Assembly: GCA_913055635.1 (NCBI GenBank)
Contig: CAJXLK010000002.1
Span: forward strand, 62,001-126,000
Length of the DNA: 64,000 bases
Direction: 5' to 3'
DNA from: an uncultured Bacteroidota bacterium
GTDB taxonomy: Bacteria > Bacteroidota > Bacteroidia > Bacteroidales > UBA12077
Part shown: piece after piece, positions 1-64,000 of the stretch
Layout of the letters: every line of letters begins with the position of its first letter
Position numbering within the stretch: the stretch's first letter is position 1
Notes under the pieces: model-generated
Database searches by the model: none
What the model saw: the letters and a program-made list of their open reading frames with translations, nothing else
Told to the model about the DNA's origin: nothing
Program-made: the position numbers and the translations under genes

Positions 1-632
1 CTGTCGGTAGGGATATTGGTAACGGCCCCTGATATGCTGCCGGCTTCATTGTTGGCTACCAGGCGAATGGTGGGTTGCAGGATGTAGCGTTGTTGCACAG
101 GACTGCCCGTGACCCGGACGGATTTTCTGGCGTCAAAATCGGCGGTCACTTCAACCGTTGCATTGGAAGGGACGGTGAATGCACCGGTTGCTTTATATCC
201 ACTTTGTCCGCCACTGGGTACAAACATTGGCGCCGTCTGTCCGTCATCAAATTCGATGTAGCAACCCGGGCTGGTTGGCGGACCCTGGCCTTTTTCCGGG
301 GCATCCAGCATGAATCTCAACTGGGTGTATTTGCCGGCTTCCATTTCAAAAGCTCCCATCATCTCACTGAGGCTGTCATTTAATGCCAGCAGGTTGTACT
401 GCTGCGGCCCTTCAAAGCCTTCAAACGTTTTCCAACTGCTGTCCTGCATGTGATACTTGACGCCGGTGATGGTTACCCATACCCCGGTAATTGTGGTATC
501 GTCAATGGGTGCATCGGTCAGAGAAAGCGCCATGGTTCCGGTTTGTGAAGAATCCACTTCTTCTTCCTCACATCCCATAAATGCAGCGAAGGATATGAGC
601 AATGCCGCTAATAATGTGATTTTGGTCTTCAT
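1..632 (-). CDS. DUF4382-type lipoprotein, partial (C-terminus outside window)
   Basis: This reading frame is open from an ATG at 632 to the window edge, so 210 codons are visible and the C-terminus is missing. The N-terminus is a lipoprotein signal: a lysine-containing start, a hydrophobic stretch, then FMGC at about residues 18-21 followed by an acidic run. The mature part begins MALSLTDAPID and continues with VTITGVKYH, NLLALNDS and AGKYTQLRFML, the pattern of the DUF4382 family of Bacteroidota surface lipoproteins, whose function is unknown. It lies 85 bp downstream of the sigma/anti-sigma genes on the same strand and could be cotranscribed with them. Family assignment is from motif recognition only. 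Confidence 0.75.
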   Translation of the reverse strand, partial: MKTKITLLAALLISFAAFMGCEEEEVDSSQTGTMALSLTDAPIDDTTITGVWVTITGVKYHMQDSSWKTFEGFEGPQQYNLLALNDSLSEMMGAFEMEAGKYTQLRFMLDAPEKGQGPPTSPGCYIEFDDGQTAPMFVPSGGQSGYKATGAFTVPSNATVEVTADFDARKSVRVTGSPVQQRYILQPTIRLVANNEAGSISGAVTNIPTD

Positions 633-717
633 AGTCTTGTGGGTTTTGGATTCGTTTGTTACAAGACGAGGAGATGGGGTTAAAGGTGGGAAAGGAGAGC
701 AAAAAAATTGAATTTTT

Positions 718-2469
718 TTATCTTGAGCTCAGGTTATACCTGATAGCCAGGCTTATATTGACTGAAGAGCTGTAGGTTTCATTAAACCGGGCCGGTAGTG
801 AAGGGGTTCCTTCATATATATTGATCAAGCCGGGGTTGAAACGAACTCCGGCCGAAAAACTATACCTGCTGGTAATCCGGGTGTCCAGTTCATAGCCCAC
901 GAGTAGCCCCAGGTTGTAGTTTTTGTAAGCCCCGCGGATGCTTTCCGTTTCGCCGCCGGTATTTTGCCGGGCACTTTTCAGGTATCCGGCATGGGTGCCT
1001 AAAATCAGGTGATGGGAGACGGGCAGTTGGAAACTGGAAGATAAAATTTCATAGCGGGCGGCCACATGAAGGGCAGTGTAGTTGAGCTGAATCTGGTTGT
1101 TCATTACCTGGCCTTCTATGTATTCCCGGTAATTTTGTCCGGTTTCGCTGGTGATCAGGGCTTCCATCTGCACATCCAGTTTGTCGCTGAGGTTGATGCC
1201 CCCTAACAAACCAAAGGATTTTCCTTTTTCCGGGGAAGCCTGGCTGTAGGGAGATTTACGGATGCTGTGGAGGGTTTTGTCACTTAAAAGCCAGGAATTG
1301 CCCAGTTCTCCGCTCATGCCTACATAAAAGCGTGTAGGTTGAGGGTTTTCGGATTGCTGGTCTGCCTCTGCCCGTGCATTTTGTTGATTGGGAGCTTTGG
1401 CGGTTAGCGGGGTCACTGGTTTGCCGCCACTCAACTGCACATGGACCGGATCGGCTTTGGCAAGGAGTTGGCTTTCTCGGGGAACATTTGTCAGCTTCGT
1501 TGTGTGTGTCAATTTTGCCTGATTTTTGTCAGAGGCATTGGTTTTCTGGGTCGGGGTGTTTTTTGTTTTTTGGCCACCAGCAGAAGCAGCTTGTGTGGAG
1601 CGGGAGTCCATGGCAAGGGTTTGTTTTTTATCGCTGGCTTCAGTGGTTACCTTATGCTGGAGGTTTCTCTCCCGGGAAGGGTCTGTTTCCTGATCGGTTG
1701 AAGCCGTTTGCTTTTGAACCTGTTCCTTTTGAAAGGCTTTTTGTCCTTCTTCTTTGGAAGGCTTTTGCTGTTTGTCGTGTTTCTGGGTTCCTGTTTCCTG
1801 TTTTTGGGCCACGTTAGTTTTTTCGCGGGGTTGGAAGGCTGTGTCATCGGCGGAAGGCAAGAATATCTGAAGGGCAAAAAGCAGCAAAGCGGCGGCGGCA
1901 ATGGCCGTAAAAAGTTCGCGGGTTCGTTTTCTCCAGGACCGGTCCAGCCGCTCTGAAATGCGCTGCCAGCTCTGGTCGATGTCCAGTTCATCCTGGATGT
2001 TGTTCCAGACCTGTTCGGAGGGTTCCTCCTGGGGATTTTCAATGCGGGAGGCATACCATTGATGGAAATCGCGGCCGAGGTTATCCTGGATGTTGTTCCA
2101 CACCTGCGGCGGGGGTTCTTCATCGGGATGCTCTATTGCGGCTTTATAGGCCTGCTCCAGCCCATCGTCCGATGCCCCGGCATTTTCCTCCGGGGGGCCA
2201 CTTGCTGCCGGGAAGGTTTGGCCCTGGGTTTGCTGGTGGGTCTGTTGGTTGGCCTCCTGCTGGTGCTGATCCTGGTTGAGTTGCTGCTGGATGTTGTCCC
2301 ACACGCTTTGCGGAGGCTCTGCATCGGGGGCCTCTGTTTTTTGGCGATACCACTGATAAAAAGCCCGGTCCAACTCCAGGGTGATGCCCTCCCAGAGATC
2401 GGCTGGCGGCATGTGCCAGTTGCTCTCTATCAACCGCTTGTACCAGTTATGGAATTGCCGGTGGTCCAT
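718..2469 (-). CDS. Anti-sigma protein with C-terminal outer-membrane beta-barrel
   Basis: 583 residues whose ATG directly abuts the stop codon of the sigma gene, which indicates translational coupling. The N-terminal ~180 residues carry four copies of a short motif, Pro-Pro-x-x-(V/L)W-x-x-I-x-x-x-L (residues ~20, 52, 118 and 149). A single hydrophobic helix follows at ~187-206, then a long Lys/Gln/Ser/Thr-rich linker to ~370. The last ~210 residues alternate polar and hydrophobic, contain several Tyr/Gly strands (FYVGMSGELG, SFGLLGGINLS, YNLGLLVGYEL) and end in a strand typical of outer-membrane barrels. The predicted topology is cytoplasmic sigma-binding part, inner-membrane helix, periplasmic linker and outer-membrane barrel. 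This resembles the dual membrane-spanning anti-sigma factors known from Bacteroides. The sigma partner is inferred from adjacency. Confidence 0.7.
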   Translation of the reverse strand: MDHRQFHNWYKRLIESNWHMPPADLWEGITLELDRAFYQWYRQKTEAPDAEPPQSVWDNIQQQLNQDQHQQEANQQTHQQTQGQTFPAASGPPEENAGASDDGLEQAYKAAIEHPDEEPPPQVWNNIQDNLGRDFHQWYASRIENPQEEPSEQVWNNIQDELDIDQSWQRISERLDRSWRKRTRELFTAIAAAALLLFALQIFLPSADDTAFQPREKTNVAQKQETGTQKHDKQQKPSKEEGQKAFQKEQVQKQTASTDQETDPSRERNLQHKVTTEASDKKQTLAMDSRSTQAASAGGQKTKNTPTQKTNASDKNQAKLTHTTKLTNVPRESQLLAKADPVHVQLSGGKPVTPLTAKAPNQQNARAEADQQSENPQPTRFYVGMSGELGNSWLLSDKTLHSIRKSPYSQASPEKGKSFGLLGGINLSDKLDVQMEALITSETGQNYREYIEGQVMNNQIQLNYTALHVAARYEILSSSFQLPVSHHLILGTHAGYLKSARQNTGGETESIRGAYKNYNLGLLVGYELDTRITSRYSFSAGVRFNPGLINIYEGTPSLPARFNETYSSSVNISLAIRYNLSSR

Positions 2470-3015
2470 TTAGATGAAATCCTTGATTAACTGTTTGAGC
2501 AGAGCCCGGGCCCTTTTAAACTGCGATTTTGAAGTTCCTTCGGTAATCTCCAGTTTATGAGCGATTTCTTTGTGCGAATATCCCTCCACCGCATAAAGGT
2601 TGAATACCGTCCTGGCCCCGGCCGGAAGCTGCTGGATGATTTTGAATATCCCGTCGCTGTTGATCTTCTCCAAAATGGTGTTGTCAATGTTTTCTTCTTC
2701 TACTTCCCGGTTGTCATCAATGAATTCAAACTTACGGGTTTTCTGCCTCATGTAATCCAGGGCCGTGTTGGTGATGATGCGCCGAATCCATCCTTCCAGT
2801 GAACCCTGTTCCTTGTAACTGTCAATTTTCTTGAATACCTTGATGAACCCATCCTGGAGAATATCCTGGGCCATGGAGCGATCCGTGGCGTAACTCAGGC
2901 AGATGCCGTACATTTTTTTGGCATATTTGCGGTAGAGCAGCTCCTGGTATTTGCGTTCATTGTTTTTACAACCCTGAATCAGTTCAGCGTCGCTGTAAAT
3001 TTCCCTTTCCCCCAT
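2470..3015 (-). CDS. ECF-type RNA polymerase sigma factor
   Basis: 181-residue sigma-70 family protein of the extracytoplasmic-function class. Region 2 is visible at residues ~20-90 (LLYRKYAKKMYGICLSY, then AQDILQDGFIKVFKKI and GWIRRIITNTALDYMR). Region 4 is at ~125-178 (LPAGARTVFNLYAVEGYSHKEIA, then a helix-turn-helix ending in KSQFKRARALLK). Length is normal for the class and no sigma region 3 is present. It sits between a lipoprotein gene 12 bp upstream and the abutting membrane-spanning anti-sigma gene, so the three probably form one operon responding to an envelope signal. The signal itself cannot be read from the sequence. Confidence 0.93.
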   Translation of the reverse strand: MGEREIYSDAELIQGCKNNERKYQELLYRKYAKKMYGICLSYATDRSMAQDILQDGFIKVFKKIDSYKEQGSLEGWIRRIITNTALDYMRQKTRKFEFIDDNREVEEENIDNTILEKINSDGIFKIIQQLPAGARTVFNLYAVEGYSHKEIAHKLEITEGTSKSQFKRARALLKQLIKDFI

Positions 3016-3027
3016 GGATGATTGGTT

Positions 3028-3780
3028 TTATTTGACCACAGCCTTCATGGATCTTTCCACCCTTTCCACGAGGCTGTAATAGAGCTCCTGGTTGTGTTTT
3101 GCTGAAACGATGATTTTCCGCTGGTTCCCTGTCCCGTGCACTTCGGCCTGGCGCAACCTGCCGGGATTGAAATACCGGAACAGGTGGGCCATGTTAATGG
3201 TAATCTCCAGGGTATTCCAGTTGTCGCCCTTGAAGACGATTTGCTGGCCGTTGTCTTCTTTGTGCAGGGTCAGGGGGATGGCTTCGGACTGGCTGAAAAA
3301 ATTCAGCTCAATGGGGATTTCTTCTTCTCCCGGTCCATCGGAATCCGCAGTGGCGTTGTTCCCCGAAGGATGTTTCCATTTCCCTTTGAAGGTCAGTGCA
3401 GATGCAGTGTCTCCCCCGGCTGTGTGAAGGGTCAGGCGGATGTGGTTGTAACTTCCCTGGGGAATGTCGAAGGTTACCGGCTGGTTTAGCTCGCCCCCCA
3501 TCAAATCGGCCACTACTATATCGGTGAATTCACGCGAAAAGTAATGGTTGTCATTGTTTTGTCTTTCCCCGTCAAATTCCACCGAGGCCAGTGAGAAGTT
3601 CCCCTCGTTAAATTCAAGCTTATCCTTCATTGGTGATCCACCTGGCTGTTCAAACGCCTGGGTGTGGGTCATGGTGATTTGTAAATTTACCGTGACCGGC
3701 TCAATGAACTCATCTTCATTGCAGGAGGGAAGGCTTATCAATAAAGCCCCCGCCAATATGGCCGTTAACACACGCATCAT
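3028..3780 (-). CDS. Hypothetical lipoprotein upstream of ECF sigma factor
   Basis: 250 residues. The N-terminus is a lipoprotein signal peptide (two Met codons, hydrophobic core, then LPSC at about residues 17-20, followed by NEDEF). The mature part looks all-beta: VTVNLQITMTHTQAF, VTFDIPQGSYNHIRLTLHT, IPIELNFFSQSEAIPLTL. It is broadly similar in style to DUF4382 lipoproteins but no signature is complete, so no family is claimed. It is the first gene of a probable three-gene operon with the sigma factor and its anti-sigma protein, which suggests an envelope-located partner or target of that system. The function is unknown. Confidence 0.7.
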   Translation of the reverse strand: MMRVLTAILAGALLISLPSCNEDEFIEPVTVNLQITMTHTQAFEQPGGSPMKDKLEFNEGNFSLASVEFDGERQNNDNHYFSREFTDIVVADLMGGELNQPVTFDIPQGSYNHIRLTLHTAGGDTASALTFKGKWKHPSGNNATADSDGPGEEEIPIELNFFSQSEAIPLTLHKEDNGQQIVFKGDNWNTLEITINMAHLFRYFNPGRLRQAEVHGTGNQRKIIVSAKHNQELYYSLVERVERSMKAVVK

Positions 3781-3857
3781 GAATACCGGTTAAACTTTAT
3801 TCAATAGCAAGACGAATGAACGGGGCAATAAGTTGGAATCTGCTTAAAAAATGATTG

Positions 3858-4472
3858 CTAAAACAACCCGTGTATTTCCGCATCGATTGTATCGATCACC
3901 TTTCTGAGATCTTCCTTGCTTTCAGAAAAATTCAGGTTATCTACATTGATTACCAACAATTTGCCCAGGTTGTAACTATCCACCCATGATTCATAGCGTT
4001 CATTGAGCCTTTTGAGATAATCCAGCCGGATGTTGTTTTCATAGTCCCTGCCCCTTTTCTGGATTTGGTTGACCAGGGTTGGTACGCTTCCCCTGAGATA
4101 AAGGATCAGGTCAGGGGGGTCAATCAGGCTGCTCATCAGGTTGAACAGGGAAAAATAATTTTCAAAATCCCGGGTCGACATCAATCCCATGGAATGGAGG
4201 TTGGGAGCGAAGATGTGGGCATCTTCGTATATGGTTCGATCCTGAATCACCGTTTTATTGGAGTTTTTGATCTTCAGTATCTGGTTGAAGCGGCTGTTGA
4301 GGAAATAGATCTGCAGATTAAATGACCACCGCTGCATGTCTTCATAAAAGTCATTGAGATAAGGGTTTTCATCGACCTTTTCGTAATGGGCTTCCCATCC
4401 GTAATGTTTGGCCAGAAGCCCGGCAAGGGTGGTTTTTCCTGAGCCTATGTTTCCTGCTATGGCAATGTGCAT
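3858..4472 (-). CDS. Deoxynucleoside kinase
   Basis: Phosphorylates deoxynucleosides in the salvage pathway for dNTPs (cytoplasm). The P-loop GNIGSGKTT lies within the first 15 residues, followed by the lid and substrate motifs of the dCK/dGK family: EKVDENPYLNDFY, the ERS-like segment DRTIYEDAHIF and, near the end, the Arg-rich lid QKRGRDYE. I place the start at the ATG at 4472 (204 residues), because MHIAIAGNIGSGKTT is the usual family N-terminus. The 28 extra upstream residues of the longest frame would overlap the preceding gene. The preceding small gene ends only 13 bp upstream, so the two are probably cotranscribed. Base preference (dA, dG or dC) cannot be decided here. Confidence 0.88.
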   Translation of the reverse strand: MHIAIAGNIGSGKTTLAGLLAKHYGWEAHYEKVDENPYLNDFYEDMQRWSFNLQIYFLNSRFNQILKIKNSNKTVIQDRTIYEDAHIFAPNLHSMGLMSTRDFENYFSLFNLMSSLIDPPDLILYLRGSVPTLVNQIQKRGRDYENNIRLDYLKRLNERYESWVDSYNLGKLLVINVDNLNFSESKEDLRKVIDTIDAEIHGLF

Positions 4473-4485
4473 ACCGATGTATCTT

Positions 4486-4728
4486 TTAGTAATCCCTGTT
4501 GGAAGAAGCAAATAAATTGGGTTGATCTTCAAAAAGCGAGGGGTAATCTTCGTCAAACTTCTGTAGAATGGCCGTGATGATGGTTTCGCGCATAAACCGG
4601 GATTTATTTTTTATTTTGTATTTGCGGCAATATCGGTTGATGGCATTCATTTCCTTCCGGTTAAACAGGATCGATTTTCGGTGCACCCGTTTCAGACTTT
4701 CCGTTTTCTTCTTATTCTTTTTTTGCAC
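4486..4728 (-). CDS. Small basic protein, ribbon-helix-helix-like
   Basis: 80 residues with a strongly basic N-terminus (KKNKKKTESLKRVHRK). The segment ILFNRKEMNAINRYCRKYKIKNKSRFMRETI resembles a ribbon-helix-helix or mobilisation-protein-type DNA-binding fold. The frame opens with GTG at 4728. The first internal Met (residue 27) would remove the predicted beta strand, so the GTG start is preferred but uncertain. It sits immediately upstream of the deoxynucleoside kinase, which suggests a linked gene pair. The function is unknown. Possible roles are DNA binding or small-protein regulation, neither proven. Confidence 0.6.
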   Translation of the reverse strand: MQKKNKKKTESLKRVHRKSILFNRKEMNAINRYCRKYKIKNKSRFMRETIITAILQKFDEDYPSLFEDQPNLFASSNRDY

Positions 4729-4740
4729 AGAGTGGTTGTT

Positions 4741-5538
4741 TTAGGTTTTGAAAATATAAAGCTGGTGATTTTTCAGCAAATACAACATATTCTGAGTTCC
4801 CATTCTTGCAAAATCCCATTTTCCGTTGGTTGGGGGCAGCTTCACCTGTTTTTTCCCCTGCAGTGCTTTGTTCATCGCAAAGAGCCGGCCATCGTAAAAA
4901 TAATAAATATTTTGGTTGAGCATTTGAATGTTATCAACATTTTTTAAAGGTCGACGCCGAAGAACATTTCCAAAGCGATCGAAGATCAGGATACAACAGT
5001 TTGGCACCAGGCAGTAGATGCGTTTGTTGCTTTCACGGATAAGGGGGGAATGGTTTTGGCGGGCGGTCAGCTCACTTATCACGGCTGATTCGTGCTGTAT
5101 CGAGAGGTTGGGGCCAAAATGGAGCAGTTGGCCTGAAGGGGGGTCGACCAACCAGAATCCGCCCTGGTGTGAGATACAGCAGGCGGAGGCCCGGTTAACC
5201 CCCAGTTGATCAAGGTTGATGGGCGAACGGATTTGTCCGAAATTTTTATCCAGAAAGACCAGGGTGTTAAAATCGCGATGAAAAACCAATGTTTTTAGGG
5301 GGTTGGATGCATCCCACGAGTGAATGGCTCCGAGGAATGAATTGCTGTAGGATTGTTTTTGTCCATTCAGCGGGTTGTATCGGATCAGGCGCTCATCCTG
5401 CTGCCAGTAAACCTGCCCCATGATATCGACCGTGAAGCGATCGGCCGGGAGCTTCACCTTTTTTATGAGTTCGAAGCGGGCCGACCGGGCCCCGATGGTT
5501 GACAAAAGGATTAGTGTGATCAGCAGGGTTTTGGCCAT
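4741..5538 (-). CDS. Exported hypothetical protein, probable beta-propeller
   Basis: 265 residues starting with a short signal peptide (MAKTLLITLILLSTIGARSA). The rest has repeating short-strand segments with aromatic residues (QVYWQQDERLIRYNPLNG, HSWDASNPLKTLVFHRDF, GGFWLVDPPSGQLLHFG, NIYYFYDGRLFAMN, NMLYLLKNHQLYIF), consistent with a small beta-propeller read as successive blades. No catalytic motif was recognised. It lies 9 bp downstream of the GH3 gene on the same strand and 12 bp upstream of the small basic protein and deoxynucleoside kinase, so it may be part of a longer transcript. The role is unknown. Confidence 0.65.
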   Translation of the reverse strand: MAKTLLITLILLSTIGARSARFELIKKVKLPADRFTVDIMGQVYWQQDERLIRYNPLNGQKQSYSNSFLGAIHSWDASNPLKTLVFHRDFNTLVFLDKNFGQIRSPINLDQLGVNRASACCISHQGGFWLVDPPSGQLLHFGPNLSIQHESAVISELTARQNHSPLIRESNKRIYCLVPNCCILIFDRFGNVLRRRPLKNVDNIQMLNQNIYYFYDGRLFAMNKALQGKKQVKLPPTNGKWDFARMGTQNMLYLLKNHQLYIFKT

Positions 5539-5547
5539 AGAATGGGT

Positions 5548-7065
5548 TCACGAGTGTTGATTCATTGCCAGCAGTTCGTCGATGTATTTTCGGTCGTTCG
5601 AAAGGCGGGGCACCTTATTCTGTCCCCCCAGTTTGCCGCGTTTTTTCATCCACTGATAGAACAACCCGGGTTTGGCCTGGTGCAGCAAGGGCGCTTCCAG
5701 GGTGATGTCTTTATAGCGCTTGGCCTCGTAATCAGAATTGATGTTTTGCAGGGCGGTGTCCAAAACATATTTGAAATATTCCATATCGGCCGGGGCCTTT
5801 TCAAATTCGATCAACCATTCATGTTTGCCTTTGGATTGGGTACCCATATAAACCGGGGCGGCAGTGTATTCTTTGATCATGGCCCCGGTCTCGTGGCAGG
5901 CTCTTTTTAGGGCATTTTCGGCGTTGTCGATGATCACCTCCTCGCCAAAGGTATTGATGAAGTGTTTGGTGCGGCCCGATATTTTGATCCGGTGGGGGAA
6001 AGTGCTGGTGAATTGAATGGTGTCGCCGATCATATACCGCCACAAGCCACCGTTGGTGGAAATGACGATGGCATAATTGGTGTCGGTTTCCACCTCATCC
6101 AGGGTCAGGGCACGGGGATGGTCCTTGCCCAGTTCTTCCATGGGGATGAATTCATAGAAGACCCCGTAATCGAGCATCAAAAGCATGTCTTTGCGGTCGG
6201 GCGAATCCTGGATGGCAAAAAAACCTTCAGAAGCATTGTAGGCTTCAAAATAGCGCATGTTATTGGAGGGGATGATCTTCTTAAAGTGGTCTACATAGGG
6301 GGCAAAACTGACCCCGCCGTGCACAAAAAGCTCCAGGTTGGGCCAGACCTCCAGGATGTTGTTTTTGCCGGTTTTGTGGAGGATGTGCTTGAGCAACACA
6401 AGCATCCAGGAAGGCACCCCGTTGATGTTGGTGATGTTTTCCTTAATGGTGGCTTCACTGAGCTTTTCCAGCTTTTCCTCCCATTCGGCCATCAAAGCAA
6501 TGTCCTGGCGCGGGGCTTTGACAAAGTAAGTCCAGAAGGGCATGTTGTCGATCAATATGGCCGAGAGGTCCCCGTAATAGGATTTGTTGTTGATCTTGTT
6601 GATTTGCTGGCTCCCGCCAAGGGTCAGGCCTTTGCCTGAATACAATTTGGAGTTGGGGTAATTCGAAAAATAAATGGCCAGGGTGTCCTTGCCTCCCCTG
6701 AAGTGGCAGTTTTCAAGGGCATCCTTGCTGACCGGTATGAATTTGCTCTTATCGCTGGTGGTCCCCGATGATTTGGCAAACCATTTGATGCTGCCGGGCC
6801 ACAGTACATTGGATTCGCCTTGCAGCAACCGGTCAATATAAGGCTTAAGCTCTTCATACCGGTTGATGGGCACCCTTTGCTGAAAATCCTCGATGCGTTC
6901 AACGGAGGAATAGCCGTACTTTTTGCCCCATTCAGTGTCTTCGGCTTTGTTCAGCAGCTTAAACAATTGTTCCCGCTGAACATCAACCGGATGTTCCTTG
7001 AACATCTCAATTTGATACATTCGTTTGATATTAAACCAATTGACTAGAGAGTTAATGATTTGCAT
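5548..7065 (-). CDS. GH3 family acyl-acid amido synthetase-like protein
   Basis: 505 residues, the normal length of GH3 proteins, which belong to the acyl-adenylate-forming superfamily. Plant members adenylate jasmonate or auxin and join it to amino acids, while bacterial substrates are unknown. Visible motifs are the ATP-binding segment WFAKSSGTTSDKSKFIPVS at ~95-113, YNASEGFFAIQ at ~265 (the substrate/ATP motif with Glu), the YAIVISTNGGLWRYMIGDTIQF block at ~340, and the SGRTKHFINTFGEE hinge at ~370. A match to the Bacteroidota -7 promoter element lies about 24 bp upstream of the ATG. Product and physiological role cannot be inferred from the neighbours. Confidence 0.87.
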   Translation of the reverse strand: MQIINSLVNWFNIKRMYQIEMFKEHPVDVQREQLFKLLNKAEDTEWGKKYGYSSVERIEDFQQRVPINRYEELKPYIDRLLQGESNVLWPGSIKWFAKSSGTTSDKSKFIPVSKDALENCHFRGGKDTLAIYFSNYPNSKLYSGKGLTLGGSQQINKINNKSYYGDLSAILIDNMPFWTYFVKAPRQDIALMAEWEEKLEKLSEATIKENITNINGVPSWMLVLLKHILHKTGKNNILEVWPNLELFVHGGVSFAPYVDHFKKIIPSNNMRYFEAYNASEGFFAIQDSPDRKDMLLMLDYGVFYEFIPMEELGKDHPRALTLDEVETDTNYAIVISTNGGLWRYMIGDTIQFTSTFPHRIKISGRTKHFINTFGEEVIIDNAENALKRACHETGAMIKEYTAAPVYMGTQSKGKHEWLIEFEKAPADMEYFKYVLDTALQNINSDYEAKRYKDITLEAPLLHQAKPGLFYQWMKKRGKLGGQNKVPRLSNDRKYIDELLAMNQHS

Positions 7066-7088
7066 GGCATCGGGATTTACTTAACCTT

Positions 7089-7096
7089 CAAATATA
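7089..7096 (-). promoter_or_regulatory. Bacteroidota -7 promoter element before the GH3 gene
   Basis: On the minus strand this reads TATATTTG, an exact match to TAnnTTTG, the -7 element used by the Bacteroidota primary sigma factor. It would give a leader of about 17 nt for the GH3 gene. No convincing -33 TTTG was found at the usual 19-21 bp spacing, so the call rests on the -7 element alone. Confidence 0.4.
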
Positions 7097-7150
7097 CAGA
7101 TAAAATTTGAATGAGATATGTTTCGGGGAAGTTTACCCGGTAAGCCGGGT

Positions 7151-8287
7151 TCAGAACTTCCGGAGAATGTCCAGTCCCTGTTTCAGGTGGTCGTCAGGTT
7201 GGGCAAAGTTGAGGCCCACCACATGATGGTCAATGAAATCGTGGTAATAAAAGGATAGGGGAAACAGAGCTACCCCTTCATTTTGAATCAGCTCAGAGAC
7301 GAAATCGGTGTCCTTTTTTTGACTGATCCGGTCAAATTTCAGCAGCTGGAAGAAACTGCCTTTGGATTCAATCAGTTTAAAATTTGTGTCCTGTAAGTAT
7401 TCCAGTACCAGGTTCCTTTTGGCTTCGTACTTGTTTTTGATCTCCTGCACATTGATGCCTTGCTTCAGGTAACCGGCAAGGGCGTATTGAAGGGGGGTAT
7501 TCACGGAATTGATCTGAAAAGTATGGGTTTTTTGTATTTCGCGGGAATGTTTTTGCGGGGCGATGCAATAACCTATTTTCCAACCCGGTATGTTGAAAAG
7601 TTTACCGAAGGAAGAGACCACGATGCTGCGGTTGTAGAGTTCGGGGATTTGGAGGATGCTTTGATGTTGGTGGTTTCCAAAGATAAAATGGGCAAACACC
7701 TCATCGCTGAGGATGGTGATGTTGGTACCATTGACGATTTTTTTCAGCCGCTGCAGGTCATTTTGGGAAAGCAGGGTTCCGGTGGGGTTGTGGGGGCTGT
7801 TGATGATGATCATTTTGGTGCGGGGATTGATCACTTTTTGCAGCTCGGACCAGTCAATATGGTAATCGGGCAGTTTGAGCGGGACATAAATTGGCCTGCC
7901 CCCGGCATTCTGGATGGACGGGACATAACTCTTATAGGCCGGCTCAAAGACCACCACTTCATCTTCTTCTTTGATCAGGGTACTGATGGCCGTGTAAACC
8001 GCCTGATTGGCTCCGGCTGTAATGGTCACCTCGCTGATCGGATCAATGTCGCACTGGTAATCGTCCCTGACTTGCCGGGCAATTTGTTCACGCAGTTCAT
8101 ATACCCCGTAAGGAGGAGCATAGTGGTTGTAGGAACCGGATATATATTGCTGGGCCAGCCGGGCCAATTCATCCGGACATTCACTGTATTGAGGCTGAAC
8201 CAGATTTAAGGCACCCAGCTCATTGGCCCGGTCCGTTATGATGGAAAACAGGTCCTTTGTCGTGTCTTTTAGCTTGTTACCAAACAT
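7151..8287 (-). CDS. PLP-dependent aminotransferase (methionine aminotransferase, YbdL type)
   Basis: 378 residues, fold-type I aminotransferase. Characteristic segments are NLVQPQYSECPDEL, NHYAPPYGVYELREQIA, TITAGANQAVYTAISTL, INSPHNPTG (substrate Asn/Pro loop) and SDEVFAHF (cofactor Asp). SSFGKLFNIPGWKIGY contains the lysine that holds PLP. The pattern is closest to the YbdL/KAT subgroup, which transaminates methionine and aromatic amino acids with 2-oxoacids. The frame could open at a TTG at 8290, but the ATG at 8287 is the natural start. It stands alone between RecO and GH3 on the same strand, with 85-130 bp gaps on each side. Confidence 0.87.
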   Translation of the reverse strand: MFGNKLKDTTKDLFSIITDRANELGALNLVQPQYSECPDELARLAQQYISGSYNHYAPPYGVYELREQIARQVRDDYQCDIDPISEVTITAGANQAVYTAISTLIKEEDEVVVFEPAYKSYVPSIQNAGGRPIYVPLKLPDYHIDWSELQKVINPRTKMIIINSPHNPTGTLLSQNDLQRLKKIVNGTNITILSDEVFAHFIFGNHQHQSILQIPELYNRSIVVSSFGKLFNIPGWKIGYCIAPQKHSREIQKTHTFQINSVNTPLQYALAGYLKQGINVQEIKNKYEAKRNLVLEYLQDTNFKLIESKGSFFQLLKFDRISQKKDTDFVSELIQNEGVALFPLSFYYHDFIDHHVVGLNFAQPDDHLKQGLDILRKF

Positions 8288-8421
8288 CAACGCTGTTTTT
8301 AAATGAAGGTAAATTTACAAATTAAATCTTCCCCCGGCTTGAAATGTCAAAAAGATCTACCGGGTTTTTGTCAAAAAAATCAAAGGATTCGCCAAATTAA
8401 CCGGTGGCATTTTCAGAACTA

Positions 8422-9150
8422 TTAACGAAATGTATCTTTTAGTATTTCAAAGGAGTTGATCTGACCCATCCCGGGTATGTGCAGGTAGTAAAAATCGACC
8501 AGGGCGTGGAGGATTTTGATGCGGCGGTTTCTGGTGATTTGCAGCTCCTCGTGCTGGTCCTCAGAAAGGTTTAGGAGTTGAGCCATAAGGGCGCTTTCAT
8601 TTTTATCCAGATGGTGATGATGTTTGGGCGGAAAAGCGGTAAAATGGCCTTTTTTTTCATCAAAGTAAGGGGCTGAGGAAGCATCGAAATTATTATGGGG
8701 AAAAAAGCCCAGGTATTTGGTAAGCTGGGTCATGAAATAGAGGTGAAAATTGGCCAGTCCCTGCTTTTTCAGGTCAAATATCCTGAGCTGATGGCTGATA
8801 AAGGCAAATAGTTCGGGGTTGGGTTCCTCTTCCCGCAGGCATTTGTAAAGCATTTCTGCCATAAACAGTGCCATGGAAGTTTTCCGATAGTCATGGGGAA
8901 TGGATTGGTAAGGGTAGGCATTTCGGGCTTCCTTGATTTTCTGCAACTGACGTTTTTCTTTGTAATACATCTCCAGCTCCAGGATATAGAGCGGCTGAAA
9001 CAGGTTGATCTTCTTCCGGCTGTTTCTTTTCCGCACACCCTGGAGCAGGAAACTGAGCCTGCCGTAGTTCCTGGTATAGGCGTGCAGGATGATGCTTGTA
9101 TCGCTGTATTTAAAATGATGCAGCACGATGGCCTCGGTGGTATCAATCAT
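8422..9150 (-). CDS. recO: DNA repair protein RecO
   Basis: RecO anneals DNA and loads RecA with RecR in the RecFOR pathway. The N-terminal OB-fold is visible as TEAIVLHHFKYSDTSIILHAYTRNYGRLSFLLQGVR, followed by a helical C-terminal part. The usual zinc-binding Cys cluster is absent, as is common in Bacteroidota RecO. I choose the ATG at 9150 (242 residues), because MIDTTEAIVLHH is the normal family start. A longer reading would need GTG at 9165. The aminopeptidase gene ends 27 bp upstream, so the two are likely cotranscribed. Confidence 0.9.
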   Translation of the reverse strand: MIDTTEAIVLHHFKYSDTSIILHAYTRNYGRLSFLLQGVRKRNSRKKINLFQPLYILELEMYYKEKRQLQKIKEARNAYPYQSIPHDYRKTSMALFMAEMLYKCLREEEPNPELFAFISHQLRIFDLKKQGLANFHLYFMTQLTKYLGFFPHNNFDASSAPYFDEKKGHFTAFPPKHHHHLDKNESALMAQLLNLSEDQHEELQITRNRRIKILHALVDFYYLHIPGMGQINSFEILKDTFR

Positions 9151-9177
9151 GGCTGTTCTTTTCACCCATCATGGCTT

Positions 9178-10443
9178 TTATTTGTTTTGGTTGTCACCCA
9201 TCATAGCTTCTATCTGGTCCGGACTCTTGGGAATATGCTCTGAAAGGTTCACCGGGGAGTCATCCACCAGGATATCGTCTTCAATCCGAATGCCGATGCC
9301 TTCGTGGGGTATATATAAGCCCGGTTCCCAGCTGATGACCATGCCTTTTTTAAGCACGGTATCTTTGTTCCCGCAATCGTGTACATCCAGGCCGATGAAG
9401 TGGGATACCCCATGGGGAAAATACTGTTTCCGGATTTCAGGCGCTTCTTCCAGTTTCTGCCGGGAATAAAGGCCAAGTTCGAGGTGTTTTTGGGTTAAGG
9501 CTTCCACGACCTGGTTGTTCAACGACTGGATGGTGGTACCGGGTTTGATCTCGGGCAGTACCTTGTCCATCACTTCCAGAACAGCCTGGTAGTATTTTTT
9601 TTGCTGGTTGCTGAATTTTCCGTTAACGGGGATGGTTCGGGTGATATCAGCGGCATAGTTTTGAAATTCGGCCCCAAAGTCCATCAACAGCAGTTCACCC
9701 TCGTGGCATTGGTCGTTGTTGGCGGTGTAGTGAAGGGTGGTGGCATTTTTTCCGGAAGCGACAATCGGGTCAAAAGCGAAGCTCCGGGCTCCTTCCACTA
9801 AAAACTGGTGGGTGATTTCTGCTTCGATCCATTTTTCAGAGGTCCCCGGCTGAACAACCCGACATACCCTGTTGAAAGCGTTCTCGGTGATCCTGATGGC
9901 CTGCCGGATGTTTTCAATCTCTTCGGGTTCTTTCTCAAGGCGCAGGGATTCAAGCAGGGGCTTGAGCGATTTAACGGTGTGAAAGGGATAATCAGTGGTA
10001 AAGGTTTTTAAATACCAGGCATCCTTTGTTTGTGGAGGTTCATGGTTTAGCCTGGAAGGAAGGTTGAAATAAACGGTTTCATGGAGTATGGCTTCCCGGG
10101 CCAGGATGCTTTCAAAGGCATTGAGCCATTGAATGTTTGCTATTCCGGAGATGGATTGGGCCCCCGTGCTGTCAAGCTGATGGCCTTCCCAAAGTTCCTT
10201 GGCGCCACTGGGTTCGCTGATGAAAAGATACGCCCGATCAGGGGTCATCAGCAAGATGCTTCCCGGTTGCTCTATGCCCGTGAGGTAATAGAAATCCGAA
10301 CTTTGACGGTACGGATGAAACTGGTCGCCGTTGCGGAACATTCTGGGATTGGAAAAGACCAGGGCCATGTCTTTTTCCCCGAGCTTTCCGGCCAGCTTTG
10401 TCCTGTTGCGTGCATACAAGCCATTGGAATGAGAGGGTTCCAT
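9178..10443 (-). CDS. Xaa-Pro aminopeptidase (M24 family), short form
   Basis: 421 residues, removes N-terminal residues preceding proline. It has an aminopeptidase P N-terminal domain (residues ~1-130; RNGDQFHPYRQSSDFYYLTG) and an M24 pita-bread catalytic domain. Metal ligands are visible as the Asp pair in LLMDFGAEFQNYAADITRTI, His in HFIGLDVHD, Glu in WEPGLYI and Glu in IRIEDDILV. A second, 462-residue paralogue lies at 14318-15706, of the longer subtype. It is divergent from the succinate dehydrogenase operon and probably cotranscribed with recO. Confidence 0.9.
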   Translation of the reverse strand: MEPSHSNGLYARNRTKLAGKLGEKDMALVFSNPRMFRNGDQFHPYRQSSDFYYLTGIEQPGSILLMTPDRAYLFISEPSGAKELWEGHQLDSTGAQSISGIANIQWLNAFESILAREAILHETVYFNLPSRLNHEPPQTKDAWYLKTFTTDYPFHTVKSLKPLLESLRLEKEPEEIENIRQAIRITENAFNRVCRVVQPGTSEKWIEAEITHQFLVEGARSFAFDPIVASGKNATTLHYTANNDQCHEGELLLMDFGAEFQNYAADITRTIPVNGKFSNQQKKYYQAVLEVMDKVLPEIKPGTTIQSLNNQVVEALTQKHLELGLYSRQKLEEAPEIRKQYFPHGVSHFIGLDVHDCGNKDTVLKKGMVISWEPGLYIPHEGIGIRIEDDILVDDSPVNLSEHIPKSPDQIEAMMGDNQNK

Positions 10444-10509
10444 AACTTAGAATAAGTTTAAATTGTGTAAAATCTGCTGAGAAACATTTTAAATGCCCGC
10501 GCTGCCCAA

Positions 10510-10517
10510 TATATTTG
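10510..10517 (+). promoter_or_regulatory. Bacteroidota -7 promoter element before the sdh/frd operon
   Basis: Reads TATATTTG, an exact TAnnTTTG match, 62 bp upstream of the chosen start of the cytochrome b subunit. A weak -33-like TTTA lies about 18 bp further upstream. The position between divergent genes fits a promoter for the three-gene respiratory operon. Confidence 0.45.
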
Positions 10518-10578
10518 TATAGGGGTCCTGTCGCACCAGCAGTTGCAAGTTTATAAAAATTACCAAAAATCCATACCT

Positions 10579-11250
10579 ATGAGCCACTTTTTCACCTCCT
10601 CGGTCGGGAAGAAATTCATTCTTAGTATTACCGGGATCTTTCTCATGTTGTTTTTAATTGTGCATCTAAGTGTCAACTCACTTTTAATGGTGGGTTCAGA
10701 TGCCTTTAATTCAGCAGCCCATTTCATGACCACCAACACGGTGGTACAGATTCTTGAACCCATCCTAGCCCTGGGTTTTTTAGTGCATATCATTTTTTCG
10801 GCCTATATTACCTGGCAGAATCAGCGGTTGCGCCCGGTTCGCTACAAACGGATTAATCGTTGGGGAAGTACCACATGGCCGTCGCGAAACATGTTTATTC
10901 TGGGTGGTTTAATCCTGATCTTTTTGGTCATTCACCTGTCTAATTTTTGGTGGCAGGTGAAGTTTGGGGAATTGGACCAGGTGGAGGCCCACGGTGCCAT
11001 GGTGCATGATTTATATGCGCTGGTTGCCAGCCTGTTCATTGAAAAATGGTGGTATGATGTGCTCTATATATTGGGGGCCTTGTTTTTGGGGCTTCATTTA
11101 TCGCATGGATTTTGGGCGGCTTTTCAGTCGCTGGGCTGGAGCAATGATTTATGGCGTCGGCGTTTGAAAAGGGTGGCCTATGCTTTTGCTGTGATCATGG
11201 GGGTTGGTTTTGCCTCCATTCCGGTCTATTTCCTGGTCACTGCCGCTTGA
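10579..11250 (+). CDS. sdhC: Succinate dehydrogenase/fumarate reductase cytochrome b subunit
   Basis: 223-residue single-chain membrane anchor of the Bacteroidota type (cytochrome b558 subunit), which carries haem and exchanges electrons with menaquinone. Five hydrophobic helices can be drawn, with histidines in or next to them: FLIVHLSVN, GFLVHIIFS, FLVIHLSNF, HDLYALV and GLHLSHGFW. These are candidate haem ligands. The ATG at 10579 (MSHFFTSSVGKKFILSITG) fits the family better than the frame opening 12 codons earlier. It is the first gene of an operon with the flavoprotein and iron-sulfur subunits. Confidence 0.92.
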   Translation: MSHFFTSSVGKKFILSITGIFLMLFLIVHLSVNSLLMVGSDAFNSAAHFMTTNTVVQILEPILALGFLVHIIFSAYITWQNQRLRPVRYKRINRWGSTTWPSRNMFILGGLILIFLVIHLSNFWWQVKFGELDQVEAHGAMVHDLYALVASLFIEKWWYDVLYILGALFLGLHLSHGFWAAFQSLGWSNDLWRRRLKRVAYAFAVIMGVGFASIPVYFLVTAA

Positions 11251-11297
11251 TGAAGGCAATTCCCACCAATATGTAAAATAAAGAAATCGAAGATATT

Positions 11298-13217
11298 ATG
11301 GCTACATTAGATGCAAAAATACCCGAGGGTCCATTAAAGAATAAGTGGACCAATTACCGCAATTCCATGAAACTGGTCAGTCCGGCCAACAAGAAAAAGC
11401 TGGACGTTATTGTCGTCGGCACCGGCATTGCCGGGGCACCGGCAGCTGCCACCCTGGCCCAACTGGGATACAATGTCAAGGCCTTTTGTTATCAGGATAG
11501 TTCCCGCCGGGCACATTCGGTGGCGGCTCAGGGTGGGATTAATGCCACCAAGAATTACCGCAATGACGGGGATAGTGTTTACCGCCTTTTTTATGATATG
11601 ATCAAGGGAGGTGATTACCGGGCGCGTGAAGCCAATGTATACCGGGCGGCCGAGGTAAGCAACGGGATCATCGATCAGTTGACCGCCCAGGGTGTTCCTT
11701 TTGCCCGGGAATACGGCGGACAGATCACCACCCGCTCTTTTGGCGGGGTACAGGTTTCTCGTACTTTCTATGCCCAGGGACAAACCGGTCAGCAGGTGCT
11801 TTTGGGTTCCTATTCCGCCTTGAAGCGGATGGAGGCAAAAGGGAAAGTCGAGATGTTTACCCGGCGCCAGATGCTGGAGTTGGTGATTAAAGACGGCCGG
11901 GCCCGCGGCATCATAGCGCGAAATCTGGTAACCGGCGAGCTGGAACGCCATACTGCTCATGCCGTGGTATTAGCCACCGGCGGTTATGGCACGGTTTTTT
12001 ACCTCTCTACCCTGGGGGTGAGTTCCAGTGGTTCGGCGGCCATGATTGCCTACCGCAACGGCGCCTTCTTTGCCAATCCCAGTTTTATCCAGATTCACCC
12101 CACCTGCATTCCCCAACTTAGTGATTTTCAAAGCAAACTAACATTGATGTCCGAATCCCTCCGCAATGACGGCAGAATATGGGTGCCCAAAAACAAGGGG
12201 GATCAGCGTAAACCCAATGATATACCCGAAGAGGAAAGGGATTATTACCTCGAAAGACGCTATCCCGCCTTCGGTAACCTGGTGCCCCGCGATGTGGCTT
12301 CAAGAGCAGCCAAGGAGCGGTGTGACGCAGGCTACGGGGTGGGTAAAACCGGCCAGGCCGTATACCTCGACTTCAAGCATGCCATACAGGAACAGGGGGC
12401 TAAAGCCATCGGCAAAAAGTATGGCAACCTCTTTGAACTCTACGAAAAAATTACCGGCGAAAGTCCCTATCAAACCCCGATGCGTATCTACCCTGCCGGC
12501 CATTATACCATGGGCGGGCTTTGGGTCGATTACGAATTGATGACCACCATATCCGGCCTTTTTGCCATTGGCGAAGCCAATTTTTCTGACCATGGAGCCA
12601 ACAGGTTGGGTGCCAGTTCACTGATGCAGGGCGCCGGAGATGGCTATTTCATCCTGCCCAATACCATTGGCCACTATCTCTCTGATAAGATCAAGGAGCC
12701 CCGCCTTACAACGGAAGAACCTGAATTCGAGGAAGCAGAGCAACGCGTGCGCGAGCGGCTCGAGGGGCTGATGAACATCAACGGCTCACAAACGGCTTCT
12801 GATTTCCATAAACGGCTGGGCAAGATCATGTGGGACCATTGCGGGATGCAACGTACCGAACAAGGACTGAAGGAAGCCCGCCAAATGGTTAAACAGATCA
12901 AGGACGAATTCTTCAACGACCTTCAGGTGCCCGGTACCATGTACCAGGTGAACCAGGAGCTTGAAAAGGCCGTTCGGGTGGCCGACTTTATGGAGTTGAG
13001 CCAACTGTTGATTGAGGATGCCCTGAACCGCAACGAATCATGCGGGGCCCATTTCCGCGAAGAGTACCAAACCCAGGCAGGCGAAGCCCTGCGGGATGAC
13101 CAAAACTATATGTATGTGGCCGCCTGGGAATACCAGGGCGAGGATCAGCCCCCCAAACTCCACAAAGAAGCCCTTAGCTTTGAATTTGTCGAAGTCAAGG
13201 AAAGAAGCTATAAATAA
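11298..13217 (+). CDS. sdhA: Succinate dehydrogenase/fumarate reductase flavoprotein subunit
   Basis: 639-residue catalytic subunit that interconverts succinate and fumarate using covalent FAD. The dinucleotide fold is [12 protein letters not shown] (glycines 41, 43 and 46). [14 protein letters not shown] carries His73, the expected covalent FAD attachment site. Downstream motifs are HPTCIPQ, the substrate/FAD block [13 protein letters not shown] and [14 protein letters not shown]. It is the middle gene of the operon, 47 bp after sdhC and 32 bp before sdhB. In Bacteroidota this enzyme commonly works as menaquinol:fumarate reductase in anaerobic growth. The direction in this organism is an inference. 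Confidence 0.95.
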
Positions 13218-13249
13218 TACCCAATGCATGAATTTAAAAATCAACCGAT

Positions 13250-14002
13250 ATGAAAGTGAATCTCAAAATATGGCGCCAACCTGATGCCCAATCCAAGGGT
13301 CAGTTTGTAGATTATCACCTGGATGATATCAATCCGGAGATGTCTTTTCTTGAAATGTTGGATGCCCTGAATAAGAAGTTGATTGAGCAAGGTGAGGATC
13401 CGGTGGCTTTTGAACATGACTGCCGTGAAGGCATTTGTGGTTCATGTGGTTTGTTTATCAATGGCCGGCCACATGGTCCGGAGCGAGAAGTGGCCACCTG
13501 CCAGCTTCATATGCGCTCATTCAGTGATGGAGAAACCATTGTGGTTGAGCCCTGGCGGGCCAAACCTTTTCCGGTGATTAAAGATCTGATTGTAGACCGC
13601 AGTGCTTTTGATAAGATATTAAATGCCGGGGGATTTGTTTCAGTGGATACCGGATCGGCGCCCGAGGCCAATACCCCGGCGGTAAAAAAACTGAATGCGG
13701 AAAAAGCTTTTGATGCCGGTGTTTGTATTGGATGTGGGGCTTGTGTAGCGGCCTGTAAAAATTCTTCTGCTTCGCTGTTTGTCGCCGCCAAGATCTCACA
13801 GCTGGCGCTGTTGCCGCAGGGCAAACCGGAGGCCAAGAAACGGGCCCGCAACATGGTGGCCAAAATGCATGAACTGGGCTTCGGGAGTTGTACCTCCACT
13901 GAGGCCTGTGAGGTGGAATGCCCCAAGTCGATATCACTGGAGCATATTGCCCGAATGAACCGGGAATACCTCAATGCTTCGTTTGCGGAAGAAGAAGAGT
14001 AA
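13250..14002 (+). CDS. sdhB: Succinate dehydrogenase/fumarate reductase iron-sulfur subunit
   Basis: 250 residues carrying electrons from FAD to the membrane haem. The [2Fe-2S] ligands are in [17 protein letters not shown] with a later Cys in VATCQLHM. The next cluster is bound by [14 protein letters not shown] and the last by [14 protein letters not shown], matching the three-cluster pattern of this subunit. It is the last gene of the sdhCAB operon and is followed by a bidirectional terminator-like hairpin. Confidence 0.95.
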
Positions 14003-14317
14003 CCCTCAGAGTGGGCCGGATCTGTTTCTTTTCTCAATGTCAGGGGTTAAAATAAGGATCAACAGTCATTGCGAAGACAAAAGCAGGGACAGCCCCCGAA
14101 AGAACATGCCACCCCCCGTCAGTCGGTCGCTAAGAAGTCAGGCATTACCCGGTCAGGCATGTGATGTTGGGACAGGGCTGGCCCGAAGGTGTGCAGACAT
14201 GAGATCCATATGGAGACCGGAGGGGAATAACAGAGAATTTATGGCAAATAAAGGAGGCTGGTTGCCAGGTCAATGAACCGGCGGGCCAGCCTCCTTTTCT
14301 TATTGCGGGAGAAAATG
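14003..14317. other. Convergent intergenic region after sdhB
   Basis: About 315 bp between the end of sdhB (+) and the end of the second aminopeptidase (-). Apart from the hairpin at 14250-14298 I see no gene or motif. A 100-codon frame crosses it, but it overlaps sdhB and has no recognisable product. Confidence 0.6.
14250..14298. terminator. Bidirectional hairpin terminator between sdhB and pepP
   Basis: AAAGGAGGCTGG at 14250-14261 is complementary to CCAGCCTCCTTT at 14286-14297, giving a perfect 12-bp stem that can be extended inward with wobble pairs. T-rich sequence follows the 3' arm on the plus strand (TTTTCTTATT) and a shorter T run on the minus strand. It stands between convergent genes, the usual place for a shared terminator. 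Confidence 0.65.
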
Positions 14318-15706
14318 TTAGCTGTTCATGGTTTTTTCAACCTCTTCAATGGTGATGGGCACGCGTTTGCCAATGATGCGGCATCCATCGTTGGTGACCA
14401 GAATGTCGTCTTCCAGGCGTACACCGCCAAAACCCTGGAATTCGCGGACTTTCTTGTAGTCGATGTGTTCGCTGAATTTCTTTTCACCTTCCCATTTATC
14501 GATCAATTCAGGGATAAAGTAACATCCGGGCTCATTGGTCAAAACGTTGCCGGGCTGTACCCGTTTGCCGAAGCGCAGGCCGGAAAAGCCAAACACGCTT
14601 TGCCGTTTGATTTCATTGTCGTAGCCGACATAGTCTTCTCCCAGGGCTTCCATATCGTGGGCATCCAGACCCATGGCATGGCCCAGGCCGTGCGGCATAA
14701 ACATGGCATGGGCCCCTTTGTTCAGGGCTTCTTCCACATCCCCTTTCATGATGCCCAGATCCTTCAGACCGCTGATGATCGTGCGGGCTGCTTCGGTGTG
14801 AACTTCCAGGTAGGATACCCCCGGTTTGGTCATCTCACGGGCCCTGTTGTTGGCTTTTAATACAATGTTGTAAATGCTCTTCTGCCGCTCGTTGAATTTG
14901 CCCCCTACCGGGATGGTCCGGGTGATATCGGATGCATAATGCATGTTGGTTTCTGCCCCCGCATCGGTCAACATCAGCTTGCCTTCTTCAAGCATGTTGC
15001 CATGATAATGGTTGTGAAGGGTCTCACCATGTTGGGAGAGGATGACCGGGAAGGAAATGGTGCCGTCATGGGTGCGGGTAATGCCTTCCAGTACACCTGA
15101 AATTTCCCGTTCATAAACCCCCGGTTTGCACATCTTCATTGCCTTGACATGCATCTCATAGCCAATGGCCGCTGCTTTTTCCAGCTCTTCAATCTCATAA
15201 TTATCCTTGATGTTGCGCATCTCCACAATGGCCCGGGTCAATTCCTCGGAAACATAATCATTGACCTGCTTATGGTGAATATCCAGCCACCCGGCAAATG
15301 CAATCATGTTTTCAGCCCGGTAAAAAGGAATGGTCTGGAGCTTTTGCCCCTTATCCCGCGCCTTTTTTAAAAATCCAGGAATCTCTTTGACCGGCATGCT
15401 GTTCTCTACGCCAACCTCTTTGCTCAATTCCTGCATCGAGGGCTGGGGCCCCATCCAGATGATGTCGTCCAAACTTACATCATCGCCAAAAATATATTCC
15501 TTGTCGTTGTCCAGATCAATGACCCCGGTGAGATCCGGCATGTCCAGACCGAAATAATAGAGAAAGGTGCTGTCCTGGCGGAAAAGATAGGGATTGTCCG
15601 GGGTGTTCATCGGACTTTCACTATTGCCCGGTATGATAATCAATCCGTTACTTAACTTCTGCTTTAGCCTTTTGCGGCGGTCTATATAAACCTCTTTTTT
15701 AAACAT
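14318..15706 (-). CDS. pepP: Xaa-Pro aminopeptidase (M24 family), long form
   Basis: 462 residues. An aminopeptidase P N-terminal domain comes first (FKKEVYIDRRKRLKQKL, SPMNTPDNPYLFRQDSTFLYYFGL), then the M24 catalytic domain. The dimetal ligands are in LTDAGAETNMHYASDITRTI (Asp, Asp), HGLGHAMGLDAHD (His), NEPGCYF (Glu) and RLEDDILV (Glu). It differs from the shorter paralogue at 9178-10443 in length and in the CxPG loop (MCKPGVYERE), so the two are not recent duplicates. It stands alone between the terminator and a divergent glycosyltransferase gene. Confidence 0.9.
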   Translation of the reverse strand: MFKKEVYIDRRKRLKQKLSNGLIIIPGNSESPMNTPDNPYLFRQDSTFLYYFGLDMPDLTGVIDLDNDKEYIFGDDVSLDDIIWMGPQPSMQELSKEVGVENSMPVKEIPGFLKKARDKGQKLQTIPFYRAENMIAFAGWLDIHHKQVNDYVSEELTRAIVEMRNIKDNYEIEELEKAAAIGYEMHVKAMKMCKPGVYEREISGVLEGITRTHDGTISFPVILSQHGETLHNHYHGNMLEEGKLMLTDAGAETNMHYASDITRTIPVGGKFNERQKSIYNIVLKANNRAREMTKPGVSYLEVHTEAARTIISGLKDLGIMKGDVEEALNKGAHAMFMPHGLGHAMGLDAHDMEALGEDYVGYDNEIKRQSVFGFSGLRFGKRVQPGNVLTNEPGCYFIPELIDKWEGEKKFSEHIDYKKVREFQGFGGVRLEDDILVTNDGCRIIGKRVPITIEEVEKTMNS

Positions 15707-16111
15707 AATGAAAATGGTTTTAGAATGGTTTTATTTGCTCTAAAATATAATTATTTCATCAATTTATCCAAAGATTTGTAGGATATCTTCGGATTTCCCG
15801 TCCTTCAGGGTGCCATGTTATCGCCATGGAAGGGCTGAATTTTTAGACAAAACCCCCTGGATGAAAAAAGCGATTAAAATCATCCCGTTTTAAATAACCT
15901 TTTCAATTCCAGTATCGTATAGCCTATTTCAGCCGGTTTAACCTGGTATTCATGGCCCTTTGCTTTTGAAAGGGCAAATGTTTGAACCTGGTTGGCTGTT
16001 TTTTTGTTTGACTTTACCTGGTATTTCTTTTCGCACAATGTCAATTTTGTATTAATTTTATAATGGAGTTCAGCGAAAAGGATAAAACAGGACAGCATGT
16101 AAGCGATATTT
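15707..16111. other. Divergent intergenic region, pepP / glycosyltransferase
   Basis: About 400 bp, AT-rich near both genes, expected to hold both promoters. I could not find an exact TAnnTTTG element. An 85-codon minus-strand frame (15880-16137) overlaps the start of the glycosyltransferase and shows no recognised domain, so it is not called. Confidence 0.5.
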
Positions 16112-17203
16112 ATGGGTAAGACGAAAGCCAGGACCAAAATAGGTTTTTATATATCTTCTCCCTCATGGGTCAATCATCAGCGTTGGTCCTATGAGACAGC
16201 CCGGTCGCTTGTGGGTCGGGGGTATCGGGTGGAAATACTAACCGCGCGCAAAGGTAAATTATATGCCCGGGCCAGGCGCTATGGTTTACAAGTACATCGG
16301 ATACGTAAGGCCGGGATGTTGGTGGTTGACATTGTGCGTCTTGCATTTCAACTGAATCAGAAGCATATTACAACCCTATTCATCAATTATCCGGGGGATG
16401 TCAAAACAGCAACCCTGGCAGCAAGGCTGGCTGGGGTAACCAATGTTATATACCGGCGCGGCAGCGTTTCACCGGTTAAAAACACCCTGACGAACCGTTT
16501 TATTTTCAACCGCTTCATCTCCTCAGTCATTACCAATTCGTATGCCAACAAGCGGGGGATGGTCCAGAGCAGCAGCAAGATGTTTGATCCTGATACCACC
16601 CGGGTTATATACAACGGGTTAAAGCTTTCGGGGTCCGTGGCCACGACACAGACCGGCCACAACTACCGCAACAATGGCGAACTGATGGTGGGGATGATGA
16701 CCCATGATGTGCAGCCTGCAAGGTTTCTCCGCTTTTTTGAATTACTTGACCAGGAAGGGACGGATCCGGACTATTTCCGGTTTTTGCTCCATGGCAATGG
16801 CAAGAGCGCGCGGGACTTGAAGGCCAATCTACGGAACCATCCCCGTTTGCAAAAGATGGTGGTTTGGGACAATCACTCGCGCAACCTGGTGGAATTCATG
16901 AATTCTATTGATGTCTTTGTAACGGGCAACACCCGAAATGTTTTCAATCACCCCCTGGTTTATGCCATGGCCCGGAATAAACCGGTAATTGGTTATGATG
17001 AGGGGAGCAATCCCGAGGTGATCACCCATGATGAAAATGGATATTTGCTGAACCGGGGCAATGTAGAGGGTGTCAAAGAAAGGCTTGAAAAGCTGCGTGA
17101 CCCGCAGCTGCGTCTGCGACTCGGCCGGGAAGCCCGAAGAAGCATTGAGCGCCGGTTTACCCATCAACAGACCATCGATCAAATTGAAGCGTTGCTTAAA
17201 TGA
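16112..17203 (+). CDS. Glycosyltransferase, family 4 (GT-B fold)
   Basis: 363 residues. The N-terminal Rossmann-like half contains NHQRWSYETARSLVGRGYRVEILT. The C-terminal half has the donor-binding region with EGSNPEVITHDENGYLL (the E-x7-E type motif of group 1 transferases) and a closing helix RLRLGREARRSIERRFT. It probably transfers a sugar from a nucleotide donor to a cell-surface glycan or lipid. Acceptor and sugar are unknown. Its stop codon overlaps the start of the next gene in an ATGA arrangement, so the two are translationally coupled despite having unrelated functions. Confidence 0.82.
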   Translation: MGKTKARTKIGFYISSPSWVNHQRWSYETARSLVGRGYRVEILTARKGKLYARARRYGLQVHRIRKAGMLVVDIVRLAFQLNQKHITTLFINYPGDVKTATLAARLAGVTNVIYRRGSVSPVKNTLTNRFIFNRFISSVITNSYANKRGMVQSSSKMFDPDTTRVIYNGLKLSGSVATTQTGHNYRNNGELMVGMMTHDVQPARFLRFFELLDQEGTDPDYFRFLLHGNGKSARDLKANLRNHPRLQKMVVWDNHSRNLVEFMNSIDVFVTGNTRNVFNHPLVYAMARNKPVIGYDEGSNPEVITHDENGYLLNRGNVEGVKERLEKLRDPQLRLRLGREARRSIERRFTHQQTIDQIEALLK

Positions 17204-17763
17204 AGGAAGACATTAAAAAAGCCCTTGAAGTGCTCCATCAGGGAGGCGTTATCCTTTATCCTACCGACACCATTTGGGGATTGGGTTGCGATGCCACCAA
17301 TCACCAAGCCATTGAGCGCCTCTATCGCATCAAAGAAAGAGACCCGGAAAAAAGTATGCTGATTCTGGTCGAATCGGCCGGAAGGGTGGAAAGGTATGTG
17401 GAAGATATGCCCGATATCGCCTGGGATCTGATGGAAGTGACCGATAAACCCCTGACCCTGATTTATGAGCAGGGACGCAACCTCCCGGAAAAATTGATGG
17501 CCCGCGACGGGAGCATCGGCATAAGGGTTACACACGATGCCTTTTGCCAGGAACTGCTTAAACAATTTAAAAAACCGATTGTTTCGACCTCGGCCAATTT
17601 CAGCAACCAGCCTTCCCCGGCCAATTTCAGCGAAATCGATGAGGCCCTCGCCCACTCGGTCGATTATGTGGTCAAACACCGTCAGGATGAACGAAAAAAA
17701 GCCTCCCCGTCTTCCATTATTAAAGTAGGATCGGGCGGGGAGGTGAAGGTGATCCGGGAATAG
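17200..17763 (+). CDS. L-threonylcarbamoyladenylate synthase (Sua5/YrdC/YciO family)
   Basis: 187 residues. It makes threonylcarbamoyl-AMP from threonine, bicarbonate and ATP for the t6A modification of ANN-decoding tRNAs. YrdC-fold motifs are GGVILYPTDTIWGLGCDAT near residue 15, RIKERDPEKSMLILV, DKPLTLIYEQ, DGSIGIRVTHD and KPIVSTSANFS. It lacks the extra C-terminal Sua5 domain. It overlaps the glycosyltransferase by 4 bp. A second YrdC domain in this window is inside HypF. Confidence 0.92.
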   Translation: MKEDIKKALEVLHQGGVILYPTDTIWGLGCDATNHQAIERLYRIKERDPEKSMLILVESAGRVERYVEDMPDIAWDLMEVTDKPLTLIYEQGRNLPEKLMARDGSIGIRVTHDAFCQELLKQFKKPIVSTSANFSNQPSPANFSEIDEALAHSVDYVVKHRQDERKKASPSSIIKVGSGGEVKVIRE

Positions 17764-17784
17764 CCCGTTTCAACAGTGATGTCC

Positions 17785-18504
17785 CTAAAAGGACTCTACA
17801 TCTCCCGATCCGGAGATGTCGGCGTTTACCCTGGGCTGGCCTTTGTAGCGAACCTTCCCGCTGCCTGAAATGTCCACTTCCAGTTCATCGGTTACATGTA
17901 CTTTGCATCCACCTGATCCGGAAATATCCAGATCCGCAGTACCTGCCTTCAGCCTGTCGGCGTGCAGTTCTCCTGAACCGGATATATCGCACTCCAGGCT
18001 CTTAAGGGACTTACTTCCGGAGAGATAAATATCGCCCGAGCCCGATATGGAAAGTTCCGCGTTGGAGGCTTCCAGTTCATCGATGTTGATTTCGCCGCTG
18101 CCCGAAACATTGAGCTCAATATCCCCGCTGCGGATGGGTGTCTCGGCTTCAATGTTTCCGGATCCCCCCACGGAAAGTTCTTCAATGTCTTTCATGGTTA
18201 CATAAATGGTGATCCGGTCATTGCTGCCGAAGTGGAACGCTTTTTTATGCTCGATTTTAAGGGTTCCCCCGCGAACTTCGGTTTCTATATCTTCCAGATC
18301 GTCCTCATCGCCTTCCAGCACCAACTTGTGGGTGTCGCCCTGGGTGAGATGAAGGTCAGCTGCGACGGAGAGTTCTAACTTGGTAAATGGACCCACTTCG
18401 CGATCCACTTTTTTATCCCCGGACACACCGGGTGCCGATGCCTGAAGCAAGATGCTTGCAGCAAAAAATAGCCCGGCCGTTAACATGAAAAATTTGGCTT
18501 TCAT
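17785..18504 (-). CDS. Head GIN domain-containing secreted protein (DUF2807)
   Basis: 239 residues beginning with a signal peptide (MKAKFFMLTAGLFFAASILLQ). The mature protein is built from short beta-helix turns marked by repeated SGSG units: VSGSGEINI, ISGSGDIYL, ISGSGELHA, ISGSGGCKV, ISGSGKVRY and ISGSGDVES. This is typical of the DUF2807/head-GIN family, an exported right-handed beta-helix common in Bacteroidota with no established function. It is convergent with the threonylcarbamoyl-AMP synthase gene and alone on its strand. Confidence 0.88.
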   Translation of the reverse strand: MKAKFFMLTAGLFFAASILLQASAPGVSGDKKVDREVGPFTKLELSVAADLHLTQGDTHKLVLEGDEDDLEDIETEVRGGTLKIEHKKAFHFGSNDRITIYVTMKDIEELSVGGSGNIEAETPIRSGDIELNVSGSGEINIDELEASNAELSISGSGDIYLSGSKSLKSLECDISGSGELHADRLKAGTADLDISGSGGCKVHVTDELEVDISGSGKVRYKGQPRVNADISGSGDVESF

Positions 18505-18956
18505 AATTGGTGTTTTTTAGGTTTATACTAGATTATCGTATCGATGATTTTTTTTGACGATATTTTAAAAGAGGATTGTCCATTAGATTTTTTAGGCCAA
18601 TTATCAATGTACGATTTAAATACATTGAGATAAAGACGTATTATAAAATATATAATCGGCACATTGAATCCATTTTTAACGCTAATGGATGCTTTGTCTG
18701 TAAATGCGCATGCTTTTTTATGCATGTTTTTGTTGTGTTTGTCTGCGCATGTGGAATCTTTGTTGTCCGGGTCTGTGCCGGCCGGTTTTATTAGGAAGGA
18801 CGAACCGACACTCCGGGTGCTGCATCAGTTTATTATTTTGTAATTTTAAAGCCTTGGATATTTTCAGAGAAGCGCATTGAACCGGCAGCTTATGGGATTG
18901 ATATGGAACATGACTGTTCGGTTGTCCCTGCTTTTCAACATGTTGAATGATTAAGC
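18505..18956. other. AT-rich divergent intergenic region
   Basis: About 450 bp between a minus-strand head-GIN gene and a plus-strand thioesterase. The first 200 bp are strongly AT-rich with runs of T. No coding frame is credible. At 18702-18757 it carries a diverged relative of the palindromic element described at 26464-27010: GCGCATG, then TTGTTGTGT, then GCGCATGTGG. That relationship is tentative. Confidence 0.5.
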
Positions 18957-19403
18957 ATGAATTCTATCACTATGGATACCCCTTACCATTTTTTTCATCG
19001 CACCCCCATCCAGATTCGCTTCAATGATGTGGATATTATGGGCCATGTGAACAACTCGGTTTATCAAAATTATTTTGACTATGCCCGGTTGCGATATTTT
19101 GAGGAAGTCTTCGGTTACCGGATCGATTGGTTTGATAAGGCCCTGGTGCTGGTAAAGATAGAAATTGAGTATCAGCAGCCGGTTCGAATGTTCGATGAGA
19201 TTGGGGTTTTGACCAAGGTCTTTCACCTGGGCAATAAGAGTTTGCAGATGGAACAACTTTTGGTGGGAACCGATCAGCAGGATGTAAGGTGTTCCAACCG
19301 CGCTGTTCTTTCGGCTTTCAGTTATCAGGAAGGCAAAGCGGTAGAGTTGCCTGAGAGGTGGAGAAAAGCGGTTGCGCAGTACGAGCATGACCTGTCGTTT
19401 TGA
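18957..19403 (+). CDS. Acyl-CoA thioesterase, 4HBT hotdog fold
   Basis: 148 residues. The segment QIRFNDVDIMGHVNNSVYQNYFDYARLRYF is the 4-hydroxybenzoyl-CoA thioesterase signature with the catalytic Asp (D in NDVDIMGHVNN). It hydrolyses acyl-CoA or acyl-ACP thioesters. The substrate is not predictable. The frame begins ATG at 18957, and an alternative ATG at 18972 would give 143 residues. It stands alone. Confidence 0.85.
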   Translation: MNSITMDTPYHFFHRTPIQIRFNDVDIMGHVNNSVYQNYFDYARLRYFEEVFGYRIDWFDKALVLVKIEIEYQQPVRMFDEIGVLTKVFHLGNKSLQMEQLLVGTDQQDVRCSNRAVLSAFSYQEGKAVELPERWRKAVAQYEHDLSF

Positions 19404-19624
19404 CCCGTTGGCAGGATAGCCCCGATTAAATCTTTTTTTAGATTCCCGACTGAGTCTTTGCATGACCGGTTGTTTTGGCCGGCAGGCGGGATCGCTCCAT
19501 TGATAAGAGAACGCTGGCAGCTTGAAGGCTCACAGCAGCAAAAGGTAAGAGCGACAAAAAAGGGCTTGGAAGGTGGTTTTTAAGCCGAATTTTTGGGGTC
19601 GGGCATTTTAAAGTTCCAAAAGCC

Positions 19625-20149
19625 CTAAAGTTCCAGGAGCCCTTCGGGGATTTCAATCTTTATGACCTGCTTTTCCGGATCGATGTAATAAAGGGTTTGC
19701 TCGTTTACAGGGATATCTACCAGGTTTTGCTTATATCTTACCTGAAGCAGGGCATTGGAGGGGATATCGGTATAATTCTCCACCAAACCGATGGGGCCAT
19801 CGTTTTGATCGATCAGGGTGTAGCCTTCTAACTGGCTTAAATCGGGAGATGCCTCATTTCCTGCTTTTCCTGTGGCATCGGCCGGCAGGTACCACGTTAG
19901 GCCACTCATGCGTTGGGCTTCGTCCAGGGTGTCGATGTCCTCCAGCTTGATGATGGCCGTGGTAGGGGTTTTGTTTATGACATGGGTCAAAAAAAATGGA
20001 ACCACACCCCCATCGATTTCAATGAAGATGGATTCCATATGGTGAAAATCCTGCGGATATTCCGATGTAAAACTGATGATCAGCTCCCCTTGTTTCCCGT
20101 GGGCTTTGAGGATTTGACCAAGCGGTTTGCTGGTTTTAAATTCCATCAA
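19625..20149 (-). CDS. rimM: Ribosome maturation factor RimM
   Basis: 174 residues. It assists 30S head assembly by binding S19. The N-terminal RimM barrel begins FKTSKPLGQILKAHGKQGELIISF and the C-terminal PRC-barrel is visible as LEGYTLIDQNDGPIGLVENYTDIPSNALLQV, ending in KQVIKIEIPEGLLEL. It lies 14 bp downstream of rpsP, the conserved rpsP-rimM order. Confidence 0.93.
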   Translation of the reverse strand: MMEFKTSKPLGQILKAHGKQGELIISFTSEYPQDFHHMESIFIEIDGGVVPFFLTHVINKTPTTAIIKLEDIDTLDEAQRMSGLTWYLPADATGKAGNEASPDLSQLEGYTLIDQNDGPIGLVENYTDIPSNALLQVRYKQNLVDIPVNEQTLYYIDPEKQVIKIEIPEGLLEL

Positions 20150-20163
20150 CCAACATGGGGGAT

Positions 20164-20814
20164 TTATTCGTTTTTGTCGGATTCTTCCTGCTGATCGCCC
20201 TGATTTTCCTGGCTGGCTTCAGATGATTCTTCTGCCTGTGGTTCAGTTTTTTCTTCTTCGGCAGCTTCGGATGAAGCGGTTGGTTTGGAGGCTTCTTGTT
20301 CAGAGGCTTCTTCTTCTGACTGGCTGGTTTCCTCCGTTTTTTCTTCTTCGGCCTGCTGGGCGTTTCTTTTGGCCAGCTCTTCAGCCCGCTCCTGGTTGAT
20401 CTTCTTCTCGGCTTCCAGGCGTTCTTCTTCCTCCTTCTGCAATTTATTGCGCTCAGCCTCTTCTTCAGCCCTGACCTTTTCTTCCTTGTTGGTCAGCCAT
20501 TCATTGAACTTGCGGTCGGCTTCTTCCTGGGTCAGTGCGTTCTTTCTTACTCCCTCCTGCAGGTGCTTCTTCATCATCACCCCTTTATGGGAGAGAATAG
20601 CTCGACAAGTATCAGTAGGTTGTGCCCCTTTTTGAACCCAGTCCAATGCTTTGTCAAAATCCAAGTCAATGGTGGCTGGTTTCGTAGTAGGATCGTACAT
20701 TCCGAGTTTCTCGATGTACTTACCATCCCGTGGCGCCCTACTATCTGCAACGACAATGTGATAAAAAGGTTGCTTCTTCCTTCCTCTTCTGGTTAATCTG
20801 ATTTTTACAGGCAT
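20164..20814 (-). CDS. rpsP: 30S ribosomal protein S16 with long acidic C-terminal extension
   Basis: 216 residues. The first ~85 form the S16 core ([40 protein letters not shown]). The remaining ~130 residues are a charged extension: a predicted helix rich in Glu, Lys and Arg (~110-160), then a Glu/Ser/Ala/Gln-rich acidic tail. Bacterial S16 is usually 80-90 residues, and Bacteroidota members are often extended, here strikingly so. A -7 promoter element match lies 57 bp upstream, and rimM follows. Confidence 0.95.
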
Positions 20815-21137
20815 ATTCGTCCTTGATTTTACTTTAAATGATTTGTCAACCTATTTTGAAATTTGTCCCGCAAAGATATAACAATATTTCTATTACGAAA
20901 GTGTTTTTATAAATTTATTGTAATTAACCATTTATATTTCATCTTTTAATCTTTACATGGTCAAACCAAACTTATTCCGCCAGGCGGGAATGGTTTCAAA
21001 GAAAATCAACCTTTCCGGTGTAATTTGTTAATTTTTTCGGGGTGGGATCTTATCGTGAACCTTTGGTTATTTCGTATTTTTAACCGGGCGGATCTGCGCA
21101 GGCCGCAAAGGTATAATTGTTAAATTCTCTGCATTTT
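20815..21137. other. Divergent promoter region, rpsP / dnaE
   Basis: About 320 bp separating rpsP-rimM (-) from dnaE (+). It is AT-rich next to rpsP and holds the -7 element at 20871-20878. I found no exact -7 match on the dnaE side and no structural RNA. Confidence 0.55.
20871..20878 (-). promoter_or_regulatory. Bacteroidota -7 promoter element before rpsP
   Basis: Reads TATCTTTG on the minus strand, an exact TAnnTTTG match, 57 bp before the rpsP start codon. TTTC about 18 bp further upstream is a weak -33 candidate. Confidence 0.45.
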
Positions 21138-24100
21138 ATGGGTCGATTCACGCATCTGCACGTGCACACCCAGTATTCGATACTGGATGGGGCTTCCAAC
21201 GTTTCTGATCTGATTGCCAAAGCCCGGGGTGACGGGATGGAGGCAGTAGCGATCACCGATCACGGCAATATGTTTGGGGCGAAAGCTTTTTATAATGAGG
21301 CCATCAACCAGGGCATCAAGCCCATTATTGGTTGTGAGATGTATATGGCCGAAGGCAGCCGTTTTGACAAATCCGGGCAAAAGGACCGAAGTGGGTATCA
21401 CCTGGTCGTTTTGGCCAAGAACTATACGGGTTATAAGAATCTGATCAAGCTGGTCTCCTATGCCTGGACCGAAGGTTTTTATTATACCGCGCGCATTGAC
21501 AAGGAGCTTCTGCGCAAATACAGTGAGGGGTTGATTGTCTCGAGTGCCTGTATTGGCGGGGAGGTACCCAAAGCCGCCCTTCGTCATGGAAAAAGGCAGG
21601 CGGAAGAGGTGATGCTGGAGTATAAGGAGATTTTTGGAGATGATTTTTACCTGGAATTGCAGCGTCATCCTTCCGGTGACCCGGCCAAAGACCGCGAGGT
21701 TTACGATCAGGAGCAGCAGGCCAATGCCATTTTGCTGGAGCTGGCCCGGGAACATCGGGTAAAAGTCATTGCCAGCAACGACGTGCACTTCATCAATGCC
21801 GAGGATGCCGAAGCCCATGACCGGTTGATATGTCTGAATACCGGCAAGGATCTGGACGATCCCAACCGCATGTCTTATACCAAGCAGGAATATTTTAAGA
21901 CCACCGATGAGATGTCGGAGCTGTTTTCCGATATCCCGGAAGCCATTGAAAATACAGGGGAGATTGCCGATAAAGTGGAGCAATATGAGTTGGATTCCGA
22001 GCCCCTGATGCCTGATTTCCCCCTTCCGGAAGGGTTTGACAATGAAGACGATTACTTGCGGCACGTCACTTACCAGGGGGCCAGGCGCCGTTATGGGGAG
22101 ATCACCGATGAAATCAGTGAACGTTTGGATTTTGAGCTATCGGTGATCAAAGGGATGGGCTTTCCCGGTTATTTCCTGATTGTACAGGATTTCATCAATG
22201 CGGCCCGCGAACTTGGTGTTTCGGTTGGCCCGGGCAGGGGATCGGCCGCCGGTTCGGCCGTGGCCTATTGCATCAACATCACCGATGTCGATCCCATTAA
22301 GTATAATTTGCTGTTTGAGCGTTTTCTGAATCCCGACCGGGTATCCATGCCCGATATCGACATTGATTTTGACGAAGACGGCCGCGATCAGGTATTGAAC
22401 TGGGTGGTGGAAAAATATGGGATAGAAAAAGTAGCCCACATCATCACCTTTGGTACCATGAAGGCCCGTTTGGCCATTCGCGATATTGGAAGGGTTCAGA
22501 AGTTGTCCCTGGCCAAGGCCGATCAGTTGGCAAAGCTGGTTCCAGAAACCCCTGGAATGACCTTGAAGAAGGCTTATGAAGAGTCGCCTCAGCTGAAGGA
22601 GGAACGCGCCTCGGGCGATGAACTGGTCAAAAAAACCCTCCAATATGCCGAAGTCCTGGAAGGTTCCCTCAGACAGACCGGCCTGCATGCCTGCGGAATC
22701 ATCGTTGGCAAGGATGACCTGACCGAAAATATTCCTATTGCTACCTCCAAGGATACCCACCTTCGGGTGACCCAGTATGACGGCGACCATGTTGAATCGG
22801 TGGGCATGCTCAAGATGGATTTTTTGGGCCTGAAAACCCTCTCAATCATTAAGGATGCCGTTCAAAATGTAAAGGACTCAAAGGCCATTGAAGTGGATAT
22901 TGACAACATTCCCCTGGACGATGCCGCCACCTATGACCTCTACAGCCGGGGTGAGACAACCGCCCTGTTCCAGTTTGAATCGCCCGGGATGAAGAAAAAC
23001 CTGCGCCAGCTCAAACCCAACCGGTTTGAGGACCTGATCGCCATGAATGCCCTCTACCGGCCGGGACCTATGGAGAACATCCCCAGCTACATCAAACGCA
23101 AACACGGACAGGAGAAGATTGATTACCTGGTGCCTGAAATGGAAGAGTACCTTGAGGAAACCTATGGCATCACCGTCTACCAGGAGCAGGTGATGTTGCT
23201 CTCCCAAAAACTGGCCAACTTCTCCAAAGGACAGGCCGACTCCCTGAGAAAGGCCATGGGCAAGAAAAAGAAAAAGCTCATGGAACAGCTCAAAGAGAAA
23301 TTCTTCGAGGGCTGCCGCGATAATGGCTATAAGGAAGAGACCATCCATAAAATATGGAACGATTGGGAAACCTTTGCCCAGTATGCCTTCAATAAATCAC
23401 ACTCCACCTGCTATGCTTTCGTTTCTTACCAAACCGGTTATCTGAAAGCCCATTATCCCTCGGAATTTATGGCTGCGGTCTTAAGCCGCTGGTCATCCAA
23501 TATTGATAAGGTGACCCACTTTATGGATGAATGCCGGCGTATGGGCATATCTGTGCTGGGGCCCGACGTCAACGAAAGTAAACTGAAGTTCAACGTCAAC
23601 CAGGAGGGCAATATCCGGTTCGGATTAAGTGCCATTAAGGGGGTGGGAGAGAATGCCGCCCGCAAGATAATCGAAGAGCGTGAAAATCATGGAGCTTACC
23701 AGGATATTTTTGATTTTGTCGAACGGGTGAACCTGCAGGCCGTCAATAAAAAGAGTATGGAATCGCTGGCTACCGCCGGGGCTTTTGATAACCTGGGCCA
23801 TTATAACCGGGCGCAGTTTTTTACCGAAAACGGCAAGGAGACTTATTTTATTGAAAGCCTTGTCAAATATGGCACCAAATACCAGAACGATAAGAAGTCC
23901 CAGCAACAGTCGCTGTTTGGCGGGGTTGGCGGGGTTGAAGTGGCCCGCCCCAAAATGCCTGAAGCTGAAGAATGGCCCAAACTGGAAAAGCTCAACCGCG
24001 AAAAGGAGTTGGTCGGGATTTATCTGTCGGCCCATCCCCTGGACGATTTTAAAACAGAGATGCGTTTCTTCACCCATGTTACCTTAAAGGAGTTGAATGC

Positions 24101-24626
24101 CGATATCAACAGCTACCGCAATAAGGATTTAACCGTAGGGGGAATTGTCACAGGGGCTCAGCATGCCGTCAGCCGCAAAAACAACAAACCCTTCGGCCGG
24201 CTTACCCTTCAGGATTATACCGATTCCTATGAATTTGTTGTTTTCGGCAAGGAATACCAGGAATACCGCAAATTCTTCTACGAGAACTATCCCTTACTGG
24301 TGAAAGGCTCCGTACAGCCACGTTATAATGATCCCAGCCAGTATGAGTTTAAGATTAAGGACATCCGCCTGCTGAGCGATGTCAGAGAGGATATGATCCG
24401 CACCCTCACCCTGAAGCTCCCCCTTTCAGAAGTCGACCAGGAGTTGATCCACCAGCTTAATCAATACACCAATGAGAAGGGAAAGGTGTTGATGCGCTTT
24501 AAAATCGTTGATCCCGCCGAAAACATAGCTGTCAATATGTTTTCCCGCTCCAGACGCATTCAGGTGACCAATGACCTGATCGAATTCCTCGACCAGCATT
24601 CCGCCATTCAATATACATTGAGTTAA
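21138..24626 (+). CDS. dnaE: DNA polymerase III alpha subunit
   Basis: 1162-residue replicative polymerase. The N-terminal PHP domain starts FTHLHVHTQYSILDGAS with further metal-type residues in AITDHGNMFG. The catalytic core includes GPGRGSAAGSAVAYC and PDIDIDFD, with Asp406, Asp408 and Asp410 around the active-site metals. Helix-hairpin-helix sequence (IRFGLSAIKGVGENAAR) and a C-terminal OB fold (DLTVGGIVTGAQHAVSRKNN) follow. I place the start at the ATG at 21138 (MGRFTHLHVHT). The longest frame opens at a TTG seven codons earlier. Length is normal for DnaE1. Confidence 0.96.
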   Translation: MGRFTHLHVHTQYSILDGASNVSDLIAKARGDGMEAVAITDHGNMFGAKAFYNEAINQGIKPIIGCEMYMAEGSRFDKSGQKDRSGYHLVVLAKNYTGYKNLIKLVSYAWTEGFYYTARIDKELLRKYSEGLIVSSACIGGEVPKAALRHGKRQAEEVMLEYKEIFGDDFYLELQRHPSGDPAKDREVYDQEQQANAILLELAREHRVKVIASNDVHFINAEDAEAHDRLICLNTGKDLDDPNRMSYTKQEYFKTTDEMSELFSDIPEAIENTGEIADKVEQYELDSEPLMPDFPLPEGFDNEDDYLRHVTYQGARRRYGEITDEISERLDFELSVIKGMGFPGYFLIVQDFINAARELGVSVGPGRGSAAGSAVAYCINITDVDPIKYNLLFERFLNPDRVSMPDIDIDFDEDGRDQVLNWVVEKYGIEKVAHIITFGTMKARLAIRDIGRVQKLSLAKADQLAKLVPETPGMTLKKAYEESPQLKEERASGDELVKKTLQYAEVLEGSLRQTGLHACGIIVGKDDLTENIPIATSKDTHLRVTQYDGDHVESVGMLKMDFLGLKTLSIIKDAVQNVKDSKAIEVDIDNIPLDDAATYDLYSRGETTALFQFESPGMKKNLRQLKPNRFEDLIAMNALYRPGPMENIPSYIKRKHGQEKIDYLVPEMEEYLEETYGITVYQEQVMLLSQKLANFSKGQADSLRKAMGKKKKKLMEQLKEKFFEGCRDNGYKEETIHKIWNDWETFAQYAFNKSHSTCYAFVSYQTGYLKAHYPSEFMAAVLSRWSSNIDKVTHFMDECRRMGISVLGPDVNESKLKFNVNQEGNIRFGLSAIKGVGENAARKIIEERENHGAYQDIFDFVERVNLQAVNKKSMESLATAGAFDNLGHYNRAQFFTENGKETYFIESLVKYGTKYQNDKKSQQQSLFGGVGGVEVARPKMPEAEEWPKLEKLNREKELVGIYLSAHPLDDFKTEMRFFTHVTLKELNADINSYRNKDLTVGGIVTGAQHAVSRKNNKPFGRLTLQDYTDSYEFVVFGKEYQEYRKFFYENYPLLVKGSVQPRYNDPSQYEFKIKDIRLLSDVREDMIRTLTLKLPLSEVDQELIHQLNQYTNEKGKVLMRFKIVDPAENIAVNMFSRSRRIQVTNDLIEFLDQHSAIQYTLS

Positions 24627-24680
24627 ACATTTTTTGCCTTAATTTTGTAAATACCTTTAACAATCTTAAACCACCCAAGT

Positions 24681-25001
24681 ATGAACATTGAAGTAACCGA
24701 TGCCAATTTTGATGAGCAAGTGCTCCAGTCTGATAAGCCTGTAATCGTAGATTTGTGGGCTGAATGGTGTGGCCCTTGCAAAATGATCGGCCCGATCATT
24801 GAAGAGATAGGCAAAGAGTATGAAGATCAGGTTGTTTGTGCCAAGCTGGATGTAGACAGCAATCCTCAAACTCCGACCAAATACCGGGTAAGGAATATCC
24901 CGACTGTTTTGTTTTTTAAAGACGGAGAGCTTAAGGACAAACAGGTAGGGGCTGTACCGAAAAACAACCTGCTTGAAAAGTTAAAACCCCTTATGGATTA
25001 A
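24681..25001 (+). CDS. trxA: Thioredoxin
   Basis: 106-residue classical thioredoxin with the redox motif WCGPCK (Cys30 and Cys33) and the cis-proline segment RNIPTVLFFKDG. It reduces protein disulfides in the cytoplasm. It follows dnaE by 54 bp but has its own AT-rich upstream sequence. A perfect 12-bp inverted repeat lies 39 bp after the stop. Confidence 0.96.
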   Translation: MNIEVTDANFDEQVLQSDKPVIVDLWAEWCGPCKMIGPIIEEIGKEYEDQVVCAKLDVDSNPQTPTKYRVRNIPTVLFFKDGELKDKQVGAVPKNNLLEKLKPLMD

Positions 25002-25040
25002 TCGAGGCATTGTAAAATTTTACGGGGATGAAATAACTTT

Positions 25041-25084
25041 TTCGCCGGCTGATTTTGTCATGTTGGACAGGGTCAGCCGGCGAA
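25041..25084. terminator. Perfect 12-bp hairpin between trxA and the NifX-like gene
   Basis: TTCGCCGGCTGA at 25041-25052 and TCAGCCGGCGAA at 25073-25084 form a perfect inverted repeat around a 20-nt loop. Being symmetric, it folds on either strand. A-rich sequence before the 5' arm gives AAAAAGTTATTTC after the hairpin on the minus strand, and no T run follows on the plus strand. A shared terminator between the convergent genes is the simplest reading. A mobile palindrome is an alternative. Confidence 0.5.
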
Positions 25085-25195
25085 TTGTGCTTTGCCTCCG
25101 AGTACAATGTCTTCGCGTTCAATGTCTTCGCGTTCAAATTTTCCACGTTCAACGCCTACAGGTACTATGCCTCCGCATGCAATGCTGAGTGAAGT

Positions 25196-25519
25196 TTATT
25201 CGCGCGAAATGTATTGCTCATAAGCTTCCCGGATGGTACAGGGAGTCTCGACCGGAAATACTTTGATGCCGCTGCCTTTCAGGGTGCTGTCGGCTTTCGG
25301 GCCAACGTGGCCTGTTATGACTACTTCTGCTTTCAGATCAGATGCCAGCTGACCCGCCTGTATCCCAGCTCCGTGTGCGGCATTCTTATTTTCTTCATTG
25401 GAATGCCAGGTTAACTGATCCTGTTCGTTGTCATATAGTAAAAATCCTTCTGCCCTTCCGAACTTGGGATCTAATTGAGCATCCCATCCTTTTCCCCGGG
25501 CTGTGAACATTATTTTCAT
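25196..25519 (-). CDS. NifX/NifB-type iron-molybdenum cluster-binding domain protein
   Basis: 107 residues, a single domain of the dinitrogenase iron-molybdenum cofactor biosynthesis family (NifX, NafY and the C-terminus of NifB). Typical segments are PKFGRAEGFLLYD, the HGAGIQAGQLASDLKAEVVITGHVGPKA block, and GIKVFPV near the end. No nitrogenase gene is in the window. Orphan members occur widely in anaerobes and their role is unclear; binding of an Fe-S or Fe-Mo type cluster is known for relatives. It is alone on its strand, convergent with trxA. Confidence 0.85.
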   Translation of the reverse strand: MKIMFTARGKGWDAQLDPKFGRAEGFLLYDNEQDQLTWHSNEENKNAAHGAGIQAGQLASDLKAEVVITGHVGPKADSTLKGSGIKVFPVETPCTIREAYEQYISRE

Positions 25520-25734
25520 AGCGGTCTTTTTATTGATTTATGAAAAAGGCCGTTAAATTAATGATTTCTTTTTGCCTGCCATAATAATTGCCGAATAAAT
25601 CTTGAATGACATGGTGGTGGGACTGAACCCTGTGTTTGCCAACGCACTGATCAATGATTGGGTGAACCTGATTCTATTCCGGAGTTTTCATCATGTATTT
25701 TTTATGTTGATTGTTTGTCCTGGAGGGTGGGAGG

Positions 25735-26463
25735 TTAGGAGATCATATCCTTCCATTGCCGGGCATTTTCAGCAGCGTAGGCCTGGTAGGTGTTGTTGAA
25801 GAAAACAAAGATATCCTGGCAATCATCCTGAAACAGGTTGATTTTTTCAAATTCGCTGGCAATTTGACTGTGGGAGTATTTGGAGTAATAAGGTTTTTCG
25901 GGGCCCTGGAATCGGAGATACATGAAATTGGCCGTACATTTCAGGTCTGTAGGGAAGTCGCGGTTATGGGAATAGACCAGGGCCGCATTGTGTTTTTCCA
26001 GGGTGCGGTAAACTTCCTGATCGAACCAGGAGGGGTGGCGGAATTCAAAGGCATAACGAAAATCCGGCATAAAATTTAGCCAGGCTTCCAGGCGGGCCAG
26101 GTTTTTTTTCATGGTTCCCGGTAACTGCACTAAAATGGGGCCCATGTTTCGGTCCAGTATATCGGGCAGGTGTCTGAAGGTTTCATATTTTTCGCTGGCA
26201 GCCTCATCACTCTTAAGCCGCTTCATATGGGAGAAGTACCGGTTGATTTTGATGACGAAACGAAAATCGTCCGGTGTATTTCTTATCCACTGCTCAAGGG
26301 TTTCCTTTCCCGGGGTATTGTAAAAGGTGCTGTTCACCTCGGTGGCATTGAAATTTTCGGCATAATATTTAAGGTGCGAGACCGGACCGCTTAGTTGTTT
26401 GGGATAAAAACGGCCCTGCCAGTCTTTGTAGCTCCAGCCTGAGGTTCCGATAAACCAGTTCAT
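25735..26463 (-). CDS. DUF72 domain-containing protein (YecE-like)
   Basis: 242 residues, TIM-barrel-like. It begins FIGTSGWSYKDWQGRFYP, and further family motifs are FNATEVNSTFYNTP, FRFVIKINRYFSH, GPILVQLPGTM and FEFRHPSWF, with an end typical of the family (DIFVFFNNTYQAYAAENA). The biochemical function of the family is unknown. It lies directly before a palindromic repeat array, whose first unit begins at its start codon. Confidence 0.9.
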   Translation of the reverse strand: MNWFIGTSGWSYKDWQGRFYPKQLSGPVSHLKYYAENFNATEVNSTFYNTPGKETLEQWIRNTPDDFRFVIKINRYFSHMKRLKSDEAASEKYETFRHLPDILDRNMGPILVQLPGTMKKNLARLEAWLNFMPDFRYAFEFRHPSWFDQEVYRTLEKHNAALVYSHNRDFPTDLKCTANFMYLRFQGPEKPYYSKYSHSQIASEFEKINLFQDDCQDIFVFFNNTYQAYAAENARQWKDMIS

Positions 26464-27010
26464 AAGGATATAATTTAATTAAAAGCTTGTAAATCAATAT
26501 AATCTGAATCTTAAAACAGACATTATGTGGTCAATCATTATGAAACCCGCATGAATAATCATGTCCTTGTTGTGTAAGTCCTTGCATGCAGGTTTCATAA
26601 GGATATAACTTAATTAACAGTTTGTAACTCAATATGATCTGAATCTTAAAACAGACATTATGTGGTCAATCATTATGGAACCCGCATGTATATCCATGTC
26701 CTTGTTGTGTAAGTCCTTGCATGCGGGTTTCATTCGTATAAAGTTTAATTAACGTTCTGTATTTCAAAATAATTTTGCTTCCAACATTGCATGGTTTGCT
26801 TCCCTCTGCCATGGAACCCCCATGTTTTATTCATTGCCTTGTTGTGTAGGTTACTGGATGCAGGTTTCATTCGTATAAAGACTTATTAAAGGTTATCAAT
26901 CGCTATCATTTTGAACCATCATCCTATACTTATCGGCTCTCTCCATGGATCCCGCATGTTTGATTTATCGCTTCAATGCGTAAGTCCTTGCCCGAAGGAT
27001 TCATTCCGGA
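26464..27010. repeat. Tandem array of ~135-bp units, each containing a ~57-bp palindrome
   Basis: Four units begin at intervals of 135, 136 and 134 bp. Units 1 and 2 are nearly identical over their full length, while 3 and 4 are diverged outside the palindrome. Each palindrome has arms of the type ATGAAACCCGCATG and CATGCGGGTTTCAT, which pair over 13-14 bp with about one mismatch. They lie at 26541-26597, 26675-26733, 26811-26870 and 26945-27004. The loop is about 31 nt and in three of the four contains CTTGTTGTGTA. A fifth copy lies at 36985-37044. No coding frame fits the array. The period is far too long and the internal sequence too similar for a CRISPR. Confidence 0.85.
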
Positions 27011-27247
27011 CAAAAATAAGGATTCAATGTCAGAATCAGAAAATAACCCCAAAAAACAAAAAAGCCGAAGGAATACCTTCGGCCGGAGGCGGGATAACGG
27101 TGGAATATAATATTTAGTTAAGTCTTAGGGCCTGGCCTTTGCAGCTGCCTGTCCTGAAACAGCTGTGGGCTTAAATATTGGTTAAGCCCGATATTTCATC
27201 CATGGTGGGTATAATGGAACTGACCCGGTGGGGCCTTGAAATTCCAT
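27005..27247. other. Rest of the intergenic region after the palindrome array
   Basis: With the array, this completes a gene-free stretch of about 780 bp between the DUF72 gene and the small carboxypeptidase-like gene. It contains the rho-independent terminator at 27051-27083 and nothing else that I recognise. Confidence 0.6.
27051..27083 (-). terminator. Rho-independent terminator of the regulatory-like domain gene
   Basis: On the minus strand GCCGAAGG, TATT and CCTTCGGC form a perfect 8-bp stem with a 4-nt loop (plus-strand arms 27064-27071 and 27076-27083). It is followed directly by TTTTTTGTTTTTT. It lies about 165 bp downstream of the minus-strand gene at 27248-27610, with no gene between. 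Confidence 0.8.
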
Positions 27248-27610
27248 TTACTCGAGGCTTTTCATTTTTATGGTTACCTGGTTTTGCTCACTGACTTTCA
27301 ACTTAACATCGTTCAACTCTTCATCCTTATAGGAGATGAAAGACGATTCTAACTTATAGATGCCCGGCTTGAGGCCTTTGACTTTAAAGTTCCCTTCAAA
27401 ATCGGTATATGCAGCCACATCGGCACCTTTCACCTTCACTTTGACTCCGGTCAGGGCTTCGCCAGTTTTCATATCTACTACCTCGCCTTTCAGGGCTGCA
27501 GTGGCCGTGGTGTTGTTTTCGCTCTTGTCATCATCATCGGCTGCCTGCACTGCTGCGGCCTGTCCGATCAGAAGGACTGCTGTAATGATTAAGGCATAGA
27601 TTCTTTTCAT
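27248..27610 (-). CDS. Small exported carboxypeptidase-regulatory-like domain protein
   Basis: 120 residues with a signal peptide (MKRIYALIITAVLLIGQAAAVQA), a short acidic linker, then one Ig-like domain: ALKGEVVDMKTGEALTGVKVKVKG, AYTDFEGNFKVKGLKPGIYKLESSFISY. This domain usually forms the N-terminus of TonB-dependent receptors, so a free-standing one is probably a periplasmic or surface protein of unknown role. It has its own strong terminator downstream. Confidence 0.8.
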   Translation of the reverse strand: MKRIYALIITAVLLIGQAAAVQAADDDDKSENNTTATAALKGEVVDMKTGEALTGVKVKVKGADVAAYTDFEGNFKVKGLKPGIYKLESSFISYKDEELNDVKLKVSEQNQVTIKMKSLE

Positions 27611-27714
27611 CGTTTTATTTTTTTTAATTCACCCACAAATGTAGTACAGCAGCCTTAAATGGATGTTAAGGGGTTTTTAAGCCTGGATCATCTTTGCGTT
27701 AAATCCATGTTAAA

Positions 27715-29232
27715 TCACTGGTGTTCATTGCGCAGCAAGTCGTTGATGGTTTTAACCGGGTTGAAGGTACTCAGGGGGACTTCCACAAAGATGGTATTCC
27801 ACCAGGCCATTGCCCCGTTCCAGAGGCCGGGAAGCTCCTGGGCCTTAAGCTTCCTTCCGCCTTTCGATTTGGTGCTGATGATCCCGGCCGATGGATCACG
27901 GAAGTCAAACAAATCAAATTTTTCTCCCTGGTAATTGCGGATGCCGCAAACCAGGTCAACCGGATTAAAATGCGTGGAAGCATCCAAAATTTCTTTTTGG
28001 CCGGGATCATCCTGGTTGATCTGCGCCTTCTCAACAATCTGGAGGGAAACACTGCCATCGGCGTCGCGTACCCAAAAAGGACCGCCGCCGGGTTCTCCCT
28101 GATTTTTGACCATTCCACAGACCCGGATGGGCCGGTTGAGCTTTTTATGAAGGAAGCCGGCCAGCTCGGAGGAATTGCCACCGATAATTTCCCGGGGAAG
28201 CAACACATTTAGCTCTCGCTGCACAAAATCGGCCATCTGATCAAGTTGCCCTTGTGAAACATCACCGGATTCCAACGCCCGCAAGTATTGAAATATTTGC
28301 TCCTGATAATGCACCAGTATCCCGGCCAGTACTTTTTTATAGTCATAGGTGGTCTTTTTCAACCGGTCGGGCACCACGTTGTCGATATTTTTAATGAAAA
28401 TCACATCTTCCTGGAGCATATTCAAATTGTTCAAAAGGGCCCCATGCCCGCCGGGTCTGAAAAGCAGGGAACCATCCGGATTCCTAAACAGGGCATTGTC
28501 CATATCCACGGCCACCCGGTCGGTTGATTCCTGCTGATTGGAAAAATGCAGGTCATAGTATACATGAAATGTATGTTCGTAAGCTTTGCGTTTGGCATTG
28601 AGATGGGTCTTAAAACCCTGCTGATGCTCGGGAAGCACCGTAAAATGAAGGTTTACCCGGTCATTCCGGTTCAGGCTGTAATGGGCCCCCTCTACCAGAT
28701 GTTCTTCTGCCGGGGTTCGGGTATGATCAGAATAACGGTGAAACTTAATCAACCCCTTGGGCAACTGCCCGTAAGCCAATCCCTCGTCGCCAATTAACTC
28801 CTCTATAACAGGATGATAATGCTTTCTGCGGACCAAATCGTTCAGGTCTTGCCCCTTTTCGGCCAGGGCAGTTTCCAGATCCTCATAAAACGCAAAATGC
28901 CTCAGGTTGTGAATAAACTGCTCCACTTCCTGCGTATTGGCATGTGAATCTTCCAAATATTCAAACAAAAATTTAAACATCCGGGTGGCTGCCCCTGAGG
29001 CGGGAACAAATTTCATTACCCCCTTATGATGCAATGCCTGGTTGTAACGTTGCTGATAATAATCCATATCCGGCTGTGATGGCTGGCGGATGCCATCGCC
29101 AATGGTAGCCGGTTTAACCAGGGGGGAAGAAGGGAAACCCTGTTTAAAATTCAGCACTTGTTGTTTGATATCTTCCTGGCTCAGGCCTTTGCTTTGAATC
29201 TGCCTGATATCCTGGGAGGTAAGTTGTTCCAT
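27715..29232 (-). CDS. DUF4301 family protein
   Basis: 505 residues, full length for DUF4301, a Bacteroidota family with nucleotidyltransferase-like features. Visible blocks are the early SGAATRMFKFLF near residue 90 (glycine-rich, reminiscent of sugar-nucleotide pyrophosphorylases), FRPGGHGALLNNLN at ~250, FIKNIDNVVPDRLK, and near the end GLWNGAMAWWNTIFVEVPL. These fit a nucleotide-sugar transferase fold by inference, and activity has not been shown as far as I know. It has no operon partner. Confidence 0.82.
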   Translation of the reverse strand: MEQLTSQDIRQIQSKGLSQEDIKQQVLNFKQGFPSSPLVKPATIGDGIRQPSQPDMDYYQQRYNQALHHKGVMKFVPASGAATRMFKFLFEYLEDSHANTQEVEQFIHNLRHFAFYEDLETALAEKGQDLNDLVRRKHYHPVIEELIGDEGLAYGQLPKGLIKFHRYSDHTRTPAEEHLVEGAHYSLNRNDRVNLHFTVLPEHQQGFKTHLNAKRKAYEHTFHVYYDLHFSNQQESTDRVAVDMDNALFRNPDGSLLFRPGGHGALLNNLNMLQEDVIFIKNIDNVVPDRLKKTTYDYKKVLAGILVHYQEQIFQYLRALESGDVSQGQLDQMADFVQRELNVLLPREIIGGNSSELAGFLHKKLNRPIRVCGMVKNQGEPGGGPFWVRDADGSVSLQIVEKAQINQDDPGQKEILDASTHFNPVDLVCGIRNYQGEKFDLFDFRDPSAGIISTKSKGGRKLKAQELPGLWNGAMAWWNTIFVEVPLSTFNPVKTINDLLRNEHQ

Positions 29233-29310
29233 GTGTTCGTTATTTTTTAGGTATAAATTTAGTACACTTCAGGCAAAGTGTTGTGGTGTGAATGTAAAAT
29301 ATAAAATATT

Positions 29311-31764
29311 CTATAGTTTCAACACCATTTTGAGGTTTATTCTCCTGGATGTAAGATAGTTGGGGACTGCATACTGCCCGGATTGCCCCTGTTGATTCCC
29401 AACGGTTCGGATCCACTGGTAGGAGATGGTATTTTTAATATCAAGGAGATTGAACACTTCCACCCCGATCCATAAACTCCTGATATAATGGAGGGGATGA
29501 AAGCGGGGATAGTCCTTTCGGGCACCCTGAATGAGTTTGGAGAAGCCCACGTCCACCCGGCGGTAGGGGGGCATGCGATACACCTCATCATAGCGCTGGT
29601 TGTGGGGAGGTGAAAAAGGCAGGGGGCTGCCATAGTGCAGGCTGAGTTGAAGTTTGTAGGAGGGGTGATTGGGGACGTAATCCTGAAAAAACAGGCTGAA
29701 ATGAACCCGCTGATCGGTAGGTCGGGGATAATAGCCCGATTCTCCTTTTATTTGTTGTTGGCCGGGAGCAGCGTCCTGTTTTATCCGGGCACGGGTTTGC
29801 ATCAGGGATAAACTGGCCCACGACTGGGCCCCCGGCACAAATTCACCGTTCACCTTCATATCAATGCCGGCGGCGTAGCCCCGGGCCATATTCCGGCCGG
29901 CGTAATTAATGCGGACATTATCCATTTTATAGGGGATCAGGTGGTCAAGGCGTTTGTAGTACAATTCTGCCTGATATTTAAAGGGGCGGCTCCAGGCCGT
30001 GAAATCGTATTCCGAACCCAACACCAGGTGTATCGATTGCTGGGCTTTAATATCCGGGTTGAGGCTTCCATCCGTCCTCTTCATCTCCTTATAAAAGGGG
30101 GGTTGATAGTAATACCCCCCGGAAAGGTGAAAACGCAGGCGACGGTTCCACAGGGGTTCAAATGCCAGGCTGAAACGCGGGCTTAACAGCCATTGCCCGT
30201 TATAATCCCAGTGGGAAAAGCGTATCCCGCCATTTAGATACCAACCTCCCGCGCCGGGCTGAAAACGATAGGTATCCTGAAAATATCCCGTGAAACGGGT
30301 GGATCGAACCGTATGTTCCACATTTTGAGCATGGTATAAATGGACCGCCGAAGCACTGTAAGGGATGGAATAGCCGGCTGAATCCACATATTTCCATTCA
30401 TTGGTGCGGTCGTGCAGATACTCCCGCTTATAGGTAACCCCCCATTTGAGCAAATGGTTGCCCGAATTGAACGTGCCCCGGTGCTGCAAAGTCGTGATCC
30501 GCCCCTGCAACTGGTTGCGGGCATGTTCCAGGTAGCCTCCCACCCCAATGTTGATGATGCTGTCGCCATAGGTGTCCGAATCCATCGACTGATCCAGTTC
30601 ATTCAAATAATACTCGCCCAAAATATCGTAATTCTCCGACTCAAGGGTCCGGTATCGCGAAGCGCTAAAACGCAGGTTTAAATCGCTATGGGGTGAATAG
30701 TCCAGGGTTAAAGCCCCCATGTAATTTTCAAACCGATCCTCCTCCTGGCCTTCGTAATACACCTTCATGCTCAGGGTCTTCTGCAGGGTCCCGAAGGATG
30801 TTTCCCGGTTTTGAGGAACGAACCGGTAACGATTCAGGTTATAGTTGCCCAGGAATTCCAGGGAAAGCTGATTCGTCAACCGATATGTCAGGTAAGTTTG
30901 TAAATCATAGAACGCCGGTTGATAATCACCCTGCACATCCAGTGAATTTAAAAGGTAGGAAGTCGATTTATAGCGGAAGCCGGTGTTATACGTCAAACGC
31001 CCTCCAACAGTATCTTCCAGATGGACTGATCCGCCCAGCAGGCTCATTTCGACCTTGCCCGAGAAAGCCCGGGGTTTATTATAGCGAATATCCAGCACCG
31101 AAGACATCTTGTCTCCATACTGAGGCTGAAAACCGCCGGCGGAAAAATTGATGGATGAAACCATATCGGAATTCAGGAAACTGAGCCCTTCATGCTTGGC
31201 ATTCCTTATATTGATTGGACGATAAACCTCTATGCCATTGACATATACCAGGTTTTCATCGTAATTACCTCCCCGGACGGAATACTGGTAACTGAGTTCA
31301 TTGCGGGAGGTCACCCCCGGCATTTTCTTAATGATCCCCTCTACCTCACCGGCTGCCGTTGGCAACATCTCAAAATCTTTCTGGTCAATCTGTATAAGGC
31401 TTCGGTCCTGTTGCCAGGATCCCCGTACCTCAACCCGGTTGATCTTCTGTACTTCCCGTTTTAACCTTATAAGAACCGGCTTTTCCTCCATAAGGCCCTG
31501 GAGAGCCAGACGCCGGGTGCGGTAGCCGATATTGGATACAATCAGGGTATCGCTCCAATCCGGGTGAATCCGTAGCTGAAAATTTCCGTCGATGCCGGTG
31601 CTGGTGCCTACAGCCGTATCCTTTAACCTGAGGTTGACCCCGGGGATGGGTTCATCTTTCGGACCTACTACTCGCCCTTTTAATTCGAGGGAAGGCTCCT
31701 GGGCTGTGGTCAGACAGGCCAAAAAGGAAAAGAGAAAAATGAAAAAACTTTTTTTCAACAACAT
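29311..31764 (-). CDS. TonB-dependent outer-membrane receptor
   Basis: 817 residues. A signal peptide (MLLKKSFFIFLFSFLACLTTA) is followed by a carboxypeptidase-regulatory-like domain (LELKGRVVGPKDEPIPGVNLRL, GIDGNFQL), a plug domain (TAAGEVEGIIKKMPGVTSRNE, then VRGGNYDENLVYVNGIEVYRP) and a large barrel rich in Tyr/Arg strands ending RRINLKMVLKL. I use the ATG at 31764, since the longest frame opens at a TTG eight codons earlier. No SusD partner or enzyme genes are adjacent, so the substrate is unknown. It is not a standard polysaccharide utilisation pair. Confidence 0.9.
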   Translation of the reverse strand: MLLKKSFFIFLFSFLACLTTAQEPSLELKGRVVGPKDEPIPGVNLRLKDTAVGTSTGIDGNFQLRIHPDWSDTLIVSNIGYRTRRLALQGLMEEKPVLIRLKREVQKINRVEVRGSWQQDRSLIQIDQKDFEMLPTAAGEVEGIIKKMPGVTSRNELSYQYSVRGGNYDENLVYVNGIEVYRPINIRNAKHEGLSFLNSDMVSSINFSAGGFQPQYGDKMSSVLDIRYNKPRAFSGKVEMSLLGGSVHLEDTVGGRLTYNTGFRYKSTSYLLNSLDVQGDYQPAFYDLQTYLTYRLTNQLSLEFLGNYNLNRYRFVPQNRETSFGTLQKTLSMKVYYEGQEEDRFENYMGALTLDYSPHSDLNLRFSASRYRTLESENYDILGEYYLNELDQSMDSDTYGDSIINIGVGGYLEHARNQLQGRITTLQHRGTFNSGNHLLKWGVTYKREYLHDRTNEWKYVDSAGYSIPYSASAVHLYHAQNVEHTVRSTRFTGYFQDTYRFQPGAGGWYLNGGIRFSHWDYNGQWLLSPRFSLAFEPLWNRRLRFHLSGGYYYQPPFYKEMKRTDGSLNPDIKAQQSIHLVLGSEYDFTAWSRPFKYQAELYYKRLDHLIPYKMDNVRINYAGRNMARGYAAGIDMKVNGEFVPGAQSWASLSLMQTRARIKQDAAPGQQQIKGESGYYPRPTDQRVHFSLFFQDYVPNHPSYKLQLSLHYGSPLPFSPPHNQRYDEVYRMPPYRRVDVGFSKLIQGARKDYPRFHPLHYIRSLWIGVEVFNLLDIKNTISYQWIRTVGNQQGQSGQYAVPNYLTSRRINLKMVLKL

Positions 31765-32011
31765 GAACCCTTTGTTATCACAACACAATAATAATATTTT
31801 TTAACGCAATCCGCATGCGAATATTTTTTGGTCCCATTTCAATCAGGGATTACCCCGGATTCAATCAGGGATTACCCGCAAGTGGTACATAAATCAGAAA
31901 AGGCAGTGTTTGGGGTCAGGGGCCGTATACCATATCTGTTGTTGCTATGCACCCAGGGTCAGGATCGATCAGATTCGCAGCGTCCGGGAAATTGTTTCAT
32001 GGCAGTTGTTG

Positions 32012-35000
32012 TTATGAATCATCCCGTTTTTTACTGGTTTTCAGCTTAAAATAATGTTTGGAAATGGGCGTATTGTTCTCGAAATAAAAGGTTTTTCCCC
32101 ATTGATGGGTAACTTTCCGGTAAACATCAGCAATGCCATCGTAATTGACGATGACCTTTTTGACCTTATAATTTTCCTTATCCTTGTGTTCTACGGTAAT
32201 GCCTTCCGGATATTGGCGGGCCAACTCACTGCGATAGGTATACTGATTTTTCGCCCCGGAAGAATCGCTGGATGAAGAGGAAGAATAATCCTGTTTGGAT
32301 TCCGGGTTTGTGTTTTGCTGGTGTTTTTCGCTTTTCTGCCTTAAAGCCTGCGTTTGCTCCATCTGCTGAATCCTTTTGCGGCACAGCCGGATCCTGTTCT
32401 GGGGATATTCCTTGTTGGGTTTATAAGCCAGGGCTTGCTGATAAAAAGCCTTGGCATCGTAATAATTATTTTTATCAAACAGGGCATCTGCTTTCTGGAT
32501 GTTTTGGGTATAAAGAGAATCCATTCTTTTCTGGCGCCGGCTTGCTCGTTTCTTTCGGGCCAGCAGGTTTTTAATCCGCCCGATTTGCCGGGAGGGATAT
32601 TCGGCTTTGGGTTTAATCTCCAGGGCTTTTTCATACTGATCGATGGCCCCCCGGTAGTGGGTATCTTCATACAATGAATCGGCTTTATTGATGGCCTTTT
32701 GATAGGCCATTTCCCGTTCCCTGCGCTTTTGTTCCAGGATGGAATCGATCTTTTGGATTTGGTCCGGGGGATAGGCTTCTGAAGGCTTAACCCGGGAAGC
32801 CTCGCTGTATTTTTTACGGGCCTGTTGATAATCGTTGCCATTGAAGTATTGATCGGCCTGGCTGATCAAACGCTGATATTTCCGGGCCACGGTTTTTCTC
32901 CTTTGTTGCCTGGCCTTTTTATTGGCCAGCAAATCGTTAATTTTAGCAATCTGTTGCTGGGGGTACTTTTTGCCAGGTTTGATAGAAAGGGCCTTTTCAT
33001 AGGCCTGGATGGCTTTCTGATAATTTTCCCGGTCAAAATGGCGGTCTCCAGCTTCCAGGGCCTGTTGATAATTCTGGTTCTTTTCGCGTCTTTTAGAGAG
33101 AATTTGCTCAATCTGGTCAATCTGCCTGCGGGGGTAATCCTGGTCGGGTTTCAGGGAGAGGGCTTTTTGGTAGAGCGTTTTGGCCCCCTTGTAGGTCTCT
33201 TTCTCAAAACGCTGGTCGGCCTGCTCAATGGTCTGTTTATACTTTTCGTTCAGGGCTTGTTGGCGGGCTTTGGCCTGCTGCCTTTTCTTCAGGATCTGAT
33301 CGATCCGGTCGATGCGTTGGCGGGGATAAGGTTCGTTGGGCTTCATGCTCAAAGCTTGCTGGTACAAACCTTTGGCTTTGTGGTATTGTTCTTCCTTAAA
33401 GGCCTGGTCCGCCTGTTTAATTTGCTCCTGATAGGCCTGGCGGGCTTGTTTTTTCTGCTGAAGACGCTGAAGGATGCGCTCAATTTTGTGGATCTGTTGG
33501 GATGGATAATCCTTATTGGGTTTGACATCGAGAGCTTGTTGATAGCTCTTGCGCGCCTGGGTATAGGATTCATTGTCAAAGGCCTGATCCGCCTGATCGA
33601 TCAGTGACTGATAACGCTGATTGCGTTTTCTGCGCTCTTTGAGGATCTGCTTAATTTTTTCAAGGCGGTTTTGGGGATGGGTGCTTTTGGGCTTGATCTC
33701 CAGGGCCTTTTGGTAGGAATCGCGGGCCATTCTATACTTGTTGGCCTCAAAATGCTTATCACCCCGGGCAATGGCTGTCTCATACCGCTGCTGTCGCCTT
33801 TGACGGCGTTGGACGATTTGTTTTATTTTTTGAAGCTGCTGCCGGGGATAATCGGCTTGCGGTTTCACATCAAGGGCTTTCGAATAGGCACCCTTCGCCT
33901 TTTGATAGGCTTCCCGGTCAAAAGCTTTGTCCCCCTGGCCGATCAACTTTTCATACCGCCTTTGCTCGGCTTTTCGCTTTTCAAGGATCGAATCAATCCT
34001 GGCCAGCTGTTCATCGGGATAAGAATCAGCCATATCCATGTCTGCCGCCTTTTGGTAAAGATCGGTGGCCTGGCTGAAATTTTCAGCGGTAAAAGCTTTA
34101 TCACCCTGGCGAATGGTATTTTGATACTTCTGTTTAAGCGCCCTCTGCTTTTCGATGCGCTCGGCTATTTCCCGGAGCCTCTCCTGGGGATGTTCTTTGC
34201 CGGGGAAAAGCTTCAATGCCTTCTTGTAACCATCCCGGGCCTGGCGCAACCGGTCTTTTGAAAAATGCTGATCGGCCTGATCGATGGCCTGGCGGTAATT
34301 TTCCTTTCGCTGGGCCTGTTGCTGACGCCTTTCCCGCAGGATGCGCTCAATCTTGCTGATCTGCTTCCGGGGATAATCTTTGGAAGGGAAATACTCCAAA
34401 GCCTCCTGATATAAGCCTTTTGCCTGGTCAAATGCTTCCTGGTCCATCTGCTCATCAGCTTTCTCTATGGCTTTATCATACCGGGCTTTCTTCGCTTTAA
34501 GCTCCTTAATCGCTTCGCGGGCTTTATCGATCTGGCGGCTGGGATAACCATCATCAGGGCGCTTATTCAGGGCCTTTTGATACTGCTCGATCGATTCACG
34601 GTATTTGTGACGCTCAAACAACCGGTCGGCCTGATCAATGATCTTTTGGTAAGCCTTATCCTTGAGCCGCTTCCGTTGATTGAGAATCTCATCTATACGC
34701 GACATCATCTTACGGGTGTACCGCTTAGCATATCCAAATCCCTGGGCCGACCGCTTATAAAGGATCTTCGTGACCGGCTCTTCCAGGGCTGAAACATCCA
34801 AACCGGGATACTCCTTGAAAAGTCCAATGGGAAACTCCACCTTCCATTCCCCCTTTTGACCCTTTGGAACAGTCGAATTGACCCGGATCTTCTTCTTTAC
34901 AAATCCTTCCTTGGTAAAGGTGATGGTATATTCATTGCCCAACCCCATCTTAATCTCAAATTGCCCCCCTTCGCCGGATTGAAGATTCTTTACGGGTTGC

Positions 35001-35176
35001 GATCCTTTATAAACCTTTATTACCGCCCCTGAAAGCGGTTCCTTGCTTTGCTCAACCATCCCCGATAAAATCAAATGACCCGCTTCCTGCTGGGCCATTA
35101 ATAACCTCGGGCAGGTCAAAAGTACCAGCAATGCCACCCTAAAAAAATGCCGCTTGGTTAAAACCCTTTGGTTCAT
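32012..35176 (-). CDS. Exported protein with 13 TPR-like repeats
   Basis: 1054 residues. A signal peptide ends near LLMAQQ, and a carboxypeptidase-regulatory-like domain covers ~30-125 (LILSGMVEQSKEPLSGAVIKVYKG). Then 13 tandem repeats of ~57-63 residues run from ~175 to ~970. Each has a helix pair of the form Y-x2-I-x2-A/G-D-x2-F-x4-Y-x2-A-x2-Y-x2-A-L-x2-K-P, a YP-x-x-Q/R-I-x-x-I joint and an Arg/Lys/Gln-rich coiled linker. The C-terminal ~80 residues contain a Ser/Asp linker and a short beta region (YTYRSELARQYPEGITVEHKD). Similar proteins are common in Bacteroidota, where some sit near gliding or secretion genes; none are visible here. A periplasmic or outer-membrane scaffold is inferred. 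Confidence 0.85.
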   Translation of the reverse strand: MNQRVLTKRHFFRVALLVLLTCPRLLMAQQEAGHLILSGMVEQSKEPLSGAVIKVYKGSQPVKNLQSGEGGQFEIKMGLGNEYTITFTKEGFVKKKIRVNSTVPKGQKGEWKVEFPIGLFKEYPGLDVSALEEPVTKILYKRSAQGFGYAKRYTRKMMSRIDEILNQRKRLKDKAYQKIIDQADRLFERHKYRESIEQYQKALNKRPDDGYPSRQIDKAREAIKELKAKKARYDKAIEKADEQMDQEAFDQAKGLYQEALEYFPSKDYPRKQISKIERILRERRQQQAQRKENYRQAIDQADQHFSKDRLRQARDGYKKALKLFPGKEHPQERLREIAERIEKQRALKQKYQNTIRQGDKAFTAENFSQATDLYQKAADMDMADSYPDEQLARIDSILEKRKAEQRRYEKLIGQGDKAFDREAYQKAKGAYSKALDVKPQADYPRQQLQKIKQIVQRRQRRQQRYETAIARGDKHFEANKYRMARDSYQKALEIKPKSTHPQNRLEKIKQILKERRKRNQRYQSLIDQADQAFDNESYTQARKSYQQALDVKPNKDYPSQQIHKIERILQRLQQKKQARQAYQEQIKQADQAFKEEQYHKAKGLYQQALSMKPNEPYPRQRIDRIDQILKKRQQAKARQQALNEKYKQTIEQADQRFEKETYKGAKTLYQKALSLKPDQDYPRRQIDQIEQILSKRREKNQNYQQALEAGDRHFDRENYQKAIQAYEKALSIKPGKKYPQQQIAKINDLLANKKARQQRRKTVARKYQRLISQADQYFNGNDYQQARKKYSEASRVKPSEAYPPDQIQKIDSILEQKRREREMAYQKAINKADSLYEDTHYRGAIDQYEKALEIKPKAEYPSRQIGRIKNLLARKKRASRRQKRMDSLYTQNIQKADALFDKNNYYDAKAFYQQALAYKPNKEYPQNRIRLCRKRIQQMEQTQALRQKSEKHQQNTNPESKQDYSSSSSSDSSGAKNQYTYRSELARQYPEGITVEHKDKENYKVKKVIVNYDGIADVYRKVTHQWGKTFYFENNTPISKHYFKLKTSKKRDDS

Positions 35177-35573
35177 TGATGTTATTAGCGCTTAATTCGT
35201 TTATTACCTTTGAGGCTCATAATGCTTTTTCCACCATCAATCAGTGGTTTATCAGTCCAGACAACTTTCAAATTTTATACCACATGTTTTATACCTAAAA
35301 TACGAGCAATAAATAAAATGGTTCCTGGAAAACAGCCCGATAACAAAAATACAAGATGGGCGGGCACCCTGGTTATGATTTTCCAAAATATTATCCCCTC
35401 AATATGGTGATTTTGCTCACCCCTTTCTATGGAACCCCAAAGCCCCCTGACCATAAATTTATAGGACAAGGGTACTTCTGTTATTAAAAAAACAGTTCGA
35501 TAAACGGATATTTGCTGATAAAATATATATTTGTATACACATTCGTTCATTGTAAAATCCTAAACAAACCACC
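35177..35573. other. Divergent intergenic region before the sugar-nucleotide cluster
   Basis: About 400 bp between the TPR protein gene (-) and UDP-glucose dehydrogenase (+). It contains the -7 element at 35526-35533 and otherwise AT-rich sequence with no credible gene. Confidence 0.55.
35526..35533 (+). promoter_or_regulatory. Bacteroidota -7 promoter element before UDP-glucose dehydrogenase
   Basis: Reads TATATTTG, an exact TAnnTTTG match, 41 bp before the ATG of the dehydrogenase. No TTTG at 19-21 bp upstream was found; a TTTG lies only 11 bp away. Confidence 0.4.
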
Positions 35574-36902
35574 ATGAAAATATCCGTAGTTGGAACCGGC
35601 TATGTAGGGCTGGTATCAGGCACCTGCTTTTCAGAGACGGGCATTCACGTGACCTGTGTTGACGTTGACGCCAACAAAATTGAGCGGCTCAACCGGGGCG
35701 AAGTACCCATCTATGAGCCGGGGCTGGAGACGTTAATCGATAAGAATGTCAAAAAGCAGCGGCTGCATTTCACCACCAGTTTAAAAGAGAGTCTGGAAGG
35801 CAGTGAGGCTTTGTTTATTGCTGTAGGTACCCCACCCGACGAAGACGGCAGCGCTGATCTGAAATATGTACTGGATGTAGCCCGGGAAGTGGGCAGGCAT
35901 CTTGAACATTATATGGTTATTGTAACCAAAAGCACCGTACCCATTGGCACGGCCAAAAAGGTTAAAGCGGCCGTGCAGGAAGAACTGGATAAAAGGGGTT
36001 CCGATGTGGAATTTGATGTGGCCTCGAACCCTGAATTTCTTAAAGAGGGCGATGCCATTGAAGACTTCCTGCGGCCCGACCGCATTGTGATCGGAACCGA
36101 AGCCGACCGTGCCGAGCAAGTTTTGCGGCGCCTTTACAAACCTTTCCTGCTCAACCAGCATCCCATCCTTTTCATGGACATCCCTTCGGCCGAATTGACC
36201 AAATATGCAGCCAATTCGATGCTGGCGACTAAGATCAGCTTCATCAACGACATCGCCAACCTGTGTGAGCGGGTGGGTGCCGACGTCAATCAAGTGAGAA
36301 TGGGCATCGGCAGTGACTCTCGCATCGGCTACAAATTCATCTATGCCGGCACCGGCTACGGGGGTTCCTGCTTCCCCAAAGATGTCAAAGCCCTGATCAA
36401 AACTTCCGACGAACACAACCACTCCCTGGAGGTGCTTAAAGCCGTTGAGCGGGTCAACGAAAAACAAAAGGGCATCCTCTTCGACAAGCTTTCCCATCAT
36501 TTTAACGGGCAGCTGAAAGGCAAAAAAATCGCCCTCTGGGGACTGGCCTTTAAACCCAATACCGATGACATGCGGGAGGCTCCTGCCATCACCATCATCG
36601 AAAAACTGCGCCAGGCTGGTGCCCGCATCGTTGGTTATGACCCGGTGGCCATGCATGAAGCCCAACGCAAGCTGGGAGATGCCCTTGAATATGCCAACGA
36701 TCAGTATGAAGCCATCGATGGCGCCGACGCCCTGATCCTCGTTACCGAATGGTCGGAATTCAGGGTCCCCGAATGGGAAAAAATGGAGAAACGGATGAAT
36801 CAGAAAATCATTTTTGATGGCCGCAACATATATGAGCCCAGGGATATGGAACAATGGGGGTGGACCTATTACGGAATAGGCCGTTTGCCGGTTAACGCAT
36901 GA
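35574..36902 (+). CDS. ugd: UDP-glucose 6-dehydrogenase
   Basis: 442 residues. It oxidises UDP-glucose to UDP-glucuronate with two NAD+. The NAD-binding motif is GTGYVGLVSG at residues ~7-16. STVPIGTAKKV and NPEFLKEGDAI are conserved, and the catalytic cysteine is Cys266 in GGSCFPKDVKAL. The C-terminal domain has WGLAFKPNTDDMREAP. It is followed by UDP-xylose synthase, which uses its product, after a 305-bp gap carrying repeats. Confidence 0.94.
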   Translation: MKISVVGTGYVGLVSGTCFSETGIHVTCVDVDANKIERLNRGEVPIYEPGLETLIDKNVKKQRLHFTTSLKESLEGSEALFIAVGTPPDEDGSADLKYVLDVAREVGRHLEHYMVIVTKSTVPIGTAKKVKAAVQEELDKRGSDVEFDVASNPEFLKEGDAIEDFLRPDRIVIGTEADRAEQVLRRLYKPFLLNQHPILFMDIPSAELTKYAANSMLATKISFINDIANLCERVGADVNQVRMGIGSDSRIGYKFIYAGTGYGGSCFPKDVKALIKTSDEHNHSLEVLKAVERVNEKQKGILFDKLSHHFNGQLKGKKIALWGLAFKPNTDDMREAPAITIIEKLRQAGARIVGYDPVAMHEAQRKLGDALEYANDQYEAIDGADALILVTEWSEFRVPEWEKMEKRMNQKIIFDGRNIYEPRDMEQWGWTYYGIGRLPVNA

Positions 36903-37207
36903 ACAAGGTTTCCTGGTTCCCGAAAAACAGGCCGATGAAGTGTCCATGATCAAATCATCCCCAAACGGCCAAATGGAATTTACCAGGAAACCCGCATGCT
37001 TTATGCATCGACTTGTTGTTAAATTCCGGGGATGCGGGTTTGATATGACCCAATAATGCATCTAAAAATCAATGAACATACAAAGCCACAGGTTTTCCGT
37101 TGGACAGAAAAAGGCCCTGCGCCTGCAGCAATAAGGCCCGGCTGCAACATGATGCCTGTGGCTGAAAAAAAGGCTCCTGTGTGAGCCTGTTGTAAAATCC
37201 AAAACCT
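36903..37207. other. Intergenic region between ugd and UDP-xylose synthase
   Basis: 305 bp. It contains a fifth copy of the palindromic element (36985-37044). It also has a longer-range inverted repeat, AGCCACAGG at 37084-37092 and CCTGTGGCT at 37155-37163, the second followed by a run of A. The segment TTGTAAAATCC just before the downstream ATG also occurs before ugd, suggesting a shared leader motif. Confidence 0.6.
36985..37044. repeat. Dispersed copy of the GCATG palindromic element
   Basis: Arms AAACCCGCATG (36988-36998) and ATGCGGGTTT (37032-37041) flank a loop containing ACTTGTTGTTA. Arms and loop core match the four units of the array at 26464-27010, 10 kb away, so the element is dispersed and not only tandem. 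Confidence 0.8.
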
Positions 37208-38149
37208 ATGAAAAAACGCATTCTGGTGACCGGCGGAGCGGGGTTTATTGGTTCTCACCTGTGTGAGCGCCTGCTCAATGAGGGCAACGAAGTGCTTTGC
37301 CTGGACAACTTCTTTACCGGTTCCAAAGAGAACATCGTTCACTTGATGGACAATCCCTATTTTGAGTTGATTCGCCATGACATCACCCAGCCTTATTACG
37401 CCGAGGTGGAGGAGATCTACAACCTGGCCTGTCCTGCTTCGCCGGTTCATTATCAGTACAATCCCATTAAAACCATCAAAACTTCGGTGATGGGAGCCAT
37501 CAACATGCTGGGGCTGGCCAAGCGCATCGGGGCCAAAATACTGCAGGCCTCCACCAGCGAAGTCTATGGCGATCCCACCATCCATCCCCAGACGGAAGAT
37601 TACTGGGGCAATGTCAATCCCATTGGCAAACGCTCCTGTTATGATGAGGGCAAGCGATGTGCCGAATCGTTGTTTGTGAACTACAACCTGCAGAACAACG
37701 TAAACATCCGTATAGCGCGCATATTCAACACTTTTGGCCCCCGCATGAGCCTGAACGACGGGCGGGTCATCTCCAACTTTGTCATCCAGGCCCTTCAAAA
37801 CCAATCCATCACCATCTTCGGCAGCGGCGAACAAACCCGAAGCTTTCAATATGTGGACGACCTCATTGAAGGCCTGATTCAACTGATGGACAGCGACGAT
37901 CAGCACACTTATCCCATCAACCTGGGCAATCCCGGAGAGTTTACGATGCTGGAGCTGGCCCGCCAAATCATTGATATGACCCATTCTTCTTCCCGGCTGA
38001 GTTTCCACCCCCTGCCAGAAAACGACCCCATTCAGCGACAACCCGATATCTCCCTGGCCAAAGAACAATTGGGTTGGGAACCAGTGGTCAACCTCGACAG
38101 GGGCCTGCAACGTACCATTGAATACTTTAAAAAACAACTGCAAAAATGA
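37208..38149 (+). CDS. uxs: UDP-glucuronate decarboxylase (UDP-xylose synthase)
   Basis: 313 residues, extended short-chain dehydrogenase. The NAD motif is GGAGFIGS at residues 9-16, the active-site block is STSEVYGD, and the catalytic Tyr145/Lys149 are in SCYDEGKR. The segments [21 protein letters not shown] and [14 protein letters not shown] are typical of UXS and distinguish it from dTDP-glucose 4,6-dehydratase (RfbB). It converts UDP-glucuronate to UDP-xylose. It overlaps rfbA by 4 bp (ATGA). Confidence 0.9.
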
Positions 38150-39030
38150 AAGGCATCATCCTGGCCGGAGGAGCCGGTACCCGGCTCTATCCCCTGACCC
38201 AAAGCATCTCCAAACAGATCATCCCCATTTATGACAAACCGATGATCTATTATCCCCTCTCCGTGCTGATGCTGGCTGGCATCCGGGAAATACTGATCAT
38301 CTCTACCCCAGACGACCTCCATCTGTACCAGAACCTGCTGGAAGATGGCAGCCACCTGGGTCTGGATATCTCCTATAAGGTCCAGCCATCGCCCGACGGA
38401 CTGGCGCAGGCTTTTATCCTCGGGGAAGATTTCATCTCCAACGACAACGTATGTATGATCCTGGGCGACAACATATTTTACGGCTATTCCCTGACCGGAA
38501 TGCTGGAACAGGCCGCCAGCCTTAGAGACGGAGCCATTATCTTCGGCTATTATGTCACAGAACCCAACCGCTATGGGGTGGTCGATTTTGACCAAAACGC
38601 CAATGTGTTAGGCATTGAAGAAAAACCCGCCTACCCCAAATCCAACTACGCCGTCACCGGCCTCTATTTCTACAGCAACGACGTGGTTGAGAAGGCAAAA
38701 TCCCTTCAGCCCTCCGAAAGAGGTGAACTGGAAATCACCGACCTGAACCGCCTTTACCTGAATGAAGGCCGCCTTCGGGTCCAACTCCTCGGACGCGGCA
38801 TGGCCTGGCTCGATACCGGTACCCACGATAGCCTGCTTCAGGCTTCCAACTTTATCTCTACCATCGAGAAAAGACAGGGCCTTAAAATAGCCTGCATCGA
38901 AGAGATTGCTTACCTCAAAGGTTACATCGACCAACAGCAACTGAAACGCTTGGGCGAAAAACTCCAGAAAAATCAATACGGCCAGTACCTGTTAAAACTG
39001 ACCGCAGAAAAAAAGTTCCCCCAAAAATAA
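38146..39030 (+). CDS. rfbA: Glucose-1-phosphate thymidylyltransferase
   Basis: 294 residues. It makes dTDP-glucose from dTTP and glucose 1-phosphate, the first step to dTDP-rhamnose. The nucleotide loop is [11 protein letters not shown] at residues ~8-18. Further landmarks are [36 protein letters not shown] and [19 protein letters not shown]. Length matches RfbA/RmlA. It starts within the end of the UDP-xylose synthase gene, so the two pathways are translationally linked. Confidence 0.95.
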
Positions 39031-39036
39031 TCCGTT

Positions 39037-39591
39037 ATGCAAATCATCGAAACCCCACTCAGTGGTCTGTACGTGATCAAACCCAAAGTTTTTGAGGACC
39101 ACCGCGGATACTTTTTCGAAAGTTATAACCTGCGGAACTTCAACGAACACGGGCTCCATTACGATTTTGTCCAGGACAATGAATCGCTCTCCAACTATGG
39201 CATCATCAGGGGGCTTCACTATCAGCTGGCCCCGTATGCCCAAACCAAGCTGACCCGTGTGATTCAGGGGCGCATTTATGATGTGGCCGTGGATTTGAGG
39301 GAAAACTCCCCTACTTTTGGCCAATGGTACGGTCAGGAACTTTCCGATGAAAACAAACATCAAATGCTTATACCCCGGGGATTTGCCCACGGATTTTCAG
39401 TGCTCAGCGATCGGGCCATTGTTTTTTATAAATGCGACAACTATTACCACCCCGAATCAGAAAGGGGCATCAATTACAAAGACCCCGCTTTGGGCATCGA
39501 CTGGCAGATCGATCCCGGCAAAGCCATTGTTTCAGCAAAGGATAAAGTGCTGCCCGATTTCAACGAAGCCGACATGAATTTTTCAATCTGA
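39037..39591 (+). CDS. rfbC: dTDP-4-dehydrorhamnose 3,5-epimerase
   Basis: 184-residue cupin. Characteristic parts are VFEDHRGYFFESYN, IIRGLHYQLAPYAQTKLTRVIQGRIYDVAVDLR (the first His is the active-site His) and IPRGFAHGFSVLSD. It epimerises dTDP-4-keto-6-deoxyglucose at C3 and C5. It lies 6 bp after rfbA and 5 bp before rfbD. Confidence 0.95.
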   Translation: MQIIETPLSGLYVIKPKVFEDHRGYFFESYNLRNFNEHGLHYDFVQDNESLSNYGIIRGLHYQLAPYAQTKLTRVIQGRIYDVAVDLRENSPTFGQWYGQELSDENKHQMLIPRGFAHGFSVLSDRAIVFYKCDNYYHPESERGINYKDPALGIDWQIDPGKAIVSAKDKVLPDFNEADMNFSI

Positions 39592-39596
39592 TCATT

Positions 39597-40463
39597 ATGA
39601 ATATTCTGGTAACAGGAGCCCAGGGACAACTGGGCCGTGAACTGTACGACCGCCAGCAGGAGCTTTTAAATGAAGGCCATACCTTGTATTTTACCGATCA
39701 ACCCCAGCTTGACATCACCCGGTATGAAGGGCTGGCCCAATACCTCGATCAGCACCCCACCGATGTGATCATCAACTGTGCAGCCTTCACCGACGTGGAT
39801 CAGGCTGAAAGCAACCAGGAATCAGCTTTTTTGATCAATGATACCGCTACTGGCCACCTGGCCCGCCTTGCCAGTGAACGAAACATCCGCCTGATCCATA
39901 TCTCTACCGACTATGTCTTCGACGGACGCAGCCATAAACCCTATGTGGAAACCGACAACCCGGCCCCCCAGGGCATCTATGGCCAAAGCAAGCTGGCCGG
40001 AGAACAAAAGGTGATCCACCATCAGGCCGGTATGATCATCCGTACCGCCTGGCTTTATTCCCCCTATGGCAAAAATTTTGTTAAAACCATCTCCAGGCTG
40101 GTCCGGGAAAAAGACCAGCTGCAGGTGATCTACGACCAGGTGGGATCGCCTACCTATGCCGGCGACCTGGCCCGCGCCATTATCCATATCCTCAACACCA
40201 CCTCCAATCCATCAGTGCTTCAAGAAATATACCACTTCTCCAATGAAGGGGTCTGCAGCTGGTACGATTTCGCCCAGGAAATAGCCCGCATTCAAAAGTC
40301 TTCATGCCATATCCAACCCATTGAAAGCAAAGACTGGCCTACCCCTGCCCCACGGCCACACTATAGCGTGTTCAATAAAAGTAAAATCAAAAACCACTTC
40401 CAACTTGAAATCCCCTATTGGCGCAACAGCCTTTACCAAATGCTGGTAAAAACAAACCGGTGA
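39597..40463 (+). CDS. rfbD: dTDP-4-dehydrorhamnose reductase
   Basis: 288-residue short-chain dehydrogenase that completes dTDP-L-rhamnose synthesis. Landmarks are VTGAQGQLGRELYD (NAD(P)H loop), NCAAFTDVDQAE, HISTDYVFDG, PQGIYGQSKLAGE (catalytic Tyr and Lys) and RTAWLYSPYGKNFVKT. Its last ~11 codons form the first unit of an 83-bp tandem repeat that continues into the spacer, which suggests that the gene end was duplicated. Confidence 0.95.
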   Translation: MNILVTGAQGQLGRELYDRQQELLNEGHTLYFTDQPQLDITRYEGLAQYLDQHPTDVIINCAAFTDVDQAESNQESAFLINDTATGHLARLASERNIRLIHISTDYVFDGRSHKPYVETDNPAPQGIYGQSKLAGEQKVIHHQAGMIIRTAWLYSPYGKNFVKTISRLVREKDQLQVIYDQVGSPTYAGDLARAIIHILNTTSNPSVLQEIYHFSNEGVCSWYDFAQEIARIQKSSCHIQPIESKDWPTPAPRPHYSVFNKSKIKNHFQLEIPYWRNSLYQMLVKTNR

Positions 40464-40723
40464 ACCTAACCGGCTGAATAACTCCGGTTCACAGGTCCAA
40501 TCTGGATTCAAAACCTTTACCAAATCCTGGAAAAAGGAATAAAAAAACGTTACCGGCAGAGTTCCCCCTGTTCATAGTTCCCATTCAGATTCGAAACCCT
40601 TACCATTTGCCGAAAAACGGACCGGGGAACCCTTACCGCCGAAATGCCCCTGTTCATAGCTCCATCTTTGATTCAAAACCTTTACCATTTGCTGAAAAAA
40701 CCAACGGGTAAACCTTACCACCG
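40430..40723. repeat. ~83-bp tandem repeat seeded from the 3' end of rfbD
   Basis: Four degenerate copies of a segment of the type CCTTTACCAAATCCTGGAAA followed by a CGGTGAACCTTACCGG-like part begin at about 40430, 40514, 40597 and 40679, spaced 84, 83 and 82 bp. The first copy spans the last codons and stop of rfbD. The other three are noncoding. Confidence 0.75.
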
Positions 40724-40810
40724 CTTTTTACGTTGGATTGATCCTGATATTTTCTTATTTTTAACCATCGTTATTGCATCGTTAAACCCCTTTAACTCAA
40801 AAATATTACT
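40464..40810. other. Gap between rfbD and the phosphohexomutase
   Basis: About 350 bp, mostly filled by the 83-bp repeat copies. The last 90 bp are AT-rich (ATTTTCTTATTTTTAACC) and probably include the promoter of the mutase gene. No gene is credible here. Confidence 0.6.
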
Positions 40811-42559
40811 ATGGAAGAAAATGTTGATCTGTTAACCCAGGTTAAAAATAAAGCCCATGCCTGGCTGCAGGAAGAATATGATAAACAGACCCGGGAGCAG
40901 GTAAAGCATCTCCTGGAAAACGATGAAAAGGAACTCATCGATGCCTTTTACAAGGACCTCGAATTTGGAACCGGAGGATTAAGAGGCATCATGGGGGTCG
41001 GCACCAACAGGATGAATACATACACGGTGGGAAGCGCCACACAAGGCCTGAGCAACTATCTCCACAAGCAGTTTGCCGACCTGGACCGCATAAAAACCGT
41101 TATTGCTTACGATTCCCGCAACAACAGCAGATTCTTTGCAGAACAAACCGCCAAAGTCTTATCTGCCAATGGCATTTATGTGTACCTGTTCGACCAGCTT
41201 CGCCCTACTCCGGAGCTGTCTTTTGCCATTCGCCATCTCAACTGTCAGGCCGGAGTAGTGATCACCGCCTCCCACAATCCCAAAGAATATAATGGCTATA
41301 AAGTCTATTGGGAGGACGGGGGCCAAATTATCGCCCCGCATGATAAAAACATCATCCATGAGGTGCAGAAAATCACCAGCATATCAGAGGTCAATTTTGA
41401 GGGTGACGATCAGAAAATCCAGTCCATTGGAGCAGAGGTGGACCGGGAATACCTGAACAACATCAAAGGTTTGTCGGTCAATCCGGAAATGATCGAGCGG
41501 CAAAAAGACCTAAAGATTGTCTACACCCCGCTCCATGGAACCGGCGTGCACCTGGTGCCCCAGGCCCTCGAAAAACTGGGTTTCCAAAACGTGATTCATG
41601 TGCCCGAACAGGACCAGATCAACGGCGATTTTCCTACCGTTCACTCTCCGAACCCGGAAGAACATGCAGCCCTGGAGATGGCCCTGAAAAAAGCAGAACA
41701 GACCCAGGCCGATCTGGTGATGGCCACCGACCCCGATGCCGACCGCGTGGGCATTGCTGTACGAAATCATAAAGGAGAACTGGAGATCCTCAACGGCAAC
41801 CAGGCGGCTGCCCTGCTGATTAATTACCTGCTTTCCCAGTGGAAGCAGAGGGGCAAACTTACCGGCAATGAGTACATCGTCAAGACCATCGTTACCAGCG
41901 AATTGCTGGCCGACATCGCCGAAGCATACGGAGTAGACCATTATGATACCCTCACCGGCTTTAAATACATCGCCGATAAAATCAAACAGCTGGAAGGAAC
42001 AAAAACCTTTATTGCCGGAGGAGAAGAAAGTTACGGCTACCTGGCGGGCGATTTTGTGAGGGATAAAGATGCCGTCATTTCATGTGTGTTGCTGGCTGAA
42101 ACCACTGCTTTTGCCAAAGATCAGGGCAAATCATTATTCGATCAGCTGATCGACATCTATACTGAACACGGCTTCTTTAAAGAGCGCCTGCTGTCCATTG
42201 TAAGACAAGGAAAAGAAGGCGAAGAAGCCATCCGCCACATGATGGATCAGTTCCGCAACAATCCGCCCGATACCATCAACGGCCAGGATCTGATGCTCAT
42301 CCACGATTACAACAAACAAAAAACCCTGGATCTGATAAGCCATCTGCGCTATAAAATCAACCTGCCAAAGGCCAATGTGCTGCAGTTTCTGCTCAAAGAC
42401 GGATCCAAAATTTCAATGCGCCCATCCGGCACTGAACCCAAAATCAAATTCTATTTCAGCGTCAATGACAGGCTCTCCAAAAGGGAAGACTTTGAAAAAG
42501 TGGATCAGATGCTGGAAAAGCGCATTGATCAAATCATTGAAGCCCTGAACATTAAATAG
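40811..42559 (+). CDS. Phosphoglucomutase/phosphomannomutase (phospho-sugar mutase)
   Basis: 582 residues, alpha-D-phosphohexomutase superfamily, the longer PgcA-like type. Active-site serine loop TASHNPKEYNGYK at ~155, metal loop TDPDADRVG at ~305, sugar-binding loop GGEESYGY at ~402 and phosphate loop RPSGTEPKIK at ~538. It interconverts hexose 1- and 6-phosphates, which would supply glucose 1-phosphate for UDP-glucose and dTDP-glucose made by the preceding genes. The exact sugar preference is inferred. Confidence 0.93.
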   Translation: MEENVDLLTQVKNKAHAWLQEEYDKQTREQVKHLLENDEKELIDAFYKDLEFGTGGLRGIMGVGTNRMNTYTVGSATQGLSNYLHKQFADLDRIKTVIAYDSRNNSRFFAEQTAKVLSANGIYVYLFDQLRPTPELSFAIRHLNCQAGVVITASHNPKEYNGYKVYWEDGGQIIAPHDKNIIHEVQKITSISEVNFEGDDQKIQSIGAEVDREYLNNIKGLSVNPEMIERQKDLKIVYTPLHGTGVHLVPQALEKLGFQNVIHVPEQDQINGDFPTVHSPNPEEHAALEMALKKAEQTQADLVMATDPDADRVGIAVRNHKGELEILNGNQAAALLINYLLSQWKQRGKLTGNEYIVKTIVTSELLADIAEAYGVDHYDTLTGFKYIADKIKQLEGTKTFIAGGEESYGYLAGDFVRDKDAVISCVLLAETTAFAKDQGKSLFDQLIDIYTEHGFFKERLLSIVRQGKEGEEAIRHMMDQFRNNPPDTINGQDLMLIHDYNKQKTLDLISHLRYKINLPKANVLQFLLKDGSKISMRPSGTEPKIKFYFSVNDRLSKREDFEKVDQMLEKRIDQIIEALNIK

Positions 42560-42749
42560 CCCCTTCTGGGTTGTTGGATGCAAAGTAATTGAATGCCAAT
42601 CCGTCAGCTGCTAAATAGATGACCGTCAAGTAGATGCACTTTAAATTGTCGGATACAAAGGAGAAGGATTGATGGAACCTGGTGGGCGGATGGGGCCTGA
42701 AAATAAAACAACAATCCCGGTAACAGCAACAAACTACTCCCGGAAGCTC

Positions 42750-42945
42750 AGGATAAATCCGAGAAACACCGGATCAAGCCCGGGAAAACTGGGATCAAGC
42801 CAGGAAGAATCGGTTCAAGTCAAAAAGCACCCAGATCAAGCCCGGGAGGACCGGAATTAATCTCAGGGGGCACTGGGATCAAGCCAGGAAGAACCGGTTC
42901 AGTCAGAGAAGCACCGGATCAAGCCCGGGAATATCGGGTGCCAGA
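42750..42945. repeat. Degenerate short tandem repeat, GGATCAAGCCCGGGAA type
   Basis: The segment contains at least five variants of GGATCAAGCC(C/A)GG(G/A)A, alternating with CCGGTTCA(A)GTC variants, spaced roughly 20-40 bp. Spacing is irregular and copies are diverged, which excludes a CRISPR. Confidence 0.6.
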
Positions 42946-43028
42946 AGGTGCTCAACAAACATTGGGCCATCATAAAGTAGGGATAAAGCCCCTGATTAAA
43001 AAGGGGCCCCAGAGACTATGACAAAATT

Positions 43029-43230
43029 GGGCCAGAATGAAATCGGGGCTATAGAAAAAAGGCCATCAGAAAACTGTGACAAAAACGGGCCAGAATGAAA
43101 TCGGGGCTATAGAAAAAAAGGCCATCAGAAGCTGTGCTAAAAACGGGCCAGAATGAAATAGAGGCTATAGAAAAGCCATCAGAAGTTGTGCTAAAAACGG
43201 GCCAGAATGAAATAGAGGCACAACAAAACC
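43029..43230. repeat. 58-bp tandem repeat, ~3.5 copies
   Basis: The segment GGGCCAGAATGAAAT recurs at 43029, 43087, 43145 and 43199, periods 58, 58 and 54. Each complete unit continues with (C/A)GGGGCTATAG-like and GGCCATCAGAA sequence. The reverse strand is open for 62 codons because the period is nearly a multiple of three short, but the frame has no start context or homologous domain. Confidence 0.8.
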
Positions 43231-43314
43231 AGAGCAAGATAAAATGGCCATGATAACAAAGAAGTACGTTAAATACAACGATACAAGCAAAGTCTCACTC
43301 CAAACCCGCACATT

Positions 43315-43731
43315 ATGAAATCATACCGAAAAGAACTGTGGTTCAGTACCAAGCAAAGAAGAGAACTGATCAACATTACCCCGGATGTGGAAGAAGCCGT
43401 TGCCCAAAGCGGGGTAAAGGAAGGCATGGTGTTGGTCAATGCCATGCACATCACCGCCAGTGTTTTTATCAACGATGATGAATCGGGTCTGCATCAGGAT
43501 TTTGAGAAATGGCTGGAAGGCCTGGCCCCGGAGAAGCCCTACAGCCAATACAATCATAACACTGCCGAAGACAATGCCGATGCCCACCTTAAACGCACCA
43601 TTATGGGCAGAGAAGTGGTGGTAGCCATCACCGAAGGGAAGTTGGATTTTGGTCCCTGGGAACAAATTTTCTATGGAGAATTCGACGGCAAAAGGAAGAA
43701 ACGGGTTTTGGTCAAGGTGATTGGAGAGTGA
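43315..43731 (+). CDS. YjbQ family protein (secondary thiamine-phosphate synthase type)
   Basis: 138 residues, UPF0047/YjbQ family. Typical blocks are [38 protein letters not shown], the His-rich [19 protein letters not shown] and a C-terminal [23 protein letters not shown]. Members show weak thiamine-phosphate synthase activity in complementation, and the physiological role is uncertain. The gene is convergent with hypB, separated by a hairpin repeat. Confidence 0.9.
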
Positions 43732-43756
43732 TGAGAAGAGAATGATAGAATGATTG

Positions 43757-43794
43757 AATCCCCGCCTTCGTTTTACTGCGTCGGGGCAGGCATT
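43757..43794. repeat. Interspersed 38-bp hairpin repeat, copy 1
   Basis: Core arms CCCCG and CGGGG with an intervening TTCGTTTTACTGCG. This 38-bp sequence is identical to 50078-50115, and both are flanked by (ATTCAATC)-like microsatellite sequence. This copy lies between the convergent YjbQ and hypB genes, where it could also act as a terminator. Confidence 0.8.
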
Positions 43795-43805
43795 TAATCA
43801 TCTAA

Positions 43806-44465
43806 TCATTTATTCATTTGCTCCTTCATCTCCTGCTCCAGCCAATGAAACCATCCTTCCAGTCCCTGGCCTTTGGTAGAGGAAGTTTCGAAAAGGGGCA
43901 CGGTAGGATTCACCTGTCGCAAGTCGCTGATAAAATGGTTGTAATCAAAGTCGGTATATTCCAGCAAATCCATTTTGTTCAGCACCACTGCCCGGGCATC
44001 TCTGAAAAGCATGGGGTATTTGATGGGTTTGTCATCGCCTTCACTGGTGCTGACCACGGCAATTTTTGAGGTTTCCCCCAGGTCAAAATGCGAGGGACAT
44101 ACCAGGTTGCCTACATTTTCCACAAAAAGCAGGCGCAAATTCTGCAGGTTGAACTCCTGAAGGGCTCCGCTGATGCTGTTGGAGTCGAGGTGACAGCCCC
44201 CCTCGGTATTGATCAGGACAATGGGAAAACCGTAGGATTGAAGCCGCCGGGCATCCCGGTCGGTATAAACATCCCCTTCGATTATACCTACCCCATAGTC
44301 CGGGCCCAGATGGCGACAGGTTTGTTCGAGCAGGGTTGTTTTACCGGCACCCGGTGAACTGATCAAATTGTACATACGTACATGATTTTCCTTTAACAGC
44401 GCCCGAATCTGCTCAGCCTTGTCCTGATTGCGATCGAGCACCCTTTTCATAACTTTGATTTCCAT
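43806..44465 (-). CDS. hypB: Hydrogenase nickel incorporation GTPase HypB
   Basis: 219 residues, SIMIBI GTPase that drives nickel delivery with HypA. P-loop SSPGAGKTT at ~37-45, EGDVYTDRDARRL, INTEGGCHLDS and the metal-site segment ENVGNLVCPSHFDLGE (Cys and His of the low-affinity site), then NKMDLL. There is no His-rich stretch and no N-terminal CxxCGC high-affinity nickel motif. It is the last gene of the leftward hyp set. Confidence 0.95.
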   Translation of the reverse strand: MEIKVMKRVLDRNQDKAEQIRALLKENHVRMYNLISSPGAGKTTLLEQTCRHLGPDYGVGIIEGDVYTDRDARRLQSYGFPIVLINTEGGCHLDSNSISGALQEFNLQNLRLLFVENVGNLVCPSHFDLGETSKIAVVSTSEGDDKPIKYPMLFRDARAVVLNKMDLLEYTDFDYNHFISDLRQVNPTVPLFETSSTKGQGLEGWFHWLEQEMKEQMNK

Positions 44466-44662
44466 AATTTTGCTTTATTTATGATGTATTAACTTCATGA
44501 TTAACCCCCACCCGGCTGGAGGATCCCCACTTCAACGAACCCCACTTCAACGAACCCCGCTTAGCGGGGTCAGCGGAGGCAAAAAGGCGTGGGCCCGGCC
44601 TTCAGTTTTTCATAACCTGAACTTATGACAACCTTAACCTGATGGCCGCTAGCTGAATGGCT
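44466..44662. repeat. hypB-hypA spacer with hairpin and direct repeat
   Basis: The 197-bp spacer has ACCCCGC-TTA-GCGGGGT at 44554-44570, a perfect 7-bp stem with a 3-nt loop. It also has a direct repeat of CCCACTTCAACGAAC at about 44526 and 44541. Neither is followed by a T run on the minus strand, so these look like interspersed repeats more than a terminator. Confidence 0.6.
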
Positions 44663-45004
44663 TCATTCTCCTTCTATGCTTTTAACAATTAACTCCCTTC
44701 CCTGAACCATATCCAGATCCATACCCTGACAATCGGGACATTGGAAATTCTGTTGTTTGAGTTCAAACTCAGTCCCGCATTGACGGCATTTCATACGTAC
44801 GGGCAAAAATTCAATCTCCAGTTCAGCCTCTGCCGCCAGGGTATCGGCCTTGGCCGAATCGAAAGCAAATTTAAACAGATCCGGTACCACCTGCATCATT
44901 TTTCCAAGCTGAAAATGCACTTTGTCCACTTTTTTCAGCTTCTCTTTTTCAGCCACATCCAGAACAATGCGGAACAGGTCATTGACGATGGCAACTTCAT
45001 GCAT
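44663..45004 (-). CDS. hypA: Hydrogenase nickel chaperone HypA
   Basis: 113 residues. It starts with the invariant nickel-binding Met-His-Glu (MHEVAIVND). The zinc-binding domain is CRQCGTEF with CPDCQGMD. It hands nickel to the hydrogenase large subunit with HypB. It lies 20 bp after hypE on the same strand. Confidence 0.95.
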   Translation of the reverse strand: MHEVAIVNDLFRIVLDVAEKEKLKKVDKVHFQLGKMMQVVPDLFKFAFDSAKADTLAAEAELEIEFLPVRMKCRQCGTEFELKQQNFQCPDCQGMDLDMVQGRELIVKSIEGE

Positions 45005-45024
45005 CCTTCAGATCATTTGGAAGA

Positions 45025-46038
45025 TTAACAAATCCGGGGCAATTGTTCGCCGGTGAGGGGTTCAATGATGCGGCGCCCCCCGACCTGTGTCTCCATCACC
45101 ACCTGTCCGGGGTGTTGGCCAGCGACCTGCCCGATCACCTGTGCATTGGCCCCCAGGGGATGCTCGTGCATTGCCCCCAAAAGGTCATCTGCATCGGCCG
45201 GGTCGACAATGGCCACAAGTTTGCCCTCGTTGGCCATATAAAGGGGATCCATCCCCAACATCTCACAGATTCCCCGAACGGCCTCCCCTACCGGCATTTT
45301 ATCTTCGAGCAGATAAAGGCCAAAATCAGCATGGTCTGTTACCTCACACAACACCGTGGCCAGTCCGCCCCGGGTTAGATCGCGCATAAAACGAATTTTT
45401 CCCGACACCTGGCACATCTGATCAATCAATGCGTTCAGGCTGGCACAATCCGAATGCACCTGCGAGGCCACCTCCAGTTCTTCCCGGGCCGATAACACCG
45501 CAACCCCATGTTCGCCAAGGTGGCCATTTACAATAATGCGATCGCCGGGTCGGATGCCCGCTGTATTGGACAGATCCGCCCTGCCCGCAGGTAAAAATCC
45601 AATGCCCGAAGTATTGATGAATACCCCGTCAGCTTTGCCCCGATGTACCACCTTGGTATCGCCGGTAACAATCTGAACACCGGCATGGCGGGCTTCTTCT
45701 GCCATAGATGCTGCTATCCGGTGAAGCGTTTCCAGGGTTAACCCTTCCTCCAGGATGAAACCTGCACTTAAATAGGCCGGGATGGCACCGGTTACGGCCA
45801 GGTCATTGACCGTACCGCAAACCGCCAGCTTCCCAATGTCACCCCCCGGGAAAAACAGAGGATCCACCACAAAAGAATCAGTGGTGAAAACGGTCCGGCC
45901 TGAACCATTGCTCAGCATAGCCGAATCGGAAAGGCCACAAAGCCATTCATTGTTAAAATGATGGAGAAAAACCTCCCGGATCAATTGCTGGGTCATCTCC
46001 CCACCACTGCCGTGACTTAAAACAATGCGATCATGCAT
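45025..46038 (-). CDS. hypE: Hydrogenase expression/formation protein HypE
   Basis: 337 residues, AIR-synthetase-like ATPase that dehydrates the carbamoyl group on its C-terminal cysteine to cyanide for the active-site iron. It ends in PRIC, the expected C-terminal Cys. Other landmarks are HGSGGEMTQQLI at the N-terminus, TTDSFVVDPLFFPGGDIGKLAVCGTVNDLAVTGA and TGDTKVVHRGKADGVFINTSGIG. It overlaps hypD by 8 bp. Confidence 0.96.
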   Translation of the reverse strand: MHDRIVLSHGSGGEMTQQLIREVFLHHFNNEWLCGLSDSAMLSNGSGRTVFTTDSFVVDPLFFPGGDIGKLAVCGTVNDLAVTGAIPAYLSAGFILEEGLTLETLHRIAASMAEEARHAGVQIVTGDTKVVHRGKADGVFINTSGIGFLPAGRADLSNTAGIRPGDRIIVNGHLGEHGVAVLSAREELEVASQVHSDCASLNALIDQMCQVSGKIRFMRDLTRGGLATVLCEVTDHADFGLYLLEDKMPVGEAVRGICEMLGMDPLYMANEGKLVAIVDPADADDLLGAMHEHPLGANAQVIGQVAGQHPGQVVMETQVGGRRIIEPLTGEQLPRIC

Positions 46039-47116
46039 AACGTCGGTATTTATAGTAAGCCTGACAGGCTCCTTCTGAACTAACCATACAAGCCCCTACC
46101 GGATGAACCGGTGTACAGGATGTGGCAAACAGCGGACACTCGGAGGGTTCCTTTTGACCTTTGAGGATCTCACCACATATACATCCTGCATTTTCACGGG
46201 CAGGGCCGACCTCAACAGGTATTCGCTGTTCGGCATCATATCTGGCATATTCCGGCCTTATCCGAAGGCCACTGTCGGGAAGCACCCCCAAGCCCCGCCA
46301 GGTATCATCACCGTGTTGAAAGACCTGGTCCATCAAGGCCCGGGCCTTCAGATTGCCTTCCGGGCGAACCGCCCGCTTATACTGAATGGCCACCTCCGGA
46401 CGCCCCGCTTCCATTTGTTCCACCAACAGCAGAATCGACTCAAGCATGTCGGTGGGCTCAAAACCACTGATGACACAACCCATCCCATAAAGACGCGGAA
46501 GATCCTCATAAATGCCCATGCCCGTAATGGTGCTTACATGGCCCGGACAAATAAAACCATCCAGTTGACCCGCATCACTGGCAACAGCTTCCATCGCAGG
46601 TGGCATCCGTTTGTGGGCACTTAAAAGACAAAAATTATCAAGCCCTTCCTGCTCTGCTTCCAATATGCCAACCGCACTGCCCGGAGCTGTCGTTTCAAAA
46701 CCAATCCCTAAAAAAACCACCATCCGAGAAGATTCTTCCCGTGCAATACGCAAGGCCTCCAAAAGCGAATAAACAACCCGTACATCACAACCTTCTCCCC
46801 GCTTGTCATAAAGCGAGGCACTGGTGCCAGGAACCCGCAAAAGATCCCCGTAAGTGCACACCACCACCTCCTCCATCTCTGCATAGGCCACCGCCCGGTC
46901 AACATAAGACTGATCCGTAACACATACCGGACACCCCGGTCCCGATTTAAGCCGGATAGTCGAAGGCAGAAGCCAAGGCAAACCAAACTTATGAATGGCC
47001 ATGGTATGGCCCCCGCATACCTCCATGAAGGTATAGAAACGACCTGCCCGTGCCCTGATCTTCTTAGTCAGCCCGGCAATTAATGTCCGGTCGCGGTATT
47101 CATCCATGTATTTCAT
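46031..47116 (-). CDS. hypD: Hydrogenase formation protein HypD
   Basis: 361 residues, the [4Fe-4S] scaffold that assembles Fe(CN)2CO together with HypC. Landmarks are MEVCGGHTMAIHKFGL near residue 30, KSGPGCPVCVT, GFETTAPGSAV and GFEPTDMLESILLLV. The C-terminal cysteine set ENAGCICGEILKG with ECPLFATSC binds the cluster. It overlaps hypE, indicating coupled translation. Confidence 0.96.
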   Translation of the reverse strand: MKYMDEYRDRTLIAGLTKKIRARAGRFYTFMEVCGGHTMAIHKFGLPWLLPSTIRLKSGPGCPVCVTDQSYVDRAVAYAEMEEVVVCTYGDLLRVPGTSASLYDKRGEGCDVRVVYSLLEALRIAREESSRMVVFLGIGFETTAPGSAVGILEAEQEGLDNFCLLSAHKRMPPAMEAVASDAGQLDGFICPGHVSTITGMGIYEDLPRLYGMGCVISGFEPTDMLESILLLVEQMEAGRPEVAIQYKRAVRPEGNLKARALMDQVFQHGDDTWRGLGVLPDSGLRIRPEYARYDAEQRIPVEVGPARENAGCICGEILKGQKEPSECPLFATSCTPVHPVGACMVSSEGACQAYYKYRRYA

Positions 47117-47309
47117 AATCCGGCCTATTTAAAACATGGGTGTATTATTTATAACCCTAGTGATGGAATGGCAACTTGCTGCTGTTGATCAACCCCCACC
47201 AATAATCTCCATCATTCATCTTAAAACAAAACATTGATAATCAAACTCTTAACAACAATCCTTATTGGAATATTATCAATGTTCCCTTGCAATCCATTGA
47301 TCGGATGAA

Positions 47310-47528
47310 TTAGTCCAATTCGCCCATCTCTCGCAACAATTCAAGGGTCTCACGGGCCTCCTGGTCGCTGATCTTTTGTATGGCAAAACCGGCATGAAGC
47401 AGGACATAATCCCCTTCTTTTACGTCGTTTAGCATGTGCAACCCGGCCTGATATTGATTGCCGGCAAAAGAAACAGTAGCCGTATCACCCTGAATACTTA
47501 TAACTTGCGCTGGTATGCTTAAACACAT
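47310..47528 (-). CDS. hypC: Hydrogenase assembly chaperone HypC
   Basis: 72 residues with the diagnostic N-terminus MCLSIPAQVI (Cys2 binds the iron intermediate) and the HypC barrel ending YVLLHAGFAIQKI. It shuttles Fe(CN)2CO from HypD to the large subunit. About 190 bp separate it from hypD, and a 15-bp minisatellite separates it from hypF. Confidence 0.95.
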   Translation of the reverse strand: MCLSIPAQVISIQGDTATVSFAGNQYQAGLHMLNDVKEGDYVLLHAGFAIQKISDQEARETLELLREMGELD

Positions 47529-47550
47529 AGTGATGATTTTTTTTTTGGCT

Positions 47551-47740
47551 CATTGTTCATTGCTCCCTACTCCCTACTCATTACTCCCTACCAATTACTC
47601 CCTACTAATTACTCCCTACTCATTACTCCCTACTAATTACTCCCTACTATTTTACTCCCTACTCATTACTCCCTACTAATTACTCCCTACTAATTTACTC
47701 CCTACTAATTACTCCTTACTCATTGTTCATTGCTCCCTAC
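47551..47740. repeat. 15-bp minisatellite, TACTCCCTACTAATT type, between hypF and hypC
   Basis: About a dozen units of ACTCCCTACT(A/C)ATT run from ~47561 to ~47740, with small length changes. The array is bounded on both sides by a copy of CATTGTTCATTGCTCCCTAC (from 47551 and from 47721). It abuts the hypF stop codon. No unit pairs to form a hairpin, and copies touch without spacers, so it is not a CRISPR. Confidence 0.85.
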
Positions 47741-50023
47741 TCATTTATTCGCTGCCACGACCATCTGCCCCAACGCAATGCCTCCGTCATTGGCCGGAAC
47801 ACGGCGATGGGCATACACTTCAAATTGATGGTTGCGAAGCCATTGGGCGGTGGTTTCACTCAGGTATTTGTTTTGGAAGGTGCCGCCGGAAAGCACCACC
47901 TTGTTGTATCCGGCTTCTTGACGTATTTTTTCGGCCACAGAGGTAATGATCCGGGCAATGGTGTGATGGAAACGTGTTGCAATCAGTGAAGATTCATGGC
48001 CATTGAGCAGCTCAGTAACCATTTCGCGGAAGGCCGGGGTAAGATCAATGCCTTCCGGGGTTTGGCCGAATGAATAGTGACCCTCGGTGTGGGGATCCAC
48101 CAGTGCCTCGAGGCGCATGGCAGCTTCTCCTTCAAAACGGTTATGGGTACAGACATTGAGCAAAGCCGAAACCGCATCAAAAACCCGGCCTGTGCTGGAG
48201 GTCAAGGGCGAATTGATTCTTTTTCGGATCATGGAGCTCATCAGCCTCAGGTCCTCCCGGGAATGGTGAGACAGCATATCCAGCGGCAGGGAAGAAAATT
48301 CCGGGCCAAAGCTTTGGTACAAATAAGACAGGGCCATTCGCCAGGGTTGATGCACCGCTTTATCCCCTCCGGGCATGGGTACATAAGTCAGGTGGGTATA
48401 ACGGTGAAAGGAAGTCAGGTTGGCCGTCAAAAACTCCCCGCCCCATATGTGTCCGTCAGGGCCAAAGCCTGTTCCATCGAGGGCAACCCCTATGACCGTT
48501 TCCCGTAAGTGATGTTCAGCCATGCAGGAAGCGATATGGGCATGGTGGTGTTGCACCTGGATATGCTGAACCTGGTGGTTATCACCTGCCTCGCCCATTC
48601 TGGTTTTCTGTTTGGCATAGTTCCTGGCATATCGGGTTGAAAAATAATCGGGGTGGAGATCACTCACCACACAATGGGGGGTTACCCTAAACAGGCTCAG
48701 GAGCCTGTCCACGGCATGGGTATAAAAATCATAGGTCTCATAATTTTTCAGGTCGCCTATATGCTGGCTCATAATGGCCTGATCGCCTTTACCGATGCAA
48801 AAACAGTTCTTCAGCTCCGCACCGGTGGCAAGGATTCCATTGACCGTAAAATTCAAAGGGAGGGGTTCCGGGACATACCCCCTGGAGCGGCGCAGTGGCT
48901 GGATCTGGCCATCAATGATACGGACCACCGAATCATCTACCCGGTTGGCAATGGCGCGGTTATGCAATAAAAGCGCATCGGCCTGGCGGGAGAGTTTGTG
49001 ATGGGCCGTTTGATTATCGGCAATCAAAGGTTCATTGCTTAGATTGGCACTGGTCATCACCAGGGCCGGAAGGTTCAATCCGGCAAATATCAGCTCATGC
49101 AAAGGCATATAGGGAAGCATGGCCCCGATGGTGTTCACCTGAAGGTTGAGTGAAGGGGCCAGGGCCTGTTTTTGTTCAAGCAAAACAATGGGCCGGCGCC
49201 AACCAGTCAGGTGCTGTTCCTCGAGCTGGTTCACATGGGCATATTGACGCAGGGTTTCCAAATCAGAGAACATACAAGCAAAGGGCCTTGTCTCCCTGCG
49301 CTTAATGCGGCGCAAACGCGCAACAGCTTTTTCGTTGGACGCATCACACATCAGGTGAAAACCGCCAATGCCTTTTACTGCAATGATCCACCCCTTACCC
49401 AGGCCATGGGTAACCTGGGTAAGCACCCGGTTGATATCATGCATGACCCGACCCTGCTGGTAATACTCATAATGCGGACCACAATGGTTGCAGGCCACCG
49501 GCTGGGCATGAAAACGGCGGTCATTCACATCATGGTACTCTTCATGGCAGATGCTGCACATGGTAAAATCCGACATGGTGGTTCTGGCCCGGTCATAAGG
49601 CAACCCCTTGATGATCGAAAATCTGGGCCCACAATGGGTGCAGTTCACAAAAGGATAATTGATCCGGTGGGGCTGTCGCCTCATGTCCTCAAGGCAATGG
49701 GGGCAAACGGCAATATCCGGGCTGATGTCCGTGGCATCCTGTGAAGCATTCCGACTGGTGATGATGTGAAAACCGTCCAGCTCCTCTTCTTCACTCATTT
49801 GCCAGTCAATCAACCGTATACGGGAAGCTGCCGGGGCATACCTGCGGATCTGCCCGGCAAAATCGGAGACTTCCTGCTCCCCGGTCATCAGTTTAATCAC
49901 AACACCGTCGTTTCGGTTGACCACCCAACCCTTCAGGTCGTTCTGCCTGGCCAAACGGTAAACAAAGGGTCGGAATCCCACCCCCTGAACCAGGCCCTTT
50001 ATATGTATCTTATATGCGCTCAC
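47741..50023 (-). CDS. hypF: Carbamoyltransferase HypF
   Basis: 760 residues. It makes the carbamoyl group for the cyanide ligands. Domains in order are acylphosphatase (IKGLVQGVGFRPFVYRLA, 8-90), two zinc-finger pairs (CPHCLEDM with CTHCGPRFS, then CSICHEEY with CNHCGPHYE), YrdC-like (~200-380; IAVKGIGGFHLMCDA) and a Kae1-like carbamoyltransferase (~390-760; ATGAELKNCFCIG, HHHAHIASCMAEH, LSGGTFQNKYL). The start is a GTG at 50023; no ATG fits the conserved N-terminus. It is the first hyp gene after rex. Confidence 0.95.
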   Translation of the reverse strand: MSAYKIHIKGLVQGVGFRPFVYRLARQNDLKGWVVNRNDGVVIKLMTGEQEVSDFAGQIRRYAPAASRIRLIDWQMSEEEELDGFHIITSRNASQDATDISPDIAVCPHCLEDMRRQPHRINYPFVNCTHCGPRFSIIKGLPYDRARTTMSDFTMCSICHEEYHDVNDRRFHAQPVACNHCGPHYEYYQQGRVMHDINRVLTQVTHGLGKGWIIAVKGIGGFHLMCDASNEKAVARLRRIKRRETRPFACMFSDLETLRQYAHVNQLEEQHLTGWRRPIVLLEQKQALAPSLNLQVNTIGAMLPYMPLHELIFAGLNLPALVMTSANLSNEPLIADNQTAHHKLSRQADALLLHNRAIANRVDDSVVRIIDGQIQPLRRSRGYVPEPLPLNFTVNGILATGAELKNCFCIGKGDQAIMSQHIGDLKNYETYDFYTHAVDRLLSLFRVTPHCVVSDLHPDYFSTRYARNYAKQKTRMGEAGDNHQVQHIQVQHHHAHIASCMAEHHLRETVIGVALDGTGFGPDGHIWGGEFLTANLTSFHRYTHLTYVPMPGGDKAVHQPWRMALSYLYQSFGPEFSSLPLDMLSHHSREDLRLMSSMIRKRINSPLTSSTGRVFDAVSALLNVCTHNRFEGEAAMRLEALVDPHTEGHYSFGQTPEGIDLTPAFREMVTELLNGHESSLIATRFHHTIARIITSVAEKIRQEAGYNKVVLSGGTFQNKYLSETTAQWLRNHQFEVYAHRRVPANDGGIALGQMVVAANK

Positions 50024-50077
50024 TTGGGATGGATTTGGTGCATTTTATCATTTAGCCATTCAATCATTCAATCATTC

Positions 50078-50115
50078 AATCCCCGCCTTCGTTTTACTGC
50101 GTCGGGGCAGGCATT
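50078..50115. repeat. Interspersed 38-bp hairpin repeat, copy 2
   Basis: Identical to 43757-43794, with CCCCG/CGGGG arms and flanking CATTCAATCATTCAAT microsatellite on both sides. It lies in the rex-hypF spacer, so the two copies bracket the entire hypF-hypB set. Confidence 0.8.
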
Positions 50116-50150
50116 CAATCATTTCCCCATTCACTCATTCACTCATTTCC

Positions 50151-50765
50151 TCATTGAATCACCCCCGAATGGTACATCAGCCGCTCCAGCTCCACCATCA
50201 GGTTGACATTATTGACCAGCACGTGGTCGGGGGTTTTCAACAGAACAGGAGCCAAATTGAGTATGCCAGATATGCCGTGGGATACCAGTTGATTGGCCGT
50301 TTCCTGGGCAGCTACTTCCGGTACGGCCAATACAGCCACCGAAACATTGAAGGCTTCAATGACCTCGCCCAAACTCTCCATGGAATAAACCGGGATGTGA
50401 AACTTCTTGTTCAGCTTGGCCGGATCGATGTCAAAACCCGCCACCACATTCATGTTGTGCTCCCTGAAGCCCTTATACATGGACAGGGCCCGCCCCATAT
50501 TTCCCATCCCCACAACGATGACATTTTGTATGCGGTCTTTCCCAAAGATCTTTTCCAGGGAAGACAACAAATCATCCACTTCATAACCTCCCCGGCGGTG
50601 GCCTTTGATGCCAAAGGCCGAAAAATCCTTCCGCACCAGCTCGGCACTGACCCCCACCTCTTTGCCCAGGGTATAGGAAAAAACCTTCTCCAGGCCCATC
50701 TTCTTTAATCGGATCAACCCCATGCGGTATCGAAGCAATCGTTTGGTCTGCGTGAACGATGCCAT
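50151..50765 (-). CDS. rex: Redox-sensing transcriptional repressor Rex
   Basis: 204 residues. The winged-helix DNA-binding domain covers ~5-75 (LLRYRMGLIRLKKMG, VSAELVRKDFSAFGIKGHRRGGYEVDDLL). The Rossmann domain follows with VVGMGNMGRALSMY, GFDIDPAKLN and LAVPEVAAQETANQLVSHGISGILNLAP. Rex represses fermentation and hydrogenase genes when NADH/NAD+ is low and releases DNA when NADH rises. It is divergent from the hydrogenase operon and upstream of the hyp genes, so both are plausible targets. Confidence 0.93.
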   Translation of the reverse strand: MASFTQTKRLLRYRMGLIRLKKMGLEKVFSYTLGKEVGVSAELVRKDFSAFGIKGHRRGGYEVDDLLSSLEKIFGKDRIQNVIVVGMGNMGRALSMYKGFREHNMNVVAGFDIDPAKLNKKFHIPVYSMESLGEVIEAFNVSVAVLAVPEVAAQETANQLVSHGISGILNLAPVLLKTPDHVLVNNVNLMVELERLMYHSGVIQ

Positions 50766-50954
50766 AATTGTTGTGAAAATTTGTGGCTGGTTATTTTTAT
50801 TGTGAAATATATAACTATTTTTGCTGAATTACAAACCTCCGCTTCTATCCCCGCCAACGAACTTATCTTTATTTAATCCAGTTCTATATAATTCAGAATG
50901 TTGTGATTTTGTACCTCGATTATTGACTCAAATTCACATTCTTCATATCTTGAT

Positions 50955-50972
50955 TTGTGAAAAACATAACAA
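50955..50972 (+). promoter_or_regulatory. Candidate Rex operator before the hydrogenase operon
   Basis: TTGTGAAAAACATAACAA matches the Rex consensus TTGTGAA-N4-TTCACAA fully in the left half and at 5 of 7 positions in the right half. It lies 5 bp before the first ATG of the hydrogenase operon, downstream of a possible TTG/TATCTTGA promoter (50923-50953). Further left half-sites TTGTGAA occur at 50771 and 50800, just upstream of rex, which would permit autoregulation. Confidence 0.45.
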
Positions 50973-50977
50973 TAATC

Positions 50978-51982
50978 ATGCACAAATATTACACCCTAAC
51001 CAAGGAAGAATGGGATCGGGCACTGATCCATCTTATTTCCCAATACCTGTTCTATGCCCCTTTGGGGGAGGGGGAACAACAGGATTATGATCTGATCGGC
51101 GAAAAAGACATCCCCCGTATCATCTACAACCAACCCAAGCCCGCCACACCCCTGAAGACCTTCTTCCTGCCGGTGGCCGAAAACGTGATCGCCCCCACTT
51201 CCCATCCTACCCCCCGCATCATTATGGGCATCCCGGCGTGCGATCTGGCGGCCATGAACATCCAGGATGAGATGTATTTGAACCGCGATTACCTCGACGG
51301 TCCCTATCAAAAACGCCGCGAAGCCACCATCCTCATTGGCACAGATTGTCACAGCATCCAGCCCCACTGTCACTGCACCACCTATGGGGTCAAACCTTAT
51401 CCCCAAGAGAACCATGACTTGAGCTTAAGCCTGAGTGATCAAACCATATACCTGTATACCCACTCAGAAAAAGGAAGGGCCCTGATCAAAGAAATTGAAA
51501 AATACAGCGCCCCGGGTGCCCCTACTGAAAATGAGATTCAGGCCCTGTTTGATAAGCGGGAGGAAATTGAAAGGAAACTCAATCAAAACAACCAGGAATT
51601 ACCCAACTACCAACAAACGGGTGAATTGATTGACCAATCAGATGCGGAGATCTGGAAAAGGTATTCTGAAACCTGCGTCTCGTGTGGGGCGTGTGCCACC
51701 ATATGCCCTACTTGCACCTGCTTCCTTTTACTGGAGCGGCCCGGTTTTGAGAAAGTACGCCACCTGGATGCATGTCAGTATCCGGGTTTTGAAAAGGTGG
51801 CCGCCGGAGAGGATCCGTTAAGACCACTATATAAAAGGTTTTACAACCGATATATGTGCAAATATGTGTGGAAACCCCAGAAATTCGATGCCCTGGCCTG
51901 TACCGGCTGCGGGCGTTGCATAGAAGCCTGCATCGGCAAGATTAACAAGAATGAACTTTTCCAGGAATTGGCCAACCATTAA
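50978..51982 (+). CDS. Iron-sulfur diaphorase-type subunit (sulfhydrogenase beta / AsrA-like)
   Basis: 334 residues, similar in layout to the beta subunit of archaeal cytosolic sulfhydrogenases and to AsrA of anaerobic sulfite reductase. Two C-terminal [4Fe-4S] motifs are CVSCGACATICPTC (from ~residue 233) and CTGCGRCIEAC (from ~308). An additional conserved Cys region lies in the first half: PACDLAAMN, GTDCHSIQPHCHC. It should pass electrons between the FAD subunit encoded next and another carrier. The frame could open at GTG 50957, but the ATG at 50978 leaves the probable Rex site outside the gene. It is the first gene of the long operon. Confidence 0.82.
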   Translation: MHKYYTLTKEEWDRALIHLISQYLFYAPLGEGEQQDYDLIGEKDIPRIIYNQPKPATPLKTFFLPVAENVIAPTSHPTPRIIMGIPACDLAAMNIQDEMYLNRDYLDGPYQKRREATILIGTDCHSIQPHCHCTTYGVKPYPQENHDLSLSLSDQTIYLYTHSEKGRALIKEIEKYSAPGAPTENEIQALFDKREEIERKLNQNNQELPNYQQTGELIDQSDAEIWKRYSETCVSCGACATICPTCTCFLLLERPGFEKVRHLDACQYPGFEKVAAGEDPLRPLYKRFYNRYMCKYVWKPQKFDALACTGCGRCIEACIGKINKNELFQELANH

Positions 51983-51992
51983 CCTGCCTGCC

Positions 51993-52814
51993 ATGAAAAA
52001 CAACAACATTTATCAACCCATAAAAGCCAAATTGGAAGAGGTCATCGAGGAATCTCCGACCATTAAGACGTTTGTGCTTAAACCCGAGAACCACTTCTCC
52101 TTCCACACCGGCCAGTTTGTGGAGCTGGTGCTCGAAGGGGTAGGTGAAGCCCCTTTTACCCCTTCCTCCTCGCCACTGGTAAGGAATAAAATCGACATTA
52201 CCGTGATGCGTACCGGTTACCTGACTCAGCGGCTGCATCAACTCAAAGGAGGCGAAACCCTGGGCATCAGAGGCCCTTATGGCCGGGGCTACCCCCTGGA
52301 AAAACTCTACGGCAAGGAAGTGCTCGTACTCGGAGGAGGCTGCGGCTTCGCCCCTTTGCGCTCCCTTCTTTACAACCTGCAGGCCGAACAGGAGCGCATT
52401 AAAAAAGTTACCTTTTGCTATGGCTCCAAATCCCCCCAGGAATGCATCTATGAACCCTATATCGATGAGCTGCGCAATGTGCCCAAATTCGAAGTCATGC
52501 GAACAGTGGACGAAGCCGATGAATCGTGGACCGAGGAGGTAGGCGTGGCCACCGTTCTGCTCGATAAAATAGACATCAATATTGACGAGTCGGTGGCCGT
52601 TGTGGTCGGGCCTCCCATCATGATGAAGTTCAGCGTCCAAAAACTCCTGGAAATGGGATACCCTGAACACAACATCCTGCTTTCCATGGAGAAAAACATG
52701 TCGTGTGGCCTGGGCAAATGTGGCCACTGTATGATGGGCGAATACTTTGTCTGTAAAGACGGACCTGTTTTCAGTTATGATCAAATCAAAGATAAACCCG
52801 ACATCTGGAAATAA
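51993..52814 (+). CDS. FAD/NAD(P)H-binding diaphorase subunit (sulfhydrogenase gamma / AsrB-like)
   Basis: 273 residues, ferredoxin-NADP+ reductase fold. The FAD part has FHTGQFVELVLEGVGEAPFT followed by SSSP. The NAD(P)H part has VLGGGCGFAPLRSLLYNL and FCYGSKSPQECIY. A C-terminal [2Fe-2S] site is CGLGKCGHCMMGEYFVCKDG. It would oxidise or reduce NAD(P)H in the cytoplasm. I use the ATG at 51993 just after the previous stop, since an upstream ATG at 51951 would overlap that gene by 32 bp. NADH versus NADPH preference is not readable. Confidence 0.87.
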   Translation: MKNNNIYQPIKAKLEEVIEESPTIKTFVLKPENHFSFHTGQFVELVLEGVGEAPFTPSSSPLVRNKIDITVMRTGYLTQRLHQLKGGETLGIRGPYGRGYPLEKLYGKEVLVLGGGCGFAPLRSLLYNLQAEQERIKKVTFCYGSKSPQECIYEPYIDELRNVPKFEVMRTVDEADESWTEEVGVATVLLDKIDINIDESVAVVVGPPIMMKFSVQKLLEMGYPEHNILLSMEKNMSCGLGKCGHCMMGEYFVCKDGPVFSYDQIKDKPDIWK

Positions 52815-52825
52815 AATCCATTGAT

Positions 52826-53338
52826 ATGACCCAAAAAATCCTCATCGATATGACCAAGCTCCGGGATCACCAGATTACCGGACGGGGCGATCAGCCGCGG
52901 TTGGATGGGATACTCACCGAACATCCCAACACCGATGGGCTCAAGACCCTCAGGGAATTGGCCGTCTTTCGTTTTACCTGCCGCAGGTGCGAAGATGCCC
53001 CCTGCATCGAGGTTTGCCCGGCTGATGCCCTGGAAAAAGATCCGGACGGGATGATTGTGCGCCACACCAATCTATGCATATGCTGTAAGTCGTGTGTCAC
53101 GATCTGTCCGTTTGGCACCATGATGAGCGACTTCTTTGAACACAAGCGCCAGGGAGAAAATTACTTCAACCTGGAAGATGAAAAAGAACTGCGCCGTTTT
53201 GTGGAATATAACCCGGGGGGGGCCGTCCGGCTGGTAGAAATGGAAGCCGACCCCGACCAGAACATTTATGCATTGAATGACCGGGTGCTGGTCAAAGAGG
53301 TTCCCTATGACAAACTAAAACAAGAAAACCATGGGTGA
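52826..53338 (+). CDS. 4Fe-4S polyferredoxin-like subunit of the hydrogenase operon
   Basis: 170 residues. Two cluster motifs are CRRCEDAPCIEVCP and CICCKSCVTICP, spaced ~30 residues apart, resembling HycB/HydN/CooF-type electron-transfer subunits. The sequence after ~105 has no further cluster motif. Its place between the diaphorase pair (11 bp upstream) and the membrane subunit (8-bp overlap downstream) suggests it wires the diaphorase to the hydrogenase. This is an inference. Confidence 0.83.
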   Translation: MTQKILIDMTKLRDHQITGRGDQPRLDGILTEHPNTDGLKTLRELAVFRFTCRRCEDAPCIEVCPADALEKDPDGMIVRHTNLCICCKSCVTICPFGTMMSDFFEHKRQGENYFNLEDEKELRRFVEYNPGGAVRLVEMEADPDQNIYALNDRVLVKEVPYDKLKQENHG

Positions 53339-54263
53339 AATACTGTACCATTTTTTCGTCTATCCGGGGCTATTATTTGCAGGGGTCATCGGGGGTCTGC
53401 TGGCCTGGTTCGACCGTAAGGTCACTGCCCAGGTGCAATTCCGCAAAGGCCCCCCCTTATTGCAGCCTTTTTATGACTTTTTAAAGCTGCTGTTGGTCAA
53501 AGAAACCATTCTGCCGGCCAGGGGCTCGCGAGCGACCTTTCTGATCGCCCCCATATTGGGGCTTTTTGGTGCCACCGCTGCCGGAACCTTCATCCTGCTG
53601 CCCCTGTTCAACATCAACATCGGTTTTGAGGGCGATGTGATGGTGATTTTTTACCTGTTAACCATCCCTTCCCTGACATATATCATCGGGGCACTGGCTT
53701 CAGGAAATCCTCTGGCCTCAGTGGGCGCCTCGCGCGAGATGAAACTCATCATTTCCTATGAACTGACCTTCCTGCTGTTTTTTGCCGCCATTGTGCTTAA
53801 AGCTGATCAACACATGCAGATGAGCCAGATCATCCAGATGCAGGCCCAATCAGGTCCTTTCATCAGCAGCCTCTCCGGGGTCCTGCTTTTTATCGTCGGG
53901 GTGTTTTGCATACAGGCCAAAATGGGCATGGTTCCCTTCGATCAGGCCGAAGCCGAAACCGAATTGTCCGAAGGTTCCTTCATTGAATATTCGGGAACAG
54001 TCTACGCCCTGGTCAAACTAACCCGCTATATCATGCTGTTCATCCTTCCAGCCCTGCTGGTGGGGTTCCTCATAAGCGGGTTCAACCTGAGCGGAACCGG
54101 TATCATCTGGGCGATTCTGAAAATTCTGGCCGTGGTCCTGCTGATGACCCTCATCCGCAACACCAATCCACGGCTTAAAATCAAACAGGCCATGCGGTTC
54201 TTTCTCATTGGCATGAACGGTTTGGCCATTGTGGCCATTATTTTGACATATCTGAGTCTATAA
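53331..54263 (+). CDS. Hydrogenase membrane anchor, NuoH/MbhM-like
   Basis: 310 residues, mostly membrane helices, homologous to the NuoH (complex I subunit 1) family. Conserved loops are LAWFDRKVTAQVQFRKGPPLLQP (N-terminal loop) and MVPFDQAEAETELSEG (the NuoH loop facing the quinone or ferredoxin arm). It anchors the soluble hydrogenase arm to the Mrp-type ion channel part. It overlaps the preceding ferredoxin gene by 8 bp. Confidence 0.92.
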   Translation: MGEILYHFFVYPGLLFAGVIGGLLAWFDRKVTAQVQFRKGPPLLQPFYDFLKLLLVKETILPARGSRATFLIAPILGLFGATAAGTFILLPLFNINIGFEGDVMVIFYLLTIPSLTYIIGALASGNPLASVGASREMKLIISYELTFLLFFAAIVLKADQHMQMSQIIQMQAQSGPFISSLSGVLLFIVGVFCIQAKMGMVPFDQAEAETELSEGSFIEYSGTVYALVKLTRYIMLFILPALLVGFLISGFNLSGTGIIWAILKILAVVLLMTLIRNTNPRLKIKQAMRFFLIGMNGLAIVAIILTYLSL

Positions 54264-54273
54264 ACCAATTAAG

Positions 54274-54687
54274 ATGGGACTGAAAAGTTTTTGTCTGAAA
54301 AAATCACTGTGGGTCTATCATTTTGCAGGGGCTTCCTGCAACAACTGTGACATTGAGATCCTTGATGTGCTCACTCCAAGATACGATGTGGAACGCTTCG
54401 GGATGCAACTGGTGGGCAGTCCCCGCCATGCCGATGTGATACTGATCAGCGGTTCGATCAACCAAAGGGATAAACCCCGGCTTAAAGAAGTCTACCACCA
54501 GGCCTCCAAGCCGGTTTTTGTGGTAGCCTTTGGTGCTTGTGGGTGTACCGGTGGGGTGTTCGCCGAAGGCATCACCTTTGCCGGGCCGGTGGACCAGATC
54601 GTTCCGGTTGACGCCTATATACCGGGATGTCCGCCCAAGCCGGAAGCTATGATCTCCGGTCTCAGCAAACTGATGCAAACCATATAA
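54274..54687 (+). CDS. [NiFe] hydrogenase small subunit, NuoB/MbhJ-like
   Basis: 137 residues, compact group 4 small subunit. The proximal [4Fe-4S] ligands are in GASCNNCDIEILD, GACGCTGGVF and PGCPPKPEAM. No signal peptide or extra clusters are present, as expected for complex-I-related hydrogenases. It lies 10 bp after the NuoH-like gene and upstream of the NuoC-like gene. Confidence 0.93.
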   Translation: MGLKSFCLKKSLWVYHFAGASCNNCDIEILDVLTPRYDVERFGMQLVGSPRHADVILISGSINQRDKPRLKEVYHQASKPVFVVAFGACGCTGGVFAEGITFAGPVDQIVPVDAYIPGCPPKPEAMISGLSKLMQTI

Positions 54688-54696
54688 ACAGGGCTC

Positions 54697-55134
54697 ATGA
54701 AAAAACAAACCTTTTTGGAAAATATGCGCGAACAGTTGCCTCAGGGGGTCATTCAAACCGGGCAGATTCGGGACAACCGCTTTGTCATCGACATTGAACC
54801 GGCGGCCCTGCTCACCATAGCCGGTTATCTCTACCACACCCTGAAGTACCGCTTTATCATTGCCTCTGCCTTTCACACCAAAAAAGGCTTTGAGATCATG
54901 TATCATTTCAGCGACGATGCGGCAGGCAACATCATCAACCTGCATGTGATCCTGCCCCAGGATCAACCCGAGATTGAGTCCCTGACCCATATGCTATCCG
55001 GGGCCAACTGGATTGAACGGGAGATGCGGGAGATACTGGGCATCACCTTCCGCAACCATCCCGAACCCGAAAAGCTCATATCTGATGGCAACTGGGCAGA
55101 AGGGGTTTATCCGTACCGTAAAAATTTTAAATGA
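54697..55134 (+). CDS. NuoC/MbhK-like hydrogenase subunit
   Basis: 145 residues. The C-terminal half has the NuoC pattern: IINLHVILPQDQPEIESLTHMLSGANWIEREMREILGITFRNHPEPEKL. It is a structural subunit clamping the small and large subunits. Its stop overlaps the start of the large-subunit gene (ATGA). Confidence 0.9.
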   Translation: MKKQTFLENMREQLPQGVIQTGQIRDNRFVIDIEPAALLTIAGYLYHTLKYRFIIASAFHTKKGFEIMYHFSDDAAGNIINLHVILPQDQPEIESLTHMLSGANWIEREMREILGITFRNHPEPEKLISDGNWAEGVYPYRKNFK

Positions 55135-56336
55135 TCCATAAGATGGCCAACCAGCGAATCATACCCGTAGGTCCCTATCACCCGCTTCAGGAGGAGCCTG
55201 AACTGTTCAAGCTTTACTGTGAAGGGGAAACCGTCAAAGACATCAAATGGGAGACGGGTTACAACCACCGGGGCATCGAAAAGCTCAGTGAAAGCAAAAC
55301 CTTTGAACAGGTCTTCTTCCTGGTAGAACGAATTTGTGGGATTTGCTCCACCTCCCATCCATTTGCCTATGCCAACTGCATGGAAGAGATTGCCCAGGTG
55401 GAGCCCCCCAACCGGGCTAAATATATCCGCTCGATCGTGGGTGAACTCGAGCGCCTGCACAGCCATTATCTGTGGTTGGGCCTGGCCGGTCATTTTTTGG
55501 GCTACAACACCGTGTGGATGTGGGCCTGGAAATACCGCGAGCCCATTTTGGATCTGTTCGAGATCATCTCGGGCAACCGCAACAGTTACGCCATGTTCAA
55601 AATTGGCGGGGTAAGAAGGGATGTCACCGGCGATCAGATCGCACTGGCCCGCAAAACGATGCGTGATCTGAAAAAGAAAAATGACCTGTTGACCAAAGCA
55701 GTCACCGATGACCCGGTGATCCATGCCCGGACCAAAGGGGTGGGTACGCTGACCAAAGCCGATGTGATGGACTATGCAGCCGTGGGGCCCACGGCCCGGG
55801 CTTCAGGCTGGGCAATCGATGTGCGCCGCGATGACCCCTATGCGGCTTATGATATGGTCGACTGGAAGGTGATCACCGCAGACGATGGCGATGTCTTTGC
55901 CAAGACCCAGGTGCGGCTTTTGGAAAACTACGAATCCATCAAGATCATCGAACAGTGCCTCGACGGACTGGAAAAAGAGCCCGAGGGCGACATCGAACTC
56001 AAGGTCAAGGAGATACCCGAGGGAATAGGCACCGGCCGGGCTGAAGCCCCCCGGGGCGAAGTCTTCCACTTTGTCAAAACCGACGGGTCCAATTCACCGG
56101 TACGCCATAAGATCCGAGCGCCCAGCTACGTCAATATTGCCACCTTTAAAAAAGCCTGCGTGGGCCAAACCATCTCCGATGCCACCATCTCACTGGCCGC
56201 CGTCGACCCGTGTTACTGCTGCACCGAACGCATGGCCTTTGCCTATGACTGGCATAGCGGAGACAAAATATATGACGGCAATCAACTGGTGGAACGCTCA
56301 CGCAAAGAAACAGAAAGACTAAAAAACACCCTTTAA
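55131..56336 (+). CDS. [NiFe] hydrogenase large subunit, NuoD/MbhL-like
   Basis: 401-residue catalytic subunit of a group 4 membrane-bound hydrogenase. The N-terminal nickel ligands are Cys69 and Cys72 in ERICGICSTSHPF. The C-terminal pair is Cys361 and Cys364 in DPCYCCTER. All four nickel ligands are thus present, which separates it from complex I NuoD and from Mbx/Mbs-type paralogues that lack them. After Arg367 a 34-residue tail remains (starting MAFAYDW), similar in length and site to the peptide removed from E. coli HycE by HycI. The proteins for maturation are encoded nearby. Reaction: reversible proton reduction to H2 in the cytoplasm. Confidence 0.95.
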   Translation: MIHKMANQRIIPVGPYHPLQEEPELFKLYCEGETVKDIKWETGYNHRGIEKLSESKTFEQVFFLVERICGICSTSHPFAYANCMEEIAQVEPPNRAKYIRSIVGELERLHSHYLWLGLAGHFLGYNTVWMWAWKYREPILDLFEIISGNRNSYAMFKIGGVRRDVTGDQIALARKTMRDLKKKNDLLTKAVTDDPVIHARTKGVGTLTKADVMDYAAVGPTARASGWAIDVRRDDPYAAYDMVDWKVITADDGDVFAKTQVRLLENYESIKIIEQCLDGLEKEPEGDIELKVKEIPEGIGTGRAEAPRGEVFHFVKTDGSNSPVRHKIRAPSYVNIATFKKACVGQTISDATISLAAVDPCYCCTERMAFAYDWHSGDKIYDGNQLVERSRKETERLKNTL

Positions 56337-56346
56337 AACACTGATT

Positions 56347-58209
56347 ATGGAGGCCCTTTACTACATCATCTTTTTACCCATCGTAACCGGAATATTGCTG
56401 TTAATCCTTCCGGAGCGGCTCAAGCCCATCAAGGCAGGAATAACCCTTGTGGTGGCGCTGATGGTCTTGTACATGAGCATCGGGATGTATGGGCAGCACC
56501 CTGAAATCATCTCCCTCCCACTGGTACCAGAAGCCGGGCTCCATAGCAGCTGGATGGCAAAAACCCTGGCGGGTATGAGCCAGTTTATGAGCTTCAACCT
56601 GGATCATCTGGGTCAGTTGATCATCCTGTTTGCCGCGGGGTTTGCCGCAATCATATCCGTCTATTCCCTGATATATGTAACGCCTCAGAAAAAGATCTTT
56701 CATTTCTACCCCTTCTTCCTGATCACCCTGGGTTGTGCGATGGGTGCAGCCCTGGCCGATAACCTGCTTTTGTTCCTGTTCTTCTGGGGTGTTATGGGCT
56801 TCACCCTCTACAAGCTTATCAAAGGGAAGGATCCCAGGAGCTCAGCGGCGGCCAAAAAGACCCTGATCATCGTGGGCGCCTCAGACGGCATTATGATCCT
56901 GGGGGTGGCGATCATTTGGAAACTAACCGGCACCTGGAGCATGAGCCAATTGTCCCTGGCCACCGCCTCTTCCCTGGAAGTGACTGCCTTCATCACCCTG
57001 TTGGTCGGGAGCTTTACCAAAGCAGGGGCTTTCCCCTTTCATTCATGGATCCCCGATTACGGTGAAAATGCACCGCCCCCTTCTTCAGCTTACCTCCCGG
57101 CTTCACTCGATAAACTACTGGGCATCTACTTTTTGGCCCGCATCTGCATAGACCTGTTCCGGGTGAACCCAACCCTGACCCTCATCCTGCTGATCATTGC
57201 CGTGACAACAATCATCATTGCCGTAATGATGGCCCTGATTCAACATAATTTCAAGCGGCTGCTGAGTTTTCACGCCGTATCCCAGGTAGGATACATGGTG
57301 CTGGGCATCGCCCTGGCCACCCCCCTGGGCGTGGCTGCAGGTCTGTTCCATATGGTCAACCACGCCCTCTATAAAAGTGGTTTGTTCCTTTCGGCTGGCA
57401 GCATCCAGGAAAAAACCGGCCAGGTCGACCTGGATCAATTGGGAGGCCTCTCATCCAAAATGCCCGTAACCTTCTTCTCCGCCCTGATATTTGCCCTGGC
57501 CATATCCGGCATCCCGCCCCTTAACGGCTTTGCTTCTAAATGGATGATTTACCAGGGCATCATAGATTTTGGCCAGACAGGTGGCATTGCCAGCCAACTG
57601 TGGATTGTATGGCTGGCCCTGGCTGTTTTGGGTTCCGCATTGACGTTGGCCAGTTTCATCAAATTCATTTCAGGCATTTTCCTGGGAAGAAGAAAGTCCG
57701 CTTTCGACAACCTCAAGGAGGTCAACTTTTTAATGTGGTTCCCAAAACTCCTGCTGGCCCTTACCTGTATAGGCTTTGGTGTGTTCGCCACCAGTTGGGT
57801 GGTACCCCATTTGTTCCAACCCTATACAGGAACCATCGAGTATATCGGGATCTGGGAATCCTCTACGGTCTCATTGCTGGTGGTATTCTCCCTCATCCTG
57901 GGCGGGGTGTTCTATTTGCTGGGCAATGTAAAAAACATGCGCACGGCCGATGCCTTTCTCGGGGGTGAAGCCATCCAGGAAAAAGCCGGTTACCGCGTTA
58001 CCGAATTTTACAACACCGTACGGGAGCTCAGGCCCCTGAAGGGGCTTTACGATAAGGCCGAAAAAAGCTGGTTTGATATCTATTACCTGTTTAAAAACCT
58101 GTTCTACGGGCTTCACTACGTATTCAAAGTCCTCCACACCGGGGTGATGACCACCTATGTGATTTGGATTTTTGCCGGTTTTATCATCATCATGCTTTGG
58201 CTGCTCTAA
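56347..58209 (+). CDS. NuoL/MrpA-like antiporter subunit (additional)
   Basis: 620 residues, polytopic, of the complex I NuoL/M/N and MrpA/D family. Landmarks are the lysine-containing helix LLVGSFTKAGAFPFHSWIPDY, then PPSSAYLPASLDKLLGIYFLARI, RLLSFHAVSQVGYMVLGI, LFHMVNHALYKSGLFLSAGSIQ and SGIPPLNGFASKW. A C-terminal extension of ~130 residues with helices follows. It is distinct from the MrpD-like subunit at 59614-61149, so the complex has two antiporter-like subunits. Confidence 0.92.
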   Translation: MEALYYIIFLPIVTGILLLILPERLKPIKAGITLVVALMVLYMSIGMYGQHPEIISLPLVPEAGLHSSWMAKTLAGMSQFMSFNLDHLGQLIILFAAGFAAIISVYSLIYVTPQKKIFHFYPFFLITLGCAMGAALADNLLLFLFFWGVMGFTLYKLIKGKDPRSSAAAKKTLIIVGASDGIMILGVAIIWKLTGTWSMSQLSLATASSLEVTAFITLLVGSFTKAGAFPFHSWIPDYGENAPPPSSAYLPASLDKLLGIYFLARICIDLFRVNPTLTLILLIIAVTTIIIAVMMALIQHNFKRLLSFHAVSQVGYMVLGIALATPLGVAAGLFHMVNHALYKSGLFLSAGSIQEKTGQVDLDQLGGLSSKMPVTFFSALIFALAISGIPPLNGFASKWMIYQGIIDFGQTGGIASQLWIVWLALAVLGSALTLASFIKFISGIFLGRRKSAFDNLKEVNFLMWFPKLLLALTCIGFGVFATSWVVPHLFQPYTGTIEYIGIWESSTVSLLVVFSLILGGVFYLLGNVKNMRTADAFLGGEAIQEKAGYRVTEFYNTVRELRPLKGLYDKAEKSWFDIYYLFKNLFYGLHYVFKVLHTGVMTTYVIWIFAGFIIIMLWLL

Positions 58210-58228
58210 AAATCAATATAGCGAATAT

Positions 58229-58756
58229 ATGGAAACATTGCTAACCATCATACTGGGATTCATGATCATCGGGGCCATTTATGCCCTTCATGCCAAAGAT
58301 CTGCTTTCAGCAGTGATCGCCCAGGGTATTGTCGGATATGGGCTGGTTATCTGCTTCCTTCATTTGAGTGCCCCGGATCTGGCCATTGTCCAGATCGTGG
58401 TCGAGACCATTACCCTGATCATCATGGTAGCCGTGGTGCTCGACAGCAGCCGCGAAGAAATCAAATCGCCCCCTTCCTGGCGGAGCACCATCAACGTGGT
58501 AGTGGGATTGGTCTTTATCGGCTTCATGCTCTATTTCTTCGATATGGCTACCGCCTCCCTGGAACCCTTTGGGGAACATACCCTGCGCATGTCTCAAACC
58601 TACACCCAGCAGGGGGCGGCCCAAACGGGGGCTGCCAACCTGGTAACAGGAGTATTATGGGACTTCAGGGCTTACGACACCCTGGGTGAAGCCACCATCC
58701 TGTTTACCGCAGCCCTGGGCGTGTTGACCGTGCTGCGCATGAAAGGAAAAAAATAA
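58229..58756 (+). CDS. MbhD-MbhE-type fused Mrp subunit (DUF4040)
   Basis: 175 residues. The first part is a DUF4040/MbhD-like unit with DLLSAVIAQGIVGYGLVICF and DLAIVQIVVETITLIIMV. The second contains VTGVLWDFRAYDTLGEATILFTAALGVLTVLR, the MbhE-like (MrpA C-terminal) motif. These are separate genes in Pyrococcus MBH and joined here. The ATG at 58229 fits the first helix, and the longer frame from 58172 runs back into the preceding gene. Confidence 0.87.
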   Translation: METLLTIILGFMIIGAIYALHAKDLLSAVIAQGIVGYGLVICFLHLSAPDLAIVQIVVETITLIIMVAVVLDSSREEIKSPPSWRSTINVVVGLVFIGFMLYFFDMATASLEPFGEHTLRMSQTYTQQGAAQTGAANLVTGVLWDFRAYDTLGEATILFTAALGVLTVLRMKGKK

Positions 58757-58831
58757 CGGCGGAAGCTGTCCTATAAACAGGGGCCCGCCCAACAAATAAA
58801 AAGCCCGCGAAAACAATAAAATGAAAAACCG

Positions 58832-59272
58832 ATGAAAGGACTCACACCCATTGTAAAAAAAATAGCCCAGCTGATGTGCGGGATGATCTTCATCTATGGC
58901 ATTTACATCGTAGTACACGGACACCTCACACCAGGCGGGGCATTTGCCGGGGGAATTATACTGGCCGGGGCCTTCATCCTGCTGATCCTGGCTTTCGGCA
59001 GCGAGGTGATCAAACTCCGCAAAGAAGAATCAGGCTCTTCTGTCTCGGAAAGCTTATCGCTGCTGGTTACTCTTATTCTGGCCTCAACCGGGCTGCTGAT
59101 CGGAAGCAAGGTCTTTTTTAAAAATTTCCTTCCCCCCGGACAAATCGGACAACTCGTTAGCGCCGGTGCCATTCCCCTCTACAACATCCTGATCGGCATT
59201 GAAGTGGCAGCGGCCATCATTACCATATTTCTGGCTTTAATCATCTTTAAAGAAGAGGAAGAACAACGATGA
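58832..59272 (+). CDS. MrpB/MnhB-like subunit (MbhF)
   Basis: 146 residues. The segment IVKKIAQLMCGMIFIYGIYIVVHGHLTPGGAFAGGIILAGAFI is the MnhB domain signature. Four hydrophobic helices are visible. It is part of the antiporter module. It overlaps the next gene by 4 bp (ATGA). Confidence 0.92.
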   Translation: MKGLTPIVKKIAQLMCGMIFIYGIYIVVHGHLTPGGAFAGGIILAGAFILLILAFGSEVIKLRKEESGSSVSESLSLLVTLILASTGLLIGSKVFFKNFLPPGQIGQLVSAGAIPLYNILIGIEVAAAIITIFLALIIFKEEEEQR

Positions 59273-59610
59273 TCATTTATTTTATGTGTTTTATCCTGTT
59301 TCTGGTGGGTCTTTACGGCATGGTGACCCGACGCAACCTGATCAAAATTGTGATCAGCTTTACCATCATGGAATTCAGTATATTCTTGTTTTTTGCCCTG
59401 ATCGGCTATATTGACCAGGGATATGCCCCCATTTTAAGCCAAAATGTACCGGAACAAGCCACTTTCGTGGATCCACTGCCCCAGGCCATGGTATTGACGG
59501 CCATTGTCATCGGCCTGGCCACCTCGGCCATGCTGCTGGCCATTGCCATCCGGCTCTATAAAAAATACGGAACTTTTAATATAAGGAAAATCAACAATTT
59601 AAGAGGATAA
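59269..59610 (+). CDS. MrpC/MnhC-like subunit (NuoK family)
   Basis: 113 residues with three helices. Conserved parts are LVGLYGMVTRRNLIKIVISFTIMEFSIFLFF and DPLPQAMVLTAIVIGLATSAMLLAIAIRLYKKYG. The acidic residue in the second helix (MEFS) is the NuoK-type proton-path glutamate. It lies within the Mrp gene order B-C-D. Confidence 0.92.
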   Translation: MIIYFMCFILFLVGLYGMVTRRNLIKIVISFTIMEFSIFLFFALIGYIDQGYAPILSQNVPEQATFVDPLPQAMVLTAIVIGLATSAMLLAIAIRLYKKYGTFNIRKINNLRG

Positions 59611-59613
59611 GCT

Positions 59614-61149
59614 ATGACCCATCTGGTACCCTTATATGTGATATTACCCCTGGCTACCGCCTTCCTGATTCCTGTTATCGGGCGGATGGTGAAGGGATTC
59701 CAGAAGACCCTTTTCTCAGCGGTGCTGTTGTTTCTGACCGTTCTAACCTTCTACATCCTCTTTAGCGGGGTGGATCAGCCCGTAGCTTATAAGATTGGCG
59801 GCTGGGAGCCTGTTGCCGGTGTGCCCATCGCCATCTATCTGGTTATGGACGGATTGAGCGCCCTGGTACTTCTTATCATCAGCCTGATCGGATTTCTGGC
59901 AGGTTTTTATGCCATTTCCTACATCAAACGCTATACGGCTGAAAACAATTTTTATGCCCTGCTGGCCCTGATGATAGCTGGAATGAACGGGGTCGTGCTG
60001 ACCGGCGACATGTTTAACCTGTATGTGTTCCTGGAAATTGCCGTAATCGCTTCTTATGCACTGGTGGCTTTCGGCATCGAACGAACCGAGCTGGAGGCTT
60101 CCTTCAAATACCAGGTGCTCGGGGGTGTTGCTTCCCTGTTGATCCTGCTGGGGGTGGCTATGTTGTACTGGAAAACCCAGACCCTCAATATGGCCCATAT
60201 ATCACAGGTGCTAGCCCAGAGTGAAAACAATGCTTTTCTGACCTTTACCCAGATCCTGCTGATCAGCGGCTTCGGACTCAAGGCAGCGATGATCCCTTTT
60301 CATGCCTGGCTGCCCGATGCCCACTCCTCTGCACCTGCCCCGATATCGGCCATGTTATCCGGTGTGCTGATCAAAGCCGTGGGTGTTTATGCCCTGCTGA
60401 GGCTGTTTTTCAATATGTTCGCCATTGATTTCCAAATCAGCCTGGTCATTACCGCCATCGGTACCCTCTCGATGGTGATCGGGGTATTGCTGGCCATCGG
60501 CCAGTGGGACCTCAAACGCCTTCTGGCCTATCACAGCATCAGCCAAATGGGATACGTGGTCATCGGCGTGGGCATGGGGATGATATTGCTGGTGGAAGGC
60601 GGCGATCGTTCAGTGGCTTCCCTGGCTATTGCCGGAGGACTGTTCCATCTGATCAACCATGCCGTCTTTAAAGGTTTACTCTTCCTTAATGCCGGTGCCA
60701 TCGAACACGTCACCGGTACACGAAACCTTAAGATGATGGGCGGGCTGTTCAAAACCCTGCCCGTGACTTCCACCACCTCCCTGGGGGCTTCCCTGTCCAT
60801 CTCCGGTATCCCCCCATTCAACGGATTCTTTAGCAAACTGATCATTATCGTGGCGGCCATCCAGGGAGAATTTTACCTGCTGGCGGCACTCGCCGTGGTG
60901 GTCAGCATCATCACCCTGGCTTCATTCATGAAATTTCAGCGATACGCATTTTTCGATCAGCCCAAATTTTCAAAAAAAATCAGAGAAGTGCCCTTCACGA
61001 TGCGTTTTTCCATGATTGTGCTGGTCATTCTGTGTTTGGGCTTAAGCCTTTTGATTTTCCCGGGGGTAAGAGAAATCATCCTCTCCCCGGCCGTCGACGT
61101 GCTGATGGAAACAACCAATTATGCAACCACGACCTTAACCGGCATGTAA
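59614..61149 (+). CDS. MrpD/MnhD-like antiporter subunit (MbhH)
   Basis: 511 residues, about 14 helices. Landmarks are ILLISGFGLKAAMIPFHAWLPDAHSSAPAPISAMLSGVLIKAVGVYAL, RLLAYHSISQMGYVVIGV, LFHLINHAVFKGLLFLNAGAI and SGIPPFNGFFSKL. Conserved Lys and His residues in these helices form the ion path in relatives. It is the usual MrpD of the module. Confidence 0.94.
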   Translation: MTHLVPLYVILPLATAFLIPVIGRMVKGFQKTLFSAVLLFLTVLTFYILFSGVDQPVAYKIGGWEPVAGVPIAIYLVMDGLSALVLLIISLIGFLAGFYAISYIKRYTAENNFYALLALMIAGMNGVVLTGDMFNLYVFLEIAVIASYALVAFGIERTELEASFKYQVLGGVASLLILLGVAMLYWKTQTLNMAHISQVLAQSENNAFLTFTQILLISGFGLKAAMIPFHAWLPDAHSSAPAPISAMLSGVLIKAVGVYALLRLFFNMFAIDFQISLVITAIGTLSMVIGVLLAIGQWDLKRLLAYHSISQMGYVVIGVGMGMILLVEGGDRSVASLAIAGGLFHLINHAVFKGLLFLNAGAIEHVTGTRNLKMMGGLFKTLPVTSTTSLGASLSISGIPPFNGFFSKLIIIVAAIQGEFYLLAALAVVVSIITLASFMKFQRYAFFDQPKFSKKIREVPFTMRFSMIVLVILCLGLSLLIFPGVREIILSPAVDVLMETTNYATTTLTGM

Positions 61150-61150
61150 T

Positions 61151-61639
61151 ATGAAACGACATCTGGCATTATTCATCCTCACCCTGGTTTTCTGGCTGTT
61201 GATCACCCTTAGCCTTAGCCTGGCCAGTCTGATTACCGGCATCGTGGCCGCCGGGGTGACGACCCTGCTGTTCGGCAAATACTTTGTAAGGAAAGTCGGA
61301 AAATTCCTGGAACCCAAAAGATATGGATGGTTGTTGATCTACATCTTCGTCTTTCTCTGGGAATGTATCAAAGCCAATTTTGATGTGGCCTACCGGGTAT
61401 TGCATCCGGCTATGCCCATCAAACCAGGAATTGTCAGGGTACAACTGGGTATCCAAACCGACCTGGCCCGGACCATGCTGGCCAACTCCATCACCATGAC
61501 CCCGGGGACCATTGCCGTGGATATCATCGGTGATGTGATGTATGTGCACTGGATTTATGTCAGTTCAGAAGATCCCCAGGTATATTCCAGAAAGGTCTCG
61601 GGCCGGTTCGAAAAATACATCGAAAAAATCTTTGAATGA
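61151..61639 (+). CDS. MrpE/MnhE-like subunit (MbhA)
   Basis: 162 residues. The MnhE pattern is ALFILTLVFWLLITLSLS, then a C-terminal soluble part IVRVQLGIQTDLARTMLANSITMTPGTIAVDIIGDVMYVHWI. It begins directly after mnhD. Confidence 0.92.
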   Translation: MKRHLALFILTLVFWLLITLSLSLASLITGIVAAGVTTLLFGKYFVRKVGKFLEPKRYGWLLIYIFVFLWECIKANFDVAYRVLHPAMPIKPGIVRVQLGIQTDLARTMLANSITMTPGTIAVDIIGDVMYVHWIYVSSEDPQVYSRKVSGRFEKYIEKIFE

Positions 61640-61640
61640 T

Positions 61641-61904
61641 ATGGCTTTCTTACACATTTTACTGTACATACAGATCGGACTGAGCGTATTCTGCCTCTAT
61701 CGCATCATCAGGGGGCCCTCGATCGCCGACCGGATGGTGGGGATCGACATCTTCGGCATCCTGGTGGTAGGAATATGCGCCATCCTGGCGGTGGTCACCG
61801 GCAGAACCTTCCTCATTGACATCGGCATTGCCTGGGTGATTCTGAGTTTCATCGGAACCCTGACCCTGGCCAAATACATCAGTGGTAAAAAATTAAACGA
61901 ATGA
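61641..61904 (+). CDS. MrpF/MnhF-like subunit (MbhB)
   Basis: 87 residues, three helices, with the MnhF signature YRIIRGPSIADRMVGIDIFGILVVG. I place the start at the ATG at 61641, immediately after the mnhE stop. The longer frame from 61542 would lie inside mnhE. Confidence 0.92.
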   Translation: MAFLHILLYIQIGLSVFCLYRIIRGPSIADRMVGIDIFGILVVGICAILAVVTGRTFLIDIGIAWVILSFIGTLTLAKYISGKKLNE

Positions 61905-61905
61905 T

Positions 61906-62247
61906 ATGGCAAGTACAATCCTTATTGCTATCGGTGTCCTGTTCAACCTTTTTGGTTGCATAGGACTGATCCGGTTACCGGACGTATACAACAGGCTGCA
62001 GTCAGCCACCAAAACAGTTACCCTGGGAACCTGGAGCATCCTGGTGGGGGTGTTGGTGCGGTACGGTTTTATCGACATCGGGGTGAAAGCCCTGGTTGCC
62101 ATCCCCATCCTGTTCTTTGTAGCCACAGTCTCGGCCCATGCCCTGGTTCGGGGATCACATATTTTCGGCATTCCCCTGGGGAAAAAAAGTGTCCGCGACG
62201 ATTATGAACAGGAAAAAAATAATTCAATGAAAAGCAACGAGCCATGA
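61906..62247 (+). CDS. MrpG/MnhG-like subunit (MbhC)
   Basis: 113 residues, three helices. The MnhG signature is LFNLFGCIGLIRLPDVYNRLQSATKTVTLGT and the end is variable and charged. It completes the Mrp module and overlaps the next gene by 4 bp (ATGA). Confidence 0.92.
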   Translation: MASTILIAIGVLFNLFGCIGLIRLPDVYNRLQSATKTVTLGTWSILVGVLVRYGFIDIGVKALVAIPILFFVATVSAHALVRGSHIFGIPLGKKSVRDDYEQEKNNSMKSNEP

Positions 62248-62864
62248 GATATCCAAAGATTCGTGAATTGAAAGAGGCGGTTACCTCCTTGTTTTCCCCC
62301 GCCTATACCACCTCTTTCCCTAAAAAGGAGCATGTGCCCTTCGAAAAATTCCGGGGCAAGCCGGTGGTGGATGACGAAAATTGCGTGGGATGCGAAACCT
62401 GCGCCAATGTCTGCCCCTCCCTGGCCATCACCTTTGAAGATGACCGCGAGCGAGGGGTACGGGTCATCAAACGGGACTATGGCAAATGCCTTTTTTGCGG
62501 TCAGTGCGAAGAACACTGCATCACCGGCAAAGGGGTGATCCTGTCGGACCAAATATACGACCTCTCGTCTTTTGACAGACAGACCAACGTGGAATATCAG
62601 GAAAAAGAACTGCTGATCTGCAAAAATTGCGGGGCCATCATCACCACCCGCGAACACCTGCTGTTTATGCACCGAAAACTGGGCCCCAAGGCTTTCTCCA
62701 ATATAATGAATTTGAATATGCTCAATGAAAAACTGAAACTGGCCTCGCGCGAAGAAACGCAAGTTGAACTGAGCGAGGATGAACTCAGGCGCCGCGATAT
62801 GTTCAATATCCTCTGCCCCAACTGCCTGCGGGAAGTTCAGTTAAAAGTCTTTTCAGACCGTTGA
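62244..62864 (+). CDS. 4Fe-4S subunit, NuoI/MbhN-like, with extra zinc-ribbon tail
   Basis: 206 residues. Two [4Fe-4S] sites are CVGCETCANVCP (Cys47, 50, 53 and 57) and CLFCGQCEEHC (Cys82, 85, 88 and 92), as in NuoI and MbhN, which accept electrons from ferredoxin. Beyond ~120 an added region carries CKNC (126, 129) and CPNC (191, 194), a probable zinc ribbon with a basic helix between, not found in ordinary NuoI. It is the last structural gene of the hydrogenase operon. Confidence 0.9.
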   Translation: MRYPKIRELKEAVTSLFSPAYTTSFPKKEHVPFEKFRGKPVVDDENCVGCETCANVCPSLAITFEDDRERGVRVIKRDYGKCLFCGQCEEHCITGKGVILSDQIYDLSSFDRQTNVEYQEKELLICKNCGAIITTREHLLFMHRKLGPKAFSNIMNLNMLNEKLKLASREETQVELSEDELRRRDMFNILCPNCLREVQLKVFSDR

Positions 62865-63030
62865 GGGGTTCATTCAGCCTCTTAAGGAGTTATTCAGACT
62901 GGATAAAGGATCATTCAGACCGGGGAAAGGATCATTCAGACCGGGGAAAGGATCATTCAGACCGGAAAAACATTCATTTAGACTGGGAAAAGGTCCATTC
63001 AAACTGGATAAAGGTTCATTCAGAGCGGGG
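62865..63030. repeat. 21-bp minisatellite, GATCATTCAGACCGGGGAAAG type
   Basis: About eight units, period 21 bp, vary around TCATTCAGACCGGGGAAAG. They directly follow the stop codon of the NuoI-like gene. Because the period is a multiple of three the plus strand stays open and encodes heptapeptides of the KDHSDRG type. The only start is a TTG overlapping the previous stop, so a noncoding array is preferred. Confidence 0.8.
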
Positions 63031-63170
63031 AAACAACCAACAAGAGCGCAAGGGGGTGGATTGAGTGGGGTTTATTAAAAGCTGTTTTGATCAACCACTT
63101 CATTGATCGGCATCCTAAAAAAATCCCTGAAAAGGAGGTTCATACGCCTCCATTTAAAGAGGTCTCAACC
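63031..63170. other. Remainder of the gap before the maturation protease gene
   Basis: With the 21-bp array this completes a 306-bp gene-free gap. No terminator was recognised. A possible purine-rich ribosome site (AAAGGAGG at 63130-63137) is too far (34 bp) from the ATG to be used by it. Confidence 0.5.
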
Positions 63171-63656
63171 ATGAACAACATCATCGGACATAACAACGGT
63201 CAAAACATCCTGCTGGTGGGCATTGGAAATGTTTTAAAAAAAGACGACGGGGTCGGGGTCTACATCAGTCAACATATTGGCCCGGTTGCCCGGGTAAAGG
63301 CATTAACCGTTGAAATGAGCATAGAAAATTACATTGGAAAGATCAACACATTGAATCCCGAGGTGTTGATCCTGGCCGATTGTATGGATCTGGGTGCGGC
63401 ACCCGGCCATTGGGACCTGAAGGCTGCCACAGATATTGCCGGGCATACGACCAATACCCACAACATCTCGCTGGAACAGGTATCCCAATTGTTCCACTGT
63501 CCGGTTTATTTTCTGGGGATCCAGCCCCTCGACATATCCTTTGGTGAAGGCCTGAGCCCGCAGGTCAGGAAAACAGCCGATGCCCTGGTCGAAAAAATCA
63601 ACCGCATCGGCGATGAATGGCCAGCAACAGAGCTATTAAACAACCAACATATTTAA
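63171..63656 (+). CDS. [NiFe] hydrogenase maturation protease (HycI/HyaD family)
   Basis: 161 residues. The family signature is VGIGNVLKKDDGVGVYI near the N-terminus, with Asp in KKDDG as the expected nickel-sensing residue. Other residues are ADCMDLGAAPG (second Asp) and THNISLEQV (His). It would cleave the 34-residue tail of the large subunit after Arg367 once nickel is in place. I use the ATG at 63171, since the longer frame opens at a TTG and adds a non-conserved segment. The operon position suggests a dedicated protease for this hydrogenase. Confidence 0.92.
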   Translation: MNNIIGHNNGQNILLVGIGNVLKKDDGVGVYISQHIGPVARVKALTVEMSIENYIGKINTLNPEVLILADCMDLGAAPGHWDLKAATDIAGHTTNTHNISLEQVSQLFHCPVYFLGIQPLDISFGEGLSPQVRKTADALVEKINRIGDEWPATELLNNQHI

Positions 63657-63670
63657 AAATGGGAGGTCCT

Positions 63671-64000
63671 ATGTGGTATGATTATTATTGCCCCGTGTGC
63701 AAAGGTCAGCTTCGGGTTGAAAACAGCCTGGTATTCACCGCCAGGAGCAAAAAGACCAATCAGAAAGGTCTGATTTTCCTGAGTCCTGAACTGGGGAACT
63801 ACACCACCAGCAAACATCCGAATTTTCAGATTGAAGAAGGGGAGGAATTTTCCCTGTATTGCCCCATCTGCCATACCACTTTAAACCGGGAAGAAAACAA
63901 CAACCTGGTCAAGGTGTTCATGCAGGATGAGCAAGGCAAGGAATATGAAATTTTCTTTTCCGGCATTGCAGGCGAGAAATGCACCTACAAACTGCGCGAC
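63671..64000 (+). CDS. Zinc-ribbon protein, partial (C-terminus outside window)
   Basis: 110 codons are visible and the frame is open at the window end. GGGAGG lies 5 bp before the ATG at 63671, an unusually good ribosome-binding site for Bacteroidota, which decides against the ATG at 63659. Two CxxC knuckles, YYCPVCKG at residues 6-12 and YCPICHTT at ~63-70, form a probable zinc ribbon. No catalytic motif was recognised. The position after the hydrogenase protease suggests a role linked to the hydrogenase, not proven. Confidence 0.7.
   Translation, partial: MWYDYYCPVCKGQLRVENSLVFTARSKKTNQKGLIFLSPELGNYTTSKHPNFQIEEGEEFSLYCPICHTTLNREENNNLVKVFMQDEQGKEYEIFFSGIAGEKCTYKLRD

What the first reader, a model, noticed from the sequence alone, without database searches (positions are those of the whole stretch)
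50978..63656. Group 4 [NiFe] hydrogenase operon joining an Mrp antiporter and a sulfhydrogenase-type diaphorase
The gene order reads: HydB/AsrA-like, HydG/AsrB-like, polyferredoxin, NuoH, NuoB, NuoC, hydrogenase large subunit, additional NuoL-like, MbhDE, MnhB, C, D, E, F, G, NuoI-like, protease. Known archaeal MBH complexes couple ferredoxin-dependent H2 formation to Mrp-type ion pumping and do not include the NAD(P)H-reactive beta/gamma pair, which normally belongs to cytosolic sulfhydrogenases. Here both are encoded in tight sequence, from short gaps to overlaps. Inference: the complex could move electrons between NAD(P)H, ferredoxin and H2 using or building a sodium or proton gradient. It may be an undescribed combined architecture in Bacteroidota.
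Basis: partly seen in the sequence, partly recalled or inferred. Interest (0 to 1): 0.82.

Follow-up and report, generated by a model that had tools for sequence, protein, structure and literature searches.

The report
Membrane hydrogenase with built-in NADH module
A Bacteroidales bacterium carries one gene block for a membrane, ion-pumping hydrogen enzyme joined to a part that probably takes electrons from NADH; the same block is conserved in many bacterial phyla and often carries a site for the NADH sensor Rex, but its working has not been tested here or in any paper found.

Summary
Window 50978-63656 encodes, in order, HydB/AsrA-like, HydG/AsrB-like, a HycB/CooF-type Fe-S linker, NuoH, B, C, a [NiFe] group 4 large subunit with both nickel motifs, an extra NuoL-like protein, MbhDE, MnhB-G, a HycF/NuoI-like protein and a HycI-type protease. 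The diaphorase pair is not incidental. Of the 80 nearest relatives kept, 63 have enough upstream DNA and 62 of these carry the pair, in Bacteroidota, Cloacimonadota, Omnitrophota, Endomicrobia, Clostridia, Zixibacteria and Planctomycetales. In 393 genomes of the window's order, high-scoring HydG occurs in 20, all among the 21 with this hydrogenase. The window's genome has no other [NiFe] hydrogenase, HydB or AsrC by the searches made. Rex (NADH sensor) sites stand within 120 bp of hydB in 25 of 61 loci (controls 1 of 244); many Bacteroidota sites lie nearer to rex. HydG has Asp where the NADPH-type P. furiosus HydG has Thr. Best reading: an ion-coupled, NADH-fed, H2-evolving relative of MBH and complex I. 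It reaches far beyond Bacteroidota, and one such Saganbacteria region was mentioned in print in 2019 as "enigmatic". Donor, direction and ion are inferred.

The parts
43806..50023 (-). hypF, C, D, E, A, B nickel-site maturation genes (hypF 47741-50023, hypC 47310-47528, hypD 46031-47116, hypE 45025-46038, hypA 44663-45004, hypB 43806-44465)
   Evidence: Pfam hits over cut-off: HypF domains, HypD; HypC, HypA, AIRS, cobW/HypB. The names HypB and HypE rest on family plus context
50151..50765 (-). rex, NADH/NAD+-sensing repressor, divergent from the operon
   Evidence: NCBIfam NF003996 211 bits against cut-off 138
50955..50972 (.). Rex-type site TTGTGAAAAACATAACAA just before hydB
   Evidence: 13 of 14 scored positions with the lenient consensus (12 of 14 strict, counted by hand); controls
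50978..51982 (+). hydB/asrA-like diaphorase Fe-S subunit (two CxxCxxCxxxC motifs)
51993..52814 (+). hydG/asrB-like NAD(H)/FAD/[2Fe-2S] subunit; an Asp predicts NADH
52826..53338 (+). HycB/CooF-type Fe-S linker, two [4Fe-4S] motifs
53331..54263 (+). NuoH/MbhM-like membrane subunit
   Evidence: PF00146 8e-62
54274..54687 (+). NuoB/MbhJ-like small subunit
   Evidence: PF01058 2e-31; NF005012 over cut-off
54697..55134 (+). NuoC/MbhK-like subunit
   Evidence: PF00329 2e-21
55131..56336 (+). [NiFe] group 4 large subunit; RICGICSTSH and DPCYCCTER motifs; 34-aa C-terminal tail expected to be cleaved
56347..58209 (+). additional NuoL/MrpA-N-like antiporter subunit; TM5 Glu replaced by Gly148
58229..58756 (+). 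fused MbhD-MbhE-like subunit
   Evidence: PF13244 and PF20501 over cut-off
58832..59272 (+). MnhB
   Evidence: PF04039
59269..59610 (+). MnhC (NuoK-like)
   Evidence: PF00420
59614..61149 (+). MnhD/MbhH, antiporter-like subunit with TM5 Glu141 kept
   Evidence: PF00361; 6cfw_H 4e-88
61151..61639 (+). MnhE
   Evidence: PF01899
61641..61904 (+). MnhF
   Evidence: PF04066
61906..62247 (+). MnhG
   Evidence: PF03334
62244..62864 (+). HycF/NuoI/MbhN-like Fe-S subunit
   Evidence: 7z0s_F 3e-18, 6cfw_N 2e-13
63171..63656 (+). HycI-type maturation protease
   Evidence: TIGR00072 78 bits against 47; PF01750

Best explanation
One operon encodes a single membrane complex: an Mrp-linked group 4 [NiFe] hydrogenase whose electron input is an NADH diaphorase (HydG: FAD and [2Fe-2S]; HydB: two [4Fe-4S]), wired through a HycB/CooF-type linker and a HycF-type subunit to NuoB and the [NiFe] site. 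The NADH module of complex I is in effect replaced by the sulfhydrogenase beta/gamma pair, and the quinone site by a proton-reducing nickel site. Electrons run NADH to FAD to the Fe-S chain to H+, coupled to ion movement through NuoH and the Mrp-like arm. The main physiological direction is disposal of NADH as H2, with the ion gradient built when H2 is very low and spent when it is not; reduced ferredoxin may enter at the linker or HycF-type subunit as a second donor. Rex derepresses the operon when NADH is high. Shown here: gene content, conserved linkage, intact nickel ligands, maturation tail, Rex-type sites. Inferred: one transcript, physical complex, NADH as donor, ion coupling, direction.
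For: In the genome samples the pair is in 17 of 17 fetched loci of the window's order that reach it (19 fetched) and 7 of 7 of G267's order (9 in all). HydG of 452 bits or more in 20 of 393 genomes, all 20 among the 21 with this hydrogenase; the other 373 have at most 310 bits or no hit at 1e-30. Own genome: one PF00374 match, one HydB at E 0.001, no AsrC over cut-off; its second NuoD-like protein has no CxxC. HydG and large-subunit distances correlate (r 0.885 over 52 sequences, kept of 64 by a length filter; 0.743 within 29 Bacteroidota; 0 of 2000 permutations reach either). Median gaps 3, 9, 9 bp for hydB-hydG-linker-nuoH. Both nickel CxxC pairs in 81 of 81, counting L119, which the first pattern missed for another residue; C-terminal tail of 31-58 aa in 81 of 81. 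Rex-type site within 120 bp of hydB in 25 of 61 loci against 1 of 244 upstream regions of other ORFs and 5 of 1142 random windows; within 250 bp, 39 of 61 against 1 of 244 and 12 of 1125. rex gene within 3 kb in 24 of 48 loci. Asp in 67 of 68 operon HydG (3 fragments left out); P. furiosus HydG has Thr there, followed by Arg; PyrK chains have Asp. HycB of HDCR and FHL are among the best solved matches of the linker; HycF is the best of the NuoI-like subunit.
Against: Co-occurrence does not prove a physical complex. In Bacteroidota only 9 of 32 loci have the Rex-type site within 120 bp of hydB; 16 of 32 have one farther off, at the rex end, where it may serve rex alone. No site of 12 or more was found in 22 of 61 loci, among them two of three Cloacimonadota, both Endomicrobia and 8 of 17 Omnitrophota; no rex hit lies near in 24 of 48 loci. 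Rex also represses a ferredoxin-dependent NiFe hydrogenase in Caldicellulosiruptor bescii (PMC6391272, passages), so Rex control does not by itself make NADH the donor. Two of 1142 random windows reach 13. L076 (N gaps, Mnh genes missing too) lacks the pair. Twenty of 70 loci have a hydG-linker gap of more than 60 bp, 14 of them over 200 bp with other genes in some. The 3b-like HydG of L119 also has the Asp, so it does not mark the operon. NADH to H2 is uphill under standard conditions (textbook).
Confidence: 0.64

Rival explanations
1. Ferredoxin-driven MBH in which HydBG is an output or side branch: reduced ferredoxin is oxidised, part of the electrons make H2 with ion pumping and part reduce NAD+ (or H2 is oxidised to make NADH).
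For: The nearest solved relative of the hydrogenase core is the ferredoxin-dependent MBH; hydrogenases of Cloacimonadota and Omnitrophota were called group 4g, putatively ferredoxin-coupled (PMC8542988; PMC5037454). Diaphorases are reversible (general knowledge).
Against: The window's genome already has Rnf for ferredoxin to NAD+ (RnfC 578 bits, over cut-off). Rex derepression at high NADH fits NADH consumption better.
Confidence: 0.2
2. NADH and reduced ferredoxin are used together (confurcation) to make H2, as in HydABC, with ion pumping on top.
For: Two possible entry points; HydG is related to PyrK and to a subunit of NfnI (5jca_S 1e-15); Rex control was inferred for a HydABC in Caldithrix (PMC5317091).
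Against: Family scans of HydB and HydG show one flavin domain and no NuoF/NuoG-type domain; an NADH-dependent [FeFe] hydrogenase (group A6) is encoded just beyond the window, so the function would be duplicated.
Confidence: 0.09
3. HydBG is a separate soluble enzyme (sulfite reductase AsrAB, or diaphorase of a cytosolic 3b hydrogenase) that only shares the transcript.
For: Family names of the pair come from those enzymes.
Against: No AsrC over cut-off, no second PF00374 match, no second HydB in a 99%-complete genome; linkage across phyla.
Confidence: 0.07

Closest known systems
Archaeal MBH (Pyrococcus furiosus, HydDB group 4d)
   Same: NuoHBCDI-like core, MbhDE, MnhB-G, intact [NiFe] site; MbhL and MbhH are the best solved matches
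   Different: MBH has no HydBG pair and no HycB-type linker, and one MnhD-type subunit (subunit composition recalled); here an extra NuoL-like subunit with the TM5 Glu lost
Sulfhydrogenase I, HydDB group 3b (P. furiosus HydBGDA)
   Same: HydB and HydG
   Different: The cytosolic alpha/delta hydrogenase is absent; HydG has Asp where the P. furiosus protein has Thr followed by Arg, so NADH rather than NADPH is predicted
Formate hydrogenlyase / HDCR
   Same: HycB-type linker and HycF-type subunit
   Different: Input module is HydBG, not formate dehydrogenase
Saganbacteria RX5A group 4 region (PMC6349859)
   Same: Group 4 hydrogenase, Mrp subunits, cooF, asrA, asrB; said to be related to Zixibacteria and Omnitrophica
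   Different: Has a molybdopterin oxidoreductase as well, as L115 (Zixibacteria) does here; function left open by the authors. The published sequences were not compared with the window
Respiratory complex I
   Same: Shared NuoBCDHI and antiporter-type subunits, NADH input proposed
   Different: No NuoEFG in the operon; nickel ligands kept; product H2, not quinol

Membership tests
[NiFe] group 4 energy-converting hydrogenase | Two CxxC nickel motifs in the large subunit and a cleavable C-terminal tail | tested here: met
   81 of 81 for both cysteine pairs; tail 31-58 aa in 81 of 81; window sequence read directly. Cleavage not tested
[NiFe] group 4 energy-converting hydrogenase | NuoB, C, D, H, I-type core plus antiporter-type membrane subunits | tested here: met
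HydDB subgroup 4g or 4d | Assignment by the HydDB classifier or tree | not testable with these tools
   HydDB not on hand; PMC8542988 names hydrogenases of the same phyla 4g, not shown to be the same sequences
Archaeal MBH | Ferredoxin-only input, no HydBG | tested here: not met
   HydBG conserved in 62 of 63 loci; ferredoxin use not testable
Group 3b sulfhydrogenase | Cytosolic alpha and delta subunits with HydBG | tested here: not met
   One PF00374 match in the genome, the group 4 large subunit
Anaerobic sulfite reductase AsrABC | AsrC | tested here: not met
   No TIGR02912 hit over cut-off; ten weak ones below it
Ehr/Mbx complexes without nickel | Loss of the nickel-binding cysteines | tested here: not met
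Rex regulon | Operator TTGTGAANNNNTTCACAA upstream of the operon | tested here: met
   Window site 13 of 14 lenient positions. Family: 25 of 61 loci within 120 bp of hydB (9 of 32 Bacteroidota, 16 of 29 others), controls 1 of 244 and 5 of 1142. Binding not tested

The most novel reading that the evidence does not exclude
A widespread bacterial complex that makes H2 from NADH alone by coupling to an ion gradient: complex I with protons as the acceptor. That would be a third answer, besides confurcation with ferredoxin and very low H2, to how anaerobes dispose of NADH as H2, used in at least seven phylum-level lineages. An antiporter-like subunit that has lost its TM5 glutamate would tune the ion stoichiometry.
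Probability: 0.38. Interest if true: 0.82.

Novelty: new variant of a known kind. Interest (0 to 1): 0.62.

Why it matters
NADH oxidation to H2 is a bottleneck of anaerobic food webs. If this complex links it directly to an ion gradient, energy budgets of uncultured Bacteroidales, Cloacimonadota and Omnitrophota change, and a purely ferredoxin-coupled label for such hydrogenases is incomplete. It may also mean that some 'anaerobic sulfite reductase' calls in metagenome genomes (AsrA/AsrB without AsrC) are hydrogenase diaphorases; that is an inference. It is also an evolutionary parallel to complex I, in which a different NADH module was added to a related core.

Tried and rejected
Rejected readings: AsrAB sulfite reductase (no AsrC over cut-off); service to a cytosolic 3b hydrogenase (no second PF00374 match); a nickel-free Ehr/Mbx complex (nickel cysteines kept); a chance neighbourhood or assembly join (62 of 63 loci). 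L076 is the one counter-example; it has N gaps and lacks the Mnh genes as well, so it may be an assembly fault, but this was not resolved.

Led nowhere or limited: no solved structure matches the C-terminal 130 aa of the extra NuoL-like subunit at E 1. No hydB-hydG fusion was found among the loci. The mnhD row of the distance table is spoiled, because where mnhD was not in hand the NuoL paralogue was picked up; the 10 'G' entries for mnhD are such loci (nine without mnhD, L113 with a partial one). In one search, 12 of 64 loci were dropped by a length filter. No structure prediction was run, since the tool folds single chains and the question is about a complex. G508 has hydG on another contig than the hydrogenase, whose contig ends in nuoH. 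Of the 44 genomes with lower-scoring HydG, ten got a locus (L229-L238) and seven of these were read by eye: a HydB-like gene stands next to several of them, and in L234 an ORF that looks like a molybdopterin enzyme.

Literature: 10 searches. The only print mention of the combination found is PMC6349859. Of the papers opened I saw passages only. Most subscription papers are not in the library, so earlier mention there cannot be excluded. Supplements could not be read.

An earlier statement that chain 4ylf has the aligned Asp was withdrawn, since the printed alignment has a gap there.
Full report
WHAT IS THERE. The window lies in an unnamed, 99%-complete 4.08-Mb genome. Its nearest named relatives by the large subunit are titled Bacteroidales bacteria. 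At 50978-63656 sixteen tightly packed genes plus a protease gene run on the plus strand. The large subunit carries RICGICSTSH and DPCYCCTER, followed by 34 more residues. The P. furiosus MbhL chain in the solved structure ends at the corresponding Arg, so the tail should be the part that the HycI-type protease (63171-63656) removes. Genes of all six Hyp kinds lie on the other strand at 43806-50023, and rex stands between them and the operon. This looks like a complete [NiFe] hydrogenase island. Just right of the window, on the opposite strand, is an [FeFe] group A6 enzyme (L136; NF040763 over cut-off).

THE PAIR BELONGS TO THE HYDROGENASE. Translated searches with 18 window proteins and a count show hydB and hydG in 62 of the 63 loci with at least 4.3 kb of upstream DNA. 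Of the 17 shorter loci, 4 have both, 3 have hydG near the contig end, and 10 have neither in the DNA held. By record title, loci with both are Bacteroidota 35 of 43, Cloacimonadota 4 of 6, Omnitrophota 17 of 18, Clostridia 2 of 2, Endomicrobia 2 of 2, Zixibacteria 1 of 1, Planctomycetales 1 of 1, Vermiphilus 1 of 1, unclassified 3 of 5 and Elusimicrobia 0 of 1 (contig too short). These are titles of metagenome bins and may be wrong in single cases. L076 is the exception among the 63.

A sample not tied to the peptide patterns gave 21 of 393 genomes of the window's order with the large subunit. Nineteen such loci were fetched besides the window: 17 have both genes (one of them, L191/L208, with 4.6 kb between two nuoB pieces), one has hydG cut by the contig end, and one contig ends in nuoH. 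In G434, not fetched, hydG lies 2.3 kb upstream of the large subunit by coordinates. In the order of G267, 9 of 164 genomes have it; 7 of the 7 loci that reach have both genes, 2 end earlier. The second group 4 hydrogenase of G504 (L199, 46% identical in the best segment) shows no such pair, a contrast within one genome.

The reverse test is as clear. A HydG profile scores 452 bits or more in 20 of 393 genomes of the order, all among the 21 with this hydrogenase; the 21st (G408) is the locus cut at hydG. The next best score is 310 bits (lists compared by eye). In G508 hydG is on another contig. The window's genome has a single PF00374 match, a single HydB at E 0.001 and no AsrC over cut-off; its second NuoD-like protein, on contig C41, has no CxxC and so is no nickel enzyme. 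HydG and large-subunit distances correlate at 0.885 (52 sequences of 64) and 0.743 (29 Bacteroidota), never reached in 2000 permutations. That shows shared history, not contact.

HOW IT PROBABLY WORKS. HydG has FAD and NAD domains and a [2Fe-2S] motif (67 of 67 long enough). HydB has two CxxCxxCxxxC motifs in 65 of 67; the other two are fragments. The linker at 52826 has HycB subunits of HDCR and FHL among its best solved matches, and the NuoI-like subunit matches FHL HycF best. In FHL these two pieces connect the formate dehydrogenase to the hydrogenase (recalled), so the layout suggests that HydBG is plugged in where FHL has its dehydrogenase. L115 (Zixibacteria) has a molybdopterin oxidoreductase (PF00384) between hydG and the linker, which fits an exchangeable input.

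The pyridine nucleotide is probably NADH. Where P. furiosus HydG (its NCBIfam model is named NADPH-dependent) has SVTR, operon HydG has Asp in the Thr column in 67 of 68 (L083 has Asn; three fragments left out), and PyrK chains have Asp in the printed alignments. That Asp favours NADH in this superfamily is recalled. The 3b-like copy in L119 also has Asp, so this is a prediction about the cofactor, not a mark of the operon.

Rex supports the NAD(H) link. The consensus TTGTGAANNNNTTCACAA is taken from PMC5317091 and PMC6391272 (passages). Within 250 bp of hydB the best 18-mer reaches 12 of 14 lenient positions in 39 of 61 loci, against 1.7 expected from shuffles, 1 of 244 regions upstream of other ORFs and 12 of 1125 random windows. 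Many Bacteroidota sites in that count lie about 200 bp off, beside the divergent rex gene, and may serve rex. Counting only sites within 120 bp of hydB leaves 25 of 61 loci (9 of 32 Bacteroidota, 16 of 29 others), 19 of them with 13 or 14 positions, against 1 of 244 (none at 13) and 5 of 1142 (two at 13 or more). Full sites stand 18-37 bp before hydB in five Omnitrophota, two Clostridia and L113; L115 (Zixibacteria) and L119 (Planctomycetales) have 13 of 14. The window's own site overlaps the bases just before hydB (50955-50972). A rex hit lies within 3 kb of hydB in 24 of 48 loci. Against this, 22 of 61 loci have no site of 12, and Rex controls a ferredoxin-dependent NiFe hydrogenase in C. 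bescii too.

ENERGETICS (textbook values and arithmetic). NADH is near -280 to -320 mV; H2 is -414 mV at 1 bar but about -266 mV at 1 Pa and pH 7. So NADH to H2 needs energy at ordinary H2 and is about neutral near 1 Pa. A reversible ion-coupled complex could spend the gradient in the first case and build a little in the second. Which ion is moved is unknown. MnhD has the TM5 Glu in 59 of 69 sequences extracted, and the other ten are misassigned or partial. The extra NuoL-like subunit has Gly there in 69 of 71 but keeps the four lysines checked in 71 of 71; the residue roles are recalled. It may not pump as its relatives do.

KNOWN OR NEW. HydDB describes 4g as loosely clustered and of undetermined role (PMC5037454, passages). 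Cloacimonadota and Omnitrophota hydrogenases were called 4g and Mrp-linked, and the passages seen do not mention a diaphorase with them (PMC8542988). PMC6349859 mentions one Saganbacteria region with asrA, asrB, cooF, Mrp and group 4 subunits and leaves its role open. So the combination has been seen at least once in print, as far as the ten searches show; its wide conservation, the tie of this HydG type to the hydrogenase, the Rex sites and the NADH prediction were not met in those searches. I file it as a new variant of group 4 energy-converting hydrogenases.

Noticed in passing
window 62884-63036: A 21-bp tandem repeat of about seven copies lies between nuoI and the protease gene, where relatives have a median gap of 0 bp (38 loci).
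   Followed up: partly
own genome contig C41, L138:17-11159: A second complex-I-like cluster: small Mnh-like ORFs and a 1042-aa ORF read by eye, NuoB-like (PF01058), a NuoD-like protein without CxxC, and a 614-aa Fer4_20/Pyr_redox_2 protein, so a nickel-free relative with another pyridine-nucleotide module.
   Followed up: partly
L136:802-4294 (just right of the window): [FeFe] group A6 hydrogenase with a NuoF-like partner and a small NuoE-like ORF, and further on (L136:9068-14592) a formate-dehydrogenase-like protein with another NuoF-like ORF, close to the [NiFe] island.
   Followed up: partly
L041, L042, L045, L051, L052, L054, L055, L063, L069, L070, between hydG and the linker gene: A similar-looking protein of 151-156 aa sits in ten Bacteroidota operons (a fragment also in L044); the one scanned (L041) is a cyclic-nucleotide-binding domain with no other Pfam hit.
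   Followed up: partly
window 56347-58209 and 70 relatives: The extra NuoL-like subunit has Gly in place of the TM5 Glu in 69 of 71 sequences; L090 and L115 have Glu.
   Followed up: partly
L115:5722-7626: Zixibacteria operon with a molybdopterin oxidoreductase between hydG and the linker, like the published Saganbacteria region.
   Followed up: partly
L119:413-4503: A second HydB/HydG pair followed by NuoB-like and large-subunit-like matches, possibly a group 3b hydrogenase, stands directly upstream of the group 4 operon.
   Followed up: partly
L229-L238: A second, lower-scoring HydG class in 44 of 393 genomes of the order; in the seven loci read by eye a HydB-like gene is often next to it, and in L234 an ORF that looks like a molybdopterin enzyme.
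   Followed up: partly
A5 alignment, window 52826-53338: The linker has two [4Fe-4S] motifs in the window but about four in the Clostridia loci L104 and L105 (by eye).
   Followed up: no
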